From Suttonella sp. R2A3 (GTDB taxonomy: Bacteria; Pseudomonadota; Gammaproteobacteria; Cardiobacteriales; Cardiobacteriaceae), in the NCBI RefSeq assembly GCF_021513215.1, contig NZ_CP090975.1, positions 799,501-863,500 on the forward strand: a stretch of 64,000 bases of DNA. Reading direction: 5' to 3'. A program made the position numbers and the translations under genes. The notes below the pieces were generated by a model. That model saw only the letters and a list, made by a program, of their open reading frames with translations, was not told the DNA's origin and made no database searches. Of this stretch, positions 1-64,000 are shown one piece after another (positions within the stretch are counted from its first letter, which is position 1; every line of letters starts with the position of its first letter).

Positions 1-508
1 TTTCGGTATTTTGTCTTATCTGCCGATGCATTATTTAGTGATTGCGGTCTTTACCTTCTTGGCGGTTATTTTCACCGCAACCACCTTTGACAGTATTTCT
101 TATATTCTCGCCTCGGTGGTACAACACGAAGTGGATGATGAACCACACCGCTGGAACCGCCTATTCTGGGCATTCACCCTCTGTTTCTTACCAGCAATCT
201 TAATGTTTATGGGCGACTTATCCACCCTGCAAACCGCTTCAATTTTTGCCGGTGCACCACTAATTATCATCTTAGGGATGATGATGCTCTCGTGCATTCG
301 TGCGGCAAAATATGATTTGCGCTACCAGCCAGATTATGAATTGAGCACCATTCATATTGAAGACCTTGCTGATAATGCTCCTTGGGAAGCTGGCGAAACC
401 TCGGATGCCCCAGAAGGCTCTGTGCTCCACCAAGAAGCTGAATGGGCAGAGATGCGTGAGGAAAAAGCGCAAGAAGAAGATGATGACACACCCAATCAAT
501 CACTTTAG
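1..508 (+). CDS. BCCT family (betaine/carnitine/choline) transporter, C-terminal part
   Basis: The reading frame is open from the left edge, so the start lies outside the window; the TTG at 11 is an internal codon. What remains is two or three C-terminal hydrophobic segments (including FWAFTLCFLPAILMF) and the stretch GDLSTLQTASIFAGAPLIII, typical of the last helices of BCCT carriers that import glycine betaine, choline or carnitine. A hydrophilic, strongly acidic cytoplasmic tail of about 65 residues follows, as in osmoregulated BCCT members. A terminator lies directly downstream, so this is the end of a transcript. Family call is firm; the substrate cannot be told from the fragment. Confidence 0.85.
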   Translation, partial: FGILSYLPMHYLVIAVFTFLAVIFTATTFDSISYILASVVQHEVDDEPHRWNRLFWAFTLCFLPAILMFMGDLSTLQTASIFAGAPLIIILGMMMLSCIRAAKYDLRYQPDYELSTIHIEDLADNAPWEAGETSDAPEGSVLHQEAEWAEMREEKAQEEDDDTPNQSL

Positions 509-527
509 CCCTTATTACAACCACACT

Positions 528-555
528 AAGCCCGGCAATCTGTCGGGCTTTTTTT
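528..555 (+). terminator. Rho-independent terminator after the BCCT gene
   Basis: An inverted repeat (AAGCCCG at 528-534, CGGGCTT at 544-550) closes a 9-base loop and runs into a T tract. It lies 20 bases after the BCCT stop and before the TPP riboswitch, separating the two transcripts. Confidence 0.85.
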
Positions 556-590
556 CATCTGGACATCATCGAGCTAAGCGATTATCCTAA

Positions 591-674
591 GCGCTGATTT
601 GTCGGGGTGCGCCACTGGCGCTGAGAAATACCCGTGAACCTGATCCGGCTCGTACCGGCGTAGGAAACAAACGC
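591..674 (+). promoter_or_regulatory. TPP riboswitch (THI element)
   Basis: The conserved THI-box blocks are present in order: GGGGTGC at 604-610, GCTGAGA at 620-626, then ACCCGTGAACCTGATCCGG from about 630, and the GTACCGGCGTAGGAA block at 652-666. TTTGT (598-602) can pair with ACAAA (667-671) as helix P1. The thiD start is at 733. TCCCT at 692-696 is complementary to the thiD Shine-Dalgarno AGGGA at 722-726, which suggests control of translation initiation, although this expression platform is inferred by eye. In this class, bound thiamin pyrophosphate shuts off the downstream genes, here thiD and the importer/TenA genes. Confidence 0.95.
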
Positions 675-732
675 TATCTCGCTAACTTTCTTCCCTCCGT
701 GCGACCGGTTCATTTTTGAACAGGGAGCAACT

Positions 733-1530
733 ATGTCCACAGCTATTGCTTTAACCATTGCCGGTTCTGATTCTGGTGGTGGCGCTGGCATTCAAGCCGA
801 TTTAAAAACGTTTTCTGCGCTTGGCGTATTTGGCACCAGCGCCATCACTGCGATTACCGCACAAAACACCCTGGCGGTAACCGCCATCGAAGGCATCAGC
901 CAAGCCACGATCCGCGCACAAATTGATGCTGTTTTTGCCGATATTCGTCCGCAAGCGGTAAAAATTGGCATGCTTGGTAATGCAGAAACGATTAACACCG
1001 TTGCCGAGGCATTGCGTGAGCATCAACCCAAATACATTGTGCTCGACCCGGTCATGATCGCGAAAAGCGGCGATGCCCTGCTCGAACAAAGCGCCATCAC
1101 CGCCCTGAAAAAACAGCTTATCCCACTGGCTTCAATCATCACGCCCAACATCCCCGAAGCCGCGGTACTACTTAAGCAAAACATCGATAATGAAGCAGAC
1201 ATGCAATCCGCTGCGCAAGCGTTGCTGGATATGGGTTGCCAAGCAGTTCTACTTAAAGGTGGGCACCTCAAGGATGCACAAAGCCGTGATTATTTGACTG
1301 ATACCTTAACGCAACAATGGTTTAGCAGCGAGCGTCACCCCACACGCAACACCCACGGCACAGGCTGCACCCTTTCCGCCGCGATTGCCGCCGGACTAAG
1401 CAAAGGGTTGCCATTAGTTGAGGCGATTACTGAAGCCAAAGCCTATATTGATGCCGCGATTCGCGCTGCTGATTCGCTCAATATTGGTAGCGGTCATGGC
1501 CCTGTACACCATTTTCACCGCTGGTGGTAG
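733..1530 (+). CDS. thiD: Hydroxymethylpyrimidine/phosphomethylpyrimidine kinase
   Basis: ThiD phosphorylates HMP to HMP-P and then HMP-PP, the pyrimidine half of thiamin, in the cytoplasm. The 265-residue length is normal. The N-terminus has the ribokinase-fold motif TIAGSDSGGGAGIQADLKT (about residues 8-26), with the Q/D residues that bind the pyrimidine. The C-terminal anion hole THGTGCTLSAA (about residues 207-217) contains the catalytic Cys of this kinase family. Shine-Dalgarno AGGGAG lies 7 bases before the ATG. First gene behind the TPP riboswitch; its stop codon directly abuts the next start. Confidence 0.97.
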   Translation: MSTAIALTIAGSDSGGGAGIQADLKTFSALGVFGTSAITAITAQNTLAVTAIEGISQATIRAQIDAVFADIRPQAVKIGMLGNAETINTVAEALREHQPKYIVLDPVMIAKSGDALLEQSAITALKKQLIPLASIITPNIPEAAVLLKQNIDNEADMQSAAQALLDMGCQAVLLKGGHLKDAQSRDYLTDTLTQQWFSSERHPTRNTHGTGCTLSAAIAAGLSKGLPLVEAITEAKAYIDAAIRAADSLNIGSGHGPVHHFHRWW

Positions 1531-2244
1531 ATGCACACTATCGTTATTGAAGATTTACACATCCATCACGCGCACAACACCATTTTTTCCGGCCTCAATC
1601 AGTCATTCACCGGCGGTCTATGGCATGTGATTGTTGGACGTTCGGGTTGTGGTAAAACCACATTACTCAACGCCATTGCCGGATTGACGCCCCATCAAGG
1701 ACACATCCACAATGGGCAAGGCAAAGCGCTAACCGATCAACTGGCATGGATAGGCCAGCAAGACCAGCTATTACCGTGGCTGAATGTCGTGGAAAATATC
1801 CGCTTGGGCTATCGCCTACGTCATCAAGCCGCCCCCGATATAGCCCCATTACTTGATGAATTAGACATCCGCACACTCAGCAAGCGTTACCCACACCAAC
1901 TTTCTGGGGGACAACGCCAGCGTGTGGCCTTAGCACGAACACTCCTGGAACAACGCCATATCATCTTGCTTGATGAACCGTTCTCCGCCCTTGACGCCCT
2001 CACACGTCATCAATTACAAACCCTCGCCGCACGCCTACTCAAAGGAAAAACCGTGCTGATGATTACCCATGACCCCAGCGAAGCATTGCGCTTAGCTGAT
2101 CGACTGTATGTGATGGCGCATAGCCCCGCCACGCTTACACCACTCCCCCTACCTGATACCGAACCACCGCGTGCGCTCAGTCAACCTGAACTTAGTACAC
2201 ACAGCGAAGCACTCTATCACGCATTGGCAGAGACGCCATGCTAA
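1531..2244 (+). CDS. thiZ: ABC transporter ATPase, thiamin-precursor importer (ThiZ-type)
   Basis: ATP-binding subunit of a nitrate/taurine-type (NMT1-linked) importer. Visible motifs: Walker A GRSGCGKTT (about 36-44), Q-loop WIGQQDQLLPW, signature LSGGQRQRVALAR (about 124-136), Walker B IILLDEPFSALD and the H-loop MITHD. The ATG follows the thiD stop without a gap, and the 3' end overlaps the permease gene by 7 bases, so the three are translationally linked. Position behind a TPP riboswitch and beside a ThiY-like binding protein and TenA supports import of a thiamin pyrimidine precursor such as formylamino-HMP (inferred from context). Confidence 0.9.
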   Translation: MHTIVIEDLHIHHAHNTIFSGLNQSFTGGLWHVIVGRSGCGKTTLLNAIAGLTPHQGHIHNGQGKALTDQLAWIGQQDQLLPWLNVVENIRLGYRLRHQAAPDIAPLLDELDIRTLSKRYPHQLSGGQRQRVALARTLLEQRHIILLDEPFSALDALTRHQLQTLAARLLKGKTVLMITHDPSEALRLADRLYVMAHSPATLTPLPLPDTEPPRALSQPELSTHSEALYHALAETPC

Positions 2245-2984
2245 AACGTAGCACTCGCCCATTGCTATTGTTGCTCGGCCTGCTCGGCCTGTGGCAGCTA
2301 TTGGTATGGCTAAGCGGTGTGCCAGTATATATCTTACCTTCACCGTGGATGGTGGCACGCAGTATTGTCACGAACATTGATCTACTCGCAGCCCACAGCG
2401 CAATCACTATCGTAGAAATCCTGCTTGGCTTGGCGCTCGGCACCCTGCTTGGCGTGCTATGCGCACTGATCTTACAACTCTCGGTGGGGCTGCGTGATTG
2501 GATATTACCGTTGTTAATTGCCTCACAAGCGATCCCCGTATTTGCACTCGCACCACTACTGATGTTGTGGTTAGGTTACGGTATGAGCGCAAAAATCGTC
2601 ATGAGTTTGCTGATTATTTTCTTCCCTATCGCTACCGCCACTTACGACGGATTGCGCCGCACACCACCAAGCCACCTTGCCTTAGCACACACACTTGGCG
2701 CTACACGCCTACAACAACTCTTATTCATCCGCATCCCTGCTGCGCTACCTGCGTTTGCCTCAGGCATGCGTATCGCAGCAGCGATTGCCCCGATTGGTGC
2801 AGTTATTGGTGAATGGGTTGGTGGCAGCCAAGGCCTGGGCTATCTCATGCTTTATGCCAACGCACGCATGAATACCGATTTAATGTTTGCCGCCCTCGCC
2901 GTACTCACCACATGTACCTTAATACTGTATTTCACCACCGACCGCCTACTCAGTCGCTGGATTTTCTGGTCATCTACCCCATAG
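2238..2984 (+). CDS. thiX: ABC transporter permease, thiamin-precursor importer (ThiX-type)
   Basis: Inner-membrane subunit of 248 residues with about six hydrophobic segments and a BPD_transp_1 EAA-type loop (LGATRLQQLLFIRIPAALPAF) that docks on the ATPase. The sequence GEWVGGSQGLGYLML near the C-terminus is typical of the SsuC/TauC/ThiX permease group. The start ATG lies inside the last codons of the ATPase gene (7-base overlap). The binding protein gene follows 9 bases after its stop. Assignment as ThiX rests on the riboswitch operon. Confidence 0.9.
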   Translation: MLKRSTRPLLLLLGLLGLWQLLVWLSGVPVYILPSPWMVARSIVTNIDLLAAHSAITIVEILLGLALGTLLGVLCALILQLSVGLRDWILPLLIASQAIPVFALAPLLMLWLGYGMSAKIVMSLLIIFFPIATATYDGLRRTPPSHLALAHTLGATRLQQLLFIRIPAALPAFASGMRIAAAIAPIGAVIGEWVGGSQGLGYLMLYANARMNTDLMFAALAVLTTCTLILYFTTDRLLSRWIFWSSTP

Positions 2985-2993
2985 GAGCTTATT

Positions 2994-3934
2994 ATGTTCA
3001 ATATCCGCACCACCCTTATCGGCGTACTCCTTGCATTCAGCAGTTTAGCCGCATATAGCAAAGAATCGCTAACCATCGCCCTTGACTGGTTTATTAACCC
3101 TGACCATGCCGCTTTGGTCGTAGCACAAAACAAAGGCCTTTTTGCCGCACAGGATTTGGATGTGACCTTCATCGAACCATCCGATCCATCGCTACCACCC
3201 AAGCTGGTTGCTGCCGGCAAAGCCGATCTGGCAATCACTTACCAACCGCAGTTACACGTACAAGTTGATCAAGGACTACCGCTTTCGCGAATCAGTACAC
3301 TCATCGCCACCCCGCTAAACACCTTATTGGTTCTGGAAAAGAGCAATTACCAACGCATCGCTGACCTTAAAGGCAAAAAAATTGGTTATTCAGTCTCAGG
3401 ATTTGAAGACGCACTACTAAGTGCCATGCTCGCCAGTGACGGATTAACCCTGGATGACATCCAAACCGTTAACGTCAATTGGTCGTTAGCACCCTCTTTA
3501 ATCAGCGATCAAGTAGATGCGGTCATCGGCGGCTATCGTAATTTTGAATTGAACGCATTGGATATTGAAGGTTATCCCGGCCGCGCATTTTACGTTGAAG
3601 AACATGGCGTCCCCCTTATGACGAGCTGATTGTTGTCGCAAATAATGATACCCGAGAACGCGACGCTTACCGCCGCTTTAATACCGCGCTTGAGGAGGCC
3701 ACGCAATTTATCATTAACCACCCCGATGAAGCATGGCAACTGTTTATCGAAAACAAACCCGAGCTGGATGATGAGCTCAACCGCCGCGCCTGGCGCGATA
3801 CCTTACCGCGCTTAGCATTACGTCCCGCTGCCTACGATGCACAACGCTACCAACGCTTTGCGGAATTCATGCACGAATACGGCCTAATCAGCAAGCCCAT
3901 CCCAGCGTTAAATCGCTACATCATCACACCATAA
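2994..3934 (+). pseudogene. thiY: ThiY-type thiamin-precursor binding protein, interrupted by a one-base frameshift
   Basis: Periplasmic NMT1/THI5-like binding protein of the importer. Residues 1 to about 22 form a signal peptide; LDWFINPDHAALVVAQNKG is the classic start of this family. The frame stops at 3629 (211 residues), after GVPL. From TATGAC at 3617 a second frame continues as YDELIVVANNDT and runs to a TAA at 3932-3934. Adding one C to the C5 run at 3611-3615 joins both frames (GVPPYDELIV) and gives about 313 residues, the normal length. So the gene lacks one base, either truly or by a homopolymer sequencing error. If real, the importer has no full-length binding protein. Shine-Dalgarno AGGAG at 2983-2987 serves the ATG. 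Confidence 0.9.
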
Positions 3935-3950
3935 TCATCAGGAGAAACCC

Positions 3951-4631
3951 ATGTCCTTCTTAGCCTTTCAACAACAGCACCCTCAGCAACGTTTTAGCGA
4001 ACAGCTATGCACCTATCACCAAGAACAATGGGATCAAGTCGTCCACCATCGCTTCACCATTGAATTAGGAGAAGATTGCTTACCTGATACCGTATTTGCT
4101 CGTTATTTGGTGCAAGACTATGCATTTGTACAGACATTAACCAAGCTGATTGCCTACGCGATCGCATATGCACCTGAAATGACAAGTAAACACAGGTTAG
4201 CCGTCTTTCTTGCCAACGTCACCAGCGAAGAAAATACCTACTTTATCCGCAGCTTTCATGCACTCAATATACCCGAAGCGGATTATAGCAATCCCAAACT
4301 GAGCCCTGCAGCACAAGCCTTTGCAACACAGCTTAACGACGCTGCGGCAACCGGATACGCAGAATGCATCATTGCATTAAGTGTTGCAGAATGGACCTAT
4401 CGAACATGGGCACACCTTCAAGGCACAAAGCACCCTGAGCGTTTTTATTTGCGCGAATGGATCAGCATACACAACCATGCAACATTTAATGACTTTGTTG
4501 ATTGGCTGCTATTAGAAATGGACCATATTGGCGCAGGCCACCCCGAACAACACAACGCGTTTAGCACCCGTTTTGGTGCTTTACTCGACCTTGAAGAAGC
4601 CTTTTTCACCGCCGCTTATGATGAGGAATAA
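3951..4631 (+). CDS. TenA/PQQC-fold protein, TenA_E-like (no catalytic cysteine)
   Basis: Helical TenA-family protein of 226 residues. It has the family features RYLVQDYAFVQTLTKL (about 48-63) and ECIIALSVAEWTYRTWA (about 142-158). Where Bacillus TenA carries the active-site Cys in an LxPCxWxY motif, this protein reads LSVAEWTY, placing it in the TenA_E-like group. Family knowledge: TenA_E enzymes of plants have been linked to hydrolysis of (formyl)amino-HMP in pyrimidine salvage. It follows the binding-protein gene by 16 bases behind AGGAGA and precedes a Cys-containing TenA by 2 bases. A division of labour between the two is an inference. Confidence 0.85.
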   Translation: MSFLAFQQQHPQQRFSEQLCTYHQEQWDQVVHHRFTIELGEDCLPDTVFARYLVQDYAFVQTLTKLIAYAIAYAPEMTSKHRLAVFLANVTSEENTYFIRSFHALNIPEADYSNPKLSPAAQAFATQLNDAAATGYAECIIALSVAEWTYRTWAHLQGTKHPERFYLREWISIHNHATFNDFVDWLLLEMDHIGAGHPEQHNAFSTRFGALLDLEEAFFTAAYDEE

Positions 4632-4633
4632 CC

Positions 4634-5293
4634 ATGAATACCTACCAGCAACTCAGCCACACTTGCCCAAACTACCGTGAGTACATTGAGCATGGTTTTG
4701 TGCGTCAACTAGGCGATGGCAGCCTGCCTGCTGCCGCCTTTCGCATGTATTTACAGCAAGACTTTCTCTTTCTCATTCATTTCACCCGCGCCTGGGGACT
4801 TGCCATTTATAAAAGCGCCACCCTGCCTCACATGCGTGCCGCACAAGCAGGTATCAACGCGATGTTAGACACCGAAATTGGCTTGCACATTGAGTATTGC
4901 CAGCAATGGGGCATTAGTGAACAATCGCTATACACTCTCGACGAACATCCGGCAACGGTCGCCTATACGCGTTATGTATTAGATAGTGGCATGAATGGTT
5001 CTTTAGCCGAGCTGCATATCGCGCTCGCCCCTTGTATGCTTGGCTATGCGGAAATCGGCCGTTGGTTAAGCGAGCAACCGTGGACAGAATATAAAGACAA
5101 CCCATACCAACCATGGATAGCGCTTTACGCCAGTGAGGAATTTCAGAGAGCGGCGCAGGCAGAAAGCGATTTACTTGATGAACTCTGTGCAGAGTTTACC
5201 CCCGCACAACTCAAACGCGCGCAGCATATTTTCAACACCGCCACCAATATGGAGATTGCCTTTTGGCAGATGGGCTTAGATCACACAGACTGA
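4634..5293 (+). CDS. tenA: Thiaminase II / aminopyrimidine aminohydrolase (TenA_C type)
   Basis: TenA protein of 219 residues with the canonical catalytic motif LAPCMLGYAEIG (about residues 132-143), where the Cys is the nucleophile; the acidic residue in DTEIGLHIEYC and the FRMYLQQDFLFLIHF block are also present. TenA hydrolyses aminomethyl-pyrimidine to HMP, which ThiD then phosphorylates, so transport, hydrolysis and phosphorylation are encoded in one operon. The start lies 2 bases after the previous stop. The gene ends 5 bases from the convergent SbmA-like gene, with no clear terminator hairpin between them. Confidence 0.93.
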   Translation: MNTYQQLSHTCPNYREYIEHGFVRQLGDGSLPAAAFRMYLQQDFLFLIHFTRAWGLAIYKSATLPHMRAAQAGINAMLDTEIGLHIEYCQQWGISEQSLYTLDEHPATVAYTRYVLDSGMNGSLAELHIALAPCMLGYAEIGRWLSEQPWTEYKDNPYQPWIALYASEEFQRAAQAESDLLDELCAEFTPAQLKRAQHIFNTATNMEIAFWQMGLDHTD

Positions 5294-5298
5294 AAGTA

Positions 5299-6270
5299 TT
5301 AAGCGTGCATTTGCTGTTCAAATGCTTTTAAACGTTTGTGGATCGATATCAACTCAACAATCGTTGACCACGAATGAACCAGAAACTGAAACGACGCTTC
5401 AACCTTGCTAAAGGCGCGCACCACCTGCTGCATCAACCCCAGGGTGATCGCGCCGGTGATCAAGGTTGGGCCGAGCGCGAGATAAGGAAACAACACGCTG
5501 GCTTGTAGATACGTCCATTTAACTAAATCAAAATAGAGGTAGTTGATATACAATCGGAAATAATTATGACGCACATCGGCATAGAGCATGTTGAGCGTCG
5601 GTAGATCGGCGCGTTCGATGTGGTCTTCGCCATAAACCAATTCCTTACGATACGCCGCCTCAACCATCTGATTATTAAATTCCAATCCAGGCAAACGAAT
5701 GCCTGCGAGCATCAACAGCGCGGTACCCATCGCAGTGGTGATCAACACCACCCACACCAGGGCATGTGGCACGTTGCCAATCCACGGTAATTCGGTAATA
5801 TTTTCTGAAAGCACCCACAGCAGCGGCAAAAAAGCGAACAACGTCATCAAAGCGCGTAACAGGCTTAACCCCAAGCCTTCCATAATCCGCGCAAAACGCA
5901 TCGTATCTTCCTGAATACGTTGTGAGGCGCCCTCGATATGGCGCAGTTTCTGCCAATTTTCGGTGTAATATTCGTTCATCGCCGTGCGCCAACGGAAAAT
6001 ATAGTGACGGGCGAAGAACTCCACCAGCACGACAATCAGAATATACACGCCCGCCAACTTGCCAAACGTCCACAGGTAGCCGAGAAAAGTCTCGAAGGTG
6101 ACGGAACCGGGTTCGCTGAGCATGTCTTGCACCGCGTTATAGAACTCACCAAACCATTCATTGATCTTAACGTCGATCTCGACTTTATACCAAGTGGTGA
6201 GCGCGATGAGAAGTGTGCCGCCAATCGACCACACCCACCATTTTTTATTGAGGAAAAAGCTACGAAACAC
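5299..6270 (-). CDS. sbmA: SbmA/BacA-like inner-membrane peptide transporter
   Basis: Membrane protein of 323 residues. The family stretches are clear: KINEWFGEFYNAVQ near the N-terminus, RIQEDTMRFARIMEGLG in the middle and LPGLEFNNQMVEAAYRKELVYGEDH in the second half. SbmA/BacA proteins use the proton gradient to import peptides, including proline-rich antimicrobial peptides and microcins, and lack an ATPase domain. At 323 residues it is shorter than the ~400-residue E. coli protein, the difference being mainly at the N-terminus. The gene follows the ABC transporter gene by 5 bases, so they are probably co-transcribed. Confidence 0.88.
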   Translation of the reverse strand: MFRSFFLNKKWWVWSIGGTLLIALTTWYKVEIDVKINEWFGEFYNAVQDMLSEPGSVTFETFLGYLWTFGKLAGVYILIVVLVEFFARHYIFRWRTAMNEYYTENWQKLRHIEGASQRIQEDTMRFARIMEGLGLSLLRALMTLFAFLPLLWVLSENITELPWIGNVPHALVWVVLITTAMGTALLMLAGIRLPGLEFNNQMVEAAYRKELVYGEDHIERADLPTLNMLYADVRHNYFRLYINYLYFDLVKWTYLQASVLFPYLALGPTLITGAITLGLMQQVVRAFSKVEASFQFLVHSWSTIVELISIHKRLKAFEQQMHA

Positions 6271-6275
6271 TTAAG

Positions 6276-8132
6276 CTATCCTTCTTCATGACCTAAATAC
6301 CCACCGGTTTGTCTTGCCCAAAGCCGCGCGTAAATACCACCATGCGCCAACAATTCATCATGGCTGCCCATCTCGACAATTGCCCCTTTATCCATCACTA
6401 CCAAACGATCCATCGCGGCGATGGTTGATAGGCGATGAGCAATCGCGATCACCGTTTTGCCGTCCATCAAACGGTTCAAGCTCGATTGAATCGCCGCTTC
6501 CACCTCACTATCAAGCGCAGAAGTGGCTTCATCGAGCAGCAAAATAGGCGCATCTTTGAGTAACACACGGGCAATGGCGATCCGCTGACGTTGCCCGCCG
6601 GAGAGCTTTACCCCTCGCTCACCCACTTGCGCATCCAAACCAATATTACCATCAGGGTCATTCAACTCAGCAATAAATTCATCGGCTTGCGCACCTTTAA
6701 TCGCTTTTGCCAGCGCTGCTTCATCCGCATCGGGCTTGCCGTATAAGATATTCTCGCGCACACTGCGGTGGAGCAAGGAAGTATCTTGGGTCACCATCGC
6801 AATATGGTGGCGCAAGCTATCCTGACGCACTTTGGCGATGTCTTGCCCATCAATCGTAATTCTTCCACCCTGGAGATCATAAAAGCGCAGCAATAAATTC
6901 ACCAGTGTGGATTTGCCAGCGCCGCTGCGCCCGACTAAACCGATTTTCTCACCCGCTGCAATCGATAAATTCAACCCGTCAAAGACAATCGGGGCACGTT
7001 CATCATCACCGCGATGATTATGGTAATGAAAACGCACATCATCAAACGCTACCGCACCGGCAGACACTTCTAGCGGCCTGGCATCAGGCGCATCCTGCAC
7101 ATACTTGGGTAAAGCAAGCATACTCATGCCGTCAGTGACTGTGCCGAGATTCTCAAATAGACCGCTGATTTCCCACAGCACCCAATGCGACATACTATTC
7201 ACCCGCAGCGCCATCGCCACCGCCACTGCTAAAGCACCGGCGCTCATGATTTCATTCAACCATAAAATGATCCCCAGTGCGGAGACGGCAAAGATCAACA
7301 CATAATTGAGCGTATTGATACAAAAATCCAACCCGGTGACCAAGCGAAATTGCTTATAAACGGTGTGCAAAAAGCCTTGCATCGAATCGCGTGCATAGCC
7401 TGCTTCGCGGTTGGTGTGGGCAAAGAGTTTTACCGTGGCAATATTGGTATAGGCATCAACAATCCGCCCGGTCATCGTTGAGCGCGCATCGGCCTGGCGC
7501 TGTGAGACCGCTTTCAAACGCGGTACAAAATACATCTGCATCGCCACATAAAGCACAAACCACACCACAATGGGCAGCATCAACCACAGGTTAATTTGTC
7601 CGAGCAACACCACCATCGAAACAAAATACACGCTCATATAGACGAATAAATTGGTGGTTTTTAGCACCAATTCACGGGTCGCTAGCGCCGTTTGCATCAC
7701 TTTTGTTGCCACACGTCCAGCAAATTCGTCCTGATAAAACCCAAGGCTTTGATCGAGTAAATGACGGTGCATGCGCCAGCGAACAGCCATGGGGAAATTA
7801 CCCATTAGCGCCTGATGGCGCATCAAAGCATTTGATAAAGTCATCAAAGGCAGCGCCACCAATACCACCGCGCCCATCATCCATAAGGTGCTGGCTTCAT
7901 CGTGTAAAAACGTGGCGCGATCATGGCCGGAGAGCCAATCAACTATTTTACCAAGGAAGGCAAACAGCATCACTTCTAAGATCGCCTGGATTGCGCTGGT
8001 GAAGGTTAAAAACACCACCGGCAAGCGAAAACCGCGCACATAGTACCAACAAAAACGAAGCAGCCCTTGTGGGGGCTGCTCAGCATCGGCATGCGGAAAC
8101 GGCTGGGTTAAGCGTTCAACCAATCGCAACAT
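6276..8132 (-). CDS. ABC transporter, fused membrane and ATPase domains (MsbA/MdlB-like)
   Basis: Type IV half-transporter of 618 residues. An N-terminal transmembrane domain (about 1-340) with six helices is followed by an ATPase domain with Walker A GRSGAGKST, signature LSGGQRQRIAIAR, Walker B ILLLDEATSALDSE and H-loop IAHRLST. Such proteins act as homodimers in the inner membrane, usually as exporters of lipids, peptides or drugs. Pairing with an SbmA-like gene 5 bases downstream suggests a link to peptide traffic, but the substrate cannot be read from sequence. The start lies 3 bases after the ftsB stop, so it may continue the eno-ftsB transcript. Confidence 0.88.
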   Translation of the reverse strand: MLRLVERLTQPFPHADAEQPPQGLLRFCWYYVRGFRLPVVFLTFTSAIQAILEVMLFAFLGKIVDWLSGHDRATFLHDEASTLWMMGAVVLVALPLMTLSNALMRHQALMGNFPMAVRWRMHRHLLDQSLGFYQDEFAGRVATKVMQTALATRELVLKTTNLFVYMSVYFVSMVVLLGQINLWLMLPIVVWFVLYVAMQMYFVPRLKAVSQRQADARSTMTGRIVDAYTNIATVKLFAHTNREAGYARDSMQGFLHTVYKQFRLVTGLDFCINTLNYVLIFAVSALGIILWLNEIMSAGALAVAVAMALRVNSMSHWVLWEISGLFENLGTVTDGMSMLALPKYVQDAPDARPLEVSAGAVAFDDVRFHYHNHRGDDERAPIVFDGLNLSIAAGEKIGLVGRSGAGKSTLVNLLLRFYDLQGGRITIDGQDIAKVRQDSLRHHIAMVTQDTSLLHRSVRENILYGKPDADEAALAKAIKGAQADEFIAELNDPDGNIGLDAQVGERGVKLSGGQRQRIAIARVLLKDAPILLLDEATSALDSEVEAAIQSSLNRLMDGKTVIAIAHRLSTIAAMDRLVVMDKGAIVEMGSHDELLAHGGIYARLWARQTGGYLGHEEG

Positions 8133-8135
8133 AGC

Positions 8136-8605
8136 CTATTCCTGTAACGATTCGAGCTGTAGCGGCAGTGGTGTGACCGGAATGGTTTCAGCTTGTACCG
8201 CTGCCCCTGTCGGCTCTTCGATCGATTCTAAACGCAGGCTGCTTTCATCGGGATTAACCACTACAACCGGATCGGGCGCTAGACCTGGCACATCAGGCAG
8301 CGAGGCTAACTCGCTATCAGGTAACACAAAATAGGTTTCGTTTTGACCAATCATGCCATAGTCTTCGCGCGCTTTTTCTTCGTAAGCGTGGTAGGCATCG
8401 GGCGAACGCAGGCTTTCAATATCGACTAATAACGCTTCATTACGGTCACTCAGCGCCTGGTTTTCTTCGCTATGGTAACCAATTTGCGTTTTTAACCCTT
8501 CAATACGCTGTTCTTGGGTGTCTTGTTGACGCATCAAATACATATTGACGCCCACCAATAGGGCAATCAACACCAGTAAAATTGAATAGAACAGCGTGCG
8601 TTTCA

Positions 8606-8606
<1 letters not shown>
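8136..8606 (-). CDS. ftsB: Cell division protein FtsB, with an extended C-terminus
   Basis: Bitopic divisome protein: a short cytoplasmic start, one membrane helix (about 5-24) and a periplasmic coiled coil (about 28-70) rich in Q/E/L, followed by the DivIC/FtsB-type block YEEKAREDYGMIGQNETYFVLP. FtsB joins FtsL and FtsQ at the division site. The location directly after eno, sharing one base with its stop (TAATG), is the classic eno-ftsB arrangement. Unusual: about 55 extra residues at the C-terminus, rich in P, E and V, making 156 residues against about 100 in E. coli. Confidence 0.9.
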
Positions 8607-9901
<1,295 letters not shown>

Positions 9902-9932
9902 CTAAAGTGTTAAACATCAAACCAATGACGTT

Positions 9933-11588
<1,656 letters not shown>

Positions 11589-12872
11589 CTATAAATCGCT
11601 TGAGATGTTAGCAGAATATGCCCGATTTTGCCAGCAAAACAACAGCGCTGACCAGTCTTTCGCAGCGCCTAACCCACCGACCCAAACCAAGCGATCATCT
11701 GCCCAAAGCAGCGGCGTTCGCCGACGAATATAAGGTGGCACACCCGCTTGCTGAAACGCTTCTTTTAACGATTTAGCATGCGTCATACTTGCCGCTTGAA
11801 AACGTGCCCCCGGCGGGCAAAGCGTCCAGCGACAGTGCCGCCCGGCAAGAAGCGCATGGCCTTCATTTAGGTCAATATCCCCGACACCTGGCCATTGCGT
11901 ATGCGGCGCAAAAGCCGGTGGGGGTGCAGGTTCGCTAATGTGGTAGCGATAAATCTCGCCACGATAGGCGAGCAGTAACCGCTTACCATAGCGCAGCTCA
12001 GCCTGCTCGGCGCCACTGCGTAGTTGGCGCAAAAACTCCTGTAAGCGTTGACTCGGCGGTGGCCCATCCTCAACGCGCGCGAGCCAGCGACGCAGTAACG
12101 CTTTTTGCCATGCTTCATCCCGCTCCCTAAGCAAACACCAAGGCAGTGGCGCATTAAGATCCGTCGGTAGATAAGCGTCCAGCGCCTCATCAAGAACCAT
12201 TTGGCTTTCACCAAGCCACTGCGCACTGCGCGCAATCTGTTGCGTGGCTCCCGGAAAAGACGCCTCTAACGCTGGCAAACAATCATGACGTAAGCGGTTA
12301 CGTGCATAACGTGTATCTGTATTGCTTGGATCATCCACATAATCGAGCGCATGCTCTTTAGCATAGACCATAATCTCTTCGCGTCGTACATGAAGTAGTG
12401 GTCGCCAATGTTCACCATCGGCAAAGGTTTTACGCACCGGCATCGCAGAAAGTCCTGCCAAACCGGCACCACGCAGAAGCTGCAACAGTAAGGTTTCGGC
12501 TTGATCGTCTTGATGGTGCGCGGTGAGCAATGCCCCTTTTGCTGGTAAATGTGCAGCAAACGTACGGTAACGCGCTGCGCGTGCCTGCGCCTCCGGCCCG
12601 CGACCATCATTAGCGTGATAGGCTAAACGCTCACAAAAAAAGGGGACGTTCAATGCCGCACAAAACCGTTCGCAGAGTGCCGCCCATTTTGGTGCGTCTT
12701 CATGCCAACCATGGTCAAGAAAGCACGCCACCAGCGGCGCGCCTAAGCGCGCACGCTGCGCTACCAACAGATGCAACAGGACAACCGAATCCACCCCACC
12801 GCTTAATCCCAGCAGGTATTGCGATGGTTGATAGTCCACCTGCCAGCGCCAAAAATCTTCATCTAACTGCAT
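11589..12872 (-). CDS. tilS: tRNA(Ile)-lysidine synthase
   Basis: Modifies C34 of the minor tRNA-Ile (CAU) to lysidine so that it reads AUA. The PP-loop ATP pyrophosphatase motif LGLSGGVDSVVLLHLL lies near residue 24, followed by the family segments FLDHGWHEDAPKWA, LLTAHHQDDQAETLLLQLLRGAGLAGLSAM and VDDPSNTDTRYARNRLRH. A weaker TilS C-terminal domain ends the protein. The ATG at 12872 is preferred over the in-frame GTG one codon upstream. Normal length at 427 residues; 18 bases upstream of pyrG. Confidence 0.95.
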   Translation of the reverse strand: MQLDEDFWRWQVDYQPSQYLLGLSGGVDSVVLLHLLVAQRARLGAPLVACFLDHGWHEDAPKWAALCERFCAALNVPFFCERLAYHANDGRGPEAQARAARYRTFAAHLPAKGALLTAHHQDDQAETLLLQLLRGAGLAGLSAMPVRKTFADGEHWRPLLHVRREEIMVYAKEHALDYVDDPSNTDTRYARNRLRHDCLPALEASFPGATQQIARSAQWLGESQMVLDEALDAYLPTDLNAPLPWCLLRERDEAWQKALLRRWLARVEDGPPPSQRLQEFLRQLRSGAEQAELRYGKRLLLAYRGEIYRYHISEPAPPPAFAPHTQWPGVGDIDLNEGHALLAGRHCRWTLCPPGARFQAASMTHAKSLKEAFQQAGVPPYIRRRTPLLWADDRLVWVGGLGAAKDWSALLFCWQNRAYSANISSDL

Positions 12873-13003
12873 CACACCGTCACGTTAGGTCCCTTCACAT
12901 AGCCACACAGTCTACCATTGCCGTTATCATGCAGTAATAAGATTGTCAGCTTGCCTCACAGGCGCTAGTATTCTTAAAGCATAACCACAGAATTTTAGGA
13001 CAA

Positions 13004-13657
13004 ATGATGGCAGAACAACCTGTAAAACATTGGTCTCGTGTTGAATATCTCTCGGAGACGGTGAAAAACCCCAACATCCATATTCGCGGCACCCACAGCT
13101 ATTACAGCGATACTTGGACTGGTTCATTTGAAGAAAGCGTGGTGCGCTATTTGTACGGCGATGAAATTAGCCTCGCGAGTTGGGAGCCGCAATGGGAAAA
13201 CGACCAGCTTTATATCGGCGATTATGTGTGCATTGCTGCTGAGGCGATCATTTTAATGGGCGGCAACCATACCCATCGCATGGATTGGTTTAGCCTCTAC
13301 CCCTTTCCAGAATGGCTGCCGGAATCGTATGTTGGTAAAGGCGATACGGTGATTGGTGATGGCGCCTGGATAGGCATGCGTGCGATGATCATGCCTGGGG
13401 TAACGATTGGCGAAGGCGCAATTATTGCCTCAGGCGCCATCGTAACTAAAGACGTTGCGCCTTACACGGTGGTCGCTGGTAATCCTGCCGTGGTCAAGCG
13501 CACCCGCTTCCCGCAGGCGGTTATCGATACCCTGCTGTCGCTCAAAATTTATCAGTGGGACGAAAAAAAGTTCAATGTACTCAAACCCTGGCTAGGTCAA
13601 AATGATATCGATGCCTTAGTGGCTGCCTTAAAGCAATACGACGTGCGAAGGCAGTAG
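13004..13657 (+). CDS. Xenobiotic acyltransferase, left-handed beta-helix (CatB/Vat-like)
   Basis: Hexapeptide-repeat acetyltransferase of 217 residues. Hexad-type repeats run from [17 protein letters not shown] through [34 protein letters not shown], and the catalytic-type His lies in [16 protein letters not shown], as in streptogramin and CatB-type chloramphenicol acetyltransferases. Such chromosomal genes often have unknown natural substrates, so I do not claim a resistance role. Two ATGs are adjacent (13004 and 13007); AGGA at 12997-13000 gives the second better spacing. The gene is monocistronic and convergent with accA. Confidence 0.88.
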
Positions 13658-13673
13658 CGCCTCAAAGCGACGC

Positions 13674-14627
13674 TTATTCTTCGCTAAAGTTTCCATAGGC
13701 GCGGATTTTTGCCATACGCTGACTTTGTCGGGTCTCATGATCAACATCAGCGAGCGCATCGAGCTCTTCAATCAGTGTAGTTTTCAAGCGCTGCGCCATT
13801 TCCGCTTTATGACGGTGCGCGCCACCGAGCGGTTCATCAATAATGCGATCGACTAAACCAAGTTTAATCAGCTTATCAGAGGTCACATTCATCGCTTCAG
13901 CAGCTTCTGAAGCCTTATCAGCGCTGCGCCATAAAATCGAGGCACACCCTTCAGGTGAGATCACCGAATACATACTGTTTTGCAGCATCAACACACGGTC
14001 AGCAACCCCAATCGCCAGTGCGCCCCCAGAGCCACCTTCACCAATCACACAAGCAATCACCGGAATATCGAGCGTCGCCATCTCAAACAGGTTATGCGCA
14101 ATTGCCTCACTTTGCCCGCGCTCTTCAGCACCAACACCAGGATAAGCGCCAGGTGTGTCAATAAACGTAATTAACGGCAGCTTGAATCGTTCGGCGAGTT
14201 TCATCAGGCGTAGTGCTTTGCGATACCCTTCCGGACGCGGCATGCCAAAATTACGCTTCACTTTTGCTTTGGTGTCACGACCTTTCTCATGACCAATAAC
14301 CATCACTGCTCGGCCATCTAAGCGCGCTAACCCACCAACAATCGCTTTATCATCAGCGTAAGCACGATCACCATGCAATTCATGAAAATCGCTAAAAACC
14401 TCACCCAGATAATCGAGGGTATAAGGGCGCTCAGGATGGCGTGATAATTGGGCGACTTGCCAATCCTCAAGATCAGAGAAAATCGATTCGGTGAGATTTT
14501 TAGCTTTTTCTTCCAAGCGTTTAATCTCATCGCCGATATCCACATTAGACTGCCCGCTAAACTGGCGCAATTCGCTCAGTTTATATTCCAAATCGGCAAT
14601 CGGTTTCTCAAAATCTAAATACTGCAT
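13674..14627 (-). CDS. accA: Acetyl-CoA carboxylase, carboxyltransferase subunit alpha
   Basis: 317 residues, the usual length. AccA and AccD together form the carboxyltransferase that moves CO2 from biotin to acetyl-CoA, the first step of fatty acid synthesis. Signatures: [18 protein letters not shown] at the N-terminus, [58 protein letters not shown] and the oxyanion-hole region [13 protein letters not shown]. It lies 2 bases downstream of chpC, so it may be read as the last gene of the pil-chp operon. Confidence 0.97.
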
Positions 14628-14629
14628 CG

Positions 14630-15103
14630 TTACACACTGGCCAGTTCGGCTTCCAAAATAAATAAATCTAGTAAAAAAATCGGTAAATCGTTTGGGTTGT
14701 CTATATTATCGAGTTGAACACGCCGGTTAATGACACTCTTGTCACACAGTGTTACCGTTTCTAATTCATCGGCCGTGCACGTGAGTATCTGTGGCGCACC
14801 ACGCGCAATCAGCACATAATCGAGCGCATGATCATCAGCGCCGAGGGATTTCACCCAGATCAGCTTCGATCCCTCTTCATCATGACTCTGTTGAGCCTCA
14901 TCGGCTTGATGATGCGCATCATAGATATAATCCAAATCAATGACCGGCAGCTTATCATACTGAACAATCAAACTGCCACGCACGTAGTGCCCGTCCCCTT
15001 CAGTAATCACCGGCGCATAAGGCAAAACCTGACGCACCAAAGCAGTCGGCAGTATAGTGAGCCCCTTACGGCTAGGTATGACAATAATTTCAATTCCAGC
15101 CAT
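14630..15103 (-). CDS. chpC: CheW-like adaptor of the Pil-Chp system (ChpC-like)
   Basis: 157-residue protein resembling a single CheW fold: [21 protein letters not shown] corresponds to the CheW core strand pair (V-R-G followed by PVIDL). It lies 2 bases after chpA and is the second adaptor of the operon beside PilI. In Pseudomonas, ChpC is a CheW homologue connecting additional inputs to the ChpA kinase. The overall match is weaker than for PilI, so the name ChpC rests partly on position. Confidence 0.75.
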
Positions 15104-18100
15104 GATTACACCCCAACTCCAACACTAAGTAAGGTATAGATCCTCTCGAGCAGTCGGTCTTCATTGTATGGCTTACCTAAATAGCCCTGTACACCGATTT
15201 TTGCCGCCCGTTCGCGGTGTTTATGGCCCGTACGCGAGGTAATCATAATAATCGGCACATCATCAAATTCACCCATATCACGCATCCGGCTGGCAAATTC
15301 CAGACCATCCATACGCGGCATTTCAATATCGAGCAACACAATATCCGGCTCAAACGCAAACAATACATCGAGCGCATCTAAACCATCTTTAGCGGTCGCT
15401 ACTTTAAACCCGTTACGCTCAAGTAAGCGTGTGCCGACTTTGCGCATCGTAATCGAGTCATCGACAATCAGAACTTTCGTTTCTTCTTCTTTATCCTGAC
15501 CAACGGTTAAACGATTAAAATGATCAATTTGTCGCGCCAAATCCTGCAAATCGAGCACCGGCACCACACCACCATCAGCCAGTACCGTAGCCCCCATAAC
15601 CCCTGGAACTTGCTGGACCAATGGGTGGACGCTTTTAATGACAATCTCTAAGCGACTGATCACATGGTCAATATGAAACGCGCAAGATTCATGCGCGCCA
15701 CTACTTTGCACCAGCAATACAGGCAACGCGCTCTTATCGGCTTGCAACTCATAGTTATGGCCGAAATATTGACCAAGCATACGGACACGATAAGTGTCAT
15801 CACGATAATGGAAATATTGTTCCTCTTGACTGATTGCTTGACGCAGATCTTCAACCGGAATTTGTGCCACCGCCACCAAAGACGTCATCGGGATAACATA
15901 TGGTTGTCCGGCAATACTCACCTGTAGCACTTCAATGACGCTCATCGATGAGGACAGGGTTAAATTAAATTCTGCGCCTTTATTTTTGAATGAACGCAAG
16001 CTGATCTGCCCACGGTGTTTATGAACAATATCACTCACCACATCAAGCCCGATACCGCGTCCTGAAAGCTGGGTCAGATTCGTTGCCGTACTCATTCCTG
16101 AGCGTAGTAACAAAGTATTGAGGTATTGCTCATTATCAGCGCGTGACTCATCGAGCCAGCCCTTATTACGCGCTTTTTGGCGAATCTTATCGTAGTCAAA
16201 ACCACGCCCATCATCGACAATACGAAGCGCCAACTCATTAAGCAACATATCCACTTCAATAGTGATCGTTCCGTAAGGCCGCTTCTTAGCGGCAAGTCGC
16301 TGATCAGGCGCTTCAATACCATGAGCTATCGAATTACGGATAATATGCTCGAGCGGCCCTAGAAGATCATCAAGCAATTTATGCTCAATCTCATGATGTC
16401 CACCGCTAATTTTTAAGCGCACTTCTTTACCAACAGATTTTGCCGCTTGAGCAACCAATCGCCGTAAGCGTCCTTCGTAGGCATCAAAACGCACCAATTG
16501 CACTTCCATCAAGTGATCCTGTACACCACGATGCAACACGCCTTGTTGCACCGCCATGATGCGCACGCGCGACAGACCTTCAAGTAAAAGATCTTGAACA
16601 TTTTTCAGATCATCAACCGTTTCAGAAAGCTGACGAGACAGTTGCTGCATCTCTGTAAAGCGGTCCATCTCTAGCGGATCAAACTCTTTATCCGCGCCAG
16701 TTTGATCGCGGCGATATTGCATCTGTGCTTCTGACTCACTTTCTAAACGGCGCATCTGCGCATCAATACGTGTGACAATACGCTGCAACTCACCGAAGGT
16801 AACCTCCCCGTCATGGGTGGTATTTTCTATCACCGAGCGTAACACATTCGCCTCACCCACCATGGTGGTGAGTTTCTCCAGCAAAGATTCTTCAACACGC
16901 AGCGAACGACCGCTGCTATATTTAGGCATCACCTCAGCTTTAGGCGGTGTCGGTTTGTGTTCTATAACCACATTTTCTTCGCCAGGCTTGCTGCTTTGTT
17001 TTGCTAACGTATCGTCCTCAAATGTTGCAGGCGTTACCTGAGAGGCCAGTGCAGAAGCCTGTTCTGTGGATTGTTGGGTAAACGCATTATCTGATGCAAC
17101 ATGAGTGGTGGGCATATCACCATCAATAAAGCTTTGTAGACGCGCATCTAAGGCTTCTGGTTTCTGTGGTACCTCAAAACGCAACACCGAATCGAGCATT
17201 GAAAACTGGGATTCTATAGCGTCAGCAATTAACTGTTCAGCAATATCGGTCGGTTCGTTCGGATGCTCAGCCACCTTATCAACCACGGATTCCATTAAAT
17301 GTGCGGTTGTGCCGATCACATCCAGACCAACCATCCGTGCACTGCCTTTAAGCGTATGGGTAATCCTTTGCAATGCTGAACGGGTATCGAGCTGATCCAA
17401 ACCGGCCGAGAGATGAGATTTGGCATGTGTTAATAAATCTTGCGCCTCATCAGCGAACGTTTCTAATAAATCGGTGTCCCAGCGGTCATCCATCGGCACA
17501 GCTGGTGTAGTGGTGGATGTATGTTTGGGCTCTGATTCCAGCGAGCGAACGATTTTTGCCTCATCGAGCGCAACCTCAACCGGTGGCTCTTCGCCAAGGT
17601 AGGTAAAAATATCATCGATGGTTTCTTGGTCTGTTTCTGGAAAATAGCCACTACGCACTTGATCGAGCATCGTTTGTAGCGAGACAAATGCCCGCTCAAA
17701 CAGCGTTTCTTCCGGTTCTGCATTCACATACCGTATCGCCTCACTAAGCTGTTCGACCGCATGCGCCAAATCCGACATCGCCGAATAGTTCAACGTTCGC
17801 GAACTGCCTTTTAAGGTGTGCATTTTGCGTGAGATATTACCCAGCAAATGGATTAAAATCATATTCTCACGCCATTGCGCAAAATCTTCAGCCACGGTGC
17901 GGAGAATGTCATCGGCTTCATCGATAAAGATTTCTGTCAGATTTCTTTCAAGATCCGCATTCTCTTCTTCGTCTGCTGTGAGCGTTTGTTGTTCTTGATG
18001 ATCATCGTAGTCTTTAGTTGGTACATTTTCGTCTTCCAGTGTACTCTTAGGCAGGTGCTGATCAATCTTATGTCGTGCATTCAAAATCTGCCCAATCAGC

Positions 18101-20049
18101 TGATCAATGTCACTTTGAGAGACCTCACTGGCTTGATGATGATCGTCTATTAAGTCAGATGCTTGACGCAAAAGCGGTGCATAGCTTGCATCAATACTAT
18201 CAGGGTAGGTTTTTTGTGCGAGCAAGAGTTGTTCTATGGCATCAAGCAGCGACCACATCCATTCAGCAGATGCTTCTTGCGGTACAGTTTCTTCCAGCCC
18301 ATAGCTTGCCTCAATCAATCGATCAAGCGTTTGCGCACAAGGATGATTTGCATAATGCTCGATCTCGTTCACAAAGATCTCTAATACATCGCTTGGGGCG
18401 CTTGCCACGCTTTGTTTAATGGGTTGTTTTGCCTGATCATCGACAGAGGGTGCGCCCTGACTGCCGCTCAAACTCGTATCATTTCCGAGCTTACTGGTTT
18501 GGGGTTCTAGCCCAGGCGTCTCAGCTGCTGGAGGTAGCATTGATTGATCTTGCTTATGCGTCTCATCGCCGCTTTCACGTGCTTCTGCTTGCGGAGGAAG
18601 CGCAGCCAATGATTTACGGTAACCATCTATGAAGTTCGCCAGACCGAGCAACACCCCTTGGTATTGGTTAAGATTATTATCTTTACTCGCCATTTTTAAC
18701 ACATGTAAAAAAGCGTGTAAGGCCTTCGAAATTTTGATAACCACTTGACTATCAACGCCGTCACGAGACATCGTCTCCAGTACTTCATCATACTGCTCAG
18801 CACAAGCGCCTAATGCGTTATAACCAACCAAACGCGCCGAGTGCGACATCGTTTCAAAACTGGCAGCAATTTCATCAACAGCATCTAAATGACCATTTAA
18901 AAATGCCTCTACTGAATGCCCTACCAGCCCCACAGATTGAGAAAATTCATACATAAAAAAGTCAATGGCTTCTTGATCAACTCCTTCAATGTGGTCCACC
19001 GCCGCTGCAGAATATTTTCCTTCTTCTGTAGTCAGCCAATAACCCATCACATTAAATTGTCCAGCGGCAATTTTTTCGACCACGCTATCATCAATATTTT
19101 GAGGCAAATTCGGCAAACTTGACGAATCTATAGCACCCTCTTTGGGCCGTCCTTGATAAGAAGCTTCATCATTACCGTAGTTTTTGGCTTCGGTTGAACG
19201 TTCTTCAGCCTCAACGTCCGCAGGCTCTGGTATTTCATCAGCATGCTGCGCCGTATCCTCAATCGATGAGACCGATAAATCCCCTATGTCATCAACATCA
19301 ATAAAATCGTCCGCATCACTTGGACTATTCTCCTCCCACTCTACATCGAGATCACGCTCTAAATCAGTAGCATGATGTGATGTATCGTCAGAGGTTAACT
19401 CTTCAAGTACTGTTGTTGACAATGCCACGTCATCATCGTTTAAGGTGAATGCTTCTTCTGATTGTTGTGCACTATCAGCATCTTCATCAAGCGATGACTC
19501 ATGCGATACGTGCAGCGAAGACAATACCGCATCGCTTAGCTGATCAATATGGTCGTCATCAAGGTCTGTCATTTCACGCGACAGCGCTTCTTTGACCAAT
19601 CCTTTACCTGCTGCAATATCTGCTTGGTTTGCAAGACCATCAGGAAGCTGTTTATCAAGCGCCGTATGTAATGCGGCTTGCGCTGATTCTGCCAGTGCAT
19701 CACCTTGATTTAATGCCTGCGCAACCTGACCGATTAACTGATCAAAATCTTCTGTTTCTGAGCCTTCAACCATCCTGGCAGAGCGCTTTAATACATCAAC
19801 TTGACGCTCAACATCGCTGGTTTGTGAAGCGCTTTCATCCGTTTCTTCGCTGTGCACAGCATTAAGCGAAGCTTGTACAGATTCTTTAGCGCCTTCTTCA
19901 GTAGCAGATTCAGTTAGCGCAGCTGAATGCACTATGGATTCCTGAGAATCAGACGATTCGCCTTCACCATCGATTACCGCTTGTGTGTGCGTCACCCCAA
20001 CATCTGGTGCATCTTCTGATGAATCCGCCTGACCCTCTCTTTCTTCCTG

Positions 20050-20241
20050 ACTGAATTTCGCATGCAATGTGTCGAGCATCGATTGGGCATCAATATCTGC
20101 TGGATCAAGGCCTAAACGTGCACTTTGGCGTTCAATCATCGCCTGGGCGACTTTAGTCGCCTCGGCTTCACCTAACCCTTCAGCGATCAATTTTTCAACA
20201 CCCGCATGATAAGCCGCAGACACACCTTGTTGCTTATCACT
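20050..20241 (-). repeat. chpA linker repeat, copy 2
   Basis: About 64 codons, nearly identical to the copy at 20425-20616, with an exact offset of 375 bases (125 codons). It begins SDKQQ, then AAYHAGVEKLIAEGLGEAEA, and continues through SARLGLDPADIDAQSMLDTL. Differences are mostly silent or conservative, so this is an in-frame duplication inside the acidic linker. Confidence 0.9.
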
Positions 20242-20424
20242 TTCTGAGGATACTGGCTCTGTCGTTACTGTGGTATCAGGGTCTATTGAAGCACCAACAG
20301 ACGGTTGTTCAGATGGTTCAGTCGGTTGAGTATTCTCTTGATCATCAGTCATCGCTTGGGCGTGTGCTAGCTCATGCTCCGCTGTATCGTCTGAATGATT
20401 CACTTGGTTTTCGGCTTTGCCACG

Positions 20425-20616
20425 GCTAATTTTTGCTTGTAGTGACTCAAGCATCGCCTGGGCATCAATATCTGCTGGATCAAGGCCTAAACGTGCACTT
20501 TGGTGCTCAATCATCGCCTGTGCGACTTTAGTCGCCTCGGCTTCACCTAGCCCTTCAGCAATCAATTTTTCGACGCCTGCTTGATAAGCGGCCGCAATAT
20601 GCTGTTGTTTATCACT
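20425..20616 (-). repeat. chpA linker repeat, copy 1
   Basis: Partner of the repeat at 20050-20241. It begins SDKQQ, then AAYQAGVEKLIAEGLGEAEA, and continues through SARLGLDPADIDAQAMLESL. A more diverged third element (QADIAAGKGLVKEALSREM, then DQLSDAVLSSL) may follow near 19510-19640. Confidence 0.9.
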
Positions 20617-20999
20617 CTCCGGAGAATCCGGTGTTACTTGACCGCTGAGGCCACGCAGATTATCAGGATGCTGTCGGTCGCGCTCGTCCCCTTCAAGCGC
20701 AAACAAAGCCTCATCTTCAAATATCGCCTCTGCAGAGAGTAGATCTTCAGCATCAACACGATGCTCACCATCAGCGCTAGATGCTTCAACATCTAGCTGC
20801 GTATTAGATTCTTTTTGTTCACCTGCCTCAGATGAATGCTCGTCATGAGACACTTGAGTTTTAAGCGATATTGCAGCTTGATCATCAGACACTGGCTCAG
20901 CATCTTCTTCAGAGTCGGTGGTCAATTTTTGCTGAAACGCGGCCTTAGCGCGGTGTGCCTGATTCTTTTCGCCGTCTTCAGCTAAAGCCTCAACATCAA

Positions 21000-21034
21000 C
21001 AAAATCAAAATCAAAGTCAAAATCGAAATCGAAT
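21000..21034 (-). repeat. Hexanucleotide repeat coding (Asp-Phe)n in chpA
   Basis: Five to six units of a 6-base repeat (variants of TCAAAA/TCGAAA on the + strand) encode alternating Asp and Phe in the ChpA linker, just before VDVEALAEDGE. Unit gain or loss would keep the frame and change only linker length. Confidence 0.85.
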
Positions 21035-23294
21035 GATTCGTGCTTTTCCACCTCGCTATCGTGCGAAGTCTGTACGCTATGGGTCGCTGTTTGCGATTTA
21101 TACTCATCGCTTTCATCTGCCTCTTCTGCATCAATAAAACCAACCCCAATTTCATCAGCTACGTTACCTTCAGGCATGCCAACATGCGCACTCTCACTAC
21201 GCCCCCTACCAGCAGCTTCAGGTTGTGATAGCTCAGCGGCGCGTGGCTCAGCTTTAGGCTGCGCGCTATCTTCTTGCCTTTCTGTGCTGGCCGCTGTTGG
21301 CGCGACAGTCGGCCTTGCCGCGAAAGAACGGCCATCTTTCTTATGCTCTGCTTTGCTTAATTCGCCCGTAGGCGTTTGATCAGCATCAAGTTCATACAGG
21401 GTTTCTGTCTCTGATGAGAGCAATTCTGCCAAACGTTGTTCGGTAAACTTCGCTTGAGTAAGTAATGCTGCATCAAAGTTAAAGAGATTTTTTCAAGCGC
21501 GGCCAAGGTCAATAACTGTATCGCTTCTACACCAATCGCTTTGATTTCATGATCGATTGTCAGGGAATCATCAATACACTGGTTCAATAAATGCTCGTGC
21601 TGCCAAGCACATTCTCCTAAGGCAAGATAACCGGCCATCCGACCCGAACCTTTAAGGGTATGTAAGGCTCGACGAATCTCTTTTATCGCTGACTCTTCTC
21701 CCGTTATCCACCGGCGAATAAGCGGCTGAACCTCATCAATAATCTCGCTCAATTCTTCGCTAAAAATCTCCGAGAGTTCCTCATCAAGCTCATTATCTCT
21801 TTGTTCTTTCAGTAGGTCATCGTAGCGTTCTGGCATCACCGTTTCACGCAATTTTGCGACATCACCTGATTGAATCAACGCACTGATTGGTGAATCCGTT
21901 GCGATCGTAAATCCGCCTTCATCCGTGATTAGTTGGCTTTGCGCATCTTGCGCGTCGAGTGCTGAATCAAGGTCTGCTAAAGTAGGTTCATCTTGATGGC
22001 GCTCATCTTGGAGCTGTTCGGCCGTGCGCGAATTTAATTGCTGATAATCACTCAGCACATCTTCATCTATCCATGCACTCACATTCAACGCTTCAAGGGT
22101 GTCGTGCAAAAAACGCTCTTGGGTATCGGTTTTGCCACCATCTAAGCTATGACACAAATATTCCAAACCCACCAACAAATCGATTAAATCCTCATCAGGG
22201 ATTTCAGCATCTTTGTGTCGGGTAAGGTAGGTAAACAACAAACCCGAATGACGAAGATGCTGGCTGATTTTAGGTAAGTTCAGTAGATAGGTAAACGCTT
22301 CCGCTTCCAAACAAAAGCCAGCAGCATCACGCCACTGCCGCTCGCTCACATCGCCATCATCGGCCAAATAAGCTTTGCGTAAGCTGGCAAAAATATGCTC
22401 ACCTTCACGCCCTAGTGATAATAGCGCTTGCCCAACCTCTAAGCCTCGAGAGCCCGTTGTGCTTGCTTGTAAGGCGTCAACATAACTCCCCACTTTCTCA
22501 CTATCAGCAGAAAGCTTTGCCAGGGTGGCGCCCAAAGCATCTCGCACCAGCAGCATCGATTCAGCCACATCGACCCACTGCGCTTCATCCAGCGATTCCT
22601 GAGCTAAGCGTTCGTTGATTTTCGCCAACAATAACTGCGGCGCTTCGTATTCTAATAGGGCAAAAACCTTGGATAATTCATTATTATCTTCAATAATTTT
22701 CGCAATATTTAAATCAACTTGTTGATCATCCAAATGGCGTTCAATGAGTACACAATGTTGATCAATGATTTTGCGATATTCTTGCGCTAATACCGCCAAA
22801 GTTTGATGAGACGCCGACACATCAGCAAACAATTCCTCACCGGCTTTTTGATCTTCACCGCGCAAAAGCTGACCCACCTGAAGAAGCGCATCCTCTATGT
22901 GTTTTTTAACTGCATCCTCAGGATGATCTATCTCATCAATCACATCAGAAAGAACCAATATTGAGATAGCGATATCTTGCGAGGATTCAGCCAATTGTTG
23001 CTGTAGATCGTCTCTTGAAAGCGCCGAGAAATGACTCATTAAAGCGCTTAACTTTTGAGCGAGTTGCGCAGAGTGGTGGCGTTGCAGCAGCATTAAACTG
23101 CCCGCCACTTCATTTAATCGTGCGGTGATAGGCTCAACAGCAATAGACTCCGGACGCAGCAGCCATTGGTCGACGCGCTCGCGCACATCGGCAATATTCG
23201 TGATAATCTCATTTTTAACCGAGCTTAGCAGCTTCCCATCCATGCTATTTGCCATGAAACCCTCTGTTGTGTTGCCTCCACTTCACAGCACACC

Positions 23295-24623
23295 TTAACT
23301 ATTTTTTGGCAATGTGAAGTGAGAAACAGAACCTTGTAATTCTTGCGACAGGCGATCTAAGTGATCGATAGCACCGGTTGTCTTATGTACGTTTTCTGTG
23401 GTCGCTTTAACAATATCATTGATGCCTTGCATACCGCGCTCAAGATCTTTTGCTCGTGTTGAGACGCGTCGCGTTGACAGCGACACCCGATCAATCAATG
23501 ACGCGAGCGACGTTGAAACTTCCTCAATCTGACTCAAGGCAGCACCGGCCTCTTCAGCGATCCCGGCCCCATTAACCACTTCTTTGGTTGATTTTTCCAT
23601 CGAAAAGATCGCTTCGTTGGTATCACCCTGGATCGTTTTCACCAATGATTCAATCCGTCGAGTCGCCCCAGCCGATCGTTCTGCCAGCTTTTGCACTTCA
23701 TCAGCAACCACTGCAAACCCTTTACCCGTTGCCCCGGCAGAAGAGGCCTGGATGGCCGCGTTAAGCGCCAAAATACTGGTTTGATCAGAAATTCCTTTGA
23801 TGATTTCAACGATATTGCCGATTTCCTGTGAACTTTCACCCAAGCGCTTGATGCGTTTTGAGGTATCCTGGATATGCTCACGAATCTTATTCATGCCATC
23901 GATCGTATCCTGTACTTTCGCTGAGCCATTACGCGCGATGGTTACGGACTCTCGAGCAATCACTGCAGAATCCGTGGTACTCAGAGCCGTGCGGTCAAGC
24001 GATTGCACCATCTCACGCAAAATCTCCGAGAGTTCCTTCAGTTCCTCCATTTGTGCTAAAGCCGAACCGGTCATTTCTTTGGAGAGAATTTTCGTTCTTT
24101 CAGAAGCACCTGAGACTTCATTCGCCGTCAGGTTAATCGAGCCCACCAAATCACGCATCGATTCAATCGCAAAGTTAACCGAGTCGGCAATCGCGCCGGT
24201 AAAATCTTCGGTGACCTGTGCTTCAACGGTTAAATCACCATTCGATAATTCGGCCAATTCATCCATCAAACGCAAAATCGTATCCTGATCACGCTGCTCA
24301 CGCAGCTCAAGCGTCTCGATATCTTTTTCGATTTCTTCCCAGGAACGGTAATTACCGCGCACAAAGAACGCCCATAAAGCGATACACAGCAGCATGAGAA
24401 ACAAACTCGCCGGCAAGCCGACATAAATACTGGCGTAATAAAGATTATGACCAAAAATAGTCGTTGTCGTGTCTGGTCTTACTAAAATCACCACCATAAT
24501 GACTGCAAATATTAAGAGGACAGCCGCCCAATAACACAGCACGCTCGGTAAATACGGCACCATTTTGGCGTTGCTATGCTCTTTGACCTTGCTTATATTC
24601 ATTAGTGATCTATCTTTCATCAT
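23295..24623 (-). CDS. pilJ: PilJ-like methyl-accepting chemotaxis protein without a periplasmic sensor
   Basis: 442-residue transducer. Two membrane helices (about 24-47 and 63-84) are separated by only about 15-20 residues, so the large periplasmic PilJ ligand domain is absent (P. aeruginosa PilJ has about 680 residues). A short HAMP-like region with LAELSNGDLTVEAQVTED is followed by the signalling domain with the hairpin tip IVEIIKGISDQTSILALNAAIQ and KGFAVVADEVQKLAERS. The ATG at 24623 is preferred over the upstream TTG because GAGG sits 6 bases before it. Lies 11 bases after pilI. Confidence 0.92.
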   Translation of the reverse strand: MMKDRSLMNISKVKEHSNAKMVPYLPSVLCYWAAVLLIFAVIMVVILVRPDTTTTIFGHNLYYASIYVGLPASLFLMLLCIALWAFFVRGNYRSWEEIEKDIETLELREQRDQDTILRLMDELAELSNGDLTVEAQVTEDFTGAIADSVNFAIESMRDLVGSINLTANEVSGASERTKILSKEMTGSALAQMEELKELSEILREMVQSLDRTALSTTDSAVIARESVTIARNGSAKVQDTIDGMNKIREHIQDTSKRIKRLGESSQEIGNIVEIIKGISDQTSILALNAAIQASSAGATGKGFAVVADEVQKLAERSAGATRRIESLVKTIQGDTNEAIFSMEKSTKEVVNGAGIAEEAGAALSQIEEVSTSLASLIDRVSLSTRRVSTRAKDLERGMQGINDIVKATTENVHKTTGAIDHLDRLSQELQGSVSHFTLPKNS

Positions 24624-24634
24624 AACAACCTCAA

Positions 24635-25156
24635 TCAATGTTCTGCTGTTTGAGCCAGCAAACTATTATTCAATAACCTATCGATGTTAATTCTCAACCA
24701 TTGCTCTAACGGCGTCACCCTAACCCCATCATAAAAACCATCATTCACCGCGATCATTTCCGGAAAATGGCGCATCCCTTGAATGTCATCAACCTTAATC
24801 ATAAAGCTCTCAGCCTCGCTACCAAGGACCACATACACCGGATCACGAACTTTTCGTGAAGATTCAGGCGCCACCAACAAGGAAAAATTGAGCACAAAGA
24901 GAATATCACCGCGCACATTAACCAACCCTTCCATCCATGGTGCGGTAAACGGCAAAGGCGTAATGATTTGCGCTTTACGGGTAATCTCTAAAACTTGATC
25001 AGAGCGTACTAAAAAACCTTTATCACCCGCATAAAAAGCCAGATACAGCCCTTCTTTGGTCGCAACAGTTTCTGGCGTTTGCCGTACTTTTTTAGATTGT
25101 CTGACATAAACACGCAAACAATCATAAGCCGTTTGGTATTTATTGAGTACAGTCAT
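24635..25156 (-). CDS. pilI: CheW-type adaptor PilI
   Basis: 173 residues with a CheW fold: GLYLAFYAGDKGFLVRSDQVLEI, then PWMEGLVNVRGDILFVLNFSLLV and SFMIKVDDIQGM. PilI links the transducer PilJ to the kinase ChpA at the cell pole. The start overlaps the pilH stop by four bases (ATGA), so the two are translationally coupled. Position between pilH and pilJ matches the Pseudomonas order. Confidence 0.93.
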   Translation of the reverse strand: MTVLNKYQTAYDCLRVYVRQSKKVRQTPETVATKEGLYLAFYAGDKGFLVRSDQVLEITRKAQIITPLPFTAPWMEGLVNVRGDILFVLNFSLLVAPESSRKVRDPVYVVLGSEAESFMIKVDDIQGMRHFPEMIAVNDGFYDGVRVTPLEQWLRINIDRLLNNSLLAQTAEH

Positions 25157-25518
25157 ACGGACAGCAGTCCTTGAATCTCTGCAATGAGCGCATGCTGCTC
25201 TGGTGGCTTAGTCATATAAGCATTTGCGCCATTACGCAGCCCCCAAATCTTATCGGTTTGCTGATCTTTGGTGGTCAGCATCATAATCGGAATATTTTTA
25301 GTTTCTACCAGACGGCGCAATTGACGGGTCGCTTGAAAGCCGTTCATCCCCGGCATCACCACATCCATCAAAATCAAATCCGGCAGGTCTTTAACGGCGT
25401 GTTCAATACCAGATCTTGCATTATTTTCCCAAGCAACCTCATAGCCACTGCCCTCAAGAATCGCTCTCACATAATTCACTTCTGTTGGTGAATCGTCAAT
25501 AATCAAAATACTGGCCAC
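25153..25518 (-). CDS. pilH: Response regulator PilH
   Basis: Single-domain CheY-like receiver of 121 residues: acidic pocket in ILIIDDSPTE, phosphoacceptor Asp in LILMDVVMPGMNG, the Thr of MMLTTKDQQTDK and the Lys of MTKPPEQ. PilH regulates the retraction side of pilus motility in Pseudomonas or acts as a phosphate sink. The start is GTG; the bases upstream form a run of seven G in the Shine-Dalgarno position (see 25523-25529), an unusual ribosome binding site. Confidence 0.94.
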   Translation of the reverse strand: MASILIIDDSPTEVNYVRAILEGSGYEVAWENNARSGIEHAVKDLPDLILMDVVMPGMNGFQATRQLRRLVETKNIPIMMLTTKDQQTDKIWGLRNGANAYMTKPPEQHALIAEIQGLLSV

Positions 25519-25522
25519 TGAA

Positions 25523-25529
25523 CCCCCCC
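25523..25529 (-). repeat. G7 homopolymer at the pilH ribosome binding site
   Basis: Seven G on the coding strand lie 4 bases upstream of the pilH GTG start, between the pilG stop and pilH. No other Shine-Dalgarno candidate is visible, so the tract itself probably pairs with 16S rRNA. Length change would alter spacing and translation of pilH without touching the coding frame. Confidence 0.7.
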
Positions 25530-25533
25530 AAGG

Positions 25534-25914
25534 CTAACGGACATGCTGATCAATCGCTTGCAGCAATTGATCTCGCGAAAAAGGTTTGGTAATAAAAAAT
25601 TCAGAGCCTGCAATCCGACCTCGTGCTTTGTCAAAAATGCTATCTTTGCTTGATAGCATTAAAATCGGTGTTTGTTTAAAGTGCTCATTACTCTTAACCA
25701 CCGAACATACCTGGTAACCATCTAAGCGTGGCATCATGATATCGAGAAAAATGATATCGGGCTTAAATGCCACCACTTTTGACAGTGCTTTAAAGCCATC
25801 CTCAGCCGTTTCAACGCTATAGCCTTCTTTCTTTAAGATGGTTTCTGCCGTTTTACGAATCGTAGTTGAATCATCAACCACCAAGACCTTCACGCTCCCG
25901 TTCTCCGTAGACAC
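25534..25914 (-). CDS. pilG: Response regulator PilG
   Basis: CheY-like receiver of 126 residues: VLVVDDSTTIRKTAETIL, phosphoacceptor in IIFLDIMMPRLDGYQV, Ser of LMLSSKD and Lys of FITKPFSRDQL. PilG promotes pilus extension in the Pseudomonas Pil-Chp pathway. GTG start behind a good AAGGAG at spacing 6. First gene of the operon on the minus strand; the 79-base gap to ruvX is the likely promoter region. Confidence 0.94.
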   Translation of the reverse strand: MSTENGSVKVLVVDDSTTIRKTAETILKKEGYSVETAEDGFKALSKVVAFKPDIIFLDIMMPRLDGYQVCSVVKSNEHFKQTPILMLSSKDSIFDKARGRIAGSEFFITKPFSRDQLLQAIDQHVR

Positions 25915-25993
25915 AAAAAACTCCTTGTTGAATAACTATCGCTAGAATAGCCGAATAATGATAAAAACGCGACCCATTGTGTCGCCTTAATCA

Positions 25994-26392
25994 TTACCCT
26001 TGTTCCACTAGCCACGTTTCCAAAATAACCGCTGCAGCAATATCATCGATCGTTTTTTTATCGCCACCGCGTTGTCTTGCTTCATGCGAGGATAAATACT
26101 CATCCATAAAATAAACAGGCAACTGAAAGTCCGTCGTAAATTCTCCCGCTAAGCGGTTAATATTGTCATGCAAGGGATGTGCCAAACCATCGGCTTGTTG
26201 CGGCACCCCCATCACCACCGCTTTCACCCGCCATTCTTGGAGAATATGCAAGAAATCCTGCGCAGTTAATGACGAAAGTGGTTTTTTTATAATCTCAATT
26301 GGCTGCGCGGTTTTAGTTAACGTTTGCCCCACGGCGACCCCGGTTTTATGTCGCCCACAATCAATACCTAATACCCAAGCAACGCCTGCCAT
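25994..26392 (-). CDS. ruvX: YqgF/RuvX family Holliday-junction resolvase-like nuclease
   Basis: 132 residues with an RNase H-like fold: GIDCGRHKTGVAV carries the first catalytic Asp, KAVVMGVPQQADGLAHP the second strand, FMDEYLSSHEA the Glu and IDDIAAAVILETWL the last Asp. Family knowledge links RuvX/YqgF to pre-16S rRNA 5' end processing, with suggested resolvase activity. It is followed by pilG 79 bases downstream and is divergent from trxB. Confidence 0.93.
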   Translation of the reverse strand: MAGVAWVLGIDCGRHKTGVAVGQTLTKTAQPIEIIKKPLSSLTAQDFLHILQEWRVKAVVMGVPQQADGLAHPLHDNINRLAGEFTTDFQLPVYFMDEYLSSHEARQRGGDKKTIDDIAAAVILETWLVEQG

Positions 26393-26519
26393 AAAGATTA
26401 GACCTCATTCATCATAATTATAAAAGTTTCGTAATTATATCACTATGGCTGCGACTCATTTGCAAGTTTCCGTGTTTTCTTGAATACTGCACCCCTTAAA
26501 TAGGATAGATTAAAATTGA

Positions 26520-27479
<960 letters not shown>

Positions 27480-27540
27480 CAACAGCCTGGCAACGATTCA
27501 GGTAAAATAACGCCACTAAAAAGTGGATAACGAGGACAAC

Positions 27541-29298
27541 ATGGCAACACAACCCATCACCATTCCGGATCTTGGCGATTTTGACGCGGTGGAAGTGATT
27601 GAAGTATTGGTCAGCGCCGGCGATAGCGTGAACAAAGATGATTCGTTGATTGTGCTGGAAACCGACAAAGCGAGCATGGACATCCCTGCTGCGCATTCAG
27701 GACGGATTACAGAATTAACCGTCAAAGTCGGCGATACCTTGAACCAAGGTGACACAATTGGTCAAATTGAAACGCAAGAAACGGCCAGCGATAACAGCGG
27801 CACATCTACAAGCGCACAACCTGCTGAAAGCAAAGCATCAAAAGGCACACCAGCCAGCAAACCGAGCAAAGCGCAAAATAACGCACCGAGTGATGCAGTT
27901 GATCTGGTGGTGATTGGCGCAGGACCTGCCGGCTATTCTGCCGCATTCCGCGCAGCTGATTTAGGCCTGTCAGTGACCTTGATCGAGCGCTACGCCACCT
28001 TAGGCGGTGTGTGCTTGAACGTTGGTTGTATTCCTTCAAAAGCGCTGCTGCACGTGTGCGAAGTGATCGAAGAATCTGGCTCTGTGGCACACGCTGGGGT
28101 GACCTTTAGCGAACCTAAAATCGACCTTGATCAATTACGTGATCATAAAAATGGGGTGATCAAAAAACTCACCACCGGCCTCTCTGGCATGGCAAAAGCG
28201 CGTAAAGTGACGGTCATCCAAGGCAGCGCGACGTTTACCGACAGTCACAGTCTTAGCGTAAAAGCCGCTGATGGCGAGCAAAGCATTGCGTTTAAACAAG
28301 CGATTATCGCTGCCGGTTCACAAAGCGTGAAGTTGCCATTCATGCCCGAAGATGAGCGGGTGATGGATTCTACTGGTGCACTCGCGCTTGCAGATGTTCC
28401 GGAGCGGCTATTGGTCGTCGGTGGCGGGATTATCGGCTTAGAAATGGCTACTGTTTACGCCACCCTTGGCAGCCAGATTGATGTCGTGGAAATGGCTGAT
28501 GGCTTGATGGCCGGTGCCGATGCTGATTTGGTCAAAGTCTGGGAAAAACGCAACAAAGATCGCTTTGCCAACGTCATGCTCAGCACCAAAACGGTCGATG
28601 CGCAGGCAAAAGACGACGGCATTTACGTAACCTTCGAAGGCAAAAATGCCCCAGATGAAGCACAGCGTTATGACCGTGTGTTAGTCGCGGTCGGTCGCTC
28701 ACCGAATGGCAAAAAGCTCGGCCTTGACGCTTGCGGGGTAAACGTTGACGAACGCGGGTTTATCGCAGTGGATAAACAAATGCGCAGCAACCAAGACCAC
28801 ATCTTTGCGATTGGCGATATCGTTGGCCAGCCGATGCTCGCGCATAAAGGCGTGCACGAAGGACACGTTGCCGCTGAAGTCGCAGCCGGCGAAAAAGCGT
28901 ATTTTGACGCGCGGGTGATTCCAAGCGTTGCCTATACCTCACCAGAAGTTGCCTGGGTAGGGCTGACCGAAGCGCAAGCCAAAAAAGACGGCACCGCATT
29001 TAAAAAAGCGGTCTTCCCGTGGGCGGCTTCAGGGCGTGCGATTGCTAACGGCTGTGAAGATGGCTTTACCAAGCTGATTTATAATCCTGAGAGTGGACGG
29101 ATAATCGGTGGCGCGATTGTCGGACCCAACGCTGGCGATATGATTGGCGAGATAGCGCTGGCCATTGAAATGGACGCGGATGTAGCCGATATCGGGTTAA
29201 CCATCCACCCACACCCTACCCTTGGTGAGAGCATTGGCTTGGCCGCAGAAGTTGCAGAAGGCAGCTGTACGGACCTTCCACCACAACGCAAAAAATAA
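27541..29298 (+). CDS. lpdA: Dihydrolipoyl dehydrogenase with N-terminal lipoyl domain
   Basis: E3 component of 2-oxoacid dehydrogenase complexes, 585 residues. Residues 1-80 form a lipoyl domain with the lipoylation motif ETDKASMDI; a flexible Ala/Ser/Pro linker follows (about 82-118); then FAD-binding VVIGAGPAGYSAA, the redox disulfide GGVCLNVGCIPSKALLH, NAD-binding VVGGGIIGLEMATVY and the C-terminal HPHPTLGES with the catalytic His. The fused lipoyl domain resembles the neisserial P64K type. ATG at 27541 (GAGGA at spacing 5) is preferred over an upstream GTG. No E1/E2 genes are adjacent. Confidence 0.95.
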   Translation: MATQPITIPDLGDFDAVEVIEVLVSAGDSVNKDDSLIVLETDKASMDIPAAHSGRITELTVKVGDTLNQGDTIGQIETQETASDNSGTSTSAQPAESKASKGTPASKPSKAQNNAPSDAVDLVVIGAGPAGYSAAFRAADLGLSVTLIERYATLGGVCLNVGCIPSKALLHVCEVIEESGSVAHAGVTFSEPKIDLDQLRDHKNGVIKKLTTGLSGMAKARKVTVIQGSATFTDSHSLSVKAADGEQSIAFKQAIIAAGSQSVKLPFMPEDERVMDSTGALALADVPERLLVVGGGIIGLEMATVYATLGSQIDVVEMADGLMAGADADLVKVWEKRNKDRFANVMLSTKTVDAQAKDDGIYVTFEGKNAPDEAQRYDRVLVAVGRSPNGKKLGLDACGVNVDERGFIAVDKQMRSNQDHIFAIGDIVGQPMLAHKGVHEGHVAAEVAAGEKAYFDARVIPSVAYTSPEVAWVGLTEAQAKKDGTAFKKAVFPWAASGRAIANGCEDGFTKLIYNPESGRIIGGAIVGPNAGDMIGEIALAIEMDADVADIGLTIHPHPTLGESIGLAAEVAEGSCTDLPPQRKK

Positions 29299-29312
29299 TC
29301 CAACTCATCGCA

Positions 29313-29353
29313 CAAAAAAAGCGCCGCTGGAGATCATTCGCGGCGCTTTTTTT
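29313..29353. terminator. Bidirectional terminator between lpdA and the YceI gene
   Basis: A long inverted repeat, AAAAAAAGCGCCGC on the left and GCGGCGCTTTTTTT on the right, with an 11-base loop. A on one side and T on the other let it end transcripts in both directions; it lies between two convergent genes. Confidence 0.9.
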
Positions 29354-29395
29354 ATGATGGGTTGTGTGGGTTAATTATTGTGGATTGATTAAGCG

Positions 29396-30004
29396 TTACT
29401 CTAAGCCGTCATTAGCACCGCTGACCAACGTAAAGGTTCCATTAAAACTCACTGGCGTTTGCATGCCGATCGCTTCAAGACCAGCAATCTCACGCAAATC
29501 ATTCACGCCTTTATCCACATCAAGCAAACGCAACTCAACCACGATCGGCTTCAGCGTGAGCACACTAAAACGCTTCTCGCTGAGTTTGGTCACTAAAAGG
29601 TTCGCGGTCACATCCGTTTCCGCAGCACCAAAGGTTAGGTGAAGCGACTGCGAGAGGCGTAACTGCTGACCTGCCTTCAACCTTTCAATCTTGTCCATCG
29701 CCACGCTCGCTTTAACCAACAGCTGACCACTTTTCACCGCTGAAAAGAGCATCTCTTGGATACGTTGATTACGCACCGTAATCCCGGTATCTAGCGAAGA
29801 TAACTCAATCTCTGCGCGCATTTTGCCTTCAAAATCGATCACCGCGCTGCTTGGTGAAAACGTATTCAGCTCTGTGGCCGTGCTCGATTGTGGCGCCAAT
29901 TTAGTGGTCAAAAAGCTCACTTGAATATCATCAGAGCGCCAATACGCAGCCGCTGAAAGCGTCATTCCCGCGCTGATTAGCGCAATCAATAGTTTATGGA
30001 ACAT
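29396..30004 (-). CDS. YceI-family periplasmic protein
   Basis: 202 residues with a signal peptide (about 1-20, MFHKLLIALISAGMTLSAAA). The mature part has the YceI lipocalin-like pattern: VIDFEGKMRAEIELSSLDTGI, then RNQRIQEMLF, and a C-terminal GTFTLV. Family members bind isoprenoid lipids in a beta-barrel, as shown for TT1927b. Downstream of ubiA on the same strand by 70 bases, which would fit an isoprenoid theme, but that is inference. Confidence 0.8.
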   Translation of the reverse strand: MFHKLLIALISAGMTLSAAAYWRSDDIQVSFLTTKLAPQSSTATELNTFSPSSAVIDFEGKMRAEIELSSLDTGITVRNQRIQEMLFSAVKSGQLLVKASVAMDKIERLKAGQQLRLSQSLHLTFGAAETDVTANLLVTKLSEKRFSVLTLKPIVVELRLLDVDKGVNDLREIAGLEAIGMQTPVSFNGTFTLVSGANDGLE

Positions 30005-30074
30005 GTCATCCTCGATTGTTTGTGGTTCAGTTTGTTGTAAGGATTGGTGTTATCGGTTAAATAAGCCGGGGTGG

Positions 30075-30941
30075 TTACGGTAAATACGCGAGCACCAAGC
30101 CCAAAAGCACCGCAGCGCCAACCCAGTTATTATGCGAAAACGCTTGAAAACAGCGCTCACGCTCAAGCGAACGCGTATGGTGCAACTGATAGACCATCAA
30201 TAGCGCAGCCGCTAGCACACCGAAATAATACCAACCATTGAGTCCAGCCAGTGCCCCGCTAATCAGTAAGCAGAGCACCATCAGCGCCGCCATTGAGCCA
30301 ATAAAAAGGTGCTCACGACCGCTAGCAAAAATAGCGGCTGATTTCAGCCCCAGTGGAATATCGTCGTCGCGGTCAACCAGTCCATAATACGTATCGTAAA
30401 CCAGCGCCCAAAAGACGCTAGCGAGAAAAAGAAACAGTCCAGCCCAAGTGATTTTGCCTAAAATCGCGGTATGGGCAATCAAGATTGCGCTAGCAAACGC
30501 CACACCAAGCATCGCCTGTGGCGTAGGCAAAAAGCGTTTACAAAATGGATAAATAATCGCCACTGCAGCGCAAAATACCGATAACACCACACTCTGCCAA
30601 TTCAGCAGTAGCACCAACATAAAGCTGACAGCAAGCAAGCCCACGCCGAGCGCGAGCGCCTCATTCACTGTTGCCTCGCCAGTAGCTAGCGGTCGATGCG
30701 TGGTGCGCTGAACCTTGCCATCAAAATTACGGTCTGCGAGATCATTAAACACACAGCCAGCTGAGCGCATCGTCCAGGTACCTAACAGGATAATCAGCAC
30801 AATCCGCGCTGGCGGCTCACCTGCACCAGCCAGCCACAAACCCCACAAACTACTCCAGGCCAGCAATAATGTGCCGACCGGTCGTTCAAGGCGCATTAAA
30901 CGAGCATAAACGGAAAGTTTGTTAAGCAAACGTTGTGACAT
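30075..30941 (-). CDS. ubiA: 4-hydroxybenzoate octaprenyltransferase
   Basis: Integral membrane enzyme of ubiquinone synthesis attaching the polyprenyl chain to 4-hydroxybenzoate. 288 residues with eight or nine hydrophobic segments. The first Asp-rich motif is CVFNDLADRNFDGKV and the second YYGLVDRDDDIPLGLKS; both bind Mg-diphosphate in the UbiA family. THRPLATG after the first motif is typical. No ubiC partner upstream; the divergent ettA starts 71 bases away. Confidence 0.95.
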   Translation of the reverse strand: MSQRLLNKLSVYARLMRLERPVGTLLLAWSSLWGLWLAGAGEPPARIVLIILLGTWTMRSAGCVFNDLADRNFDGKVQRTTHRPLATGEATVNEALALGVGLLAVSFMLVLLLNWQSVVLSVFCAAVAIIYPFCKRFLPTPQAMLGVAFASAILIAHTAILGKITWAGLFLFLASVFWALVYDTYYGLVDRDDDIPLGLKSAAIFASGREHLFIGSMAALMVLCLLISGALAGLNGWYYFGVLAAALLMVYQLHHTRSLERERCFQAFSHNNWVGAAVLLGLVLAYLP

Positions 30942-31012
30942 AGTATAGTAGGTGGCTTTTCTGGTAACGATTGAATAGAATAACCGCTTCCATTCACTAA
31001 TGAAAGTCTGAA

Positions 31013-32677
31013 ATGAGTCAATACGTATTCACCATGAATCGGGTGAGCAAAATTGTCCCACCCGGCAAACATATCCTAAAAAATATCTCGCTGTCGTTTT
31101 TCCCTGGCGCGAAGATCGGCATCCTTGGCTTAAACGGCGCGGGTAAATCCACCCTGCTTCGCATTATGGCAGGCATCGACACCGATATCCAAGGTGAGGC
31201 GCGACCGCAGCCGAACCTCGACATCGGCTATCTGCCGCAAGAGCCGCAGCTTGATCCTGAGAAAACAGTGCGAGAAGTGGTTGAAGAAGCATTAAGCGAT
31301 CTGAAGAGCGTGCAAGCAGAGCTCGATGAAGTGTACGCCGCATACGCCGATCCTGAAGCCGATTTTGACGCGCTTGCGGCCAAACAAGCTGAGCTTGAAA
31401 ACAAACTCTCCGCTGGTGACGGACATGATATGCAACGCCGTATGGATATCGCAGCAGACGCCCTGCGCCTGCCACCATGGGATCAAAAAACCGCTACCCT
31501 ATCTGGTGGTGAGAAACGTCGCGTGGCGCTGTGCCGCTTATTGCTCTCAAACCCAGACATGCTGCTACTTGATGAGCCAACCAACCACCTCGACGCCGAG
31601 TCGGTGGCGTGGCTTGAGCGCTTTTTAGCAGAATTCCCGGGTACAGTCGTTGCGGTAACACACGATCGCTATTTCTTAGACAACGTCGCTGGCTGGATTC
31701 TCGAGCTTGACCGCGGCGAAGGGATTCCCTGGCAAGGCAACTACTCTTCATGGCTGGATCAGAAAGAAAAACGCTTGGCCACCGAAGAGAAACAAGAATC
31801 AGCGCACCGTCGCGCGCTCAAACAAGAGCTCGAATGGGTGCGCAGCAACGCCAAAGGCCGTCAGAGCAAGAGCAAAGCGCGTTTGGCGCGTTTTGATGAG
31901 TTGTCGAGCCGCGAATTCCAAAAACGCAGCGAAACCCAGGAAATCTATATTCCACCAGGCAACCGTTTAGGCGATAAAGTGATTATCGCGGAAGACCTGA
32001 GCAAAGGCTACGCACACAAAATGCTCTATGAAGACCTAAGCTTCAACTTGCCACCAGGCTCTATTGTCGGGATTATCGGGCCAAACGGCGCGGGTAAATC
32101 CACGCTGTTTAACTTAATCGCCGGCAAAGATACCCCGGATAGCGGCAACATCACCTTGGGCGAAACAGTTGATCTCGCCTTTGTTGATCAATCTCGTGAA
32201 GGACTAGACGGCAGCAAAACGGTGTGGGAAGAAGTGTCTGATGGTTTGGATAATATTACCGTGGGTAACTACACCATCCCATCGCGCGCGTATTTAGGCC
32301 GCTTTAATTTCAAAGGCGCTGACCAGCAAAAACGCGTCGGTGATTTGTCTGGTGGTGAGCGTAACCGCCTGCATTTAGCCAAGCTTCTAAAAAGCGGCGG
32401 AAACGTGTTGCTGCTTGATGAGCCGACCAACGATCTCGACGTGGAAACCTTGCGCGCGCTTGAAGAAGCGATTCTCGCCTTCCCAGGCAGCGCGTTGGTT
32501 ATCTCGCACGATCGCTGGTTCTTAGACCGGGTTGCCACGCATATCCTCGCCTTTGAAGGCGATTCGAGTGTGTCGTTCTTCCCAGGTACATACAGCGAAT
32601 ACGAAGCCGATCGTCGCAAACGCCTAGGCGAGGTGGCCGATCAACCCACGCGAATTAAATATAAGCGGATTCAGTAA
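31013..32677 (+). CDS. ettA: Energy-dependent translational throttle protein EttA (ABC-F ATPase)
   Basis: Two ATPase domains without membrane segments, 554 residues. Walker A motifs are GLNGAGKST and GPNGAGKST, signatures LSGGEKRRVALCRLL and LSGGERNRLHLAKLL, Walker B MLLLDEPTNHLD and VLLLDEPTNDLD. The arm insert lies after about residue 95 and the P-site linker is lysine/arginine rich (SNAKGRQSKSKARLARFDEL), typical of EttA. EttA sits at the ribosomal E site and senses the ATP/ADP ratio. Start and length match the family. Confidence 0.95.
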   Translation: MSQYVFTMNRVSKIVPPGKHILKNISLSFFPGAKIGILGLNGAGKSTLLRIMAGIDTDIQGEARPQPNLDIGYLPQEPQLDPEKTVREVVEEALSDLKSVQAELDEVYAAYADPEADFDALAAKQAELENKLSAGDGHDMQRRMDIAADALRLPPWDQKTATLSGGEKRRVALCRLLLSNPDMLLLDEPTNHLDAESVAWLERFLAEFPGTVVAVTHDRYFLDNVAGWILELDRGEGIPWQGNYSSWLDQKEKRLATEEKQESAHRRALKQELEWVRSNAKGRQSKSKARLARFDELSSREFQKRSETQEIYIPPGNRLGDKVIIAEDLSKGYAHKMLYEDLSFNLPPGSIVGIIGPNGAGKSTLFNLIAGKDTPDSGNITLGETVDLAFVDQSREGLDGSKTVWEEVSDGLDNITVGNYTIPSRAYLGRFNFKGADQQKRVGDLSGGERNRLHLAKLLKSGGNVLLLDEPTNDLDVETLRALEEAILAFPGSALVISHDRWFLDRVATHILAFEGDSSVSFFPGTYSEYEADRRKRLGEVADQPTRIKYKRIQ

Positions 32678-32757
32678 GTAAGATAGGCCACATCGAGCAA
32701 TCGGTGTGGCGTAGCGATCGAGAAACTAAGCATTAAGTCACGTTAAAGGAGGATTGT

Positions 32758-33609
32758 ATGCTTATCGTCACAGGTCTTGCCGGCGCAGGTAAAACCACCG
32801 CGATGCACACCCTTGAAGACATGGGCTATTATTGTATCGATAATTTGCCGAGCAATATGCTCGCGCCACTCGTCGATCGTTTTGCGGCTGCGCATCCGCA
32901 GCCGGTTGCGGTAGCCATCGATTCGCGTGATCTCTCCGGCATCAGCCACCTCCCCTCGATCATAAAAGACTTGCGCGATCGTGTGAATATTCAAATCTTG
33001 TTTCTCACCGCTGATGACGAAACACTCGTCCGGCGCTTTAGCGAAACCCGACGACCACACCCAGCGCACACTATGGCGCACCAAGAAGAATCCCTACCGC
33101 AAGCGATTGCTAATGAGCGACAACTGCTCGGTAACCTCTTTGATCTCGCGGAAATCACCATCGATACCAGTCGTTATAACCTCTATCGTCTAAAAGACCG
33201 CATCCGTCAACTACTCAGCAGCAGCGATAACGCGTTAAAAATCACCTTACAGTCGTTTGGCTTTAAACACGGCACGCCAGTGAACGCTGATTATTTATTT
33301 GACGTGCGCTTTTTGCCCAACCCACACTGGGATGAAAGCCTACGCCCGTTCAGCGGTCAAGATAAACCAGTGGCTGAGTTTTTAGCGCAATACTCAGAAA
33401 CCCAAGGCTTTATCGAACACAGCAGCGCTTTTTTAAGCTACTGCCTGCCGCAATTCATCAAAAGCGGCCACCGCGCATATTTAACCATCAGCATCGGATG
33501 CACAGGCGGACAACACCGCAGCGTGTATATCGTGGAAACGTTAGCAAAAATCCTCGGCCAAGACTTCCCGAACATCATAGTAGAGCATCGCGATAAGAAA
33601 CTGGCTTAG
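32758..33609 (+). CDS. rapZ: RNase adapter protein RapZ (YvcJ family)
   Basis: 283 residues. The N-terminal P-loop is GLAGAGKTTA (family usually GxSGxGKS), followed by LEDMGYYCIDNLPSNML and the RRPHP segment (RFSETRRPHPA). The C-terminal domain shows FGFKHG, DVRFLPNPHW and SIGCTGGQHRSVYIVE, which bind metabolite and RNA. In Enterobacteria RapZ binds glucosamine-6-phosphate and directs RNase E to GlmZ. Strong AAAGGAGG Shine-Dalgarno. Not next to rpoN/ptsN as in E. coli, but 80 bases after ettA. Confidence 0.95.
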   Translation: MLIVTGLAGAGKTTAMHTLEDMGYYCIDNLPSNMLAPLVDRFAAAHPQPVAVAIDSRDLSGISHLPSIIKDLRDRVNIQILFLTADDETLVRRFSETRRPHPAHTMAHQEESLPQAIANERQLLGNLFDLAEITIDTSRYNLYRLKDRIRQLLSSSDNALKITLQSFGFKHGTPVNADYLFDVRFLPNPHWDESLRPFSGQDKPVAEFLAQYSETQGFIEHSSAFLSYCLPQFIKSGHRAYLTISIGCTGGQHRSVYIVETLAKILGQDFPNIIVEHRDKKLA

Positions 33610-33644
33610 ACATGCTGTTCTGAAGTATCAAAAACAGAAAGATG

Positions 33645-34661
33645 CTAACCGCGGTAGCCTTTAGGGTTGTTTGATTGCCAGCGCCAAGTGTCGGTCATCA
33701 TCGCGTTTAGATCGCGCTCGGCACGCCAACCGAGCTCTGTTGCGGCTTTATGACTGTCTGCATAGCATGTCGCAATATCGCCTGCGCGGCGTGGCACGAT
33801 TTGATAAGGCACTGCTTGCCCACTAGCTACTTCAAACGCCGCGACCATCTCGAGCACAGAATAGCCGTTGCCTGTGCCTAAATTCCAAACGTGCAGCCCA
33901 GCTTCTTTTTCCAGATAACGCAGCGCATCCACATGTCCCTGCGCCAAGTCCAACACATGAATATAATCGCGCACGCCTGTACCATCGGGTGTGTTGTAAT
34001 CATCGCCAAACACAGAAAGCTGCACCAGTTCACCAATCGCTACTTTACTGATATACGGCACCAGGTTATTCGGGATGTCAGACGGATCTTCGCCAATAAG
34101 GCCGCTTTCATGCGCGCCAACCGGGTTGAAATAGCGCAAAGCCGCCATCTGCCAATCGGGTTCTGCGACACTAAGCTCTTGCATCACCTGCTCAACCATC
34201 AGCTTCGATAAACCATAAGGGTTGGTTGGGCGCGCGGTTGGGCAACGTTCACTAATCGGCATCTCCGCAGGCTCACCATACACAGTCGCCGACGAGCTAA
34301 ACACAAACCGCTTCACCCCAGCGACCTTCATCGCTTCAAGCAAATGGATGCTGCCGCCGACATTATTATCAAAATACATCAGCGGTTTTTCCACGCTTTC
34401 GCCAACAGCTTTTAACCCGGCAAAATGCATCACCGCGCTAAAATCATAATCAGCAAACAGCTGACCAAGCAACGCACGATCTCGTACATCGCCTTCCACA
34501 AACGCAACTTCCGCACCGCTAATCTGCTCGACCCGGTGAATCGCCTCACGAGAGCTGTTAGCCAAATTATCGAGCACCAACACCTGATAACCCGCATCTA
34601 ATAAGGCCAATACAGTATGCGAACCGATATACCCTGCGCCACCTGTGACTAAAATCATCAT
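33645..34661 (-). CDS. galE: UDP-glucose 4-epimerase
   Basis: 338-residue SDR enzyme interconverting UDP-glucose and UDP-galactose (or the GlcNAc forms). NAD motif TGGAGYIGSHT at the N-terminus, Ser/Thr of FSSSATVYG, and the catalytic Tyr and Lys in NPYGLSKLMVEQ. AGGAT precedes the ATG at 34661. Next to the initiating sugar transferase (14 bases), so it probably supplies a hexose for the surface polysaccharide. Last gene with normal chromosomal composition on this side. Confidence 0.95.
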   Translation of the reverse strand: MMILVTGGAGYIGSHTVLALLDAGYQVLVLDNLANSSREAIHRVEQISGAEVAFVEGDVRDRALLGQLFADYDFSAVMHFAGLKAVGESVEKPLMYFDNNVGGSIHLLEAMKVAGVKRFVFSSSATVYGEPAEMPISERCPTARPTNPYGLSKLMVEQVMQELSVAEPDWQMAALRYFNPVGAHESGLIGEDPSDIPNNLVPYISKVAIGELVQLSVFGDDYNTPDGTGVRDYIHVLDLAQGHVDALRYLEKEAGLHVWNLGTGNGYSVLEMVAAFEVASGQAVPYQIVPRRAGDIATCYADSHKAATELGWRAERDLNAMMTDTWRWQSNNPKGYRG

Positions 34662-34675
34662 TTCATCCTATCTAT

Positions 34676-35935
34676 CTAGCGCGCACCAAAGCCCGTGACC
34701 ATCGTATGAATCGTTTTGAAAAAAATGAGCAGGTCGAGCGTAAACGAAAAATGCTTGATATAGAAAAAATCATGCTCGACTTTTATTTTCGTTTCGTCTT
34801 CATTATCCGCATAACCATGAACGACTTGCGCCCAACCCGAGATGCCAGGCTTCACAATATGACGATAATTATAAAACGGAATCGTTTGTTCGAACTGATC
34901 AACAAATACTTTTTGCTCAGGACGCGGGCCAATCAGGCTCATATTGCCTTCTAATACATTAAATATTTGCGGCAGTTCATCGATACGCGATTTACGAATA
35001 AACTTGCCCACTCTCGTGACACGCATATCATTTTCGCTGGCCATTTTAGCACCTTGTGCCTCAGAATCATGACACATACTGCGGAATTTATACATTATAA
35101 ACTCTTGACCGCCCTGCCCAACGCGCTTTTGCCTAAATAGAACACGGCCCGGGCTTTCCAAACGGATTAATAGCGCCGTAATCGTCATAATAGAGCCCGT
35201 CAGCGGTAGGCTTATCAGCACCAAAAGTACATCAATCAGATATTTAATCACCATATAATCTTTAGACGGCAACAATGAGCCTAATTCATTTTCATAAAGA
35301 TGCTTGATGCGCACGCGTCCGGTTAGCGATTCGCGAATATGGCGATGATGATACACTGGTACGCCCTGCAGCGTCTGCTCTGCGATAAATCGCTCCCAAT
35401 CGCCATCTAACACACCACTATGCAAATCCGCAACGATCCCGGTGACTGGTTGCGCCAGCTCTGGTGATTCCAGCTGTAACCATTGCACAAAAGGAATTTG
35501 TGGCGGCAAATCTTCTGCGTGCCCTAGAGGAATGTAGGCCAACGTATGCACTTTGTTTCTCTGTATCACCATCTCAGTGAGAAATAAGAAGATAACAATC
35601 AGCGTGGTCGACAATACAATATATTTAAGCGAGAACGGCAAACCAATCAGTTTGATAATCAGCAACGTAACAATCAGCCAAAAAACAGCAAGCGGCAGAA
35701 TATACGTCGCCGCGCTAATGCCTGGAAAGCGGTTAAAATAATACCGAGAAATCAGCGTGGCCAATAGCAACCAAGCTGATGCTGCAAGACTAACAATCAG
35801 ACCCATTGTGAAATAGCGTGGAAAATACTCCCACCAAAAGAATAACGATGGCAACCACACACACAACACAAGCCCCAGCAAAAGCTGCATAGGAAGAAAA
35901 CGAAGAAAATTAAAATTGATTTTGTTTCTTATCAT
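34676..35935 (-). CDS. Polyprenyl-phosphate hexose-1-phosphate transferase (WbaP/WcaJ-like)
   Basis: Initiating enzyme of lipid-linked polysaccharide assembly: moves galactose-1-P or glucose-1-P from UDP to undecaprenyl phosphate. Four or five N-terminal hydrophobic segments, then the catalytic PglC-like domain: [54 protein letters not shown] and [13 protein letters not shown] at 35935 is chosen; an in-frame TTG at 35965 would add ten residues. Family call is firm, sugar specificity unknown; proximity to galE would fit galactose. Confidence 0.9.
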
Positions 35936-36361
35936 GAATTGAAATTGCCTAAAAACATCGTTCAAAAGTGGTCAGCCGTTCAACAACCCACCAATAAAAA
36001 GTCTATTATAGTTTTGTTTCAATCTAGTATATAGCAATTAATGACTCATTATCGCGCACCGTAACTTTCTAGCAAAAGATGTACATATAAGCGCAAACTC
36101 ACTCAACGGGTTTAAAAAGCCATACTTCTCAAATCGAGCTGTATAGCTTCTGATTTTTAACTGAATTGTTTTAACATAAGGCTTTATTACTAATGGACTA
36201 ACGAACTCTACCCACAGCAAAATACCGTTCAAAAAGTGTGATGATGATTAGAGCGGTTTAACAAACAAAACCAGGCAGTTGCTCACCTAGTCTTCAACTG
36301 TAAAAATAAAAAAAACCTGTATCAAACGCTCCATAATATTCTTACACGCAAACTTTCCTAG
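35936..36361. other. Non-coding AT-rich gap at the edge of the polysaccharide locus
   Basis: About 430 bases without a convincing gene. A 64-codon open frame on the minus strand (36038-36232) has no recognisable features. The stretch separates the sugar transferase gene from a truncated second sugar transferase gene, and may be scar sequence plus the promoter of the galE-side transcript. Confidence 0.5.
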
Positions 36362-36457
36362 TTAGACATGCAGCAAAAATATAATAATTAGCAACACAGG
36401 CGATAACAGCAATAAAACACTCACTGATACGACAATATCGAAAGAGCGTTCAATCAT
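36362..36457 (-). pseudogene. N-terminal remnant of a PglC-type sugar-phosphate transferase
   Basis: A 31-codon frame starts with ATG at 36457, overlapping the glycosyltransferase stop by 8 bases. It reads MIERSFDIVVSVSVLLLL and continues hydrophobic to a TAA at 36362-36364. This is the membrane-helix start of small initiating sugar transferases (pattern RxFDIxxSxxxLLxLSPxxL), but the catalytic part is missing. In related loci such a gene follows a WbuB-like glycosyltransferase, as it does here. The deletion endpoint is therefore near 36360. Confidence 0.65.
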
Positions 36458-37688
36458 CAAACAAAACCTTTTCTAGCTTTTGCGCCAACATACCGTATTC
36501 GTATTGTTCTAATGCTGCTTTGTGGCCATTTTGCCCCATTTGCTTAAGATCTTCTCCAGGCATTTGATAAAGCTGCAAAATAGCATCAGCTATAGCTTGA
36601 GGGTTTTCGGGTTCTATTTGTAATCCAGCCTGTGCGTCACTCACTGGTGTATATGCACCCGACTCTATTGCATATAAAACTGGCTTACCTGAGTAGAGAT
36701 AGTCGAATAGCTTGTTTGGTGACACCCCAAATCTAAATAAAGGGTCTTTTGTCAACCCGATAAAGCAAGCATCAAAACAAGCTAACATAGCCTGTATTTG
36801 CACTTTAGAAATTGGATCTATAAAAACCACATTAACTAAATCCTTATCTCGAACCAACTTTTGTAATGCTTCTTTTTCTTTACCACCGCCCACTAGCACA
36901 AAGGCAATACTTGAGTTATCTTTAAGCAGCTCTGCAGCTTCTATTAGCGTATCCATCGCATTAGCTACACCCAGTGTACCTGTGTAGCCGATAAGAAACT
37001 TATTTTTAGGAAGCAATACTTCCACTTCTGCATCAAGCGGAGTGTTTTGGTTCACTTCATCCAAAGAAAAGCCATTTGGTACCCATGTAAATTTTTTTCT
37101 GTCTAGCCCATGCTCAACCATATGTTCCACGGAGTTTTTAAGGTTTGAAACGACTCTATCAGAGTCTTTATAAGCTTTGTTTTCCACCCACTGCATAAAA
37201 CGGACAAAAGGGTGATTTCGTGAGTAGCCGCCTATCTCTATCAAAGATAGAGGCCAAATATCACGCACCTCAAATACCAGCTTGGCTAAGAATTTTCTTG
37301 CCAATCGCTGTGCACCCAAAAAGGAAATAAGTGATAGTGAAGAGCACAAAACAGCATCGGGTTTATCTGGTATCAGCTGAGCTAGCTTTTGTATACGCCA
37401 AGGGAACAAAAACCAATTAATCGCCCGTTGTTTACTGTGTGCTTCAGAAAAAGGTGGTACTTTTACCCAAACAAAGGTAAAACCTTTATGATTTTCAAAG
37501 CTAAAATCTCCATCAAACTCAGGCTGTTTACGCAACAAATGCGTTGCAGCAGCCGCAATCACATACACTTTATAACCTTGTTTGGCTAACTCTTCACCAA
37601 AATAGTAGTGTCGCCCAGCATAGCCTGTTTCAGGTGTAGAAGCGTATTGGTTGATAATCCATACGGTTTTGCCATTATTGCTTTGCAT
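36450..37688 (-). CDS. Glycosyltransferase family 4 protein (WbuB-like)
   Basis: GT-B glycosyltransferase of 412 residues. N-terminus WIINQYASTPETGYAGRHYYFGEELAKQGY matches WbuB/fucosamine-type enzymes; VFEVRDIWPLSLIEIG is the typical middle block; GYTGTLGVANAMDTLIEAA and the nucleotide-sugar site around FRFGVSPNKLFDYLYSGKPVLYAIE lie in the C-terminal half. Such enzymes add 2-acetamido sugars to the lipid-linked first sugar at the inner membrane. It lies 8 bases after the epimerase gene, in one operon. Confidence 0.88.
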   Translation of the reverse strand: MQSNNGKTVWIINQYASTPETGYAGRHYYFGEELAKQGYKVYVIAAAATHLLRKQPEFDGDFSFENHKGFTFVWVKVPPFSEAHSKQRAINWFLFPWRIQKLAQLIPDKPDAVLCSSLSLISFLGAQRLARKFLAKLVFEVRDIWPLSLIEIGGYSRNHPFVRFMQWVENKAYKDSDRVVSNLKNSVEHMVEHGLDRKKFTWVPNGFSLDEVNQNTPLDAEVEVLLPKNKFLIGYTGTLGVANAMDTLIEAAELLKDNSSIAFVLVGGGKEKEALQKLVRDKDLVNVVFIDPISKVQIQAMLACFDACFIGLTKDPLFRFGVSPNKLFDYLYSGKPVLYAIESGAYTPVSDAQAGLQIEPENPQAIADAILQLYQMPGEDLKQMGQNGHKAALEQYEYGMLAQKLEKVLFDD

Positions 37689-37696
37689 AGTTAATA

Positions 37697-38770
37697 TTAA
37701 ATCTCGATTAATTTTAATTGTTCTACTATCCGCTTAGCCGCCACGCCACCGCCATACAAGCTGTTTTCATCTTCAACCACACGGCCAAGTTTTTTGCCTG
37801 CTGCATTGATAATGGCTTGAGTGTCTGCGCCTACCAGTTCGTTTGCACCTGCTTCGATAAGTTCAACCCACTCGGTTTGATCACGCATGGTAACGCAGGC
37901 TTTATTAAAGAAAAATGCTTCTTTTTGTACGCCGCCACTGTCGGTAAGTACGAGGCCTGCATGTTGTAGTAGCCATATCATTTCTAGGTAGCCAACTGGG
38001 TCTATCACCTGTACATCTAATGATAACCCTTGTTTAGCAATAACGTTTCGCGTGCGTGGGTGTAGTGGTAAAACGACAGGCGCAGTATTTTTGTGCAAAT
38101 GGTTAAGCGCTTCGATAATGGCCGCTAAACGTTCTGGGTTGTCTGTGTTTTCTGCACGGTGAAGGGTCGTTAAAATAAACCCATCAGCTACATTAAAATC
38201 TTTAGGCTGCGCAGCTTGTTTAGCAAAAAACATGGCACTATCTTGCATTACATCCCCGACTTGCTGTATTTCGGCCAATTTACTAGCAAACCCTTCGTTG
38301 TATAAATTAGTCACAGCAGAGTCTGTTGGACAAAACAGTATGCGACTAATTTGGTCGGTAAGTATGCGATTTATTTCTTCTGGCATACGTATATTAAAGC
38401 TACGCAAGCCTGCTTCCACATGGGCTACCGGTATATGCAGCTTAGCTGCTGCCAAAGCCCCTGCAAGGGTTGAGTTAGTATCGCCGTATACCAACACCCA
38501 ATCAGCTTTTTCTTTTAGTAACACCTTTTCTATCTCAATCAACATGCGGCCTGTCATATCACCATGACTACCACCATGAATATCTAGCTGATAATGAGGA
38601 CGAGGGATACCAAGCTGGTTAAAAAACACATCCGACATATTGGCATCAAAATGCTGGCCAGTATGCACCAATACCTCTGTTAGCTCGTCAGTTTCTTGAA
38701 TAGCTCTGGACACCACACTGGCTTTTATAAACTGTGGACGTGCGCCGATGATGGTTAGGATTTTTTTCAT
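37697..38770 (-). CDS. UDP-GlcNAc 2-epimerase family protein, non-hydrolysing (WbpI/WecB-like)
   Basis: 357 residues. Begins KKILTIIGARPQFIKASVVSRA and shows VHTGQHFDANMSDVFF, VYGDTNSTLAGALAAAKL, HVEAGLRSFN, MPEEINR and [14 protein letters not shown], all of the non-hydrolysing 2-epimerase fold. The IGARPQFIKA start and GLRSFNIRMPEE block are closer to the subgroup acting on modified uronate or acetamido sugars (WbpI-like) than to classical WecB, so its substrate may differ from that of the second homologue at 38853. A 49-codon degenerate copy of its 5' end lies at 42729-42878. Confidence 0.85.
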   Translation of the reverse strand: MKKILTIIGARPQFIKASVVSRAIQETDELTEVLVHTGQHFDANMSDVFFNQLGIPRPHYQLDIHGGSHGDMTGRMLIEIEKVLLKEKADWVLVYGDTNSTLAGALAAAKLHIPVAHVEAGLRSFNIRMPEEINRILTDQISRILFCPTDSAVTNLYNEGFASKLAEIQQVGDVMQDSAMFFAKQAAQPKDFNVADGFILTTLHRAENTDNPERLAAIIEALNHLHKNTAPVVLPLHPRTRNVIAKQGLSLDVQVIDPVGYLEMIWLLQHAGLVLTDSGGVQKEAFFFNKACVTMRDQTEWVELIEAGANELVGADTQAIINAAGKKLGRVVEDENSLYGGGVAAKRIVEQLKLIEI

Positions 38771-38852
38771 TTGAAATTCTTTTTCAGCTCCGAAATTACA
38801 CGGAAAACCGAAGTAATTTTAGCATCTGTGCTATATAGCGGGTTACTAAAAC

Positions 38853-40004
38853 TCATGATTTCATTAAGTGCTCAGCACTAAACTCAATAATTCTTTGGCT
38901 TGCTCTCCCATCACCGTATGGGTTATGTGCACGCGACATAGCTTCATATAAAACATTGTCACTCAGCAGCATCTGTACTTCTTCTTTAATGGTTTTAACT
39001 TTAGTGCCCACCAGTTTTACGGTACCCGCTTCTACTGCTTCTGGTCTTTCTGTAGTATCACGCATCACTAACACAGGCTTACCTAATCCAGGTGCCTCTT
39101 CTTGTACACCACCACTATCGGTAAGTACTAAGTATGAACCTTGCATAAGCTGCACAAATGGTCCATAACCTAAAGGTTTAATAAGATGCACATTGGCAAA
39201 CCCACCTAGCAAGCGTTTAACAGGCTCTTGCACGTTAGGGTTTAAATGTACAGGATAAATAAAATGGGTCTCTGGATTGACGGTGGCCAAATCACATAAA
39301 GCTGCACAAATACTTTCAAAACCCAAGCCAAAATTTTCACGACGGTGACCAGTAATCAGCACATAACGATTATTAAGAACCTGCGTATCCAAACCTGCAT
39401 CTTGTAAAGCGAGGGCAATGCGATGTTTTAAATCGGTGGAACTTTCAATTTTTTTCACCACCCACTGCAAAGCATCAATTACAGTATTGCCGGTAACTAT
39501 AATAGCGTTGTCACTCACTTGATTATGCAGTAGCGCTTTACGGTTGCGTTCCGTAGGTGCGAAATGCAAAGCTGCCAAGCAACCCGTTAATACACGGTTA
39601 GCCTCTTCAGGCCAAGGGGAATACAAGTTACCAGTACGCAAGCCAGCTTCCACATGACCTACAGGAATTTGCTGGTAAAAGGCTGCTAGCGATGCTGCAA
39701 AGGTAGTGGCAGTGTCACCATGCACTAGCACCATATCAGGCTGGAAATCTTTTAATACATCACGCAAACCCAACAACACACCTGATGTAATATCATACAA
39801 ATCTTGGTCTGTTTTCATTAGATTTAAGTCATAATCAGGGGTGATTTCAAATAATTCTAATACCTGATCAAGCATCTCACGATGCTGAGCAGTTACACAC
39901 ACCTTAGCATCAAAGCGATTGTCAACGCTTAACAGTCTAACCAAAGGCGCCATTTTAATGGCTTCAGGTCGTGTACCGAAAACACATATTATTTTTTTCA
40001 CCAC
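38853..40004 (-). CDS. wecB: UDP-N-acetylglucosamine 2-epimerase (non-hydrolysing)
   Basis: 383 residues of the classical WecB type: [16 protein letters not shown] at the start, [49 protein letters not shown] and [24 protein letters not shown]. It makes UDP-ManNAc from UDP-GlcNAc. The start is GTG (40004, or 40001), overlapping the stop of the upstream glycosyltransferase gene. No WecC dehydrogenase is seen in the window, so UDP-ManNAc itself may be the product used. Confidence 0.93.
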
Positions 40005-40980
40005 CCTGCCCCCGAAATACCAATTTTATGTATAATCTCCTGAAAATCCTCATCAAAATCAAAAGAAATTTTTTCTTTACATTTTAAAGTAGAAATCTCT
40101 TGCATAAACCCTAGGACTTCGCCGGTTTGAAAAAATATGTAGTCACAATAGCCACTATCTTTTAATGAATAATTTGAATTTCCGATAATATACAAGCCAG
40201 CAGCCAAGTATTCATATACTTTTGTTGGTGCACAAAACTTAACGTTTAGAGGGTGATTTTCGTATGATAACAAACCAGCGTCAAAAAAATCATACAGCCC
40301 AAGAACTGTGCTATGTGGCAAATTCCGCAAAACTAAAATTGATTCACTTTCGGGCATTAACACTTGACTTTGAGTAATAACACACAAACCATATTCATTC
40401 TGATTAGCAAACTTCTCAATAACACCGCTAATCTCTCTTCCTTCACCTATTGCCCCCGCAATTACTAAAGTTGCTTTAAACTTTTTGGTGAATAATTCAA
40501 CAGCTTTATTTTCAGGGTTATTTTTAGCCCCCCCCCTTCTAAAGTTCGGGGAATATTCTTTAAAATAGCTGTTTTGTCAACATCGAGCCATTTATATTTG
40601 TCAAGATAAAAATTCCTACGTAACAAATTGGGGAAAATAACCAACTCTGATCCCTTGAGTGCTAAACGATGACAAATCAAAAAAACTAAAAACCTAGCTA
40701 TTCTTTTGGGATTATTTATATCAATCTGGTATTCGTACATTTCTAGTGAGTGAAATATTTTTTTTGCCTTCACTCCAAAGAATGAAAAAAGAATGTAGGC
40801 TATTGGGTCATCATGATACACATAATCAAACTTTTGCTTAGCAAATGTCTTCCGCATCTTAAAAACAGAAGCAAAAGGTATTACGCTTACATCTGCAATA
40901 GAGCTTAGAAAATACAAAATATTTTTTACTATTACGTGCTTCTCAGCATTGTTTCTGGTATAAAATAGGATTTTCTGCAA
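39998..40980 (-). pseudogene. Glycosyltransferase with a frameshifting G9 tract (possibly phase-variable)
   Basis: Two frames of one gene. The first (40980 down) starts MQKILFYTRNNAEKHVIV and reads into G9 in EGG(G)LKITLK, ending at 40465. The second continues after the tract as AKNNPENKAVELFTKKFKAT, then VIAGAIGEGREI and PTKVYEYLAAGLYIIG, to 39998. G10 or G7 would join them without a stop, giving about 327 residues; the present G9 is off. The C-terminal half has the glycosyltransferase-like sugar-nucleotide block (KVYEYLAAG). It overlaps wecB at its 3' end and precedes it in the operon. Could be phase variation, a dead gene, or a homopolymer miscount. Confidence 0.8.
40528..40536 (-). repeat. 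G9 homopolymer inside a glycosyltransferase gene
   Basis: Nine consecutive C on the + strand, nine G on the coding strand, about 148 codons into the gene. The surrounding DNA is strongly AT-rich, so a run of this length is not expected from composition. Frame is restored at seven or ten G. Confidence 0.9.
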
Positions 40981-40984
40981 CGTG

Positions 40985-42064
40985 CTACTCCTGATTATAT
41001 ATATTGAATAATGTTTTAGCCCAGACTTCTATACTAAATTCTTTTATAATTTTATTTCTGGCACCTTCTGATAGCCTCAACAGAGTTTTTTTATCTTGTA
41101 AAAGGGTAGATATACGATTAGCTATATCTTGACTATCAAAAGCACACACAAACCCACTTACTCCATTGTCAACAACTTTAGCAGCACCATCACCTTCAGT
41201 TACTATAGGGACACATGAGGATGCCATTGACTCTAGAAGTGAATAATTTGCATAAATAACATCAGAGGGTAGAACGAATATTTTCGACCTCTTAATATAC
41301 TCAAGAGCATCGGTTCTAAAAGGCATTACTTCAACACAATCTGATAGGTCGTATTTCTCTATATATTTTAGCGCATCTTCTTCAGCGGTCCTATCTGGAA
41401 CTTGAGCATTAGACTGCAAGCTATGAAAGCCCATCATTTTACAGTTTAGAAAAATGCCTTTATCCTTCAAAATACTCAACGCACCTAAAAAAAGTAATGG
41501 GTACCTCATCTTCCTAACTGTATTAACATAGATGACATCAATATTTTTCAATTCCAATTTAGGTAAAGCAAGGATTGGTACTGCATTATGCAGATGGTGT
41601 ACCTTATGAGACAAATTCCATTTATCTAAATATTCGAGCATATGCAGTTCTTTAAATATTATTTTATCAGCCAGCTTTAAAGATAGAAAAAACCCTAACC
41701 TTTTAAATCGCCTTTTTATACTTATCTTACTTTCACCACGCTCAACAGGTAAAAGCTCCATGCCAATAATAAAAATAATGACTTTTTTACGTATTAAGAA
41801 TGCAAACAAAGAATAAAAAAATGTGAGGAGACCTGTATCATAAACCTCGACGCAGTCGATTTTATTTTTCCATATATAAATAAAGTAATGGAACAATCTT
41901 TTAATCGGGCTTGTGGGGACCTCAATTACTCTTGCACTACTCTCAAAATCAAACTTATCATTCAACACCAAGTACGAATAGTTCATATCATACTTCCTAC
42001 ATGACTCAGACTGATAATTTAACTTATGAGGAAAATATGCATGACCAACTGAACAAATATTCAT
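40985..42064 (-). CDS. Glycosyltransferase family 4 protein
   Basis: 359 residues, GT-B fold. N-terminal half has FPHKLNYQSESCRKY and a hydrophobic stretch YSLFAFLIRKKVIIFIIGMEL; C-terminal half has KIFVLPSDVIYANYSLLESMASSCVPIVTEG with the E-x7-E type nucleotide-sugar motif, then GVSGFVCAFDSQDIANRI. Sugar and linkage cannot be inferred. It lies 4 bases upstream of the G9 glycosyltransferase in the same transcript. AT-rich. Confidence 0.82.
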   Translation of the reverse strand: MNICSVGHAYFPHKLNYQSESCRKYDMNYSYLVLNDKFDFESSARVIEVPTSPIKRLFHYFIYIWKNKIDCVEVYDTGLLTFFYSLFAFLIRKKVIIFIIGMELLPVERGESKISIKRRFKRLGFFLSLKLADKIIFKELHMLEYLDKWNLSHKVHHLHNAVPILALPKLELKNIDVIYVNTVRKMRYPLLFLGALSILKDKGIFLNCKMMGFHSLQSNAQVPDRTAEEDALKYIEKYDLSDCVEVMPFRTDALEYIKRSKIFVLPSDVIYANYSLLESMASSCVPIVTEGDGAAKVVDNGVSGFVCAFDSQDIANRISTLLQDKKTLLRLSEGARNKIIKEFSIEVWAKTLFNIYNQE

Positions 42065-42107
42065 TATATTTACCTCTGCTCCACCCTATACCAATTTGAC
42101 TTTACCA

Positions 42108-42708
42108 TTATTGCTTGCAAAATTTATGAAGCTTATTATTTCTTATTCTAATTTTACCCGTTACAGACAACATCGTAAAAACAATCACAGAAACAAATAT
42201 CAGATAAAAGTCAATTAAATACCCACCAAAGCCTATAAGCGATAGATTTTTTAGGTGGAAGGCAACCCATACAGTAAAGGCAATAGTTAAAGGATTTAGC
42301 TCTAACTTGGAGAGACAAACAAATAAAGCTACGGTCACCAGGTTGACAATACCAACTTGGTTTAGCTTCTCACCAGCTACCTTTAGCAAAAAAACATACT
42401 CAAAGGTGTAAGCAGAAAAAGCATCCAAAAAATAATATCTAACGCAAAATCCCCCTAAGCTTTTAGTAATTATATTTTCATACATCTATTTATGTGCCTT
42501 TGATCAGATGAAATAAGAATTATGCAACAGCAGTGCAATCCTCTTATCTTAATACAACCAGAACTGAATTATAAAAAGTTGCTATAACTCGATACTAGTA
42601 CATATAACTAATTATATTGGGATTAAACAGGTTTAAACACTCAGCCACCTCCCCGAAAAGATAAATTTCGAGTACTAATACTACAAATGATATGACAACA
42701 AAAAGCAT
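42108..42708 (-). pseudogene. Decayed multi-pass membrane protein, probable O-antigen/capsule polymerase (Wzy-like) remnant
   Basis: An open part of 125 codons (42108-42485) encodes about three hydrophobic helices (VGIVNLVTVALFVCL; LSLIGFGGYLIDFYLIFVSVIVFTML) and a basic tail. Upstream in other frames the same kind of sequence continues: MLFVVISFVVLVLEIYLFGE from 42708 to a TAG at 42595, then YRVIATFYNSVLVVLR. At least one stop and one frameshift separate the pieces. Wzy proteins are poorly conserved, so the name is an inference from hydrophobicity and location between glycosyltransferase genes. Even when joined, the remnant is shorter than a normal polymerase. Confidence 0.5.
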
Positions 42709-42728
42709 ATTTCTTAAAAATTACTTAG

Positions 42729-42878
42729 TTAAAAATCACCATCTGTGTAGGTATCAAAGTTCTGGGCGGTATGCACCAGTACTTCTGTTAGCTCATCCTT
42801 TTCTTGAATGACTTTAGACACCACACTGGCTTTTATAAATTGCAGCCCAGCGCCAATGATGGTTAGGATCTTTTTCAT
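42729..42878 (-). pseudogene. 5' remnant of a WbpI/WecB-like 2-epimerase gene
   Basis: A 49-codon frame from ATG 42878 reads MKKILTIIGAGLQFIKAS and continues through ELTEVLVHTAQNFD before leaving the homology and stopping at 42729. It is about 80 percent identical by eye to the start of the complete gene at 37697-38770, but has lost the RPQF motif (GLQF). A leftover of an older gene copy or of a recombination event. Confidence 0.85.
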
Positions 42879-42879
42879 A

Positions 42880-44232
42880 TCAGCTTTCTATTATTTTCTG
42901 GTAGATTTGTTTGTCTTCATTAGAGTTAAAGTGGCTATTGTGCCATAGCAATGTAAAACAGCCCGATACCTTTTGGCATTTATTTTTTAATTCTAAGAAT
43001 TTAGCAATAGCTTCTTGTGTACAACCCAAGTTCATATAGCGCTCAGCTATCACCGTACATTCCATTGCGATCAATGGTCTCACGCGTATATCTAATTGTT
43101 GTTGTGTTGTTGGGTTAAAAGCTGGGTATTCAAAACAGGTGCCACATCTAAAGCCTGGACGATCAGCATAGCTCAGGGTGGTATCGTAAGTCATGCCGGC
43201 ATCATTCCAGGCCTGTAACGTTGTTGGGTGCTGCCAACGTAAATAGTGCATTCTACCCCCTAACATGGGTTGCTCAATCCCCTCTTCTTGTAACACTTGA
43301 CGCAACTGGTCAGCTTCTTGTTTGATCAATTCAGGAGTTTGATAGGTGTTATAACTTGGATGCAATCCAATCTCATGACCACGTTCATGCATTTTTTTTA
43401 TTAAGTTTTTGATAGCCTGGTTTTCTGGCTCATAATCCGCATCTAGCTCACTAGTACGTCCACAGATAAAATAAAACGCACTGGTAAGATTATTCACCTC
43501 GGAAACATCCATCAACCAATCAAAAGTATTGTGTGGATCTTGATTATGTAAACGACTACCAGCAGTAACCTTTATATAAGGCGATTGAAAGAAGGATTTA
43601 AGGTCATGGCGCTTTAGTAAATGACCACCCATCATACGAATAATAGTTTTCCAAGATTTGAATTGATATAAGCTCGGTGAGTCAACGTCGTGACTCACCT
43701 TCATACTAAATTGGTGTTGTTTTAGCTTTATGTTAGGCCATACTTTTTCTATGACTTGTCCCAGCACGTACAGCCATTCATCGACAATTGGGCGTTCTAA
43801 GTAATCGTATTTATAAGCATGGGAGTGTATTGCTGGAAAGCGCTCATGGTTATCTAAATCTTTACGTCCAATTTCTTCAATTCGGTTAAGCATCCAGTAG
43901 GTTAGGCCAAGGATGTCGTAGTGAATAACTGCGTGGTCTGCTTGGTACTCAATAAGCTGCACAGGCAACTCATGGACGCAAGGTGCAACTAACGGCTGAC
44001 CTAATACGCTAACCCAGCCTTCTTTAGTTGCTTCCCAGTAGGCACAAGGGAAGTCTGAGCTGGATTGGTGGAAAGCATCTTCTAACTTGGGAAACAGGAT
44101 ATGACCTTGTTCGCTGTTGACTAAGGTTAGCTTAAGGCTGTTTTGAGGTTGGGTAAGGGTAAAAGACTGACCAAAACGTTCTTTTAAAATTAAAGAAAGC
44201 CAGTTAAGGACTTGGGCTGAGAAGTAGGGCAT
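42880..44232 (-). CDS. Polysaccharide deacetylase family protein
   Basis: 450 residues from the ATG at 44232 (AAAGG upstream; a longer TTG/GTG-type start to 44274 is less likely). The C-terminal half has the NodB-like deacetylase layout: SHDVDSPS with the metal-binding Asp, ERGHEIGLHPSYNTY with the metal His pair, MTYDTTLSYADRPGFRCGTCFEYPAF and LLWHNSHF near the end. The N-terminal ~200 residues are an additional domain typical of the capsule-associated DUF7033-type proteins. Substrate unknown; function in modifying the surface glycan is inferred from location. Confidence 0.85.
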   Translation of the reverse strand: MPYFSAQVLNWLSLILKERFGQSFTLTQPQNSLKLTLVNSEQGHILFPKLEDAFHQSSSDFPCAYWEATKEGWVSVLGQPLVAPCVHELPVQLIEYQADHAVIHYDILGLTYWMLNRIEEIGRKDLDNHERFPAIHSHAYKYDYLERPIVDEWLYVLGQVIEKVWPNIKLKQHQFSMKVSHDVDSPSLYQFKSWKTIIRMMGGHLLKRHDLKSFFQSPYIKVTAGSRLHNQDPHNTFDWLMDVSEVNNLTSAFYFICGRTSELDADYEPENQAIKNLIKKMHERGHEIGLHPSYNTYQTPELIKQEADQLRQVLQEEGIEQPMLGGRMHYLRWQHPTTLQAWNDAGMTYDTTLSYADRPGFRCGTCFEYPAFNPTTQQQLDIRVRPLIAMECTVIAERYMNLGCTQEAIAKFLELKNKCQKVSGCFTLLWHNSHFNSNEDKQIYQKIIES

Positions 44233-44366
44233 AGTTAAAACCTTTGTGGGCCACAGAATGACGCGGAAAAACACAGAATTTTCATTGTTAAGGTTGGGGG
44301 GCCAAGAAACCTACTAAAAACACGAAAATTATTAAATTGAAAATACATGCAAAAATATAGTGTTAC

Positions 44367-45329
44367 TTATTTGCGTATTCCTTGTAGGAATTTGTATGCT
44401 TTTAGCAGCTTGGAGTTGGTTTTGCTTACAGTAAAATAAGGTATTTGTTTTGCGCCAAAACCACGGAAAAAACGTTCAACAGGTTCAATCATAGAGCCTT
44501 CAAAATCGAAGCTTTTAGTGACTGTTGCTGCAAACTGTATAGCTTCCCACATGCAAAGACTTGTTGCACCACTATTGCGTAGGTCTGGGTCACCACCACC
44601 CATTAGGTAGTAAGCCGAATTATCGTCCCAAACCAAATACACTGCCGCGTGGTGTCTTCCTTCTTCATCAACAGCAATAAAAATACGTCTGGAGTTGTTC
44701 TTTTCTAATGCTGCATCTAATTTATTAACATATTCTCGTGTGTAAGGTAGAGCCATTCCTTGGCGCTGAAATACTTTTTCATTTAGGTTTAAAAATTCAT
44801 CAACAGTTAAATCAGTGCGAACTTTAACCCCTTCTTTATTTTGTGCTTTTCTTATATCAGTACGAATTTTTGCTTCAAATCCATCCCATACTTTTTCTAC
44901 GTTAGTTAAAACCTCTATGCGGTAAGTATAACGTGTGGTTTGTTCGTAACCTAACCAATATAAAGGTAGCCAGTTGGTTCGGGTGTGATGCCAATTTTGG
45001 CTATAGTAGGCTACTTTAGGTAATTGTTGAAAAAGCTTTTGTAATAACTCTTTTTCTTGTGAAAGCTGCTTTGCGTATTTTGCCATACTTGGGCGCAACC
45101 ATGGGCCAAGGGTTTGGGTTAAAGTCGGCTGACTTATAGACGTTAAACCAAAATACTGACGAGTAGTAAAAGGTAAAGTTGCTTGAATCATACCATTTTT
45201 CTCAACCAACGCCACATTCCAGTTATCCCCCACCACAGAGTCTAGCCACCAGGCCTGGCTAAAAATAGGAATGCTTTTCTCATGCTTGCAAAATAAACGG
45301 TATTTTTCTTTATTGGGCATCAATTTCAC
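44367..45329 (-). CDS. FemAB/GNAT-type acyltransferase
   Basis: 320 residues with the double-GNAT look of FemAB-like proteins: FSQAWWLDSVVGDNW near the N-terminus, KIRTDIRKAQNKEGVKVR in the middle and YYLMGGGDPDLRNSGATSLCMWEAI followed by FDFEGSMIEPVERFFRGFGA in the second half. Such proteins in glycan loci attach acyl or aminoacyl groups to amino sugars. The start may be GTG 45329 or ATG 45320. Lies 3 bases after the methyltransferase gene. A distant relative sits at 59295. Confidence 0.8.
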   Translation of the reverse strand: MKLMPNKEKYRLFCKHEKSIPIFSQAWWLDSVVGDNWNVALVEKNGMIQATLPFTTRQYFGLTSISQPTLTQTLGPWLRPSMAKYAKQLSQEKELLQKLFQQLPKVAYYSQNWHHTRTNWLPLYWLGYEQTTRYTYRIEVLTNVEKVWDGFEAKIRTDIRKAQNKEGVKVRTDLTVDEFLNLNEKVFQRQGMALPYTREYVNKLDAALEKNNSRRIFIAVDEEGRHHAAVYLVWDDNSAYYLMGGGDPDLRNSGATSLCMWEAIQFAATVTKSFDFEGSMIEPVERFFRGFGAKQIPYFTVSKTNSKLLKAYKFLQGIRK

Positions 45330-45332
45330 AAA

Positions 45333-46070
45333 TTAATCATTTCTTTTTTTGGATAAAATAACATGGTATCTGTATTCGTAATATTTAGAACTAAACATTT
45401 TACAATCCAAATCATTCTCATCAGCTAATTTTTTAAAAAAAACAGGCAAATAACCATACCCCATACTTGTTGAAATTTTTCTATGGGACTTACCGCTTTC
45501 AAAAATATGTTTAAATAAAGACAACATCACCCCTAATATTGTTTTTAACTCTCGAATAACCTGCTTAACATTTTGTTGCTTAATTTTTGAATCATACCTA
45601 GAACCACTTATACTTAAATTATAGTAGTTAAGATAATTAATAGTATCAAACAATAGCAAACTCTCCACATGCCTATTCTCTTTAAACCTAGTGACAAGTA
45701 TATTTAGTTCACTGGGGTCTAGGTATTGACTTAATGACTGAGTAGAAATCCAACCTTTAGAGTTTAATTCAGGTAAAAAATCTAAAACATTCCCTACTTT
45801 TAAATTACATTGATTACCAATTCGTTTTTTAGCTTGGCTAAGCATTGACTGTGAAAAATCTAATCCAATATCAATCTTTAAATCTTGATTTAAATAAGAA
45901 GAAAGTAATTCTCCTGCTCCGCAACCCAAATCTGCAACTGGCTCACAATTTAAATCCTTAATATAATTAATATGCTCCCTAGCTTTTCTAGAATAGAACT
46001 CTAGATCATTATAGCGCTGACCACTACTTTCTTTTTGCTTCCAATATCCTAAAAACTCTTTACTTCCCAT
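45333..46070 (-). CDS. Class I SAM-dependent methyltransferase
   Basis: 245 residues. SAM-binding motif I is PVADLGCGAGELLSSYL; motif II-like acid in KIDIGLDFSQSMLSQAKKR; post I NLKVGNVLDFLPEL. The N-terminal GYWKQKESSGQRYND is common to glycan-locus methyltransferases. The ATG at 46070 is preferred to the GTG 9 bases upstream. Substrate unknown, probably a sugar or acyl group of the surface glycan. First intact gene after the IS element. Confidence 0.85.
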   Translation of the reverse strand: MGSKEFLGYWKQKESSGQRYNDLEFYSRKAREHINYIKDLNCEPVADLGCGAGELLSSYLNQDLKIDIGLDFSQSMLSQAKKRIGNQCNLKVGNVLDFLPELNSKGWISTQSLSQYLDPSELNILVTRFKENRHVESLLLFDTINYLNYYNLSISGSRYDSKIKQQNVKQVIRELKTILGVMLSLFKHIFESGKSHRKISTSMGYGYLPVFFKKLADENDLDCKMFSSKYYEYRYHVILSKKRND

Positions 46071-46082
46071 TTGACACACTAA

Positions 46083-46207
46083 TCATTTATTAAACAAACT
46101 TTCATATATATTAACATTTAAATAAGGAATCAGCTTATTTATTGGAATCTTACTCTTAATACCAGCTTCAGCATCAAAACTATTATCTAATTCCTTTATA
46201 AATATAT
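46083..46207 (-). pseudogene. 3' remnant of an unidentified gene cut by the IS element
   Basis: An open frame comes out of the IS left end and reads NIFIKELDNSFDAEAGIK, then KIPINKLIPYLNVNIYESLF to a TGA at 46083-46085, 13 bases before the methyltransferase start. The spacing is that of an operon neighbour. About 41 codons remain; no family could be recognised. Confidence 0.6.
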
Positions 46208-46247
46208 TGTAATCCCCCCATTTTAAGCAGCAGCTATTAGTAGAAAG

Positions 46248-47066
46248 TTATGCTGTCTTCAATAGCATTCACGGTGGCACACCGCCAATAGCCATGTTAG
46301 GACGTTCATTATTGTACTGCCATAACCACTTTGTGGCTAAGCATTGTGCTTGCTCAACTGTCTCGAAGATATTTAGATCCAGCCATTCATGGCGTACCGT
46401 GCGATTAAATCTTTCGATATAAGCGTTCTGCGTTGGATTTCCAGGTTGAATATAAATCACGCTTATCCGGTTTTTATTGGCCCAGTCAATCAACGCCTGC
46501 ACAATGCATTCAGGCCTGTTGTCACAACGAATCGCTGCAGGTTTGCCTCGTTCTTCAATCACGCGACCTGAAGCCCTGATTACCCTTGCTGCAGGCAAAG
46601 ATAGATCAACATCAATACACAAGCCTTCACGATTAAAATCGTCAATCACGTTGAATGTTCTCAGTGTTCGTCCATCCTCAAGGCTGTCACTCATAAAGTC
46701 CATCGACCAGACCTCATTTATGGCTACAGGTTCGCTCAACGCATCAGGTTTATCACGCTTGATTCGACGTCTGGGTTTAATGCGTAGATTCAGCTCAAGC
46801 TCTCTGTAGATGCGATACACGCGTTTATGATTCCAGCCGTAGCCTTTTACATTGCGCAAATACAAATAACACAGGCCAAAACCCTAGCGCTTATTGGTTG
46901 TGGTCAGACGCAGAAGTCAGTCTGCAATCAAGCCATTTTCACCTGACAGTTTTGCTTTGTAGTGATAACAGCTTTCATTGATACCCAGACAGTCACAGGC
47001 AAAGCGAATACTGATGTTATACTTCTCTATTGCATGCATCGCCATCTCCTTGCGATGAGATGGCTT
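46248..47066 (-). pseudogene. IS3-family transposase OrfB (DDE integrase), three nonsense changes
   Basis: About 272 codons in one frame, from KPSHRKEMAMHAIEKYNISI to MLLKTA. The DDE core is visible: [18 protein letters not shown] (first Asp), [10 protein letters not shown] (second Asp; the family has GPEF/Y) and [17 protein letters not shown] (Glu). Three in-frame stops interrupt it: TGA after GLIAD, TAG after TTNKR, TGA after GGVPP. At the aligned positions the family has Trp, Trp and Arg, so each is a single transition. Not functional. Confidence 0.85.
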
Positions 47067-47333
47067 TATAACTTTCCCTCAAAGGTTTCCTGTCGAATCT
47101 CGGCCTTAAAACGTTCTTCCACATACATTTTTTTCAGACACCTGTTTTTCTTCTTCAAGCGCTTTCAACCACTTCATCATCGAGGCATCCATACCACCAA
47201 ACTTAGAACGCCATTTATAAAACTGGGCTGAACTCATGCCATGCTCTCGGCATAAATCTGCAACAGCTACACCGTTTTCATTTTGTTTTAATATTGCCAG
47301 TATCTGGCTGTCTGAATATCTTGATTTTCTCAT
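47066..47333 (-). pseudogene. IS3-family OrfA (helix-turn-helix), frameshifted
   Basis: Begins MRKSRYSDSQILAILKQNEN with the HTH VAVADLCREHGMSSAQFYKWRSKFGGM, typical of IS407-group OrfA. After EEEKQVSEK an A7 run shifts the frame (NVCGRTF then stop). With A6 the frame would continue MYVEERFKAEIRQETFEGKL, the expected OrfA end overlapping orfB. Confidence 0.85.
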
Positions 47334-47409
47334 CGAAAACTCCTCATTGCTCTATGATAGAATTTTCTACTTAAAACTGCTTCGGTTCTTTTGGGGAGGG
47401 GAAATTACA

Positions 47410-47780
47410 ACCACATCTGTCTTTACATTCTCGTGGGTTGGCTGAGGCACTTTATAAAGCCAATCGTGGTTTAAACTACCGAAGAAACGCTCGACTATAG
47501 CATTATCCCAGTAAGCTCCCTCGACCCCATACTCGCCCGCACCTTGTAGTTGCGAAGTAATTTGCGAAAGCACTGACTAGTGTACTGTGGAAAATCAGTC
47601 CAATAGGCGGTTGCCTAAGGTTGTAACACCTAGTCAGCGCTTTGCGTACAATGTCCGTGGTCATGCGTTTGTCAATATGCCACCCGACAATACATCACGA
47701 GCACAAGTCCATAACTACGGTAACTGTCAACATAGTCGTCGTGTTTAAGCAATCAACTCTTTAATAATTAACCGCCTTTT
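47410..47780 (-). mobile_element. Degraded second IS3-family transposase fragment
   Basis: In the minus strand one reads VVMDLCS, stop, then IVGWHIDKRMTTDIVRKAL, RQPPIGLIFHST and, in another frame, GAYWDNAIVERFFGSLNHDW and KVPQPTHENVKTDV, which are the DDE core and C-terminal blocks of an IS3-type OrfB different from the neighbouring element. Stops and frameshifts are numerous. Its 3' part ends exactly at the tip of the IS at 46208-47409, which appears to have inserted into it. Confidence 0.75.
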
Positions 47781-47856
47781 CCGGCAACTTCCATCCCATT
47801 ATTTGAGTGTTGTGGTTATTATCTAAATTCAGGCATATTGACTTGATAGTCAGTTA

Positions 47857-49011
47857 TTATGAAACATGAAAAGGAATACCTTTTAATTCCTCTCCCGCGA
47901 GAATTCTATTAAGATAATCGACCATCCTGCTAAAAGTATCCATATCTGTATATTCACAATGATATGGTAAGAAATCATTTAATCTAGACTGCTCTGGTGC
48001 GTGGCTTTTGACTGCTAGCATCAATTCTTCTGCACTAGAACACACCTTAAAAAATTTTGAAAACTGCAAAAAATCTTCCCCGTAGTCACTATACCTAATA
48101 ATAATAGAGTCTAACCCCCTTAATCCATAGTCAATAACTGAGTTTGATAGCATAGTTAAATGAACTGAAGCATAAGATGCCAACTCATCCTTGTTGTGTC
48201 CAGAAGGAAGTACAATAAGATTTATCAATTTTTTATATTTGTGCCAAAAGACATTAACAGTTTCGCAAGGATGTAGGGTAACAATAATTAATGTATTAGG
48301 ATCTTTCTTTGCAAAATCAACTACCATCTCATGTGTTAACTCTAATAACTTTTGAACGGCTGTATTTTTTGTAAATGCCGAGGAATAAATAACCACCCGT
48401 TCAAAATTAGAATTAGAAATTTTAGCAACATGCTCACTACTCAACTTTAAGCCATCATCAATTTCACACATTAATGGCCCTATTTTAACAAGCTTAGTAC
48501 TACCAGAGTGAATGTGAATACCTACACCTCTATTTAAGTTATCTATAGAAGAATCGCCATAAATAAAATAATAATCGAAATCTATAATACTATAGTTCGA
48601 TCCAGTGCCAATAACGCAATGTGGTATATTTATTAACTTAGCGCCAGAGTATTTTTTTATTGCAGCTGATAGCCCCCAAGCATTTTCCATATGAATAATT
48701 AGTTTTGATTTATGCATCCCAAGCCCTCGTCCATAAGCCGATCTTAGCATGGGTTTAATTTTAGATTTCTGAAATATAAACTCTGGTTTACCTAATAGTG
48801 TATAAGCCAACAAATTTAATCTGTTTTTAATTATGATTTTAGAGACCCCATTTAACTCTTTAGCCAGGTTCATATTAAATAATATACTGCTATCTAAGCA
48901 CTGCGAAATTAATAGGATATCTTTCTTTCTTATGAAAGGCTTTGTTAGGATAATAAAAACTCGACTAAAAGAAACGAATAAAATGTAAAAAAATAAATTA
49001 TTTCTCATCAT
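47857..49011 (-). CDS. Putative capsule/teichoic-type transferase (GT-B-like), function unknown
   Basis: 384 residues, AT-rich. An N-terminal hydrophobic helix (FFYILFVSFSRVFIIL) is followed by a soluble domain. Blocks such as INIPHCVIGTGSNY, FDYYFIYGDSSIDNL, LIIVTLHPCETVNVF and VHLTMLSNSVIDYGLRGLDSIIIRYSDYGEDFL resemble in layout the CDP-glycerol/polysialic-type GT-B transferases (HP near the middle, a Ser-rich nucleotide site near the end), but no exact family can be named. Flanked by IS relics on both sides, so it may have arrived separately. Confidence 0.55.
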   Translation of the reverse strand: MMRNNLFFYILFVSFSRVFIILTKPFIRKKDILLISQCLDSSILFNMNLAKELNGVSKIIIKNRLNLLAYTLLGKPEFIFQKSKIKPMLRSAYGRGLGMHKSKLIIHMENAWGLSAAIKKYSGAKLINIPHCVIGTGSNYSIIDFDYYFIYGDSSIDNLNRGVGIHIHSGSTKLVKIGPLMCEIDDGLKLSSEHVAKISNSNFERVVIYSSAFTKNTAVQKLLELTHEMVVDFAKKDPNTLIIVTLHPCETVNVFWHKYKKLINLIVLPSGHNKDELASYASVHLTMLSNSVIDYGLRGLDSIIIRYSDYGEDFLQFSKFFKVCSSAEELMLAVKSHAPEQSRLNDFLPYHCEYTDMDTFSRMVDYLNRILAGEELKGIPFHVS

Positions 49012-49170
49012 AAAGAAATCTCATAGTAAACTATCAAACTATGCTCTGTTATACATATAAAAACATCATAATAAACACGATAATGTAATATTTTAGTAGT
49101 ATAGATTAGAGACCCGGAGCAAGACTACGGGAGCCTCAATTCTATCATAGGGCTTAACGACAGATAATTG
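49012..49170. other. Short gap without a recognised feature
   Basis: AT-rich sequence upstream of the 47857-49011 gene. It probably contains that gene's promoter, but no clear -35/-10 pair stands out. Confidence 0.4.
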
Positions 49171-49560
49171 CTATTAAGACTCATCCTCTTCTGTTTACGT
49201 TTGATATCGGTATTGAGCGCTAAGTGGCAAATGGCCACCATGCTTCCGCCAATTTGATCTCAACACCCACTCTTAAAAAGACAGTGAATGTACCACATGC
49301 CCATATACAGTTAGCAATATAATTGTTACTCGATTGACCAATGCGAACTCGTAAACAGATCTTTCTCTGCCAAGCCAAGTTGAGTTCCCTTTGAGCATAG
49401 CCGACTTCCAGAATACTATAACCGCTAGCGTCTTACTACTGGATCTAATCTCCTCACGACTTTCTATGCTGCCGATAACCGCCGTGACAACTGAAAAAAG
49501 AATATCCACGAGTTTGTGCTCGATTTTCCATTGCCACCAGAGCTCAATACCCGCTATTGT
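49171..49560 (-). mobile_element. Possible relic of an ISAs1-family (H-repeat) transposase
   Basis: A 78-codon open frame (49273-49509) contains LVDILFSVVTAVIGSIESREEI when extended upstream, close to the start block of ISAs1 transposases (VDILFIAIxAVIxGAESWxxIxxF). Downstream in another frame MVAICHLALNTDIKRKQKR resembles their C-terminal RHLALNLL block. All of the central transposase is missing. The call is tentative because identity is low. Confidence 0.4.
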
Positions 49561-50252
49561 TTAACCTCGTATATCATTAAATAAAAACTCCACCCACTTA
49601 AAATCCATCTCCGTATCTATGTCAACCGAGCTATGCATATCCATTTTATAGGCAAAAATATTATTTTTAATAAAGAATGATTTTTGTTTTAAAAGACTAG
49701 ATATCCTACAAATATAAAGAGCGCCATTAAGCCTATAGTACACGGGTAGATCTTGACTGCGTTGACTATAAACTTCATCACGCAAAAAATTATCCATACT
49801 GAAACTAGCTGGAAGCGTATTGGTCCATAAGGGGCTGTGCTCTGTTTCACATACCGATATAACAGCATCAGAATTTTTCGATTCCAATAATTCAATAGCT
49901 TCATCAATATGCTTTGCGTTACGTAATGGACTTGTCGGTTGTAACATCACCACATATTCATAGCCTTGATTGTTGTCTATGGCATGCTTCACAGCATCAA
50001 AGCTGGTTGCTGTATCTGTTGCTAAATGGTCTGGTCTTTGTAGCGCTGTTACTAAATAGGTTTTTGCAATATCTAACACTTCAGCGTTGTCACTTGTTAC
50101 CACAACTTTAGATATATGTTTACTTTCTAACGCAGCCTCAATAGTCCATGCAACCAAAGGTTTTCCTGCTAAAGGTAAGATGTTTTTCCTTAGCAAGCGT
50201 TTGCTCCCACCTCTGGCTGGAATGATTGCAAGATATTTTTTTCTCTATTCAT
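49561..50252 (-). pseudogene. legF: CMP-nonulosonate (legionaminate) cytidylyltransferase, one-base frameshift near the start
   Basis: Activates a nonulosonic acid with CTP. The open part begins MLRKNILPLAGKPLVAWTIE (50196); the preceding bases encode the expected CTP-binding start YLAIIPARGGSKRL in the same frame. ATG at 50252 reaches it only if the A7 run (T7 at 50236-50242 on the + strand) had eight A: MNREKKYLAIIPARGGS. MLQPTSPLRNAKHIDEAI and the C-terminal SSVDIDTEMDF are family blocks. Without the PARGGSK loop the enzyme should be inactive. One missing A may be real or a sequencing error. Four bases after ptmE. Confidence 0.88.
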
Positions 50253-50256
50253 ATAA

Positions 50257-51309
50257 TTATTTAAAATAAATCTCTATATCTTTTTGCGCTTTTTGATAAT
50301 CTTTCATTTGCCCTATATCCAACCAATAATCATAGCTGGTGAATGTACCGATACGCTTATTGTTTTCACGATGTTGCTCTAGCAAAGTGGGTAAATCTAT
50401 TCGTTGATCAACTTCAACAGATTTAACAATTTCAGAGCTAATTACATAAATACCCGTGTTGATTTTATAGTGGTATGTTGGCTTTTCAACCATATTGATA
50501 ATCAGCTGATTTTCTGTTTCTATAACGCCAAAAGGGACACGGTGCTCATCTTCGCGCACACACACTGTGGCATCAAAGTTGTTATCGATATGGTGTTGCA
50601 AAATCTGTGCATAATTAAGCTTTGTCAGCACATCACCATTCACCATAATAATGGGTAAATCAATTAAATCATTTGGTAATAACCCCAGTGCCCCACCTGT
50701 TCCTAGTGGCTTTTCTTCATGAATATATTGAATATTAACACCCCAAGCTTTGCCATCCTTAAAATAATCTCTAATCACTTCTGGTAAATAGTGTGTAGAG
50801 ATATAAAAGTTTTTAAAGCCATGCATTTTAAACTGATTTATTAAGCGCTCCAGCATCGGCTTGTCACCAACCCTAAGCATAGGTTTTGGGCAGTGGTCGG
50901 TAAAAGGTTTTAATCGAGTACCAAAACCACCAGCCATAATAAAAACGGGATTTTCCCGTTTTTCTACAACTATCGCCTGGTGCAGTGTCTCTAAACCATA
51001 CACTTTTTTGTTAGTGTCAACAATAGGAATTGCATTTAAATCATATTCAGACATCAACTGCAGCCGTTGTTCTCTTGATGAATTTATATCAGCTGTTATT
51101 GGCTGAACGTTCATTACAAGGTTTGCGGCATCTTCCATATTACTGTCAGCTAATAAAGCACGACGGATATCGCCATCGGTAATCGTACCTAAAAGTTTGT
51201 TTTCATTATCAACCAACATGCAAATACGCAATGACTCTTTATCAAGGCTACGCATAGCTTCTCGAATAGTGGCATTAAGAGGAATTAATGTACTCTTCCA
51301 ATTTCTCAT
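50257..51309 (-). CDS. ptmE: Nucleotidyltransferase with CBS domains (PtmE-like, legionaminate pathway)
   Basis: 350 residues. Two CBS repeats occupy about 1-118 (LRICMLVDNENKLLGTITDGDIRRAL; LNAIPIVDTNKKVYGL), then a sugar-nucleotidyltransferase domain: FIMAGGFGTRLKPFTDHCPKPML with the GxGTRxxPxTxxxPKPM motif, MVNGDVLTKLNY and DYWLDIGQMKDYQKA. In Campylobacter PtmE makes GDP-glucosamine, the nucleotide sugar entering legionaminate synthesis. Adjacent to legF. A truncated second 5' end lies at 55456-55594. Confidence 0.88.
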   Translation of the reverse strand: MRNWKSTLIPLNATIREAMRSLDKESLRICMLVDNENKLLGTITDGDIRRALLADSNMEDAANLVMNVQPITADINSSREQRLQLMSEYDLNAIPIVDTNKKVYGLETLHQAIVVEKRENPVFIMAGGFGTRLKPFTDHCPKPMLRVGDKPMLERLINQFKMHGFKNFYISTHYLPEVIRDYFKDGKAWGVNIQYIHEEKPLGTGGALGLLPNDLIDLPIIMVNGDVLTKLNYAQILQHHIDNNFDATVCVREDEHRVPFGVIETENQLIINMVEKPTYHYKINTGIYVISSEIVKSVEVDQRIDLPTLLEQHRENNKRIGTFTSYDYWLDIGQMKDYQKAQKDIEIYFK

Positions 51310-51597
51310 TTTTTAATCTATTAGTAACCATGAATACTAAATATCATAGGATTATTTTAGAACAGCTTCTTAATTATTGCCTTTACCAAAAATTTGTCAA
51401 TGGCAGGTTCAAATAACCTCATTTGTCATTACCCTAATTTGCTTTTTTACTCTAATACTTCACTCATAACTGGTATAACTCTCGTTCTCTAATTATATCC
51501 GAGCGCAGGAAAACCAGCTTTTTACTATAATCACTAGATATTTCCCCACTTCCGATTATACCAGCTAGTATTTTCCATACAACTAATGCCAACCAAC

Positions 51598-51623
51598 ACA
51601 CCTTTCCTAAAACGGAAAGGTGT
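51598..51623. terminator. Perfect 10-bp hairpin downstream of the Gfo/Idh/MocA gene
   Basis: ACACCTTTCC and GGAAAGGTGT flank a 6-base loop (TAAAAC). It lies about 50 bases beyond the minus-strand oxidoreductase stop. No strong T run follows on either strand, so it could be a weak terminator or an RNA-stabilising hairpin. The rest of the 365-base gap (51310-51675) shows nothing recognisable apart from the likely ptmE promoter region. Confidence 0.5.
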
Positions 51624-51675
51624 ACAATTCAAATACAGTTACATAACAAATAACGAACTGAATACATTTTATTTT

Positions 51676-52662
51676 TCAATCATTGTTGTCCAATAGGTTA
51701 TTGTCATGACCATAAATTGCCGCAATCAGCTGCATCGTTTTAAATGAATCTGCAAGTGTAGGCAACTTAGCCACTTTCCCTTTCGCTGCGGCAACAGCTT
51801 GACTGGCCTGATACAAAAATCCAGGCTTATAATTCGAATCCGCAGAATCAATTGGAAATGCAGTCACCCCCCTTTGGCCTCTCAATTGTTCTGTTGCTTG
51901 TTCAAGTGGTCGCATTTCCAATCGCCGTTGCCCAGTCGACACTGACACTGCCCAAGGGCCTGGACCTTGCCAGTTAGCTTCATACAGCCCTACGTCACCA
52001 CTGGAATAATTAATCTTAGCAACCACGTATCCTGGACTATCTGGGTCCCATGGAATGATAGACTCCACTTGGGTGACACTACCTCTACACAAAGTATTGA
52101 AGTAATCAATCAAGTGTATGGAGTTGCCATACATCAAATTATTAGCGACCTCTAAAGGGTGTCCATGAACGTTACGTGCCGCTTCTTGATCTTGTTGATC
52201 AAGCACAGTAACGAATCGCTTCTCTGAGGAATTTTGCTCCAGACGATCCAGCACCTGCCGCGTACTTGATAATGCACGGCGATTGAGCCCCACATAGACA
52301 TTACAATCAGCCTCTGCAGCAGCTTTGTAGATATCACCTGCCTCTTTATAATTTATCCCAGCTGGCTTTTCCAACAAAACTAACCACGGTTGACGAAAAC
52401 ACTCGAATGCCACATCGCGCATAGCTGATATACTAACTGCAACAACGACTATATCTGCTTGTGTCTGCATAAATAACTCTGCAACGGAAGCGTAATAACA
52501 CATGGATGGATGTTGCTGACACAATTTATTCGCACGCTCTTTTGTTCGACTGTGAATACCACACAGCTCAACATCTGGCAACGCTGCAAAGGCTTTAGCA
52601 TGTTGTGTTGCCATACTTCCAGCACCAATTAGCGCCACTTTAACTTTTTTCTTTTGAGACAT
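51676..52662 (-). CDS. Gfo/Idh/MocA family oxidoreductase
   Basis: 328 residues. N-terminal Rossmann motif ALIGAGSMATQHAKAF (GxGxxxxxH), then ADIVVVAVSISAMRDVAFEC and the family catalytic block LEKPAG (EKP with Lys), followed by YVGLNRRALSS. Substrate likely a nucleotide sugar or free sugar of the surface glycan, used with NAD(P). The start lies 11 bases after a second, diverged family member, so the two may work in sequence. Confidence 0.85.
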   Translation of the reverse strand: MSQKKKVKVALIGAGSMATQHAKAFAALPDVELCGIHSRTKERANKLCQQHPSMCYYASVAELFMQTQADIVVVAVSISAMRDVAFECFRQPWLVLLEKPAGINYKEAGDIYKAAAEADCNVYVGLNRRALSSTRQVLDRLEQNSSEKRFVTVLDQQDQEAARNVHGHPLEVANNLMYGNSIHLIDYFNTLCRGSVTQVESIIPWDPDSPGYVVAKINYSSGDVGLYEANWQGPGPWAVSVSTGQRRLEMRPLEQATEQLRGQRGVTAFPIDSADSNYKPGFLYQASQAVAAAKGKVAKLPTLADSFKTMQLIAAIYGHDNNLLDNND

Positions 52663-52673
52663 ATTTTAACTCC

Positions 52674-53690
52674 TTATGCCCAAGGAAATTTTCTAGTATT
52701 ACCCTTCACTTGAGAAACTTCAACAAGCACAGAGTCTTGTTCAGCTGATAATTGCGCCGCAACTAATGCACAAACCACATTACGCCCACAATCACCATCT
52801 GGAAATGAGCCTTCCTCAAACATGCACTGCCATATTGCTTGTGTGGCAGCAAGCACATCTATTGGCTTAATCTCCTCCAAATATTCATCAAAAGGCAAAC
52901 CGTATCGAGTTGTTGGCATTGTTCGGCTCTCTTCTTTTCTGTGTACGCAACGCAACTTTCCCGCTAATTCATCCACATACACTTGGCCGTACTTGCAATT
53001 ATAGATAGCAGAAATGCCATGCCCTAGATCGCCACCCAATTCGATATAAGCACGCATACCGTTTTCCAATACAGCACGTAATTGGCCAGACCGATCTTTA
53101 TACTGATCACCCCGAGGGTTTGGCACGGTTACAGTGTCCGCCCAAAACTGCACAGCTTTCGTTAAGCTTCCATTACTCATATAACGCAGCATTTCAAAAT
53201 AGTGCGAAGCATTCATCGCCAAACCAAAGTTTGCACCAGATATAATAATACCGCGTAATCCACCCAATGCAGGGGACTCTACAAGCTTTTTGACTGATAC
53301 ATATTCCTCTAGAAAACGCTGTGGGTGATTAACCGCCAGCTGGGTACCAGATTGACGACAGGCCGCAATCATTTGGTCACACTCATCTACTGAGACAGCC
53401 ATTGGCTTCTCGCAGAGCACATACTTCAAACCTGCTTGCGCTGCTTGAATAACATACTCGCAATGACTAGGCGCCGTAGAGGCGACGACCAATCCATCCA
53501 AATTAGTATCCGTCAACAACGCTTCAGCAGAATCAAAAACCTGCTTATCAGATAGGCCAAACTCATCAACTGCCGTACTAATGGATGCTGGTTGTGGATC
53601 AAAAATACCAACCAATGTCATACCTAAATTTTCAATAACTTGAATGTGACGCCGCCCCATGGAACCCACACCAATAACCGCCACTCTCAT
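52674..53690 (-). CDS. Gfo/Idh/MocA family oxidoreductase
   Basis: 338 residues. VIGVGSMGRRHIQVIENLG is the NAD-binding site, VASTAPSHCEYVIQAAQAGL and VLCEKPMAVSVDECDQMI (catalytic Lys in EKP) are typical, then LAVNHPQRFLEEY. Within the glycan locus a role in dehydrogenation or epimerisation of a nucleotide sugar is likely; the exact reaction is not readable. Upstream lies about 500 bases with only gene remnants. Confidence 0.85.
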   Translation of the reverse strand: MRVAVIGVGSMGRRHIQVIENLGMTLVGIFDPQPASISTAVDEFGLSDKQVFDSAEALLTDTNLDGLVVASTAPSHCEYVIQAAQAGLKYVLCEKPMAVSVDECDQMIAACRQSGTQLAVNHPQRFLEEYVSVKKLVESPALGGLRGIIISGANFGLAMNASHYFEMLRYMSNGSLTKAVQFWADTVTVPNPRGDQYKDRSGQLRAVLENGMRAYIELGGDLGHGISAIYNCKYGQVYVDELAGKLRCVHRKEESRTMPTTRYGLPFDEYLEEIKPIDVLAATQAIWQCMFEEGSFPDGDCGRNVVCALVAAQLSAEQDSVLVEVSQVKGNTRKFPWA

Positions 53691-53875
53691 TAATGACCCC
53701 TTATGTTGCTATTTAAACAAACCTTATAATTTCAAAATCTATTGGGTTGTCGAAGTCAATAGATTATTTTATAGACATCACACAACCTATTTAGTCGCCA
53801 ATTCTCACACAAAAACAACTACAAATTAAAATCCTCTATATAATCAGCATCGACCCAATATGCAGATATAAGAAA

Positions 53876-54127
53876 CTATAGCAATTCGTTATATAACTTG
53901 CCAACAAGACAAGCCTCTTGCTCTATTTTTACGCCTGCATTAAACAATTCGTTGCTACGGCCAGTTATATTTAGCGTATAAGCTCCTTTACTATTCATTT
54001 TTAAAGCTACGAATTGAAAGGACTACAAACCGTCACAGTTTTCATATAAAACGATTCTATTACAGTTACAACTAATTTTTCTATCAGGTGAAAGCACATT
54101 GGGCAATCTGTACCAGCTGTTAATACC
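53876..54127 (-). pseudogene. Fragment of an unidentified glycan-locus gene
   Basis: One frame of 84 codons, interrupted by a single TAG, reads GINSWYRLPNVLSPDRKIS, NRIVLYENCDGL, stop, SFQFVALKMNSKGAYTLNIT and EQEACLVGKLYNELL to a final TAG at 53876-53878. It looks like a protein C-terminus, not random translation, but matches no family I can name. The surrounding 53691-53875 and 54128-54190 hold nothing recognisable. Confidence 0.4.
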
Positions 54128-54190
54128 CTAGTTGACTTTATTCCATTATCTTAAAATTAAGCGCGTTCTGCCCCTATATAGTGCCCAATT

Positions 54191-54822
54191 TTAATTAGCA
54201 CCAATCGCCACAATAATACGCTCACATAGTGCACTATGTCCTTTTTCGTTTAGATGATGACCATCACTCATGGTAATCCCCTCATCAGGAAGAGCTATAT
54301 ATCTTGCATTTTTAAGTTGTTTTAATATCGTATTATACCTGCCTACATATTTTTCAATATTTGGAACAGCTTTAATTAGGTCATCACCAAAAATCGTCTC
54401 TATAAAAAATACACTACTGCCATCAAACAAACTAACTATCGTAGACATATTCTTAGCATATTGTTTCTCTTTGGTATATCTAATATTTCGAATACGCCGA
54501 AAAACTGGCCTATTAATCGCCCTTAATAATATTTTCCCCAATAGTGGCAGCATCCTTATAAACGTCAGCTCTAATTTAGATACAAATCGTGGCGTGCAGT
54601 CGACAATTCCAGACTGGACGATAACAATATCTGGGCAAAAATTTATGTAATAATTAGCTTGACGAAGCAACTCACCAGAGGTCCCCCCCCTAAAGATAAC
54701 TGTTGAACTTCATAGCCATAAGTTTTTAACAATACTGGCCATGTGGCTTCATAACTGCAATATTCTGGAGCATCTCTTGGTAGCGCCAAAGAATCAGATA
54801 AAACAAGTACACGTATTGCCAT
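54191..54822 (-). pseudogene. SGNH/GDSL-type hydrolase with a frameshifting G8 tract (possibly phase-variable)
   Basis: Starts at ATG 54822 with RVLVLSDSLALPRDAPEY, the block I (GDSL-like, here SDSL) of SGNH hydrolases. The frame reads into G8 (LGGGP) and stops at 54643. In the alternative frame it continues TSGELLRQANYYINFCPDIV, QSGIVDCTPRF and, near the end, MSDGHHLNEKGHSALC with the catalytic Asp-His pair of block V. Nine (or six) G would join both. The product, about 210 residues, would probably add or remove O-acetyl groups on the glycan. The tract leaves block I and the DxxH pair in different frames, so the present form is off. Confidence 0.8.
54683..54690 (-). repeat. G8 homopolymer inside the SGNH hydrolase gene
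   Basis: Eight C on the + strand within AT-rich DNA, about 45 codons into the gene. Frame is open through the full gene at nine or six G. It is the second long G tract in the glycan locus after that at 40528-40536. Confidence 0.9.
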
Positions 54823-54944
54823 TTTATTTCTCTCTTCATTTATTTGATAAAAGTTCTCAACTGAAAGATAGCGCATTATATGGCACGGTGCGATTAAATC
54901 ACTAGATATAATCATTTTGTTGTGGGTTTCTAGGCCGAATAAAC

Positions 54945-55455
54945 TTTAGCTCTATCATATTTTAGCCACCCAATTTTCTAACAGATGACTAATGTAGCCT
55001 GGGCCATTATCACAACGAATTGCCTGAGGTTTACAGGACAGCTGGCTTTAAAGCTTTTTTTCGATGATACCCTTCAACACGTGGTGTTCTAGGCTGAGGT
55101 CGGCATACATCTGCTTAAGGCGGCGGTTTTCCTGTTCTAGCTCTTTTAGGCGCCTGATGTCTGGGACGCTCATGCCGCCATACTTACCCTTCCAGTTGTA
55201 GTAGGCCGCATCAGCAATGCCGTATTCCCGGCAAACTTTCTTGACGAGTCGTCCTCCTTCAACTTCTTTGAGGATCTTGACTATCTGTGTTTAGCTATAG
55301 CGTGATTTCTTTATTTGTCGTTATCCTGTTGCGCAGTTTACGTCAGAGAACTCTAAATGGGTATTATCTATTTTAGGGGATGGTTACATTACCCCACCAT
55401 TCTATGAGAAAATTCCACTGAAAACTCCTTTTATCTTATGGAGGAGGGATTACTT
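54945..55455 (-). mobile_element. Internally deleted IS3-family element
   Basis: An 88-codon orfA relic (55048-55314) reads KKSRYS, stop, TQIVKILKEVEGG, then YYNWKGKYGGMSVPDIRRLK and NRRLKQMYADLSLEHHVLKG to KL; its start codon is ATA and a TAA sits at codon 8. Immediately after it only the orfB piece KPQAIRCDNGPGYISHLLEN remains, so the rest of orfB is deleted. The outer end near 55449-55455 again has the GTAATCCC tip. The element interrupts a ptmE-like gene. Confidence 0.8.
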
Positions 55456-55594
55456 CGCCATCTGTCACAGTTCCTAACAACTGCTGCCTGTCATTAACAA
55501 CCATGCAAATACGCAACGAGCCTTGATCAAGGCACCGCATCGCATCACGGATGCTAGTTTTAGGTGAAAGAAGGATAGATTGCCAGTTTTTCAT
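55456..55594 (-). pseudogene. 5' remnant of a second ptmE-like gene, cut by the IS
   Basis: From ATG 55594 the frame reads MKNWQSILLSPKTSIRDAMR, then CLDQGSLRICMVVNDRQQLL and TVTDGE before running into the IS end. It matches the first ~45 residues of PtmE (50257-51309), the start of CBS repeat 1. It overlaps the PIG-L gene stop by 4 bases, the tight coupling of an original operon, so ptmE once followed that gene directly. Confidence 0.85.
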
Positions 55595-56253
55595 TGGATA
55601 ATCTCTTTAAGGAGCATGAAACTTTCAGCGTATTCACAGCCTGCGGAAGCTCCACGAAGAATTGCTAATGCCTTCATGTTTTTATGGCTTCTTGGAAAAG
55701 GGTGTTCTCCTATTTCACTTGCAAACACCTGCATAATATCTAACTTCTTTTCAAGATACTCACTTATATCGTTATATACATTTGGTACAAAACTATCTTC
55801 TTTAGTGCTTGGCGCAAACTCCGTTTCACTTAGTGTCTCCATCATATAAATTTTTCTAATAAACGGATAACGAAACGATTTGGTACAGCTATATGCCGCA
55901 TCAAAAATTTTACGGTGGTCACTATGAACATCCGCCTTAAACGGTAAGTAAATAATATTTGGTTGGATTTCTTTAATTACTGCTGAAATTTTGCTAATTA
56001 GTTCGCTCATGCTGTATTCATCCACTTGCATCGTTTTTAAACGTAGGTTGTGTACGCTATCAAAGACATAAAGCTGCGTAACCTTATCAATCTCCTGCTC
56101 ACGTTTATCAAAGTAGTGATGGTTGTCTGGAATTGTTGTACCAATTAACCAATGAATAGCATCCCCTTGCGCCTTATGTTTGAGCAACGTACCACCGCAA
56201 CCAAGAGTTTCATCATCTGGATGGACAGCGATAACCAAAACCTTGTTATTCAT
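55591..56253 (-). CDS. PIG-L family N-deacetylase
   Basis: 220 residues. The zinc-binding motif AVHPDDETLGCGGTLLKH is at the N-terminus and ADVHSDHRKIFDAAYS supplies the third His. Such enzymes remove N-acetyl groups from GlcNAc-type sugars or their derivatives. It overlaps the formyltransferase gene upstream by 4 bases, so deacetylation and formylation may follow each other on the same amino group (inference). It lies in the nonulosonate operon between the formyltransferase and the ptmE remnant. Confidence 0.9.
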   Translation of the reverse strand: MNNKVLVIAVHPDDETLGCGGTLLKHKAQGDAIHWLIGTTIPDNHHYFDKREQEIDKVTQLYVFDSVHNLRLKTMQVDEYSMSELISKISAVIKEIQPNIIYLPFKADVHSDHRKIFDAAYSCTKSFRYPFIRKIYMMETLSETEFAPSTKEDSFVPNVYNDISEYLEKKLDIMQVFASEIGEHPFPRSHKNMKALAILRGASAGCEYAESFMLLKEIIQ

Positions 56254-57128
56254 AAATACTCACCTTTTTCTGGCAATTTACTAAATTCATGTCTAATAAT
56301 CTTCACTGCGCCGTCATAACATTTAATTAACAAGCTCCGTTCGCAATCTAAAACCAAGCCTGGCTCAAGGTTATTTTTATCATACTTAACTTCTTCAATC
56401 TCCCATATCTTAACTTCTACTCCATTATGTAGAAGATGCGCTCCAATATATGGTTCTGATAAGCCTCGCACTAAATTATATATTGCACGACTAGACATTC
56501 TAAAATCTATCAAGCCATCTTGAGGGGTACGCTTTCTCCAAAGATTTGAAAGCTCATGACGTTGAGGAGTTCTTAAATAATTACCTTTTTTTAAATCCGG
56601 CAAAAAATCTTCTATTTGCTTCAAAGCAATATTTGTTATCCTGTTATATAAAGAGAGAGCATTATCTTCATAACCAATACATACTCGCTCTTGGGATAAT
56701 AAATCCCCATCATCAGCCCCTTCTTCCATAAAGAAAAATGTAGAAGCCGTTTGGTCTAAGCCCAAAATAAGCGACCAAATAATAGGGTGCCTTCCTCTAT
56801 TTTCAGGTAATGCTGTTGGGTGAAATCCAACAACTCCTATGCTTGTGAGGTTTAATAGTTCTGATTTGATCAATTTTGACCAGCCAAAACAAAAAATAAT
56901 ATCTGGCTCTAATGCTCTAATCCAGCCTATACTTTCTGGTGAATTTATATTAGAAGTATAAATAAAAGGAATATTGTTTTTTTTACATAATGGCGACAAA
57001 TCCACAAAATCACTGTTAAAGTCTGAGCGCTGCTGTGTACATACACCAACCACTTGCTCATTCTTCCTAATTAGAAGTTCCAATGCCATATAGGAAAATT
57101 TTACTGTACCAATTAACAAGATACGCAT
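56250..57128 (-). CDS. Formyltransferase family protein (putative sugar N-formyltransferase)
   Basis: 292 residues. Formyl-THF transferase fold: ILLIGTVKFSYMALELL at the start, then GFHPTALPENRGRHPIIWSL and EEGADDGDLLSQE with the catalytic His and Asp. The Asn of the usual NxH catalytic motif is replaced: the protein has GFH. A C-terminal domain (about 200-292) carries the GLSEPYIGAHL block found in methionyl-tRNA-type and sugar formyltransferases. Embedded between the 2-epimerase and PIG-L genes, it probably formylates an amino sugar of the nonulosonate route. Confidence 0.82.
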   Translation of the reverse strand: MRILLIGTVKFSYMALELLIRKNEQVVGVCTQQRSDFNSDFVDLSPLCKKNNIPFIYTSNINSPESIGWIRALEPDIIFCFGWSKLIKSELLNLTSIGVVGFHPTALPENRGRHPIIWSLILGLDQTASTFFFMEEGADDGDLLSQERVCIGYEDNALSLYNRITNIALKQIEDFLPDLKKGNYLRTPQRHELSNLWRKRTPQDGLIDFRMSSRAIYNLVRGLSEPYIGAHLLHNGVEVKIWEIEEVKYDKNNLEPGLVLDCERSLLIKCYDGAVKIIRHEFSKLPEKGEYL

Positions 57129-57129
57129 A

Positions 57130-58287
57130 TTAAACCTTTAAATTATAAAATTTCTTTTTAAGGATATTTTTTAGTTTAGCATCCTTTAGAACCTTAACAA
57201 TTTTGATGCCTGCTTTTCCTTCACCATAAGGATTTATCGAACTCTTAAGCCTCTGTTGAAGCTGTGAGGAATAAAGTTTATCAAATGCTTTTTGTATTGA
57301 CTCTTTGGTAGGATCACAGTCAATCACGCTATCTGCCTTAATACGCCCTGCTTGTCGGTCACCAATATTAATTGTACCGATATGAAAGCTTGGTGCTTCA
57401 GCGAGCCCGCTAGAACTATTACCCACCATGGCATCGACATATTGCAAAGCGCTTAAATACCTCAACTGCCCCAGTGAAGTAAAACCTACCGCTTTGTGCT
57501 TATTATTAGCAACATATCCATCAATCATCTGGTTGATAATACGGCCATCAGTGTCTGAGTTAGCTTTGGTGAAAATTAAATGTGTACCTTCTAATTCATC
57601 GAGCGCCTTTAAAAGCTCGGAAAACTGATTCTCAGAAGTCGCACTTTCCAACGTAACAGGGTGAAACGTTATTAATAAATTTTTCTCTGCCAGCTTAAAA
57701 TCAATCGAATCTTCAAATGCTTCTTTACTCAAAAGTTGCAAACGATGGATATTCTCTATCCCCATTCCACCTACATTAAAGACTCGCGTAGGATCTTCTC
57801 CAAGTTGGATAACTCGATTGCAATATTCTTCGGTTGCTGTGAAGTGTAGGTGGCTCATTTTTGTAATACTGTGCCTAATAGATTCATCAATAAGGCCTTC
57901 AGTCGTTTCACCACCATGTAAATGCGCTATAGGAATTTTTGCTACCATCGCAGCACTAGCTGCTGCAAAAATCTCATAGCGATCACCTAACAGAACGACA
58001 ATGTCGGGGTTTAGTTCATCATAAGCTTCAGCAAAACTGATTTGCGCAAGACCAATTGATTTTGAAATACCAACCGCAGTATCAGAAGACAATAGCATTT
58101 CAATCTTCTTGTTGATCGTAAATTCTTTTTCTATTTCTTGATAAGTGAGCCCAAATTCTGGGCTAAGGTGCATGCCAGTCACAATCAATTGCAACTCAAA
58201 CGTTGGCTCAGCCTGAAGTTCTTTCATAAGCCAATATAGCAGCCCATATTCTGCTCGTGTGCCGGTTACTACGCAGATTTTTCTCAT
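57130..58287 (-). CDS. legG: Hydrolysing UDP-sugar 2-epimerase of nonulosonate synthesis (NeuC/LegG)
   Basis: 385 residues. CVVTGTRAEYGLLYWLMKEL at the start, VTGMHLSPEFGLTYQEIE, VVLLGDRYEIFAAASAAM, HLHGGETTEGLIDESIRH and VGNSSSGLAEAPSF are all diagnostic of the hydrolysing group. LegG converts UDP-2,4-diacetamido-2,4,6-trideoxyglucose to the 6-deoxy-mannose form with release of UDP; NeuC does so with UDP-GlcNAc. The start overlaps the legI stop by 4 bases (ATGA). Leg rather than Neu is chosen because legB and legC are present. Confidence 0.92.
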   Translation of the reverse strand: MRKICVVTGTRAEYGLLYWLMKELQAEPTFELQLIVTGMHLSPEFGLTYQEIEKEFTINKKIEMLLSSDTAVGISKSIGLAQISFAEAYDELNPDIVVLLGDRYEIFAAASAAMVAKIPIAHLHGGETTEGLIDESIRHSITKMSHLHFTATEEYCNRVIQLGEDPTRVFNVGGMGIENIHRLQLLSKEAFEDSIDFKLAEKNLLITFHPVTLESATSENQFSELLKALDELEGTHLIFTKANSDTDGRIINQMIDGYVANNKHKAVGFTSLGQLRYLSALQYVDAMVGNSSSGLAEAPSFHIGTINIGDRQAGRIKADSVIDCDPTKESIQKAFDKLYSSQLQQRLKSSINPYGEGKAGIKIVKVLKDAKLKNILKKKFYNLKV

Positions 58288-59285
58288 ATCAAGTCATCCT
58301 CTTGATAATCTCGTAGGGCTGCGGTGCCTAATATTTCATCCCAGCACATTGGATTAATGCCTGTTCCAGGGCGTTTAATACAAAGGTTCTCTTCGGTAAA
58401 TGTATCGCCTTTATTTATTGCTGTTTTAGCCACTAATGACTTGCGTACGATAGGCTTATTCTTTGATTCACTCGGACTAGGCTTTTTCATACTACTACCT
58501 AGTGCTATTTCGATATTACGAATGGCTGTAACCATCGCTTTGAGCTCATCAGGCTCTAGGCTTGCTTTATGGTCTGGGCCTTCCATTGTTTTATCTAGAG
58601 TGAAATGTTTTTCGATAACTTTAGCGCCCAAAGCAACTGCAGCGATAGGCACTTCGATGCCTCGCGTGTGGTCGCTGTAACCGTAAGCAACATCAAAAGC
58701 CTTCCCAATGGTTACCATGGCTTTTAAGTTAACATCTTGCATTGGGGTAGGGTATTCAGTATTTGCATGCAGTATGGTGATATTATTTTTGCTAGTACCT
58801 GATTCAATTAATACATCAAGCGCTGTCTCAATTTCACCGAGGTTTGCCATACCCGTAGATAGAATTACCTGCTTTTTCAACCTGCCGATATGCCGCAAAT
58901 AAGGAAGGTTTGTTATCTCACCACTGGGGATTTTAAATGTTTGAAGGCCCAAGGTGTTTAAGAAGTTAATGCTATCGTGATCAAAAGGGGTAGATAAAAA
59001 CTCTATATTTTTTTCTTGGCAGTAGGCGATAAGCTCATGATGCATAGCTTCGCTTAGCTCTAACTTTTTGATCATATCAAACTGAGATTCTTCTGAACCT
59101 GTGGTTTGTTTTTGGTAGTCGGCTTTTTCAGTATTTTTAGATATACATAGCTCCGTTTTAAATGTTTGGAATTTTACTGCGTCAGCTCCAGATCCAGCTG
59201 CAGCGTCAATCAGCTTTTTCGCCAACTCTAAATTTCCATTATGATTAACACCAGCCTCGGCAATAATAAAAGTTTTCTTTTCCAT
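58284..59285 (-). CDS. legI: Nonulosonic acid synthase (NeuB/LegI)
   Basis: 333 residues from ATG 59285 (a GTG three codons upstream is possible). The NeuB barrel starts FIIAEAGVNHNGNLELAKKL and contains ADAVKFQTFKTE, FKIPSGEITNLPYL, STGMANLGEIE and HFTLDKTMEGPDHKASLEP; the C-terminal antifreeze-like SAF domain has KSLVAKTAINKGDTF and KRPGTGI. It condenses the diacetamido hexose with phosphoenolpyruvate to legionaminic acid. Specificity is inferred from the legB/legC/legG context. Confidence 0.93.
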   Translation of the reverse strand: MEKKTFIIAEAGVNHNGNLELAKKLIDAAAGSGADAVKFQTFKTELCISKNTEKADYQKQTTGSEESQFDMIKKLELSEAMHHELIAYCQEKNIEFLSTPFDHDSINFLNTLGLQTFKIPSGEITNLPYLRHIGRLKKQVILSTGMANLGEIETALDVLIESGTSKNNITILHANTEYPTPMQDVNLKAMVTIGKAFDVAYGYSDHTRGIEVPIAAVALGAKVIEKHFTLDKTMEGPDHKASLEPDELKAMVTAIRNIEIALGSSMKKPSPSESKNKPIVRKSLVAKTAINKGDTFTEENLCIKRPGTGINPMCWDEILGTAALRDYQEDDLI

Positions 59286-59294
59286 GATATCCAC

Positions 59295-60287
59295 TCACTT
59301 CCTATATAGCTGAAATAGTTTAGGCGTTATTTTATCATTATGTTCATTCTGCCACATTTTATTAAGTCGGGCTCTGACCTCCGGCATAAAATCGACCCCC
59401 GCAATATAAAAAGGAAGCTTTACATCCGAAAATTTAGACTTGAACTTAAATAAATTATCATTTTCATCCGCAGTTCTTCCACCGCCAAGCATCATCCACC
59501 TGCAGCCTTTTTCTTTAGCACGCTCAAATGCGCAGTCCAGCAAGAGATAATTACCGTTTTCTCGCATGAAGCTTTGGTTATTTGCAGAAAGGTGATAATG
59601 AGAAATATCGCTACCGTACATAAAAAAACCTGAGGAAACTATATCGTTATCTAGTTTCACTTCAATCAACTCAATCCCACTGATTGAAGACAGACCTTCA
59701 AAGTACTCAGGCTTGAAATAATAAAATTCTTCTGCAGAGTTTTTATTCATTGTTAAGTCATACAGTTGTTTGAAATCATCAAAACTCTTACTGCCATATT
59801 CATAACTGAGCTTCTTATAAGCTTTACGTAACACATTTCGAGTTGTCTTCGAATACTGAGCCCAGCGTGCCTCTGTACTCAAAGATAAATCAACCATCAC
59901 CACAGTTCTTTCTTTCAAGATAAAATCAAACAGTGAGCTATGCCGCGACAATGTATTAAAAGGATGAAACCTAATGAACTCGCAAACAATCTTTTCTTTA
60001 ATACAATGTTGGCGGTAGGCTTCAAAAGCTGAATTTAAAAAAGCAGTATCATTACTATTCGTTAGTGGACCACCATAGCCATATGGCGTTTCCAGATCAT
60101 AAAGCTCTTCTTCAACAGGAACTCCATAAACATTTTCAATCTTTCGCTTAATTGAATAGAAGGAAATATACTTCTCACCATCTTTAAAAACATAGTCAAA
60201 TAGCTCTCCATCGCCTGCCAAATAAAGCTTCGAATAACTATCCTGGTAATAAATATCATTAAGCAGATTAAACTTTTTGCAGTTCAA
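59295..60287 (-). CDS. FemAB-like GNAT acyltransferase
   Basis: 330 residues. It has the FemAB-type signature: TPYGYGGP near residue 67, RWAQYSKTTRNVLRKAYKK (the lipid II/acceptor helix) and GNYLLLDCAFERAKEKGCRWMMLGGG in the C-terminal GNAT half. Starts with TTG inside the last codons of the methyltransferase gene (20-base overlap), and its stop overlaps the upstream part of legI. It is a candidate for an N-acylation step of the nonulosonate pathway, since no LegH is visible, but FemAB proteins usually transfer amino acids. Confidence 0.8.
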   Translation of the reverse strand: MNCKKFNLLNDIYYQDSYSKLYLAGDGELFDYVFKDGEKYISFYSIKRKIENVYGVPVEEELYDLETPYGYGGPLTNSNDTAFLNSAFEAYRQHCIKEKIVCEFIRFHPFNTLSRHSSLFDFILKERTVVMVDLSLSTEARWAQYSKTTRNVLRKAYKKLSYEYGSKSFDDFKQLYDLTMNKNSAEEFYYFKPEYFEGLSSISGIELIEVKLDNDIVSSGFFMYGSDISHYHLSANNQSFMRENGNYLLLDCAFERAKEKGCRWMMLGGGRTADENDNLFKFKSKFSDVKLPFYIAGVDFMPEVRARLNKMWQNEHNDKITPKLFQLYRK

Positions 60288-60949
60288 TGATCCATTCCTT
60301 TATTACATTACCATTCATAAAATTTTCTTCTATACTTCTAATATCTAGTATAATATTATTATCGAGTTTATAAAGTTTTTTAATATCATTATACGTTGTA
60401 TAACGAGCGAATCCTTTTCCTGCAATTGGACCACTATCTGGAATAACTGCATGATAATCACATTCTTTACCACTAAGCCCCCATGTGCCATCAGCAAAAG
60501 TTTGCGATAAAAATTTACCCTTTGTTTTTAACTTCTCAAAACACTTTTCTATGATTTTTTCTAGAATAATAAAATGAATTACAATATAGACTTTCCATAT
60601 CAATAATGGCATTAAGAGAATTATTTTCAATCTCATCTAAAGTCTTATAATAATCACCACAACTATACTTTAAGACATTTGAATCTATTCTCTCTTCTTC
60701 AAATCTTTTTTTCATCGTATTAATAGCACTTTGACTTCCTTCAAGAGCTATAACACTGAATCCTTCTCTTGCGCAAAACCAAAGATTCGCTCCTGTTCCT
60801 GAACCAATTTCTAAAATTTTTATCTCTTTTCTATTTGGTACTTTATAAAAGCTTCTTGCAATAAACTTTATAACTGATAAAGCTGGATATTTACCCCATT
60901 CATTGTTTGCAAAGATCTCTTCCCACAATATTAAATTTTGATTTTTCAT
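60268..60949 (-). pseudogene. Class I SAM-dependent methyltransferase, frameshifted
   Basis: The N-terminal frame (60949-60536) begins KNQNLILWEEIFANNEWGKY and has SAM motif I ILEIGSGTGANLWFCAREGF and IIDMESLYCNSF. It goes out of frame at an A6 run (T6 at 60555-60560). One A fewer gives NSFYYSRKIIEKCFEKLKTK, continuing in the second frame with FLSQTFADGTWG, ending ELQKV at 60268. About 226 residues when joined. The indel may be mutation or error. Sits between the FemAB-like and legC genes. Confidence 0.85.
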
Positions 60950-60967
60950 CTTCGCTTCTTAATTAAT

Positions 60968-62105
60968 CTATATCGGCACCGAACTGGGTATATTAACAAC
61001 ATGTTGCTCTAGCCATTTTGCGTTAGTTAGCTCTCCATGCTGGCAGTGCTCAAACATAGGGAGTTCGTTCATAAGGCGCCATATTGGCCGTGTCATTACG
61101 CCTTGTTCGTTGCTGGAGGCAAGAAAAGCATTGCGCTCATCAACACTGTTCTAGAATAACTGCCTGTAACCAGTAATTTGATTGACTGTCTGCCGGCTCT
61201 TGCACCCAATAAATATCATTTTCTGCGCAAAAGGCTTTGTACTCTTGTGCTAATTTTCTCTTCGCCACTAAAAAGCTATCAAGCTGTTCCATTTGCGCAA
61301 CCAGTAGCGCAGCATTTAAATTTGGCAGTCGATAATTGTAGCCAATATAATCATGCACATATTCAAACAAATGCGGCATTTTTGCTGTGGTACTTAAGTG
61401 CTTTGCTTTTTTTGCCAGTACGTCATCATCGGTGACAATGACACCGCCTCCACCGCTAGTGATGACTTTATTGCCGTTAAAGCTGAATGTGCCTAGTTGG
61501 CCAAAAGTACCCGTGTGCTTATTCTTGTAATAACTGCCTAAACTTTCTGCAGCGTCTTCCACCAAAACAAGATGCCACTGTTGGCAAATCTCTGCTATTT
61601 CATTTATACGGCAAGGGTGTCCAAAGGTGTGCATTGGAAGGCAAGCTTGAATGACTTTGCCAGAACTTATATTGATGCATTTGCCGTTTTCAACTTTTGC
61701 ATTTTCAGTCAGAAAATGACGTAGCGCTGTGGGGCTCATACCTAGGGTGTCTTTATCAACATCAATAAAAATAGGCTGTGCACCGCAGTAGCTAATTGCA
61801 TTTGTGGTTGCAATAAAGGTTAGCGGTTGAGTAATTACTTCAGTATTTTTGTCCGCACCTGCAAGCACCAATGAAAGATGGAGCGCTGCTGTGCCATTCA
61901 TGGTAGCTACTGCATATTTTGCACCAACATACTCAGCAAATTTACGCTCAAATTCATCAACGAATTTTCCTACACTCGATACAAAGGTAGAATCAATACA
62001 TTCATTTAAGTATTTTTTTTCATTGCCCATGAAGCGTGGCTCATGCAGCGGAATAAAGTCTTGTTGCGCAAATGCTTCACGGATAAAATCAATAAGAGGC
62101 TGCAT
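60968..62105 (-). pseudogene. legC: UDP-4-keto-sugar aminotransferase LegC, frameshifted near the C-terminus
   Basis: PLP-dependent DegT/DnrJ/EryC1 aminotransferase. Start IPLHEPRFMGNEKKYLNECI, TMNGTAALHLSLVLAG, LVEDAAESLGSYY, and the Schiff-base Lys in GTFSFNGNKVITSGGGG are visible. The frame stops at 61140 after VILEQC (321 residues). In another frame the sequence continues VDERNAFLASSNEQGVMTR, then PIWRLMNELPMFEHC and VVNIPSSVPI to a TAG at 60968-60970, the normal C-terminus. One base is in excess (or two missing) near 61143. In the Leg route it adds the 4-amino group. Two bases after legB. Confidence 0.88.
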
Positions 62106-62107
62106 CG

Positions 62108-63289
62108 TTACATCTTCCCGTCGAGATATTTTCCGGTTTCTTTATGGCCAAAATCAGGAATCATCTCGAAGAACAATTGTACTATTTCTTCTTTGCTCCA
62201 TTTTTTTTGCTGCAGCATATTCTCGATGCTACTTTCAAAATATTTAAGTAGCTCTGTGTTGTAATTTACCTCATTTTTGATGACACCAAGGTTAACAAAT
62301 CGTTCCATATCAAGCGTTTCTTGGTCAGTGAAAAATTCTTCGAAATCTTTTTCGCCAGTAGTGTCACTACTAGTAAACAGACAAGGCCATTTCTTTTCTG
62401 CAGGCAAGCTTTTTGCAAGCTCTCGTGCTTCGTCTTCCGATGCACACAAATGCGGCTCATAACCTAATCTTTCTAAGTATTTTTTGGCTATATCAGCAAA
62501 AGTGATTAAGTGTAGGTTTTCACTCAGTTTGGGGAAGAAAATATCTCTGTTTTCACCGAATATACAGCTCATTAAGCAGAGCTCGCCAGACTCTTGTGGT
62601 GTAACGAAATAACGCTTTATATCATTTGGAGCGACGATAGGTTGCTGCTTTTTTATGCGCTGGTCAAAACCGTGTAATAGAGAACCGTCACTAAAAGCCA
62701 CATTAGCAAAGCGAGCCATAGAGACCTTTATTTGTTCAGACTTACGCATGACAAACATTTCCATAATGCGCTTGCTAGCCCCCATCATGTTAACTGGGTT
62801 AGCCGCTTTGTCTGTACTCACACAAAAATATTTTTTAACGCCTTTATCGATGGACTGTTGTAGGGTTTTATCGGTATTTAAAATATTGGTTTCGATCATG
62901 CGCATCAAGGTAAACGGGTCTTTCTCACTGCGTACATGCTTAAGCGCTGAAAGATTAAGCACATAGTCGTACTCACCATCTTGTGCGATAAAGGCATCGT
63001 ACTCACGGCTACTAATATCAAGCGCAAAGGTCTGAAAATCGCCATCAATATAGCCAAATGAACTTCTGATATCACGAACCAACTCAACCATATTATTTTC
63101 ACTAAGATCAACAACGTGGAGGGTTTTAGGGTTGCGTTTAAAAATCTCTTTGGTAACTGCCTGACCGATAGAGCCTGCACCGCCTAGCACGAGAAAGCGA
63201 GATTGGTGCACTACTTGGTCTAGGTCACCATGGTGGACGAAAAGATCATCATTAAATAAAGCCTGACTACGACCGATCAAATTAAGCAT
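62108..63289 (-). CDS. legB: Nucleotide-sugar 4,6-dehydratase LegB (CapD-like)
   Basis: 393 residues. SDR fold with NAD motif FLVLGGAGSIGQAVTKEIF, substrate-site LNLSALKHVRSEKDPFTLM (the altered Met/Lys dyad of 5-inverting or soluble CapD-type dehydratases), STDKAANPVNMMGASKRIME and ARFANVAFSDGSL. First committed step of legionaminate synthesis: dehydration to a 4-keto-6-deoxy sugar. The start overlaps the flippase stop by 8 bases. Specific assignment to LegB is from context; the family itself is certain. Confidence 0.9.
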   Translation of the reverse strand: MLNLIGRSQALFNDDLFVHHGDLDQVVHQSRFLVLGGAGSIGQAVTKEIFKRNPKTLHVVDLSENNMVELVRDIRSSFGYIDGDFQTFALDISSREYDAFIAQDGEYDYVLNLSALKHVRSEKDPFTLMRMIETNILNTDKTLQQSIDKGVKKYFCVSTDKAANPVNMMGASKRIMEMFVMRKSEQIKVSMARFANVAFSDGSLLHGFDQRIKKQQPIVAPNDIKRYFVTPQESGELCLMSCIFGENRDIFFPKLSENLHLITFADIAKKYLERLGYEPHLCASEDEARELAKSLPAEKKWPCLFTSSDTTGEKDFEEFFTDQETLDMERFVNLGVIKNEVNYNTELLKYFESSIENMLQQKKWSKEEIVQLFFEMIPDFGHKETGKYLDGKM

Positions 63290-64000
63290 TCTGTTTTACC
63301 TTTAAGAATGTCAACCAAGGCATGGGAAGTACCTTGTTAGAAAGAAACCAAGTTGCTAAAAAAAATAAAATTTGCGCAATTAAAAATGCTAACGCAGCAC
63401 CTTCAATTCCATATATCCTAACCAAAAAATAGGTAAGAGGAATATTTATAATAGCTACAGAAAAAGTGATGATAGCTAGCACTTTCGTTTTCTCAGCATA
63501 AAAAATATAATTACCCACTATATTATATAGTGCTGTAAATGCATGAGCCAAACACATATAAATAATTACTGACTTTGCAGCCATAAACCTTTCCCCAACT
63601 ATGTAGGGCAATCCGATCATGGCTACCAATCCCCAAAGTAAACCCACAACGAGGAAAGCTATCATCATGATATAAGAGTTTTTAACCAGTTTTTCCTTGT
63701 TAATTTCAGGGTTTGATAAGTTTTTCATTATCCAGGGTGCATAAACTTTGTTGAATGAATCAGCTAAGAGACTCATAGCTTGGCCAAGTTGTAAACCAAC
63801 CATGTATATTCCTACTACAGTAATATCTAGCATATTAGCCAGCATAACTCGGTCAGTGCTGACCATTAAAAAACCACCTATAGCATGTGGGATCAAAGGC
63901 AGACCAAATAACAAAGCATTTTTAATATCAGACTTGGTATTTTGAGGCTTCACCAAGTAACCTGATCGGGTTACCAATATAAATGCGAGAATCCCAAAAG
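63282..64000 (-). CDS. wzx: Polysaccharide flippase (Wzx/MATE-like), C-terminal part
   Basis: The frame is open to the right edge, so the true start is beyond 64000. The visible part encodes about seven membrane helices: FGLPLIPHAIGGFLMVSTDRVMLA, VGIYMVGLQLGQAMSLLADSF, YIMMIAFLVVGLLWGLVAMIGLPYIV, SVIIYMCLAHAFTALYNIV and further segments to the C-terminus. The TDRVML block is characteristic of the PST/Wzx family, which moves lipid-linked glycan units across the inner membrane. Expected for a Wzx/Wzy locus. Confidence 0.9.
   Translation of the reverse strand, partial: FGILAFILVTRSGYLVKPQNTKSDIKNALLFGLPLIPHAIGGFLMVSTDRVMLANMLDITVVGIYMVGLQLGQAMSLLADSFNKVYAPWIMKNLSNPEINKEKLVKNSYIMMIAFLVVGLLWGLVAMIGLPYIVGERFMAAKSVIIYMCLAHAFTALYNIVGNYIFYAEKTKVLAIITFSVAIINIPLTYFLVRIYGIEGAALAFLIAQILFFLATWFLSNKVLPMPWLTFLKVKQNA

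Follow-up and report, generated by a model that had tools for sequence, protein, structure and literature searches.

A frame break at a G8 tract in an SGNH-hydrolase-like gene of a Suttonella nonulosonic acid island is probably a homopolymer under-call

The gene considered here lies on the minus strand of a 64,000-nucleotide stretch of the Suttonella sp. R2A3 genome (hereafter the window), whose assembly consists of 1,989,117 bp in one contig, and belongs to a surface glycan island, the features of which are compiled in Table 1. It starts with the ATG at position 54822, opening MAIRVLVLSDSLALPRDAPEY, and extends to a stop codon at 54191, with a distance of 632 nt from ATG to stop, i.e., 2 modulo 3. 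The reading frame is broken at a homopolymer, CCCCCCCC, which is C8 on the plus strand and G8 on the coding strand. Translation from the ATG (...VLVLSDSLALPRDAPEY...QQLSL) shifts out of frame at this tract and meets a stop after 59 amino acids, and the other half (...TSGELLRQANYYINFCPDIVIVQSGIVDCTPR...SDGHHLN..., also comprising GIVDCTPR) is found in a different frame, which ends at the stop at 54191. To join both halves, six or nine G are needed. A simple repeat that sets the reading frame is present inside the gene, and it falls exactly on the glycines of SGNH block II. Apart from this break, the gene shows no further stop or shift and its catalytic residues are kept. An earlier, sequence-only reading of the same DNA had stated that the G8 splits the gene and that six or nine G would restore one frame; the former holds as a description of the assembly and the latter is borne out by the 632-nt distance.

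Table 1. Features of the SGNH-hydrolase-like gene and of the surrounding island (positions refer to the window)
Feature	Position	Strand	Basis or remark
SGNH-hydrolase-like gene, frame broken at G8	54191..54822	-	Frames, relatives, predicted model
G8 tract (C8 on plus strand) over block II glycines	54683..54690	-	Sequence, relatives
Upstream part: block I DSL (Ser11), 59 aa then stop	54643..54822	-	Translation
Downstream part: block III-like GIVDCTPR, block V SDGHH (Asp186, His189)	54191..54682	-	Translation, relatives
CMP-nonulosonate synthetase-like gene and PtmE-like nucleotidyltransferase with CBS domains	49561..51309	-	
Two GFO/IDH/MocA oxidoreductases, adjoining the SGNH gene in several relatives too	51676..53690	-	
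PIG-L deacetylase, formyltransferase-like, NeuC-type epimerase, NeuB-type synthase	55591..59294	-	
Low-GC surface glycan island with both tracts	36450..63977	-	GC 36-41% vs 47.5% in genome sample
G9 tract splitting glycosyltransferase-like gene	40528..40536	-	N part 40465-40980; C part 39998-40387 and upstream in frame

The low GC content of the region at 36000-64000 suggests that the island is acquired DNA, and its gene content suggests synthesis of a legionaminic-type nonulosonic acid (NulO). Remnants of IS3-type transposases, orfB-like and orfA-like and identified by reading the sequence, flank this part of the island (46269-46865 and about 54955-55290), and a search for repeats of at least 25 bp at 46-56 kb yielded none. 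Two other genes of the island are damaged as well. The gene for a LegC-type DegT aminotransferase (61140-62105) is broken near 61150, with the last ~60 residues lost and no homopolymer at the junction, and the frame of the SAM-methyltransferase gene at 60268-60949 is interrupted at an A6 run. This damage allows for decay of the island or for further assembly errors.

When both halves of the SGNH-like gene are read through, the AlphaFold model of the protein, aligned with its relatives, is of high confidence (pLDDT 90.3, pTM 0.85) and has the flavodoxin-like fold of the SGNH enzymes. The solved structures closest to the model are TesA and other GDSL enzymes (Foldseek E 1e-7, VIA Z 16-19); a sequence search of the PDB yielded no match. 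Ser11 and His189 are invariant among 12 sequences and Asp186 is at least 90% conserved. The Lipase_GDSL_2 profile matches 9 of 12 family members (best 4e-15), with the protein from 54191-54822 itself remaining without a match. The assignment to SGNH hydrolases made in the sequence-only reading is thus supported by the fold model and by these profile matches. The Asn of block III, an oxyanion-hole residue in SGNH enzymes (PMC9487903), is replaced by Val in all members (G-I/V-V-D). With the triad kept but this Asn being Val throughout, the family would be no more than a divergent offshoot of the SGNH superfamily and would not represent canonical SGNH enzymes. Other SGNH branches likewise devoid of the block III Asn are SASA, PatB1 and XOAT1 (PMC9487903).

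A genome scan yielded 11 relatives of the protein, with identities of 22-41%. A further, intact copy, only partly annotated as a hypothetical protein, came from a Sphingomonadaceae plasmid in a search of plasmids. The resulting set comprises 12 distinct relatives, all of them intact (L004 and L022-L032; L005 encodes the same protein as L030 from Mariprofundus erugo). No homologs were found in phages, nor in the examined genomes of the same genus, family and order; the class and phylum samples contained one distant relative. For all 11 relatives of the genome scan, NeuB-like genes are present in the stretch examined, and the plasmid relative has PtmE-like and CMP-synthetase genes alongside, as is the case here. 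The motif G-I/V-V-D-C-x-P-R, in which Val replaces the block III Asn, marks an SGNH branch that occurs in nonulosonic acid loci of Bacteroidota, Proteobacteria, Lentisphaeria and an archaeal MAG; a characterized member of this branch was not found. The glycan role proposed in the sequence-only reading gains support from this context, as every relative sits in a nonulosonic acid locus. For the same reason, O-acyl editing of a nonulosonic acid is the likely role of the SGNH-like protein.

At the site of the tract, all 12 relatives have three residues encoded without a homopolymer, and no G or C run of at least six occurs in any of them. Block II, with its oxyanion-hole Gly, reads GG(A/G)T in 9 of the 12, encoded by mixed codons (the others read RGST, ARDT and RNDT). 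A length of nine G, corresponding to three successive GGG codons where the relatives have mixed Gly/Ala codons, aligns with them free of gaps. This gap-free fit to the three residues of the relatives, mostly GG(A/G), speaks for an under-called tract.

Frame breaks of the same type are found in other parts of the assembly. For comparison, 863.5 kb of the own genome (the window included) and 1.6 Mb of G001, a genome of the same genus, were searched against each other by tblastn in both directions. Among 391 conserved genes of the own genome (413 kb), 13 were frameshifted, being divided between two frames at a single point, compared to 2 of 392 in the G001 control (Fisher P 0.004). A homopolymer of at least five was present at 10 of the 13 break sites, and at neither of the two in the control. 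The broken genes (names by NCBIfam) include rplC (ribosomal protein L3), ssb (single-stranded DNA-binding protein), hom (homoserine dehydrogenase), hisC, hemA (glutamyl-tRNA reductase) and sufD, with rplC, ssb, hom and hisC being single copy; rplC, ssb, hom, hisC and hemA rank among the essential or housekeeping genes. The gene rplC is essential, and in this genome it occurs once, split into neighboring halves that are read in different frames. As an essential gene exists only as a split copy, the assembled consensus must contain indel errors. hemA, likewise a conserved gene, is not broken at a long run. The break sites of rplC, hom, hisC and hemA are located in L045 at about 15043 (G000:C1:1115043), L044 at 5924, L033 at 1185 and L047 at 12950; ssb, sufD and mepA are broken elsewhere.

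With regard to run type, 3 of 19 G/C runs of at least six in conserved genes were broken (2 of 16 at six, 1 of 3 at seven), compared to 5 of 492 A/T runs of at least six. G/C runs of this length are hence the worst class, and longer ones should be worse. Counting against an under-call of the G8, 14 of the 16 G6 runs and 2 of the 3 G7 runs were not flagged as broken. The three G runs that are broken in conserved genes, as well as the G8 and the G9, which share one frame class, are all one base too short (or two too long). Since essential genes break in the same way, mostly at homopolymers and with G runs one base too few, the simplest reading of the G8 is an under-called homopolymer: we infer from the error pattern elsewhere in the assembly that the frame break is an assembly error and consider it probable that the gene is intact in the cell. 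Re-sequencing of the tract would most likely yield nine G. According to this explanation, the tract would have an in-frame length in the cell and the consensus would be one base short; the product would be an ordinary SGNH hydrolase or acyltransferase of ~210 amino acids, presumably cytoplasmic, encoded in a legionaminic-type NulO island, and would probably cleave off or transfer an O-acyl group of the NulO or of its precursor.

The sequence-only reading had instead taken the tract for a phase-variable switch. In surface glycan genes, for instance those of Campylobacter, poly-G tracts are a standard means of phase variation, and slipped-strand mispairing at such a tract, with the sequenced clone being in the off state, would produce the observed frame. 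The single piece of evidence on which the claim had been based was the off-frame tract itself, yet rplC, ssb, hom and hisC are broken likewise and the three broken G/C runs among 19 are also one base too few. On this evidence the switch is unsupported, and an error of sequencing is more likely than an on/off switch. Only three G tracts of at least eight occur in the 1.99-Mb genome, namely the G8 at 54683-54690, the G9 at 40528-40536 and one intergenic G8, the latter lying 43 bp ahead of the ATG start codon of a DsbA-like gene (G000:C1:1251514-1251521; L009 1501-1508). Two of the three are positioned 14 kb apart within a 28-kb island, with a P of about 0.003-0.07 under a Markov composition null, depending on the model order. 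A genome-wide enrichment of long G runs was considered and rejected, as such runs are strongly depleted: in ORFs of at least 200 amino acids, synonymous shuffling predicts 20.7 G7 runs, whereas 3 were observed, and about 6 G runs of at least eight, whereas none was observed.

Because two such tracts in one low-GC island, both in glycan genes, are unusual, a biological cause is possible, and the placement is suggestive of it, albeit recognized post hoc. The three consecutive GGG codons in place of the mixed Gly/Ala codons of the relatives point in the same direction. On the other hand, none of the relatives has the tract, the off-frame state is accounted for by the error pattern of the assembly, and no G run is involved in the breaks of the LegC-type and methyltransferase genes of the same island. 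Furthermore, three tracts are few, known phasomes comprising more. Taken together, a genuine phase-variable tract captured in its off state appears unlikely. In a weaker form of this explanation, the tract varies in the population although the eight G of the consensus are an error. That the G8 and the G9 vary in the population at all is slightly less unlikely, though still doubtful, and the same measure of doubt applies to the view that the G8 in the SGNH gene and the G9 in the glycosyltransferase gene form a true contingency pair in the acquired NulO island, with a consensus that may misstate their lengths. The four on/off combinations of the glycan that had been derived from such a pair are speculation. 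The caution raised for the G8 applies equally to the G9 break in the glycosyltransferase-like gene (40465-40536).

The gene might also be a fixed pseudogene, inactivated by true slippage within the G run as part of a decaying island. The frame breaks of the aminotransferase gene, which lacks a homopolymer, and of the methyltransferase gene at its A6 run, both in the same cluster, are consistent with such decay, as are the transposase-like remnants and the low GC content, which suggests acquired DNA. The SGNH-like gene, however, carries one lesion, exactly at a homopolymer, and has retained all catalytic motifs, and the same type of lesion affects essential genes of the assembly. Moreover, hemA demonstrates that breaks away from homopolymers occur in this assembly too, and the break in the LegC-type gene may hence be an error as well. 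We consider a pseudogene improbable. As eight identical bases can slip in principle, slippage of the RNA polymerase or the ribosome at the G8 could yield the full protein from the off-frame gene. Since the slippery run is kept at this site in none of the relatives, nothing suggests conserved recoding, which is very improbable here.

The G8 break represents a cautionary case, in which a homopolymer frame break in a glycan gene mimics textbook phase variation while the same assembly breaks the gene for ribosomal protein L3 in the same manner. Before a switch or a pseudogene is claimed from this genome, evidence from reads is required. If the tracts do vary, the two poly-G runs would form a contingency pair for a bacterial nonulosonic acid glycan, and with a true pair, assembly of the glycan and O-acylation of its legionaminic-type sugar would switch independently, in a genome otherwise poor in G runs.

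Homopolymer indel errors in published assemblies (PMC8808543; PMC3711429) resemble the present case in that the breaks occur at homopolymers, in essential and dispensable genes alike, and are one base off, and many singleton broken genes with homologs were put down to sequencing error (PMC3711429); here, the error is deduced from the rest of the assembly. The poly-G glycan genes of the Campylobacter phasome (PMC6321876) also contain runs of at least eight G whose length sets the frame, whereas here the genome has only three tracts and the off-frame state can be explained technically. The mobile contingency locus neuO of E. coli K1, as referred to in PMC8319020 (reference 195 therein), controls O-acetylation of sialic acid and is a candidate parallel with respect to O-acylation control of a nonulosonic acid glycan. 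It is, however, a different enzyme from the SGNH-like protein, for which both switching and acylation are putative. In addition, neuO uses a heptanucleotide repeat and not poly-G. TesA and other GDSL hydrolases (PDB 4jgg, Z 19.0, rmsd 2.2, 160 aligned) share with the model the fold, the block I Ser, the Gly-rich block II and the Asp-x-x-His of block V, but have GxND in block III, where the family reads G(I/V)VDC(A/T/V)PR, with Val standing in for the oxyanion Asn family-wide. Compared by description, the O-acetylesterase NeuA of group B Streptococcus and E. coli K1 is, like the putative enzyme described here, encoded in a sialic acid locus (PMC8319020). In group B Streptococcus, the comparable esterase activity of NeuA resides in one of its domains (PMC8319020), and whereas this esterase is part of the CMP-sialate synthetase, the SGNH-like protein would be a stand-alone protein of 210 amino acids beside a separate synthetase gene.
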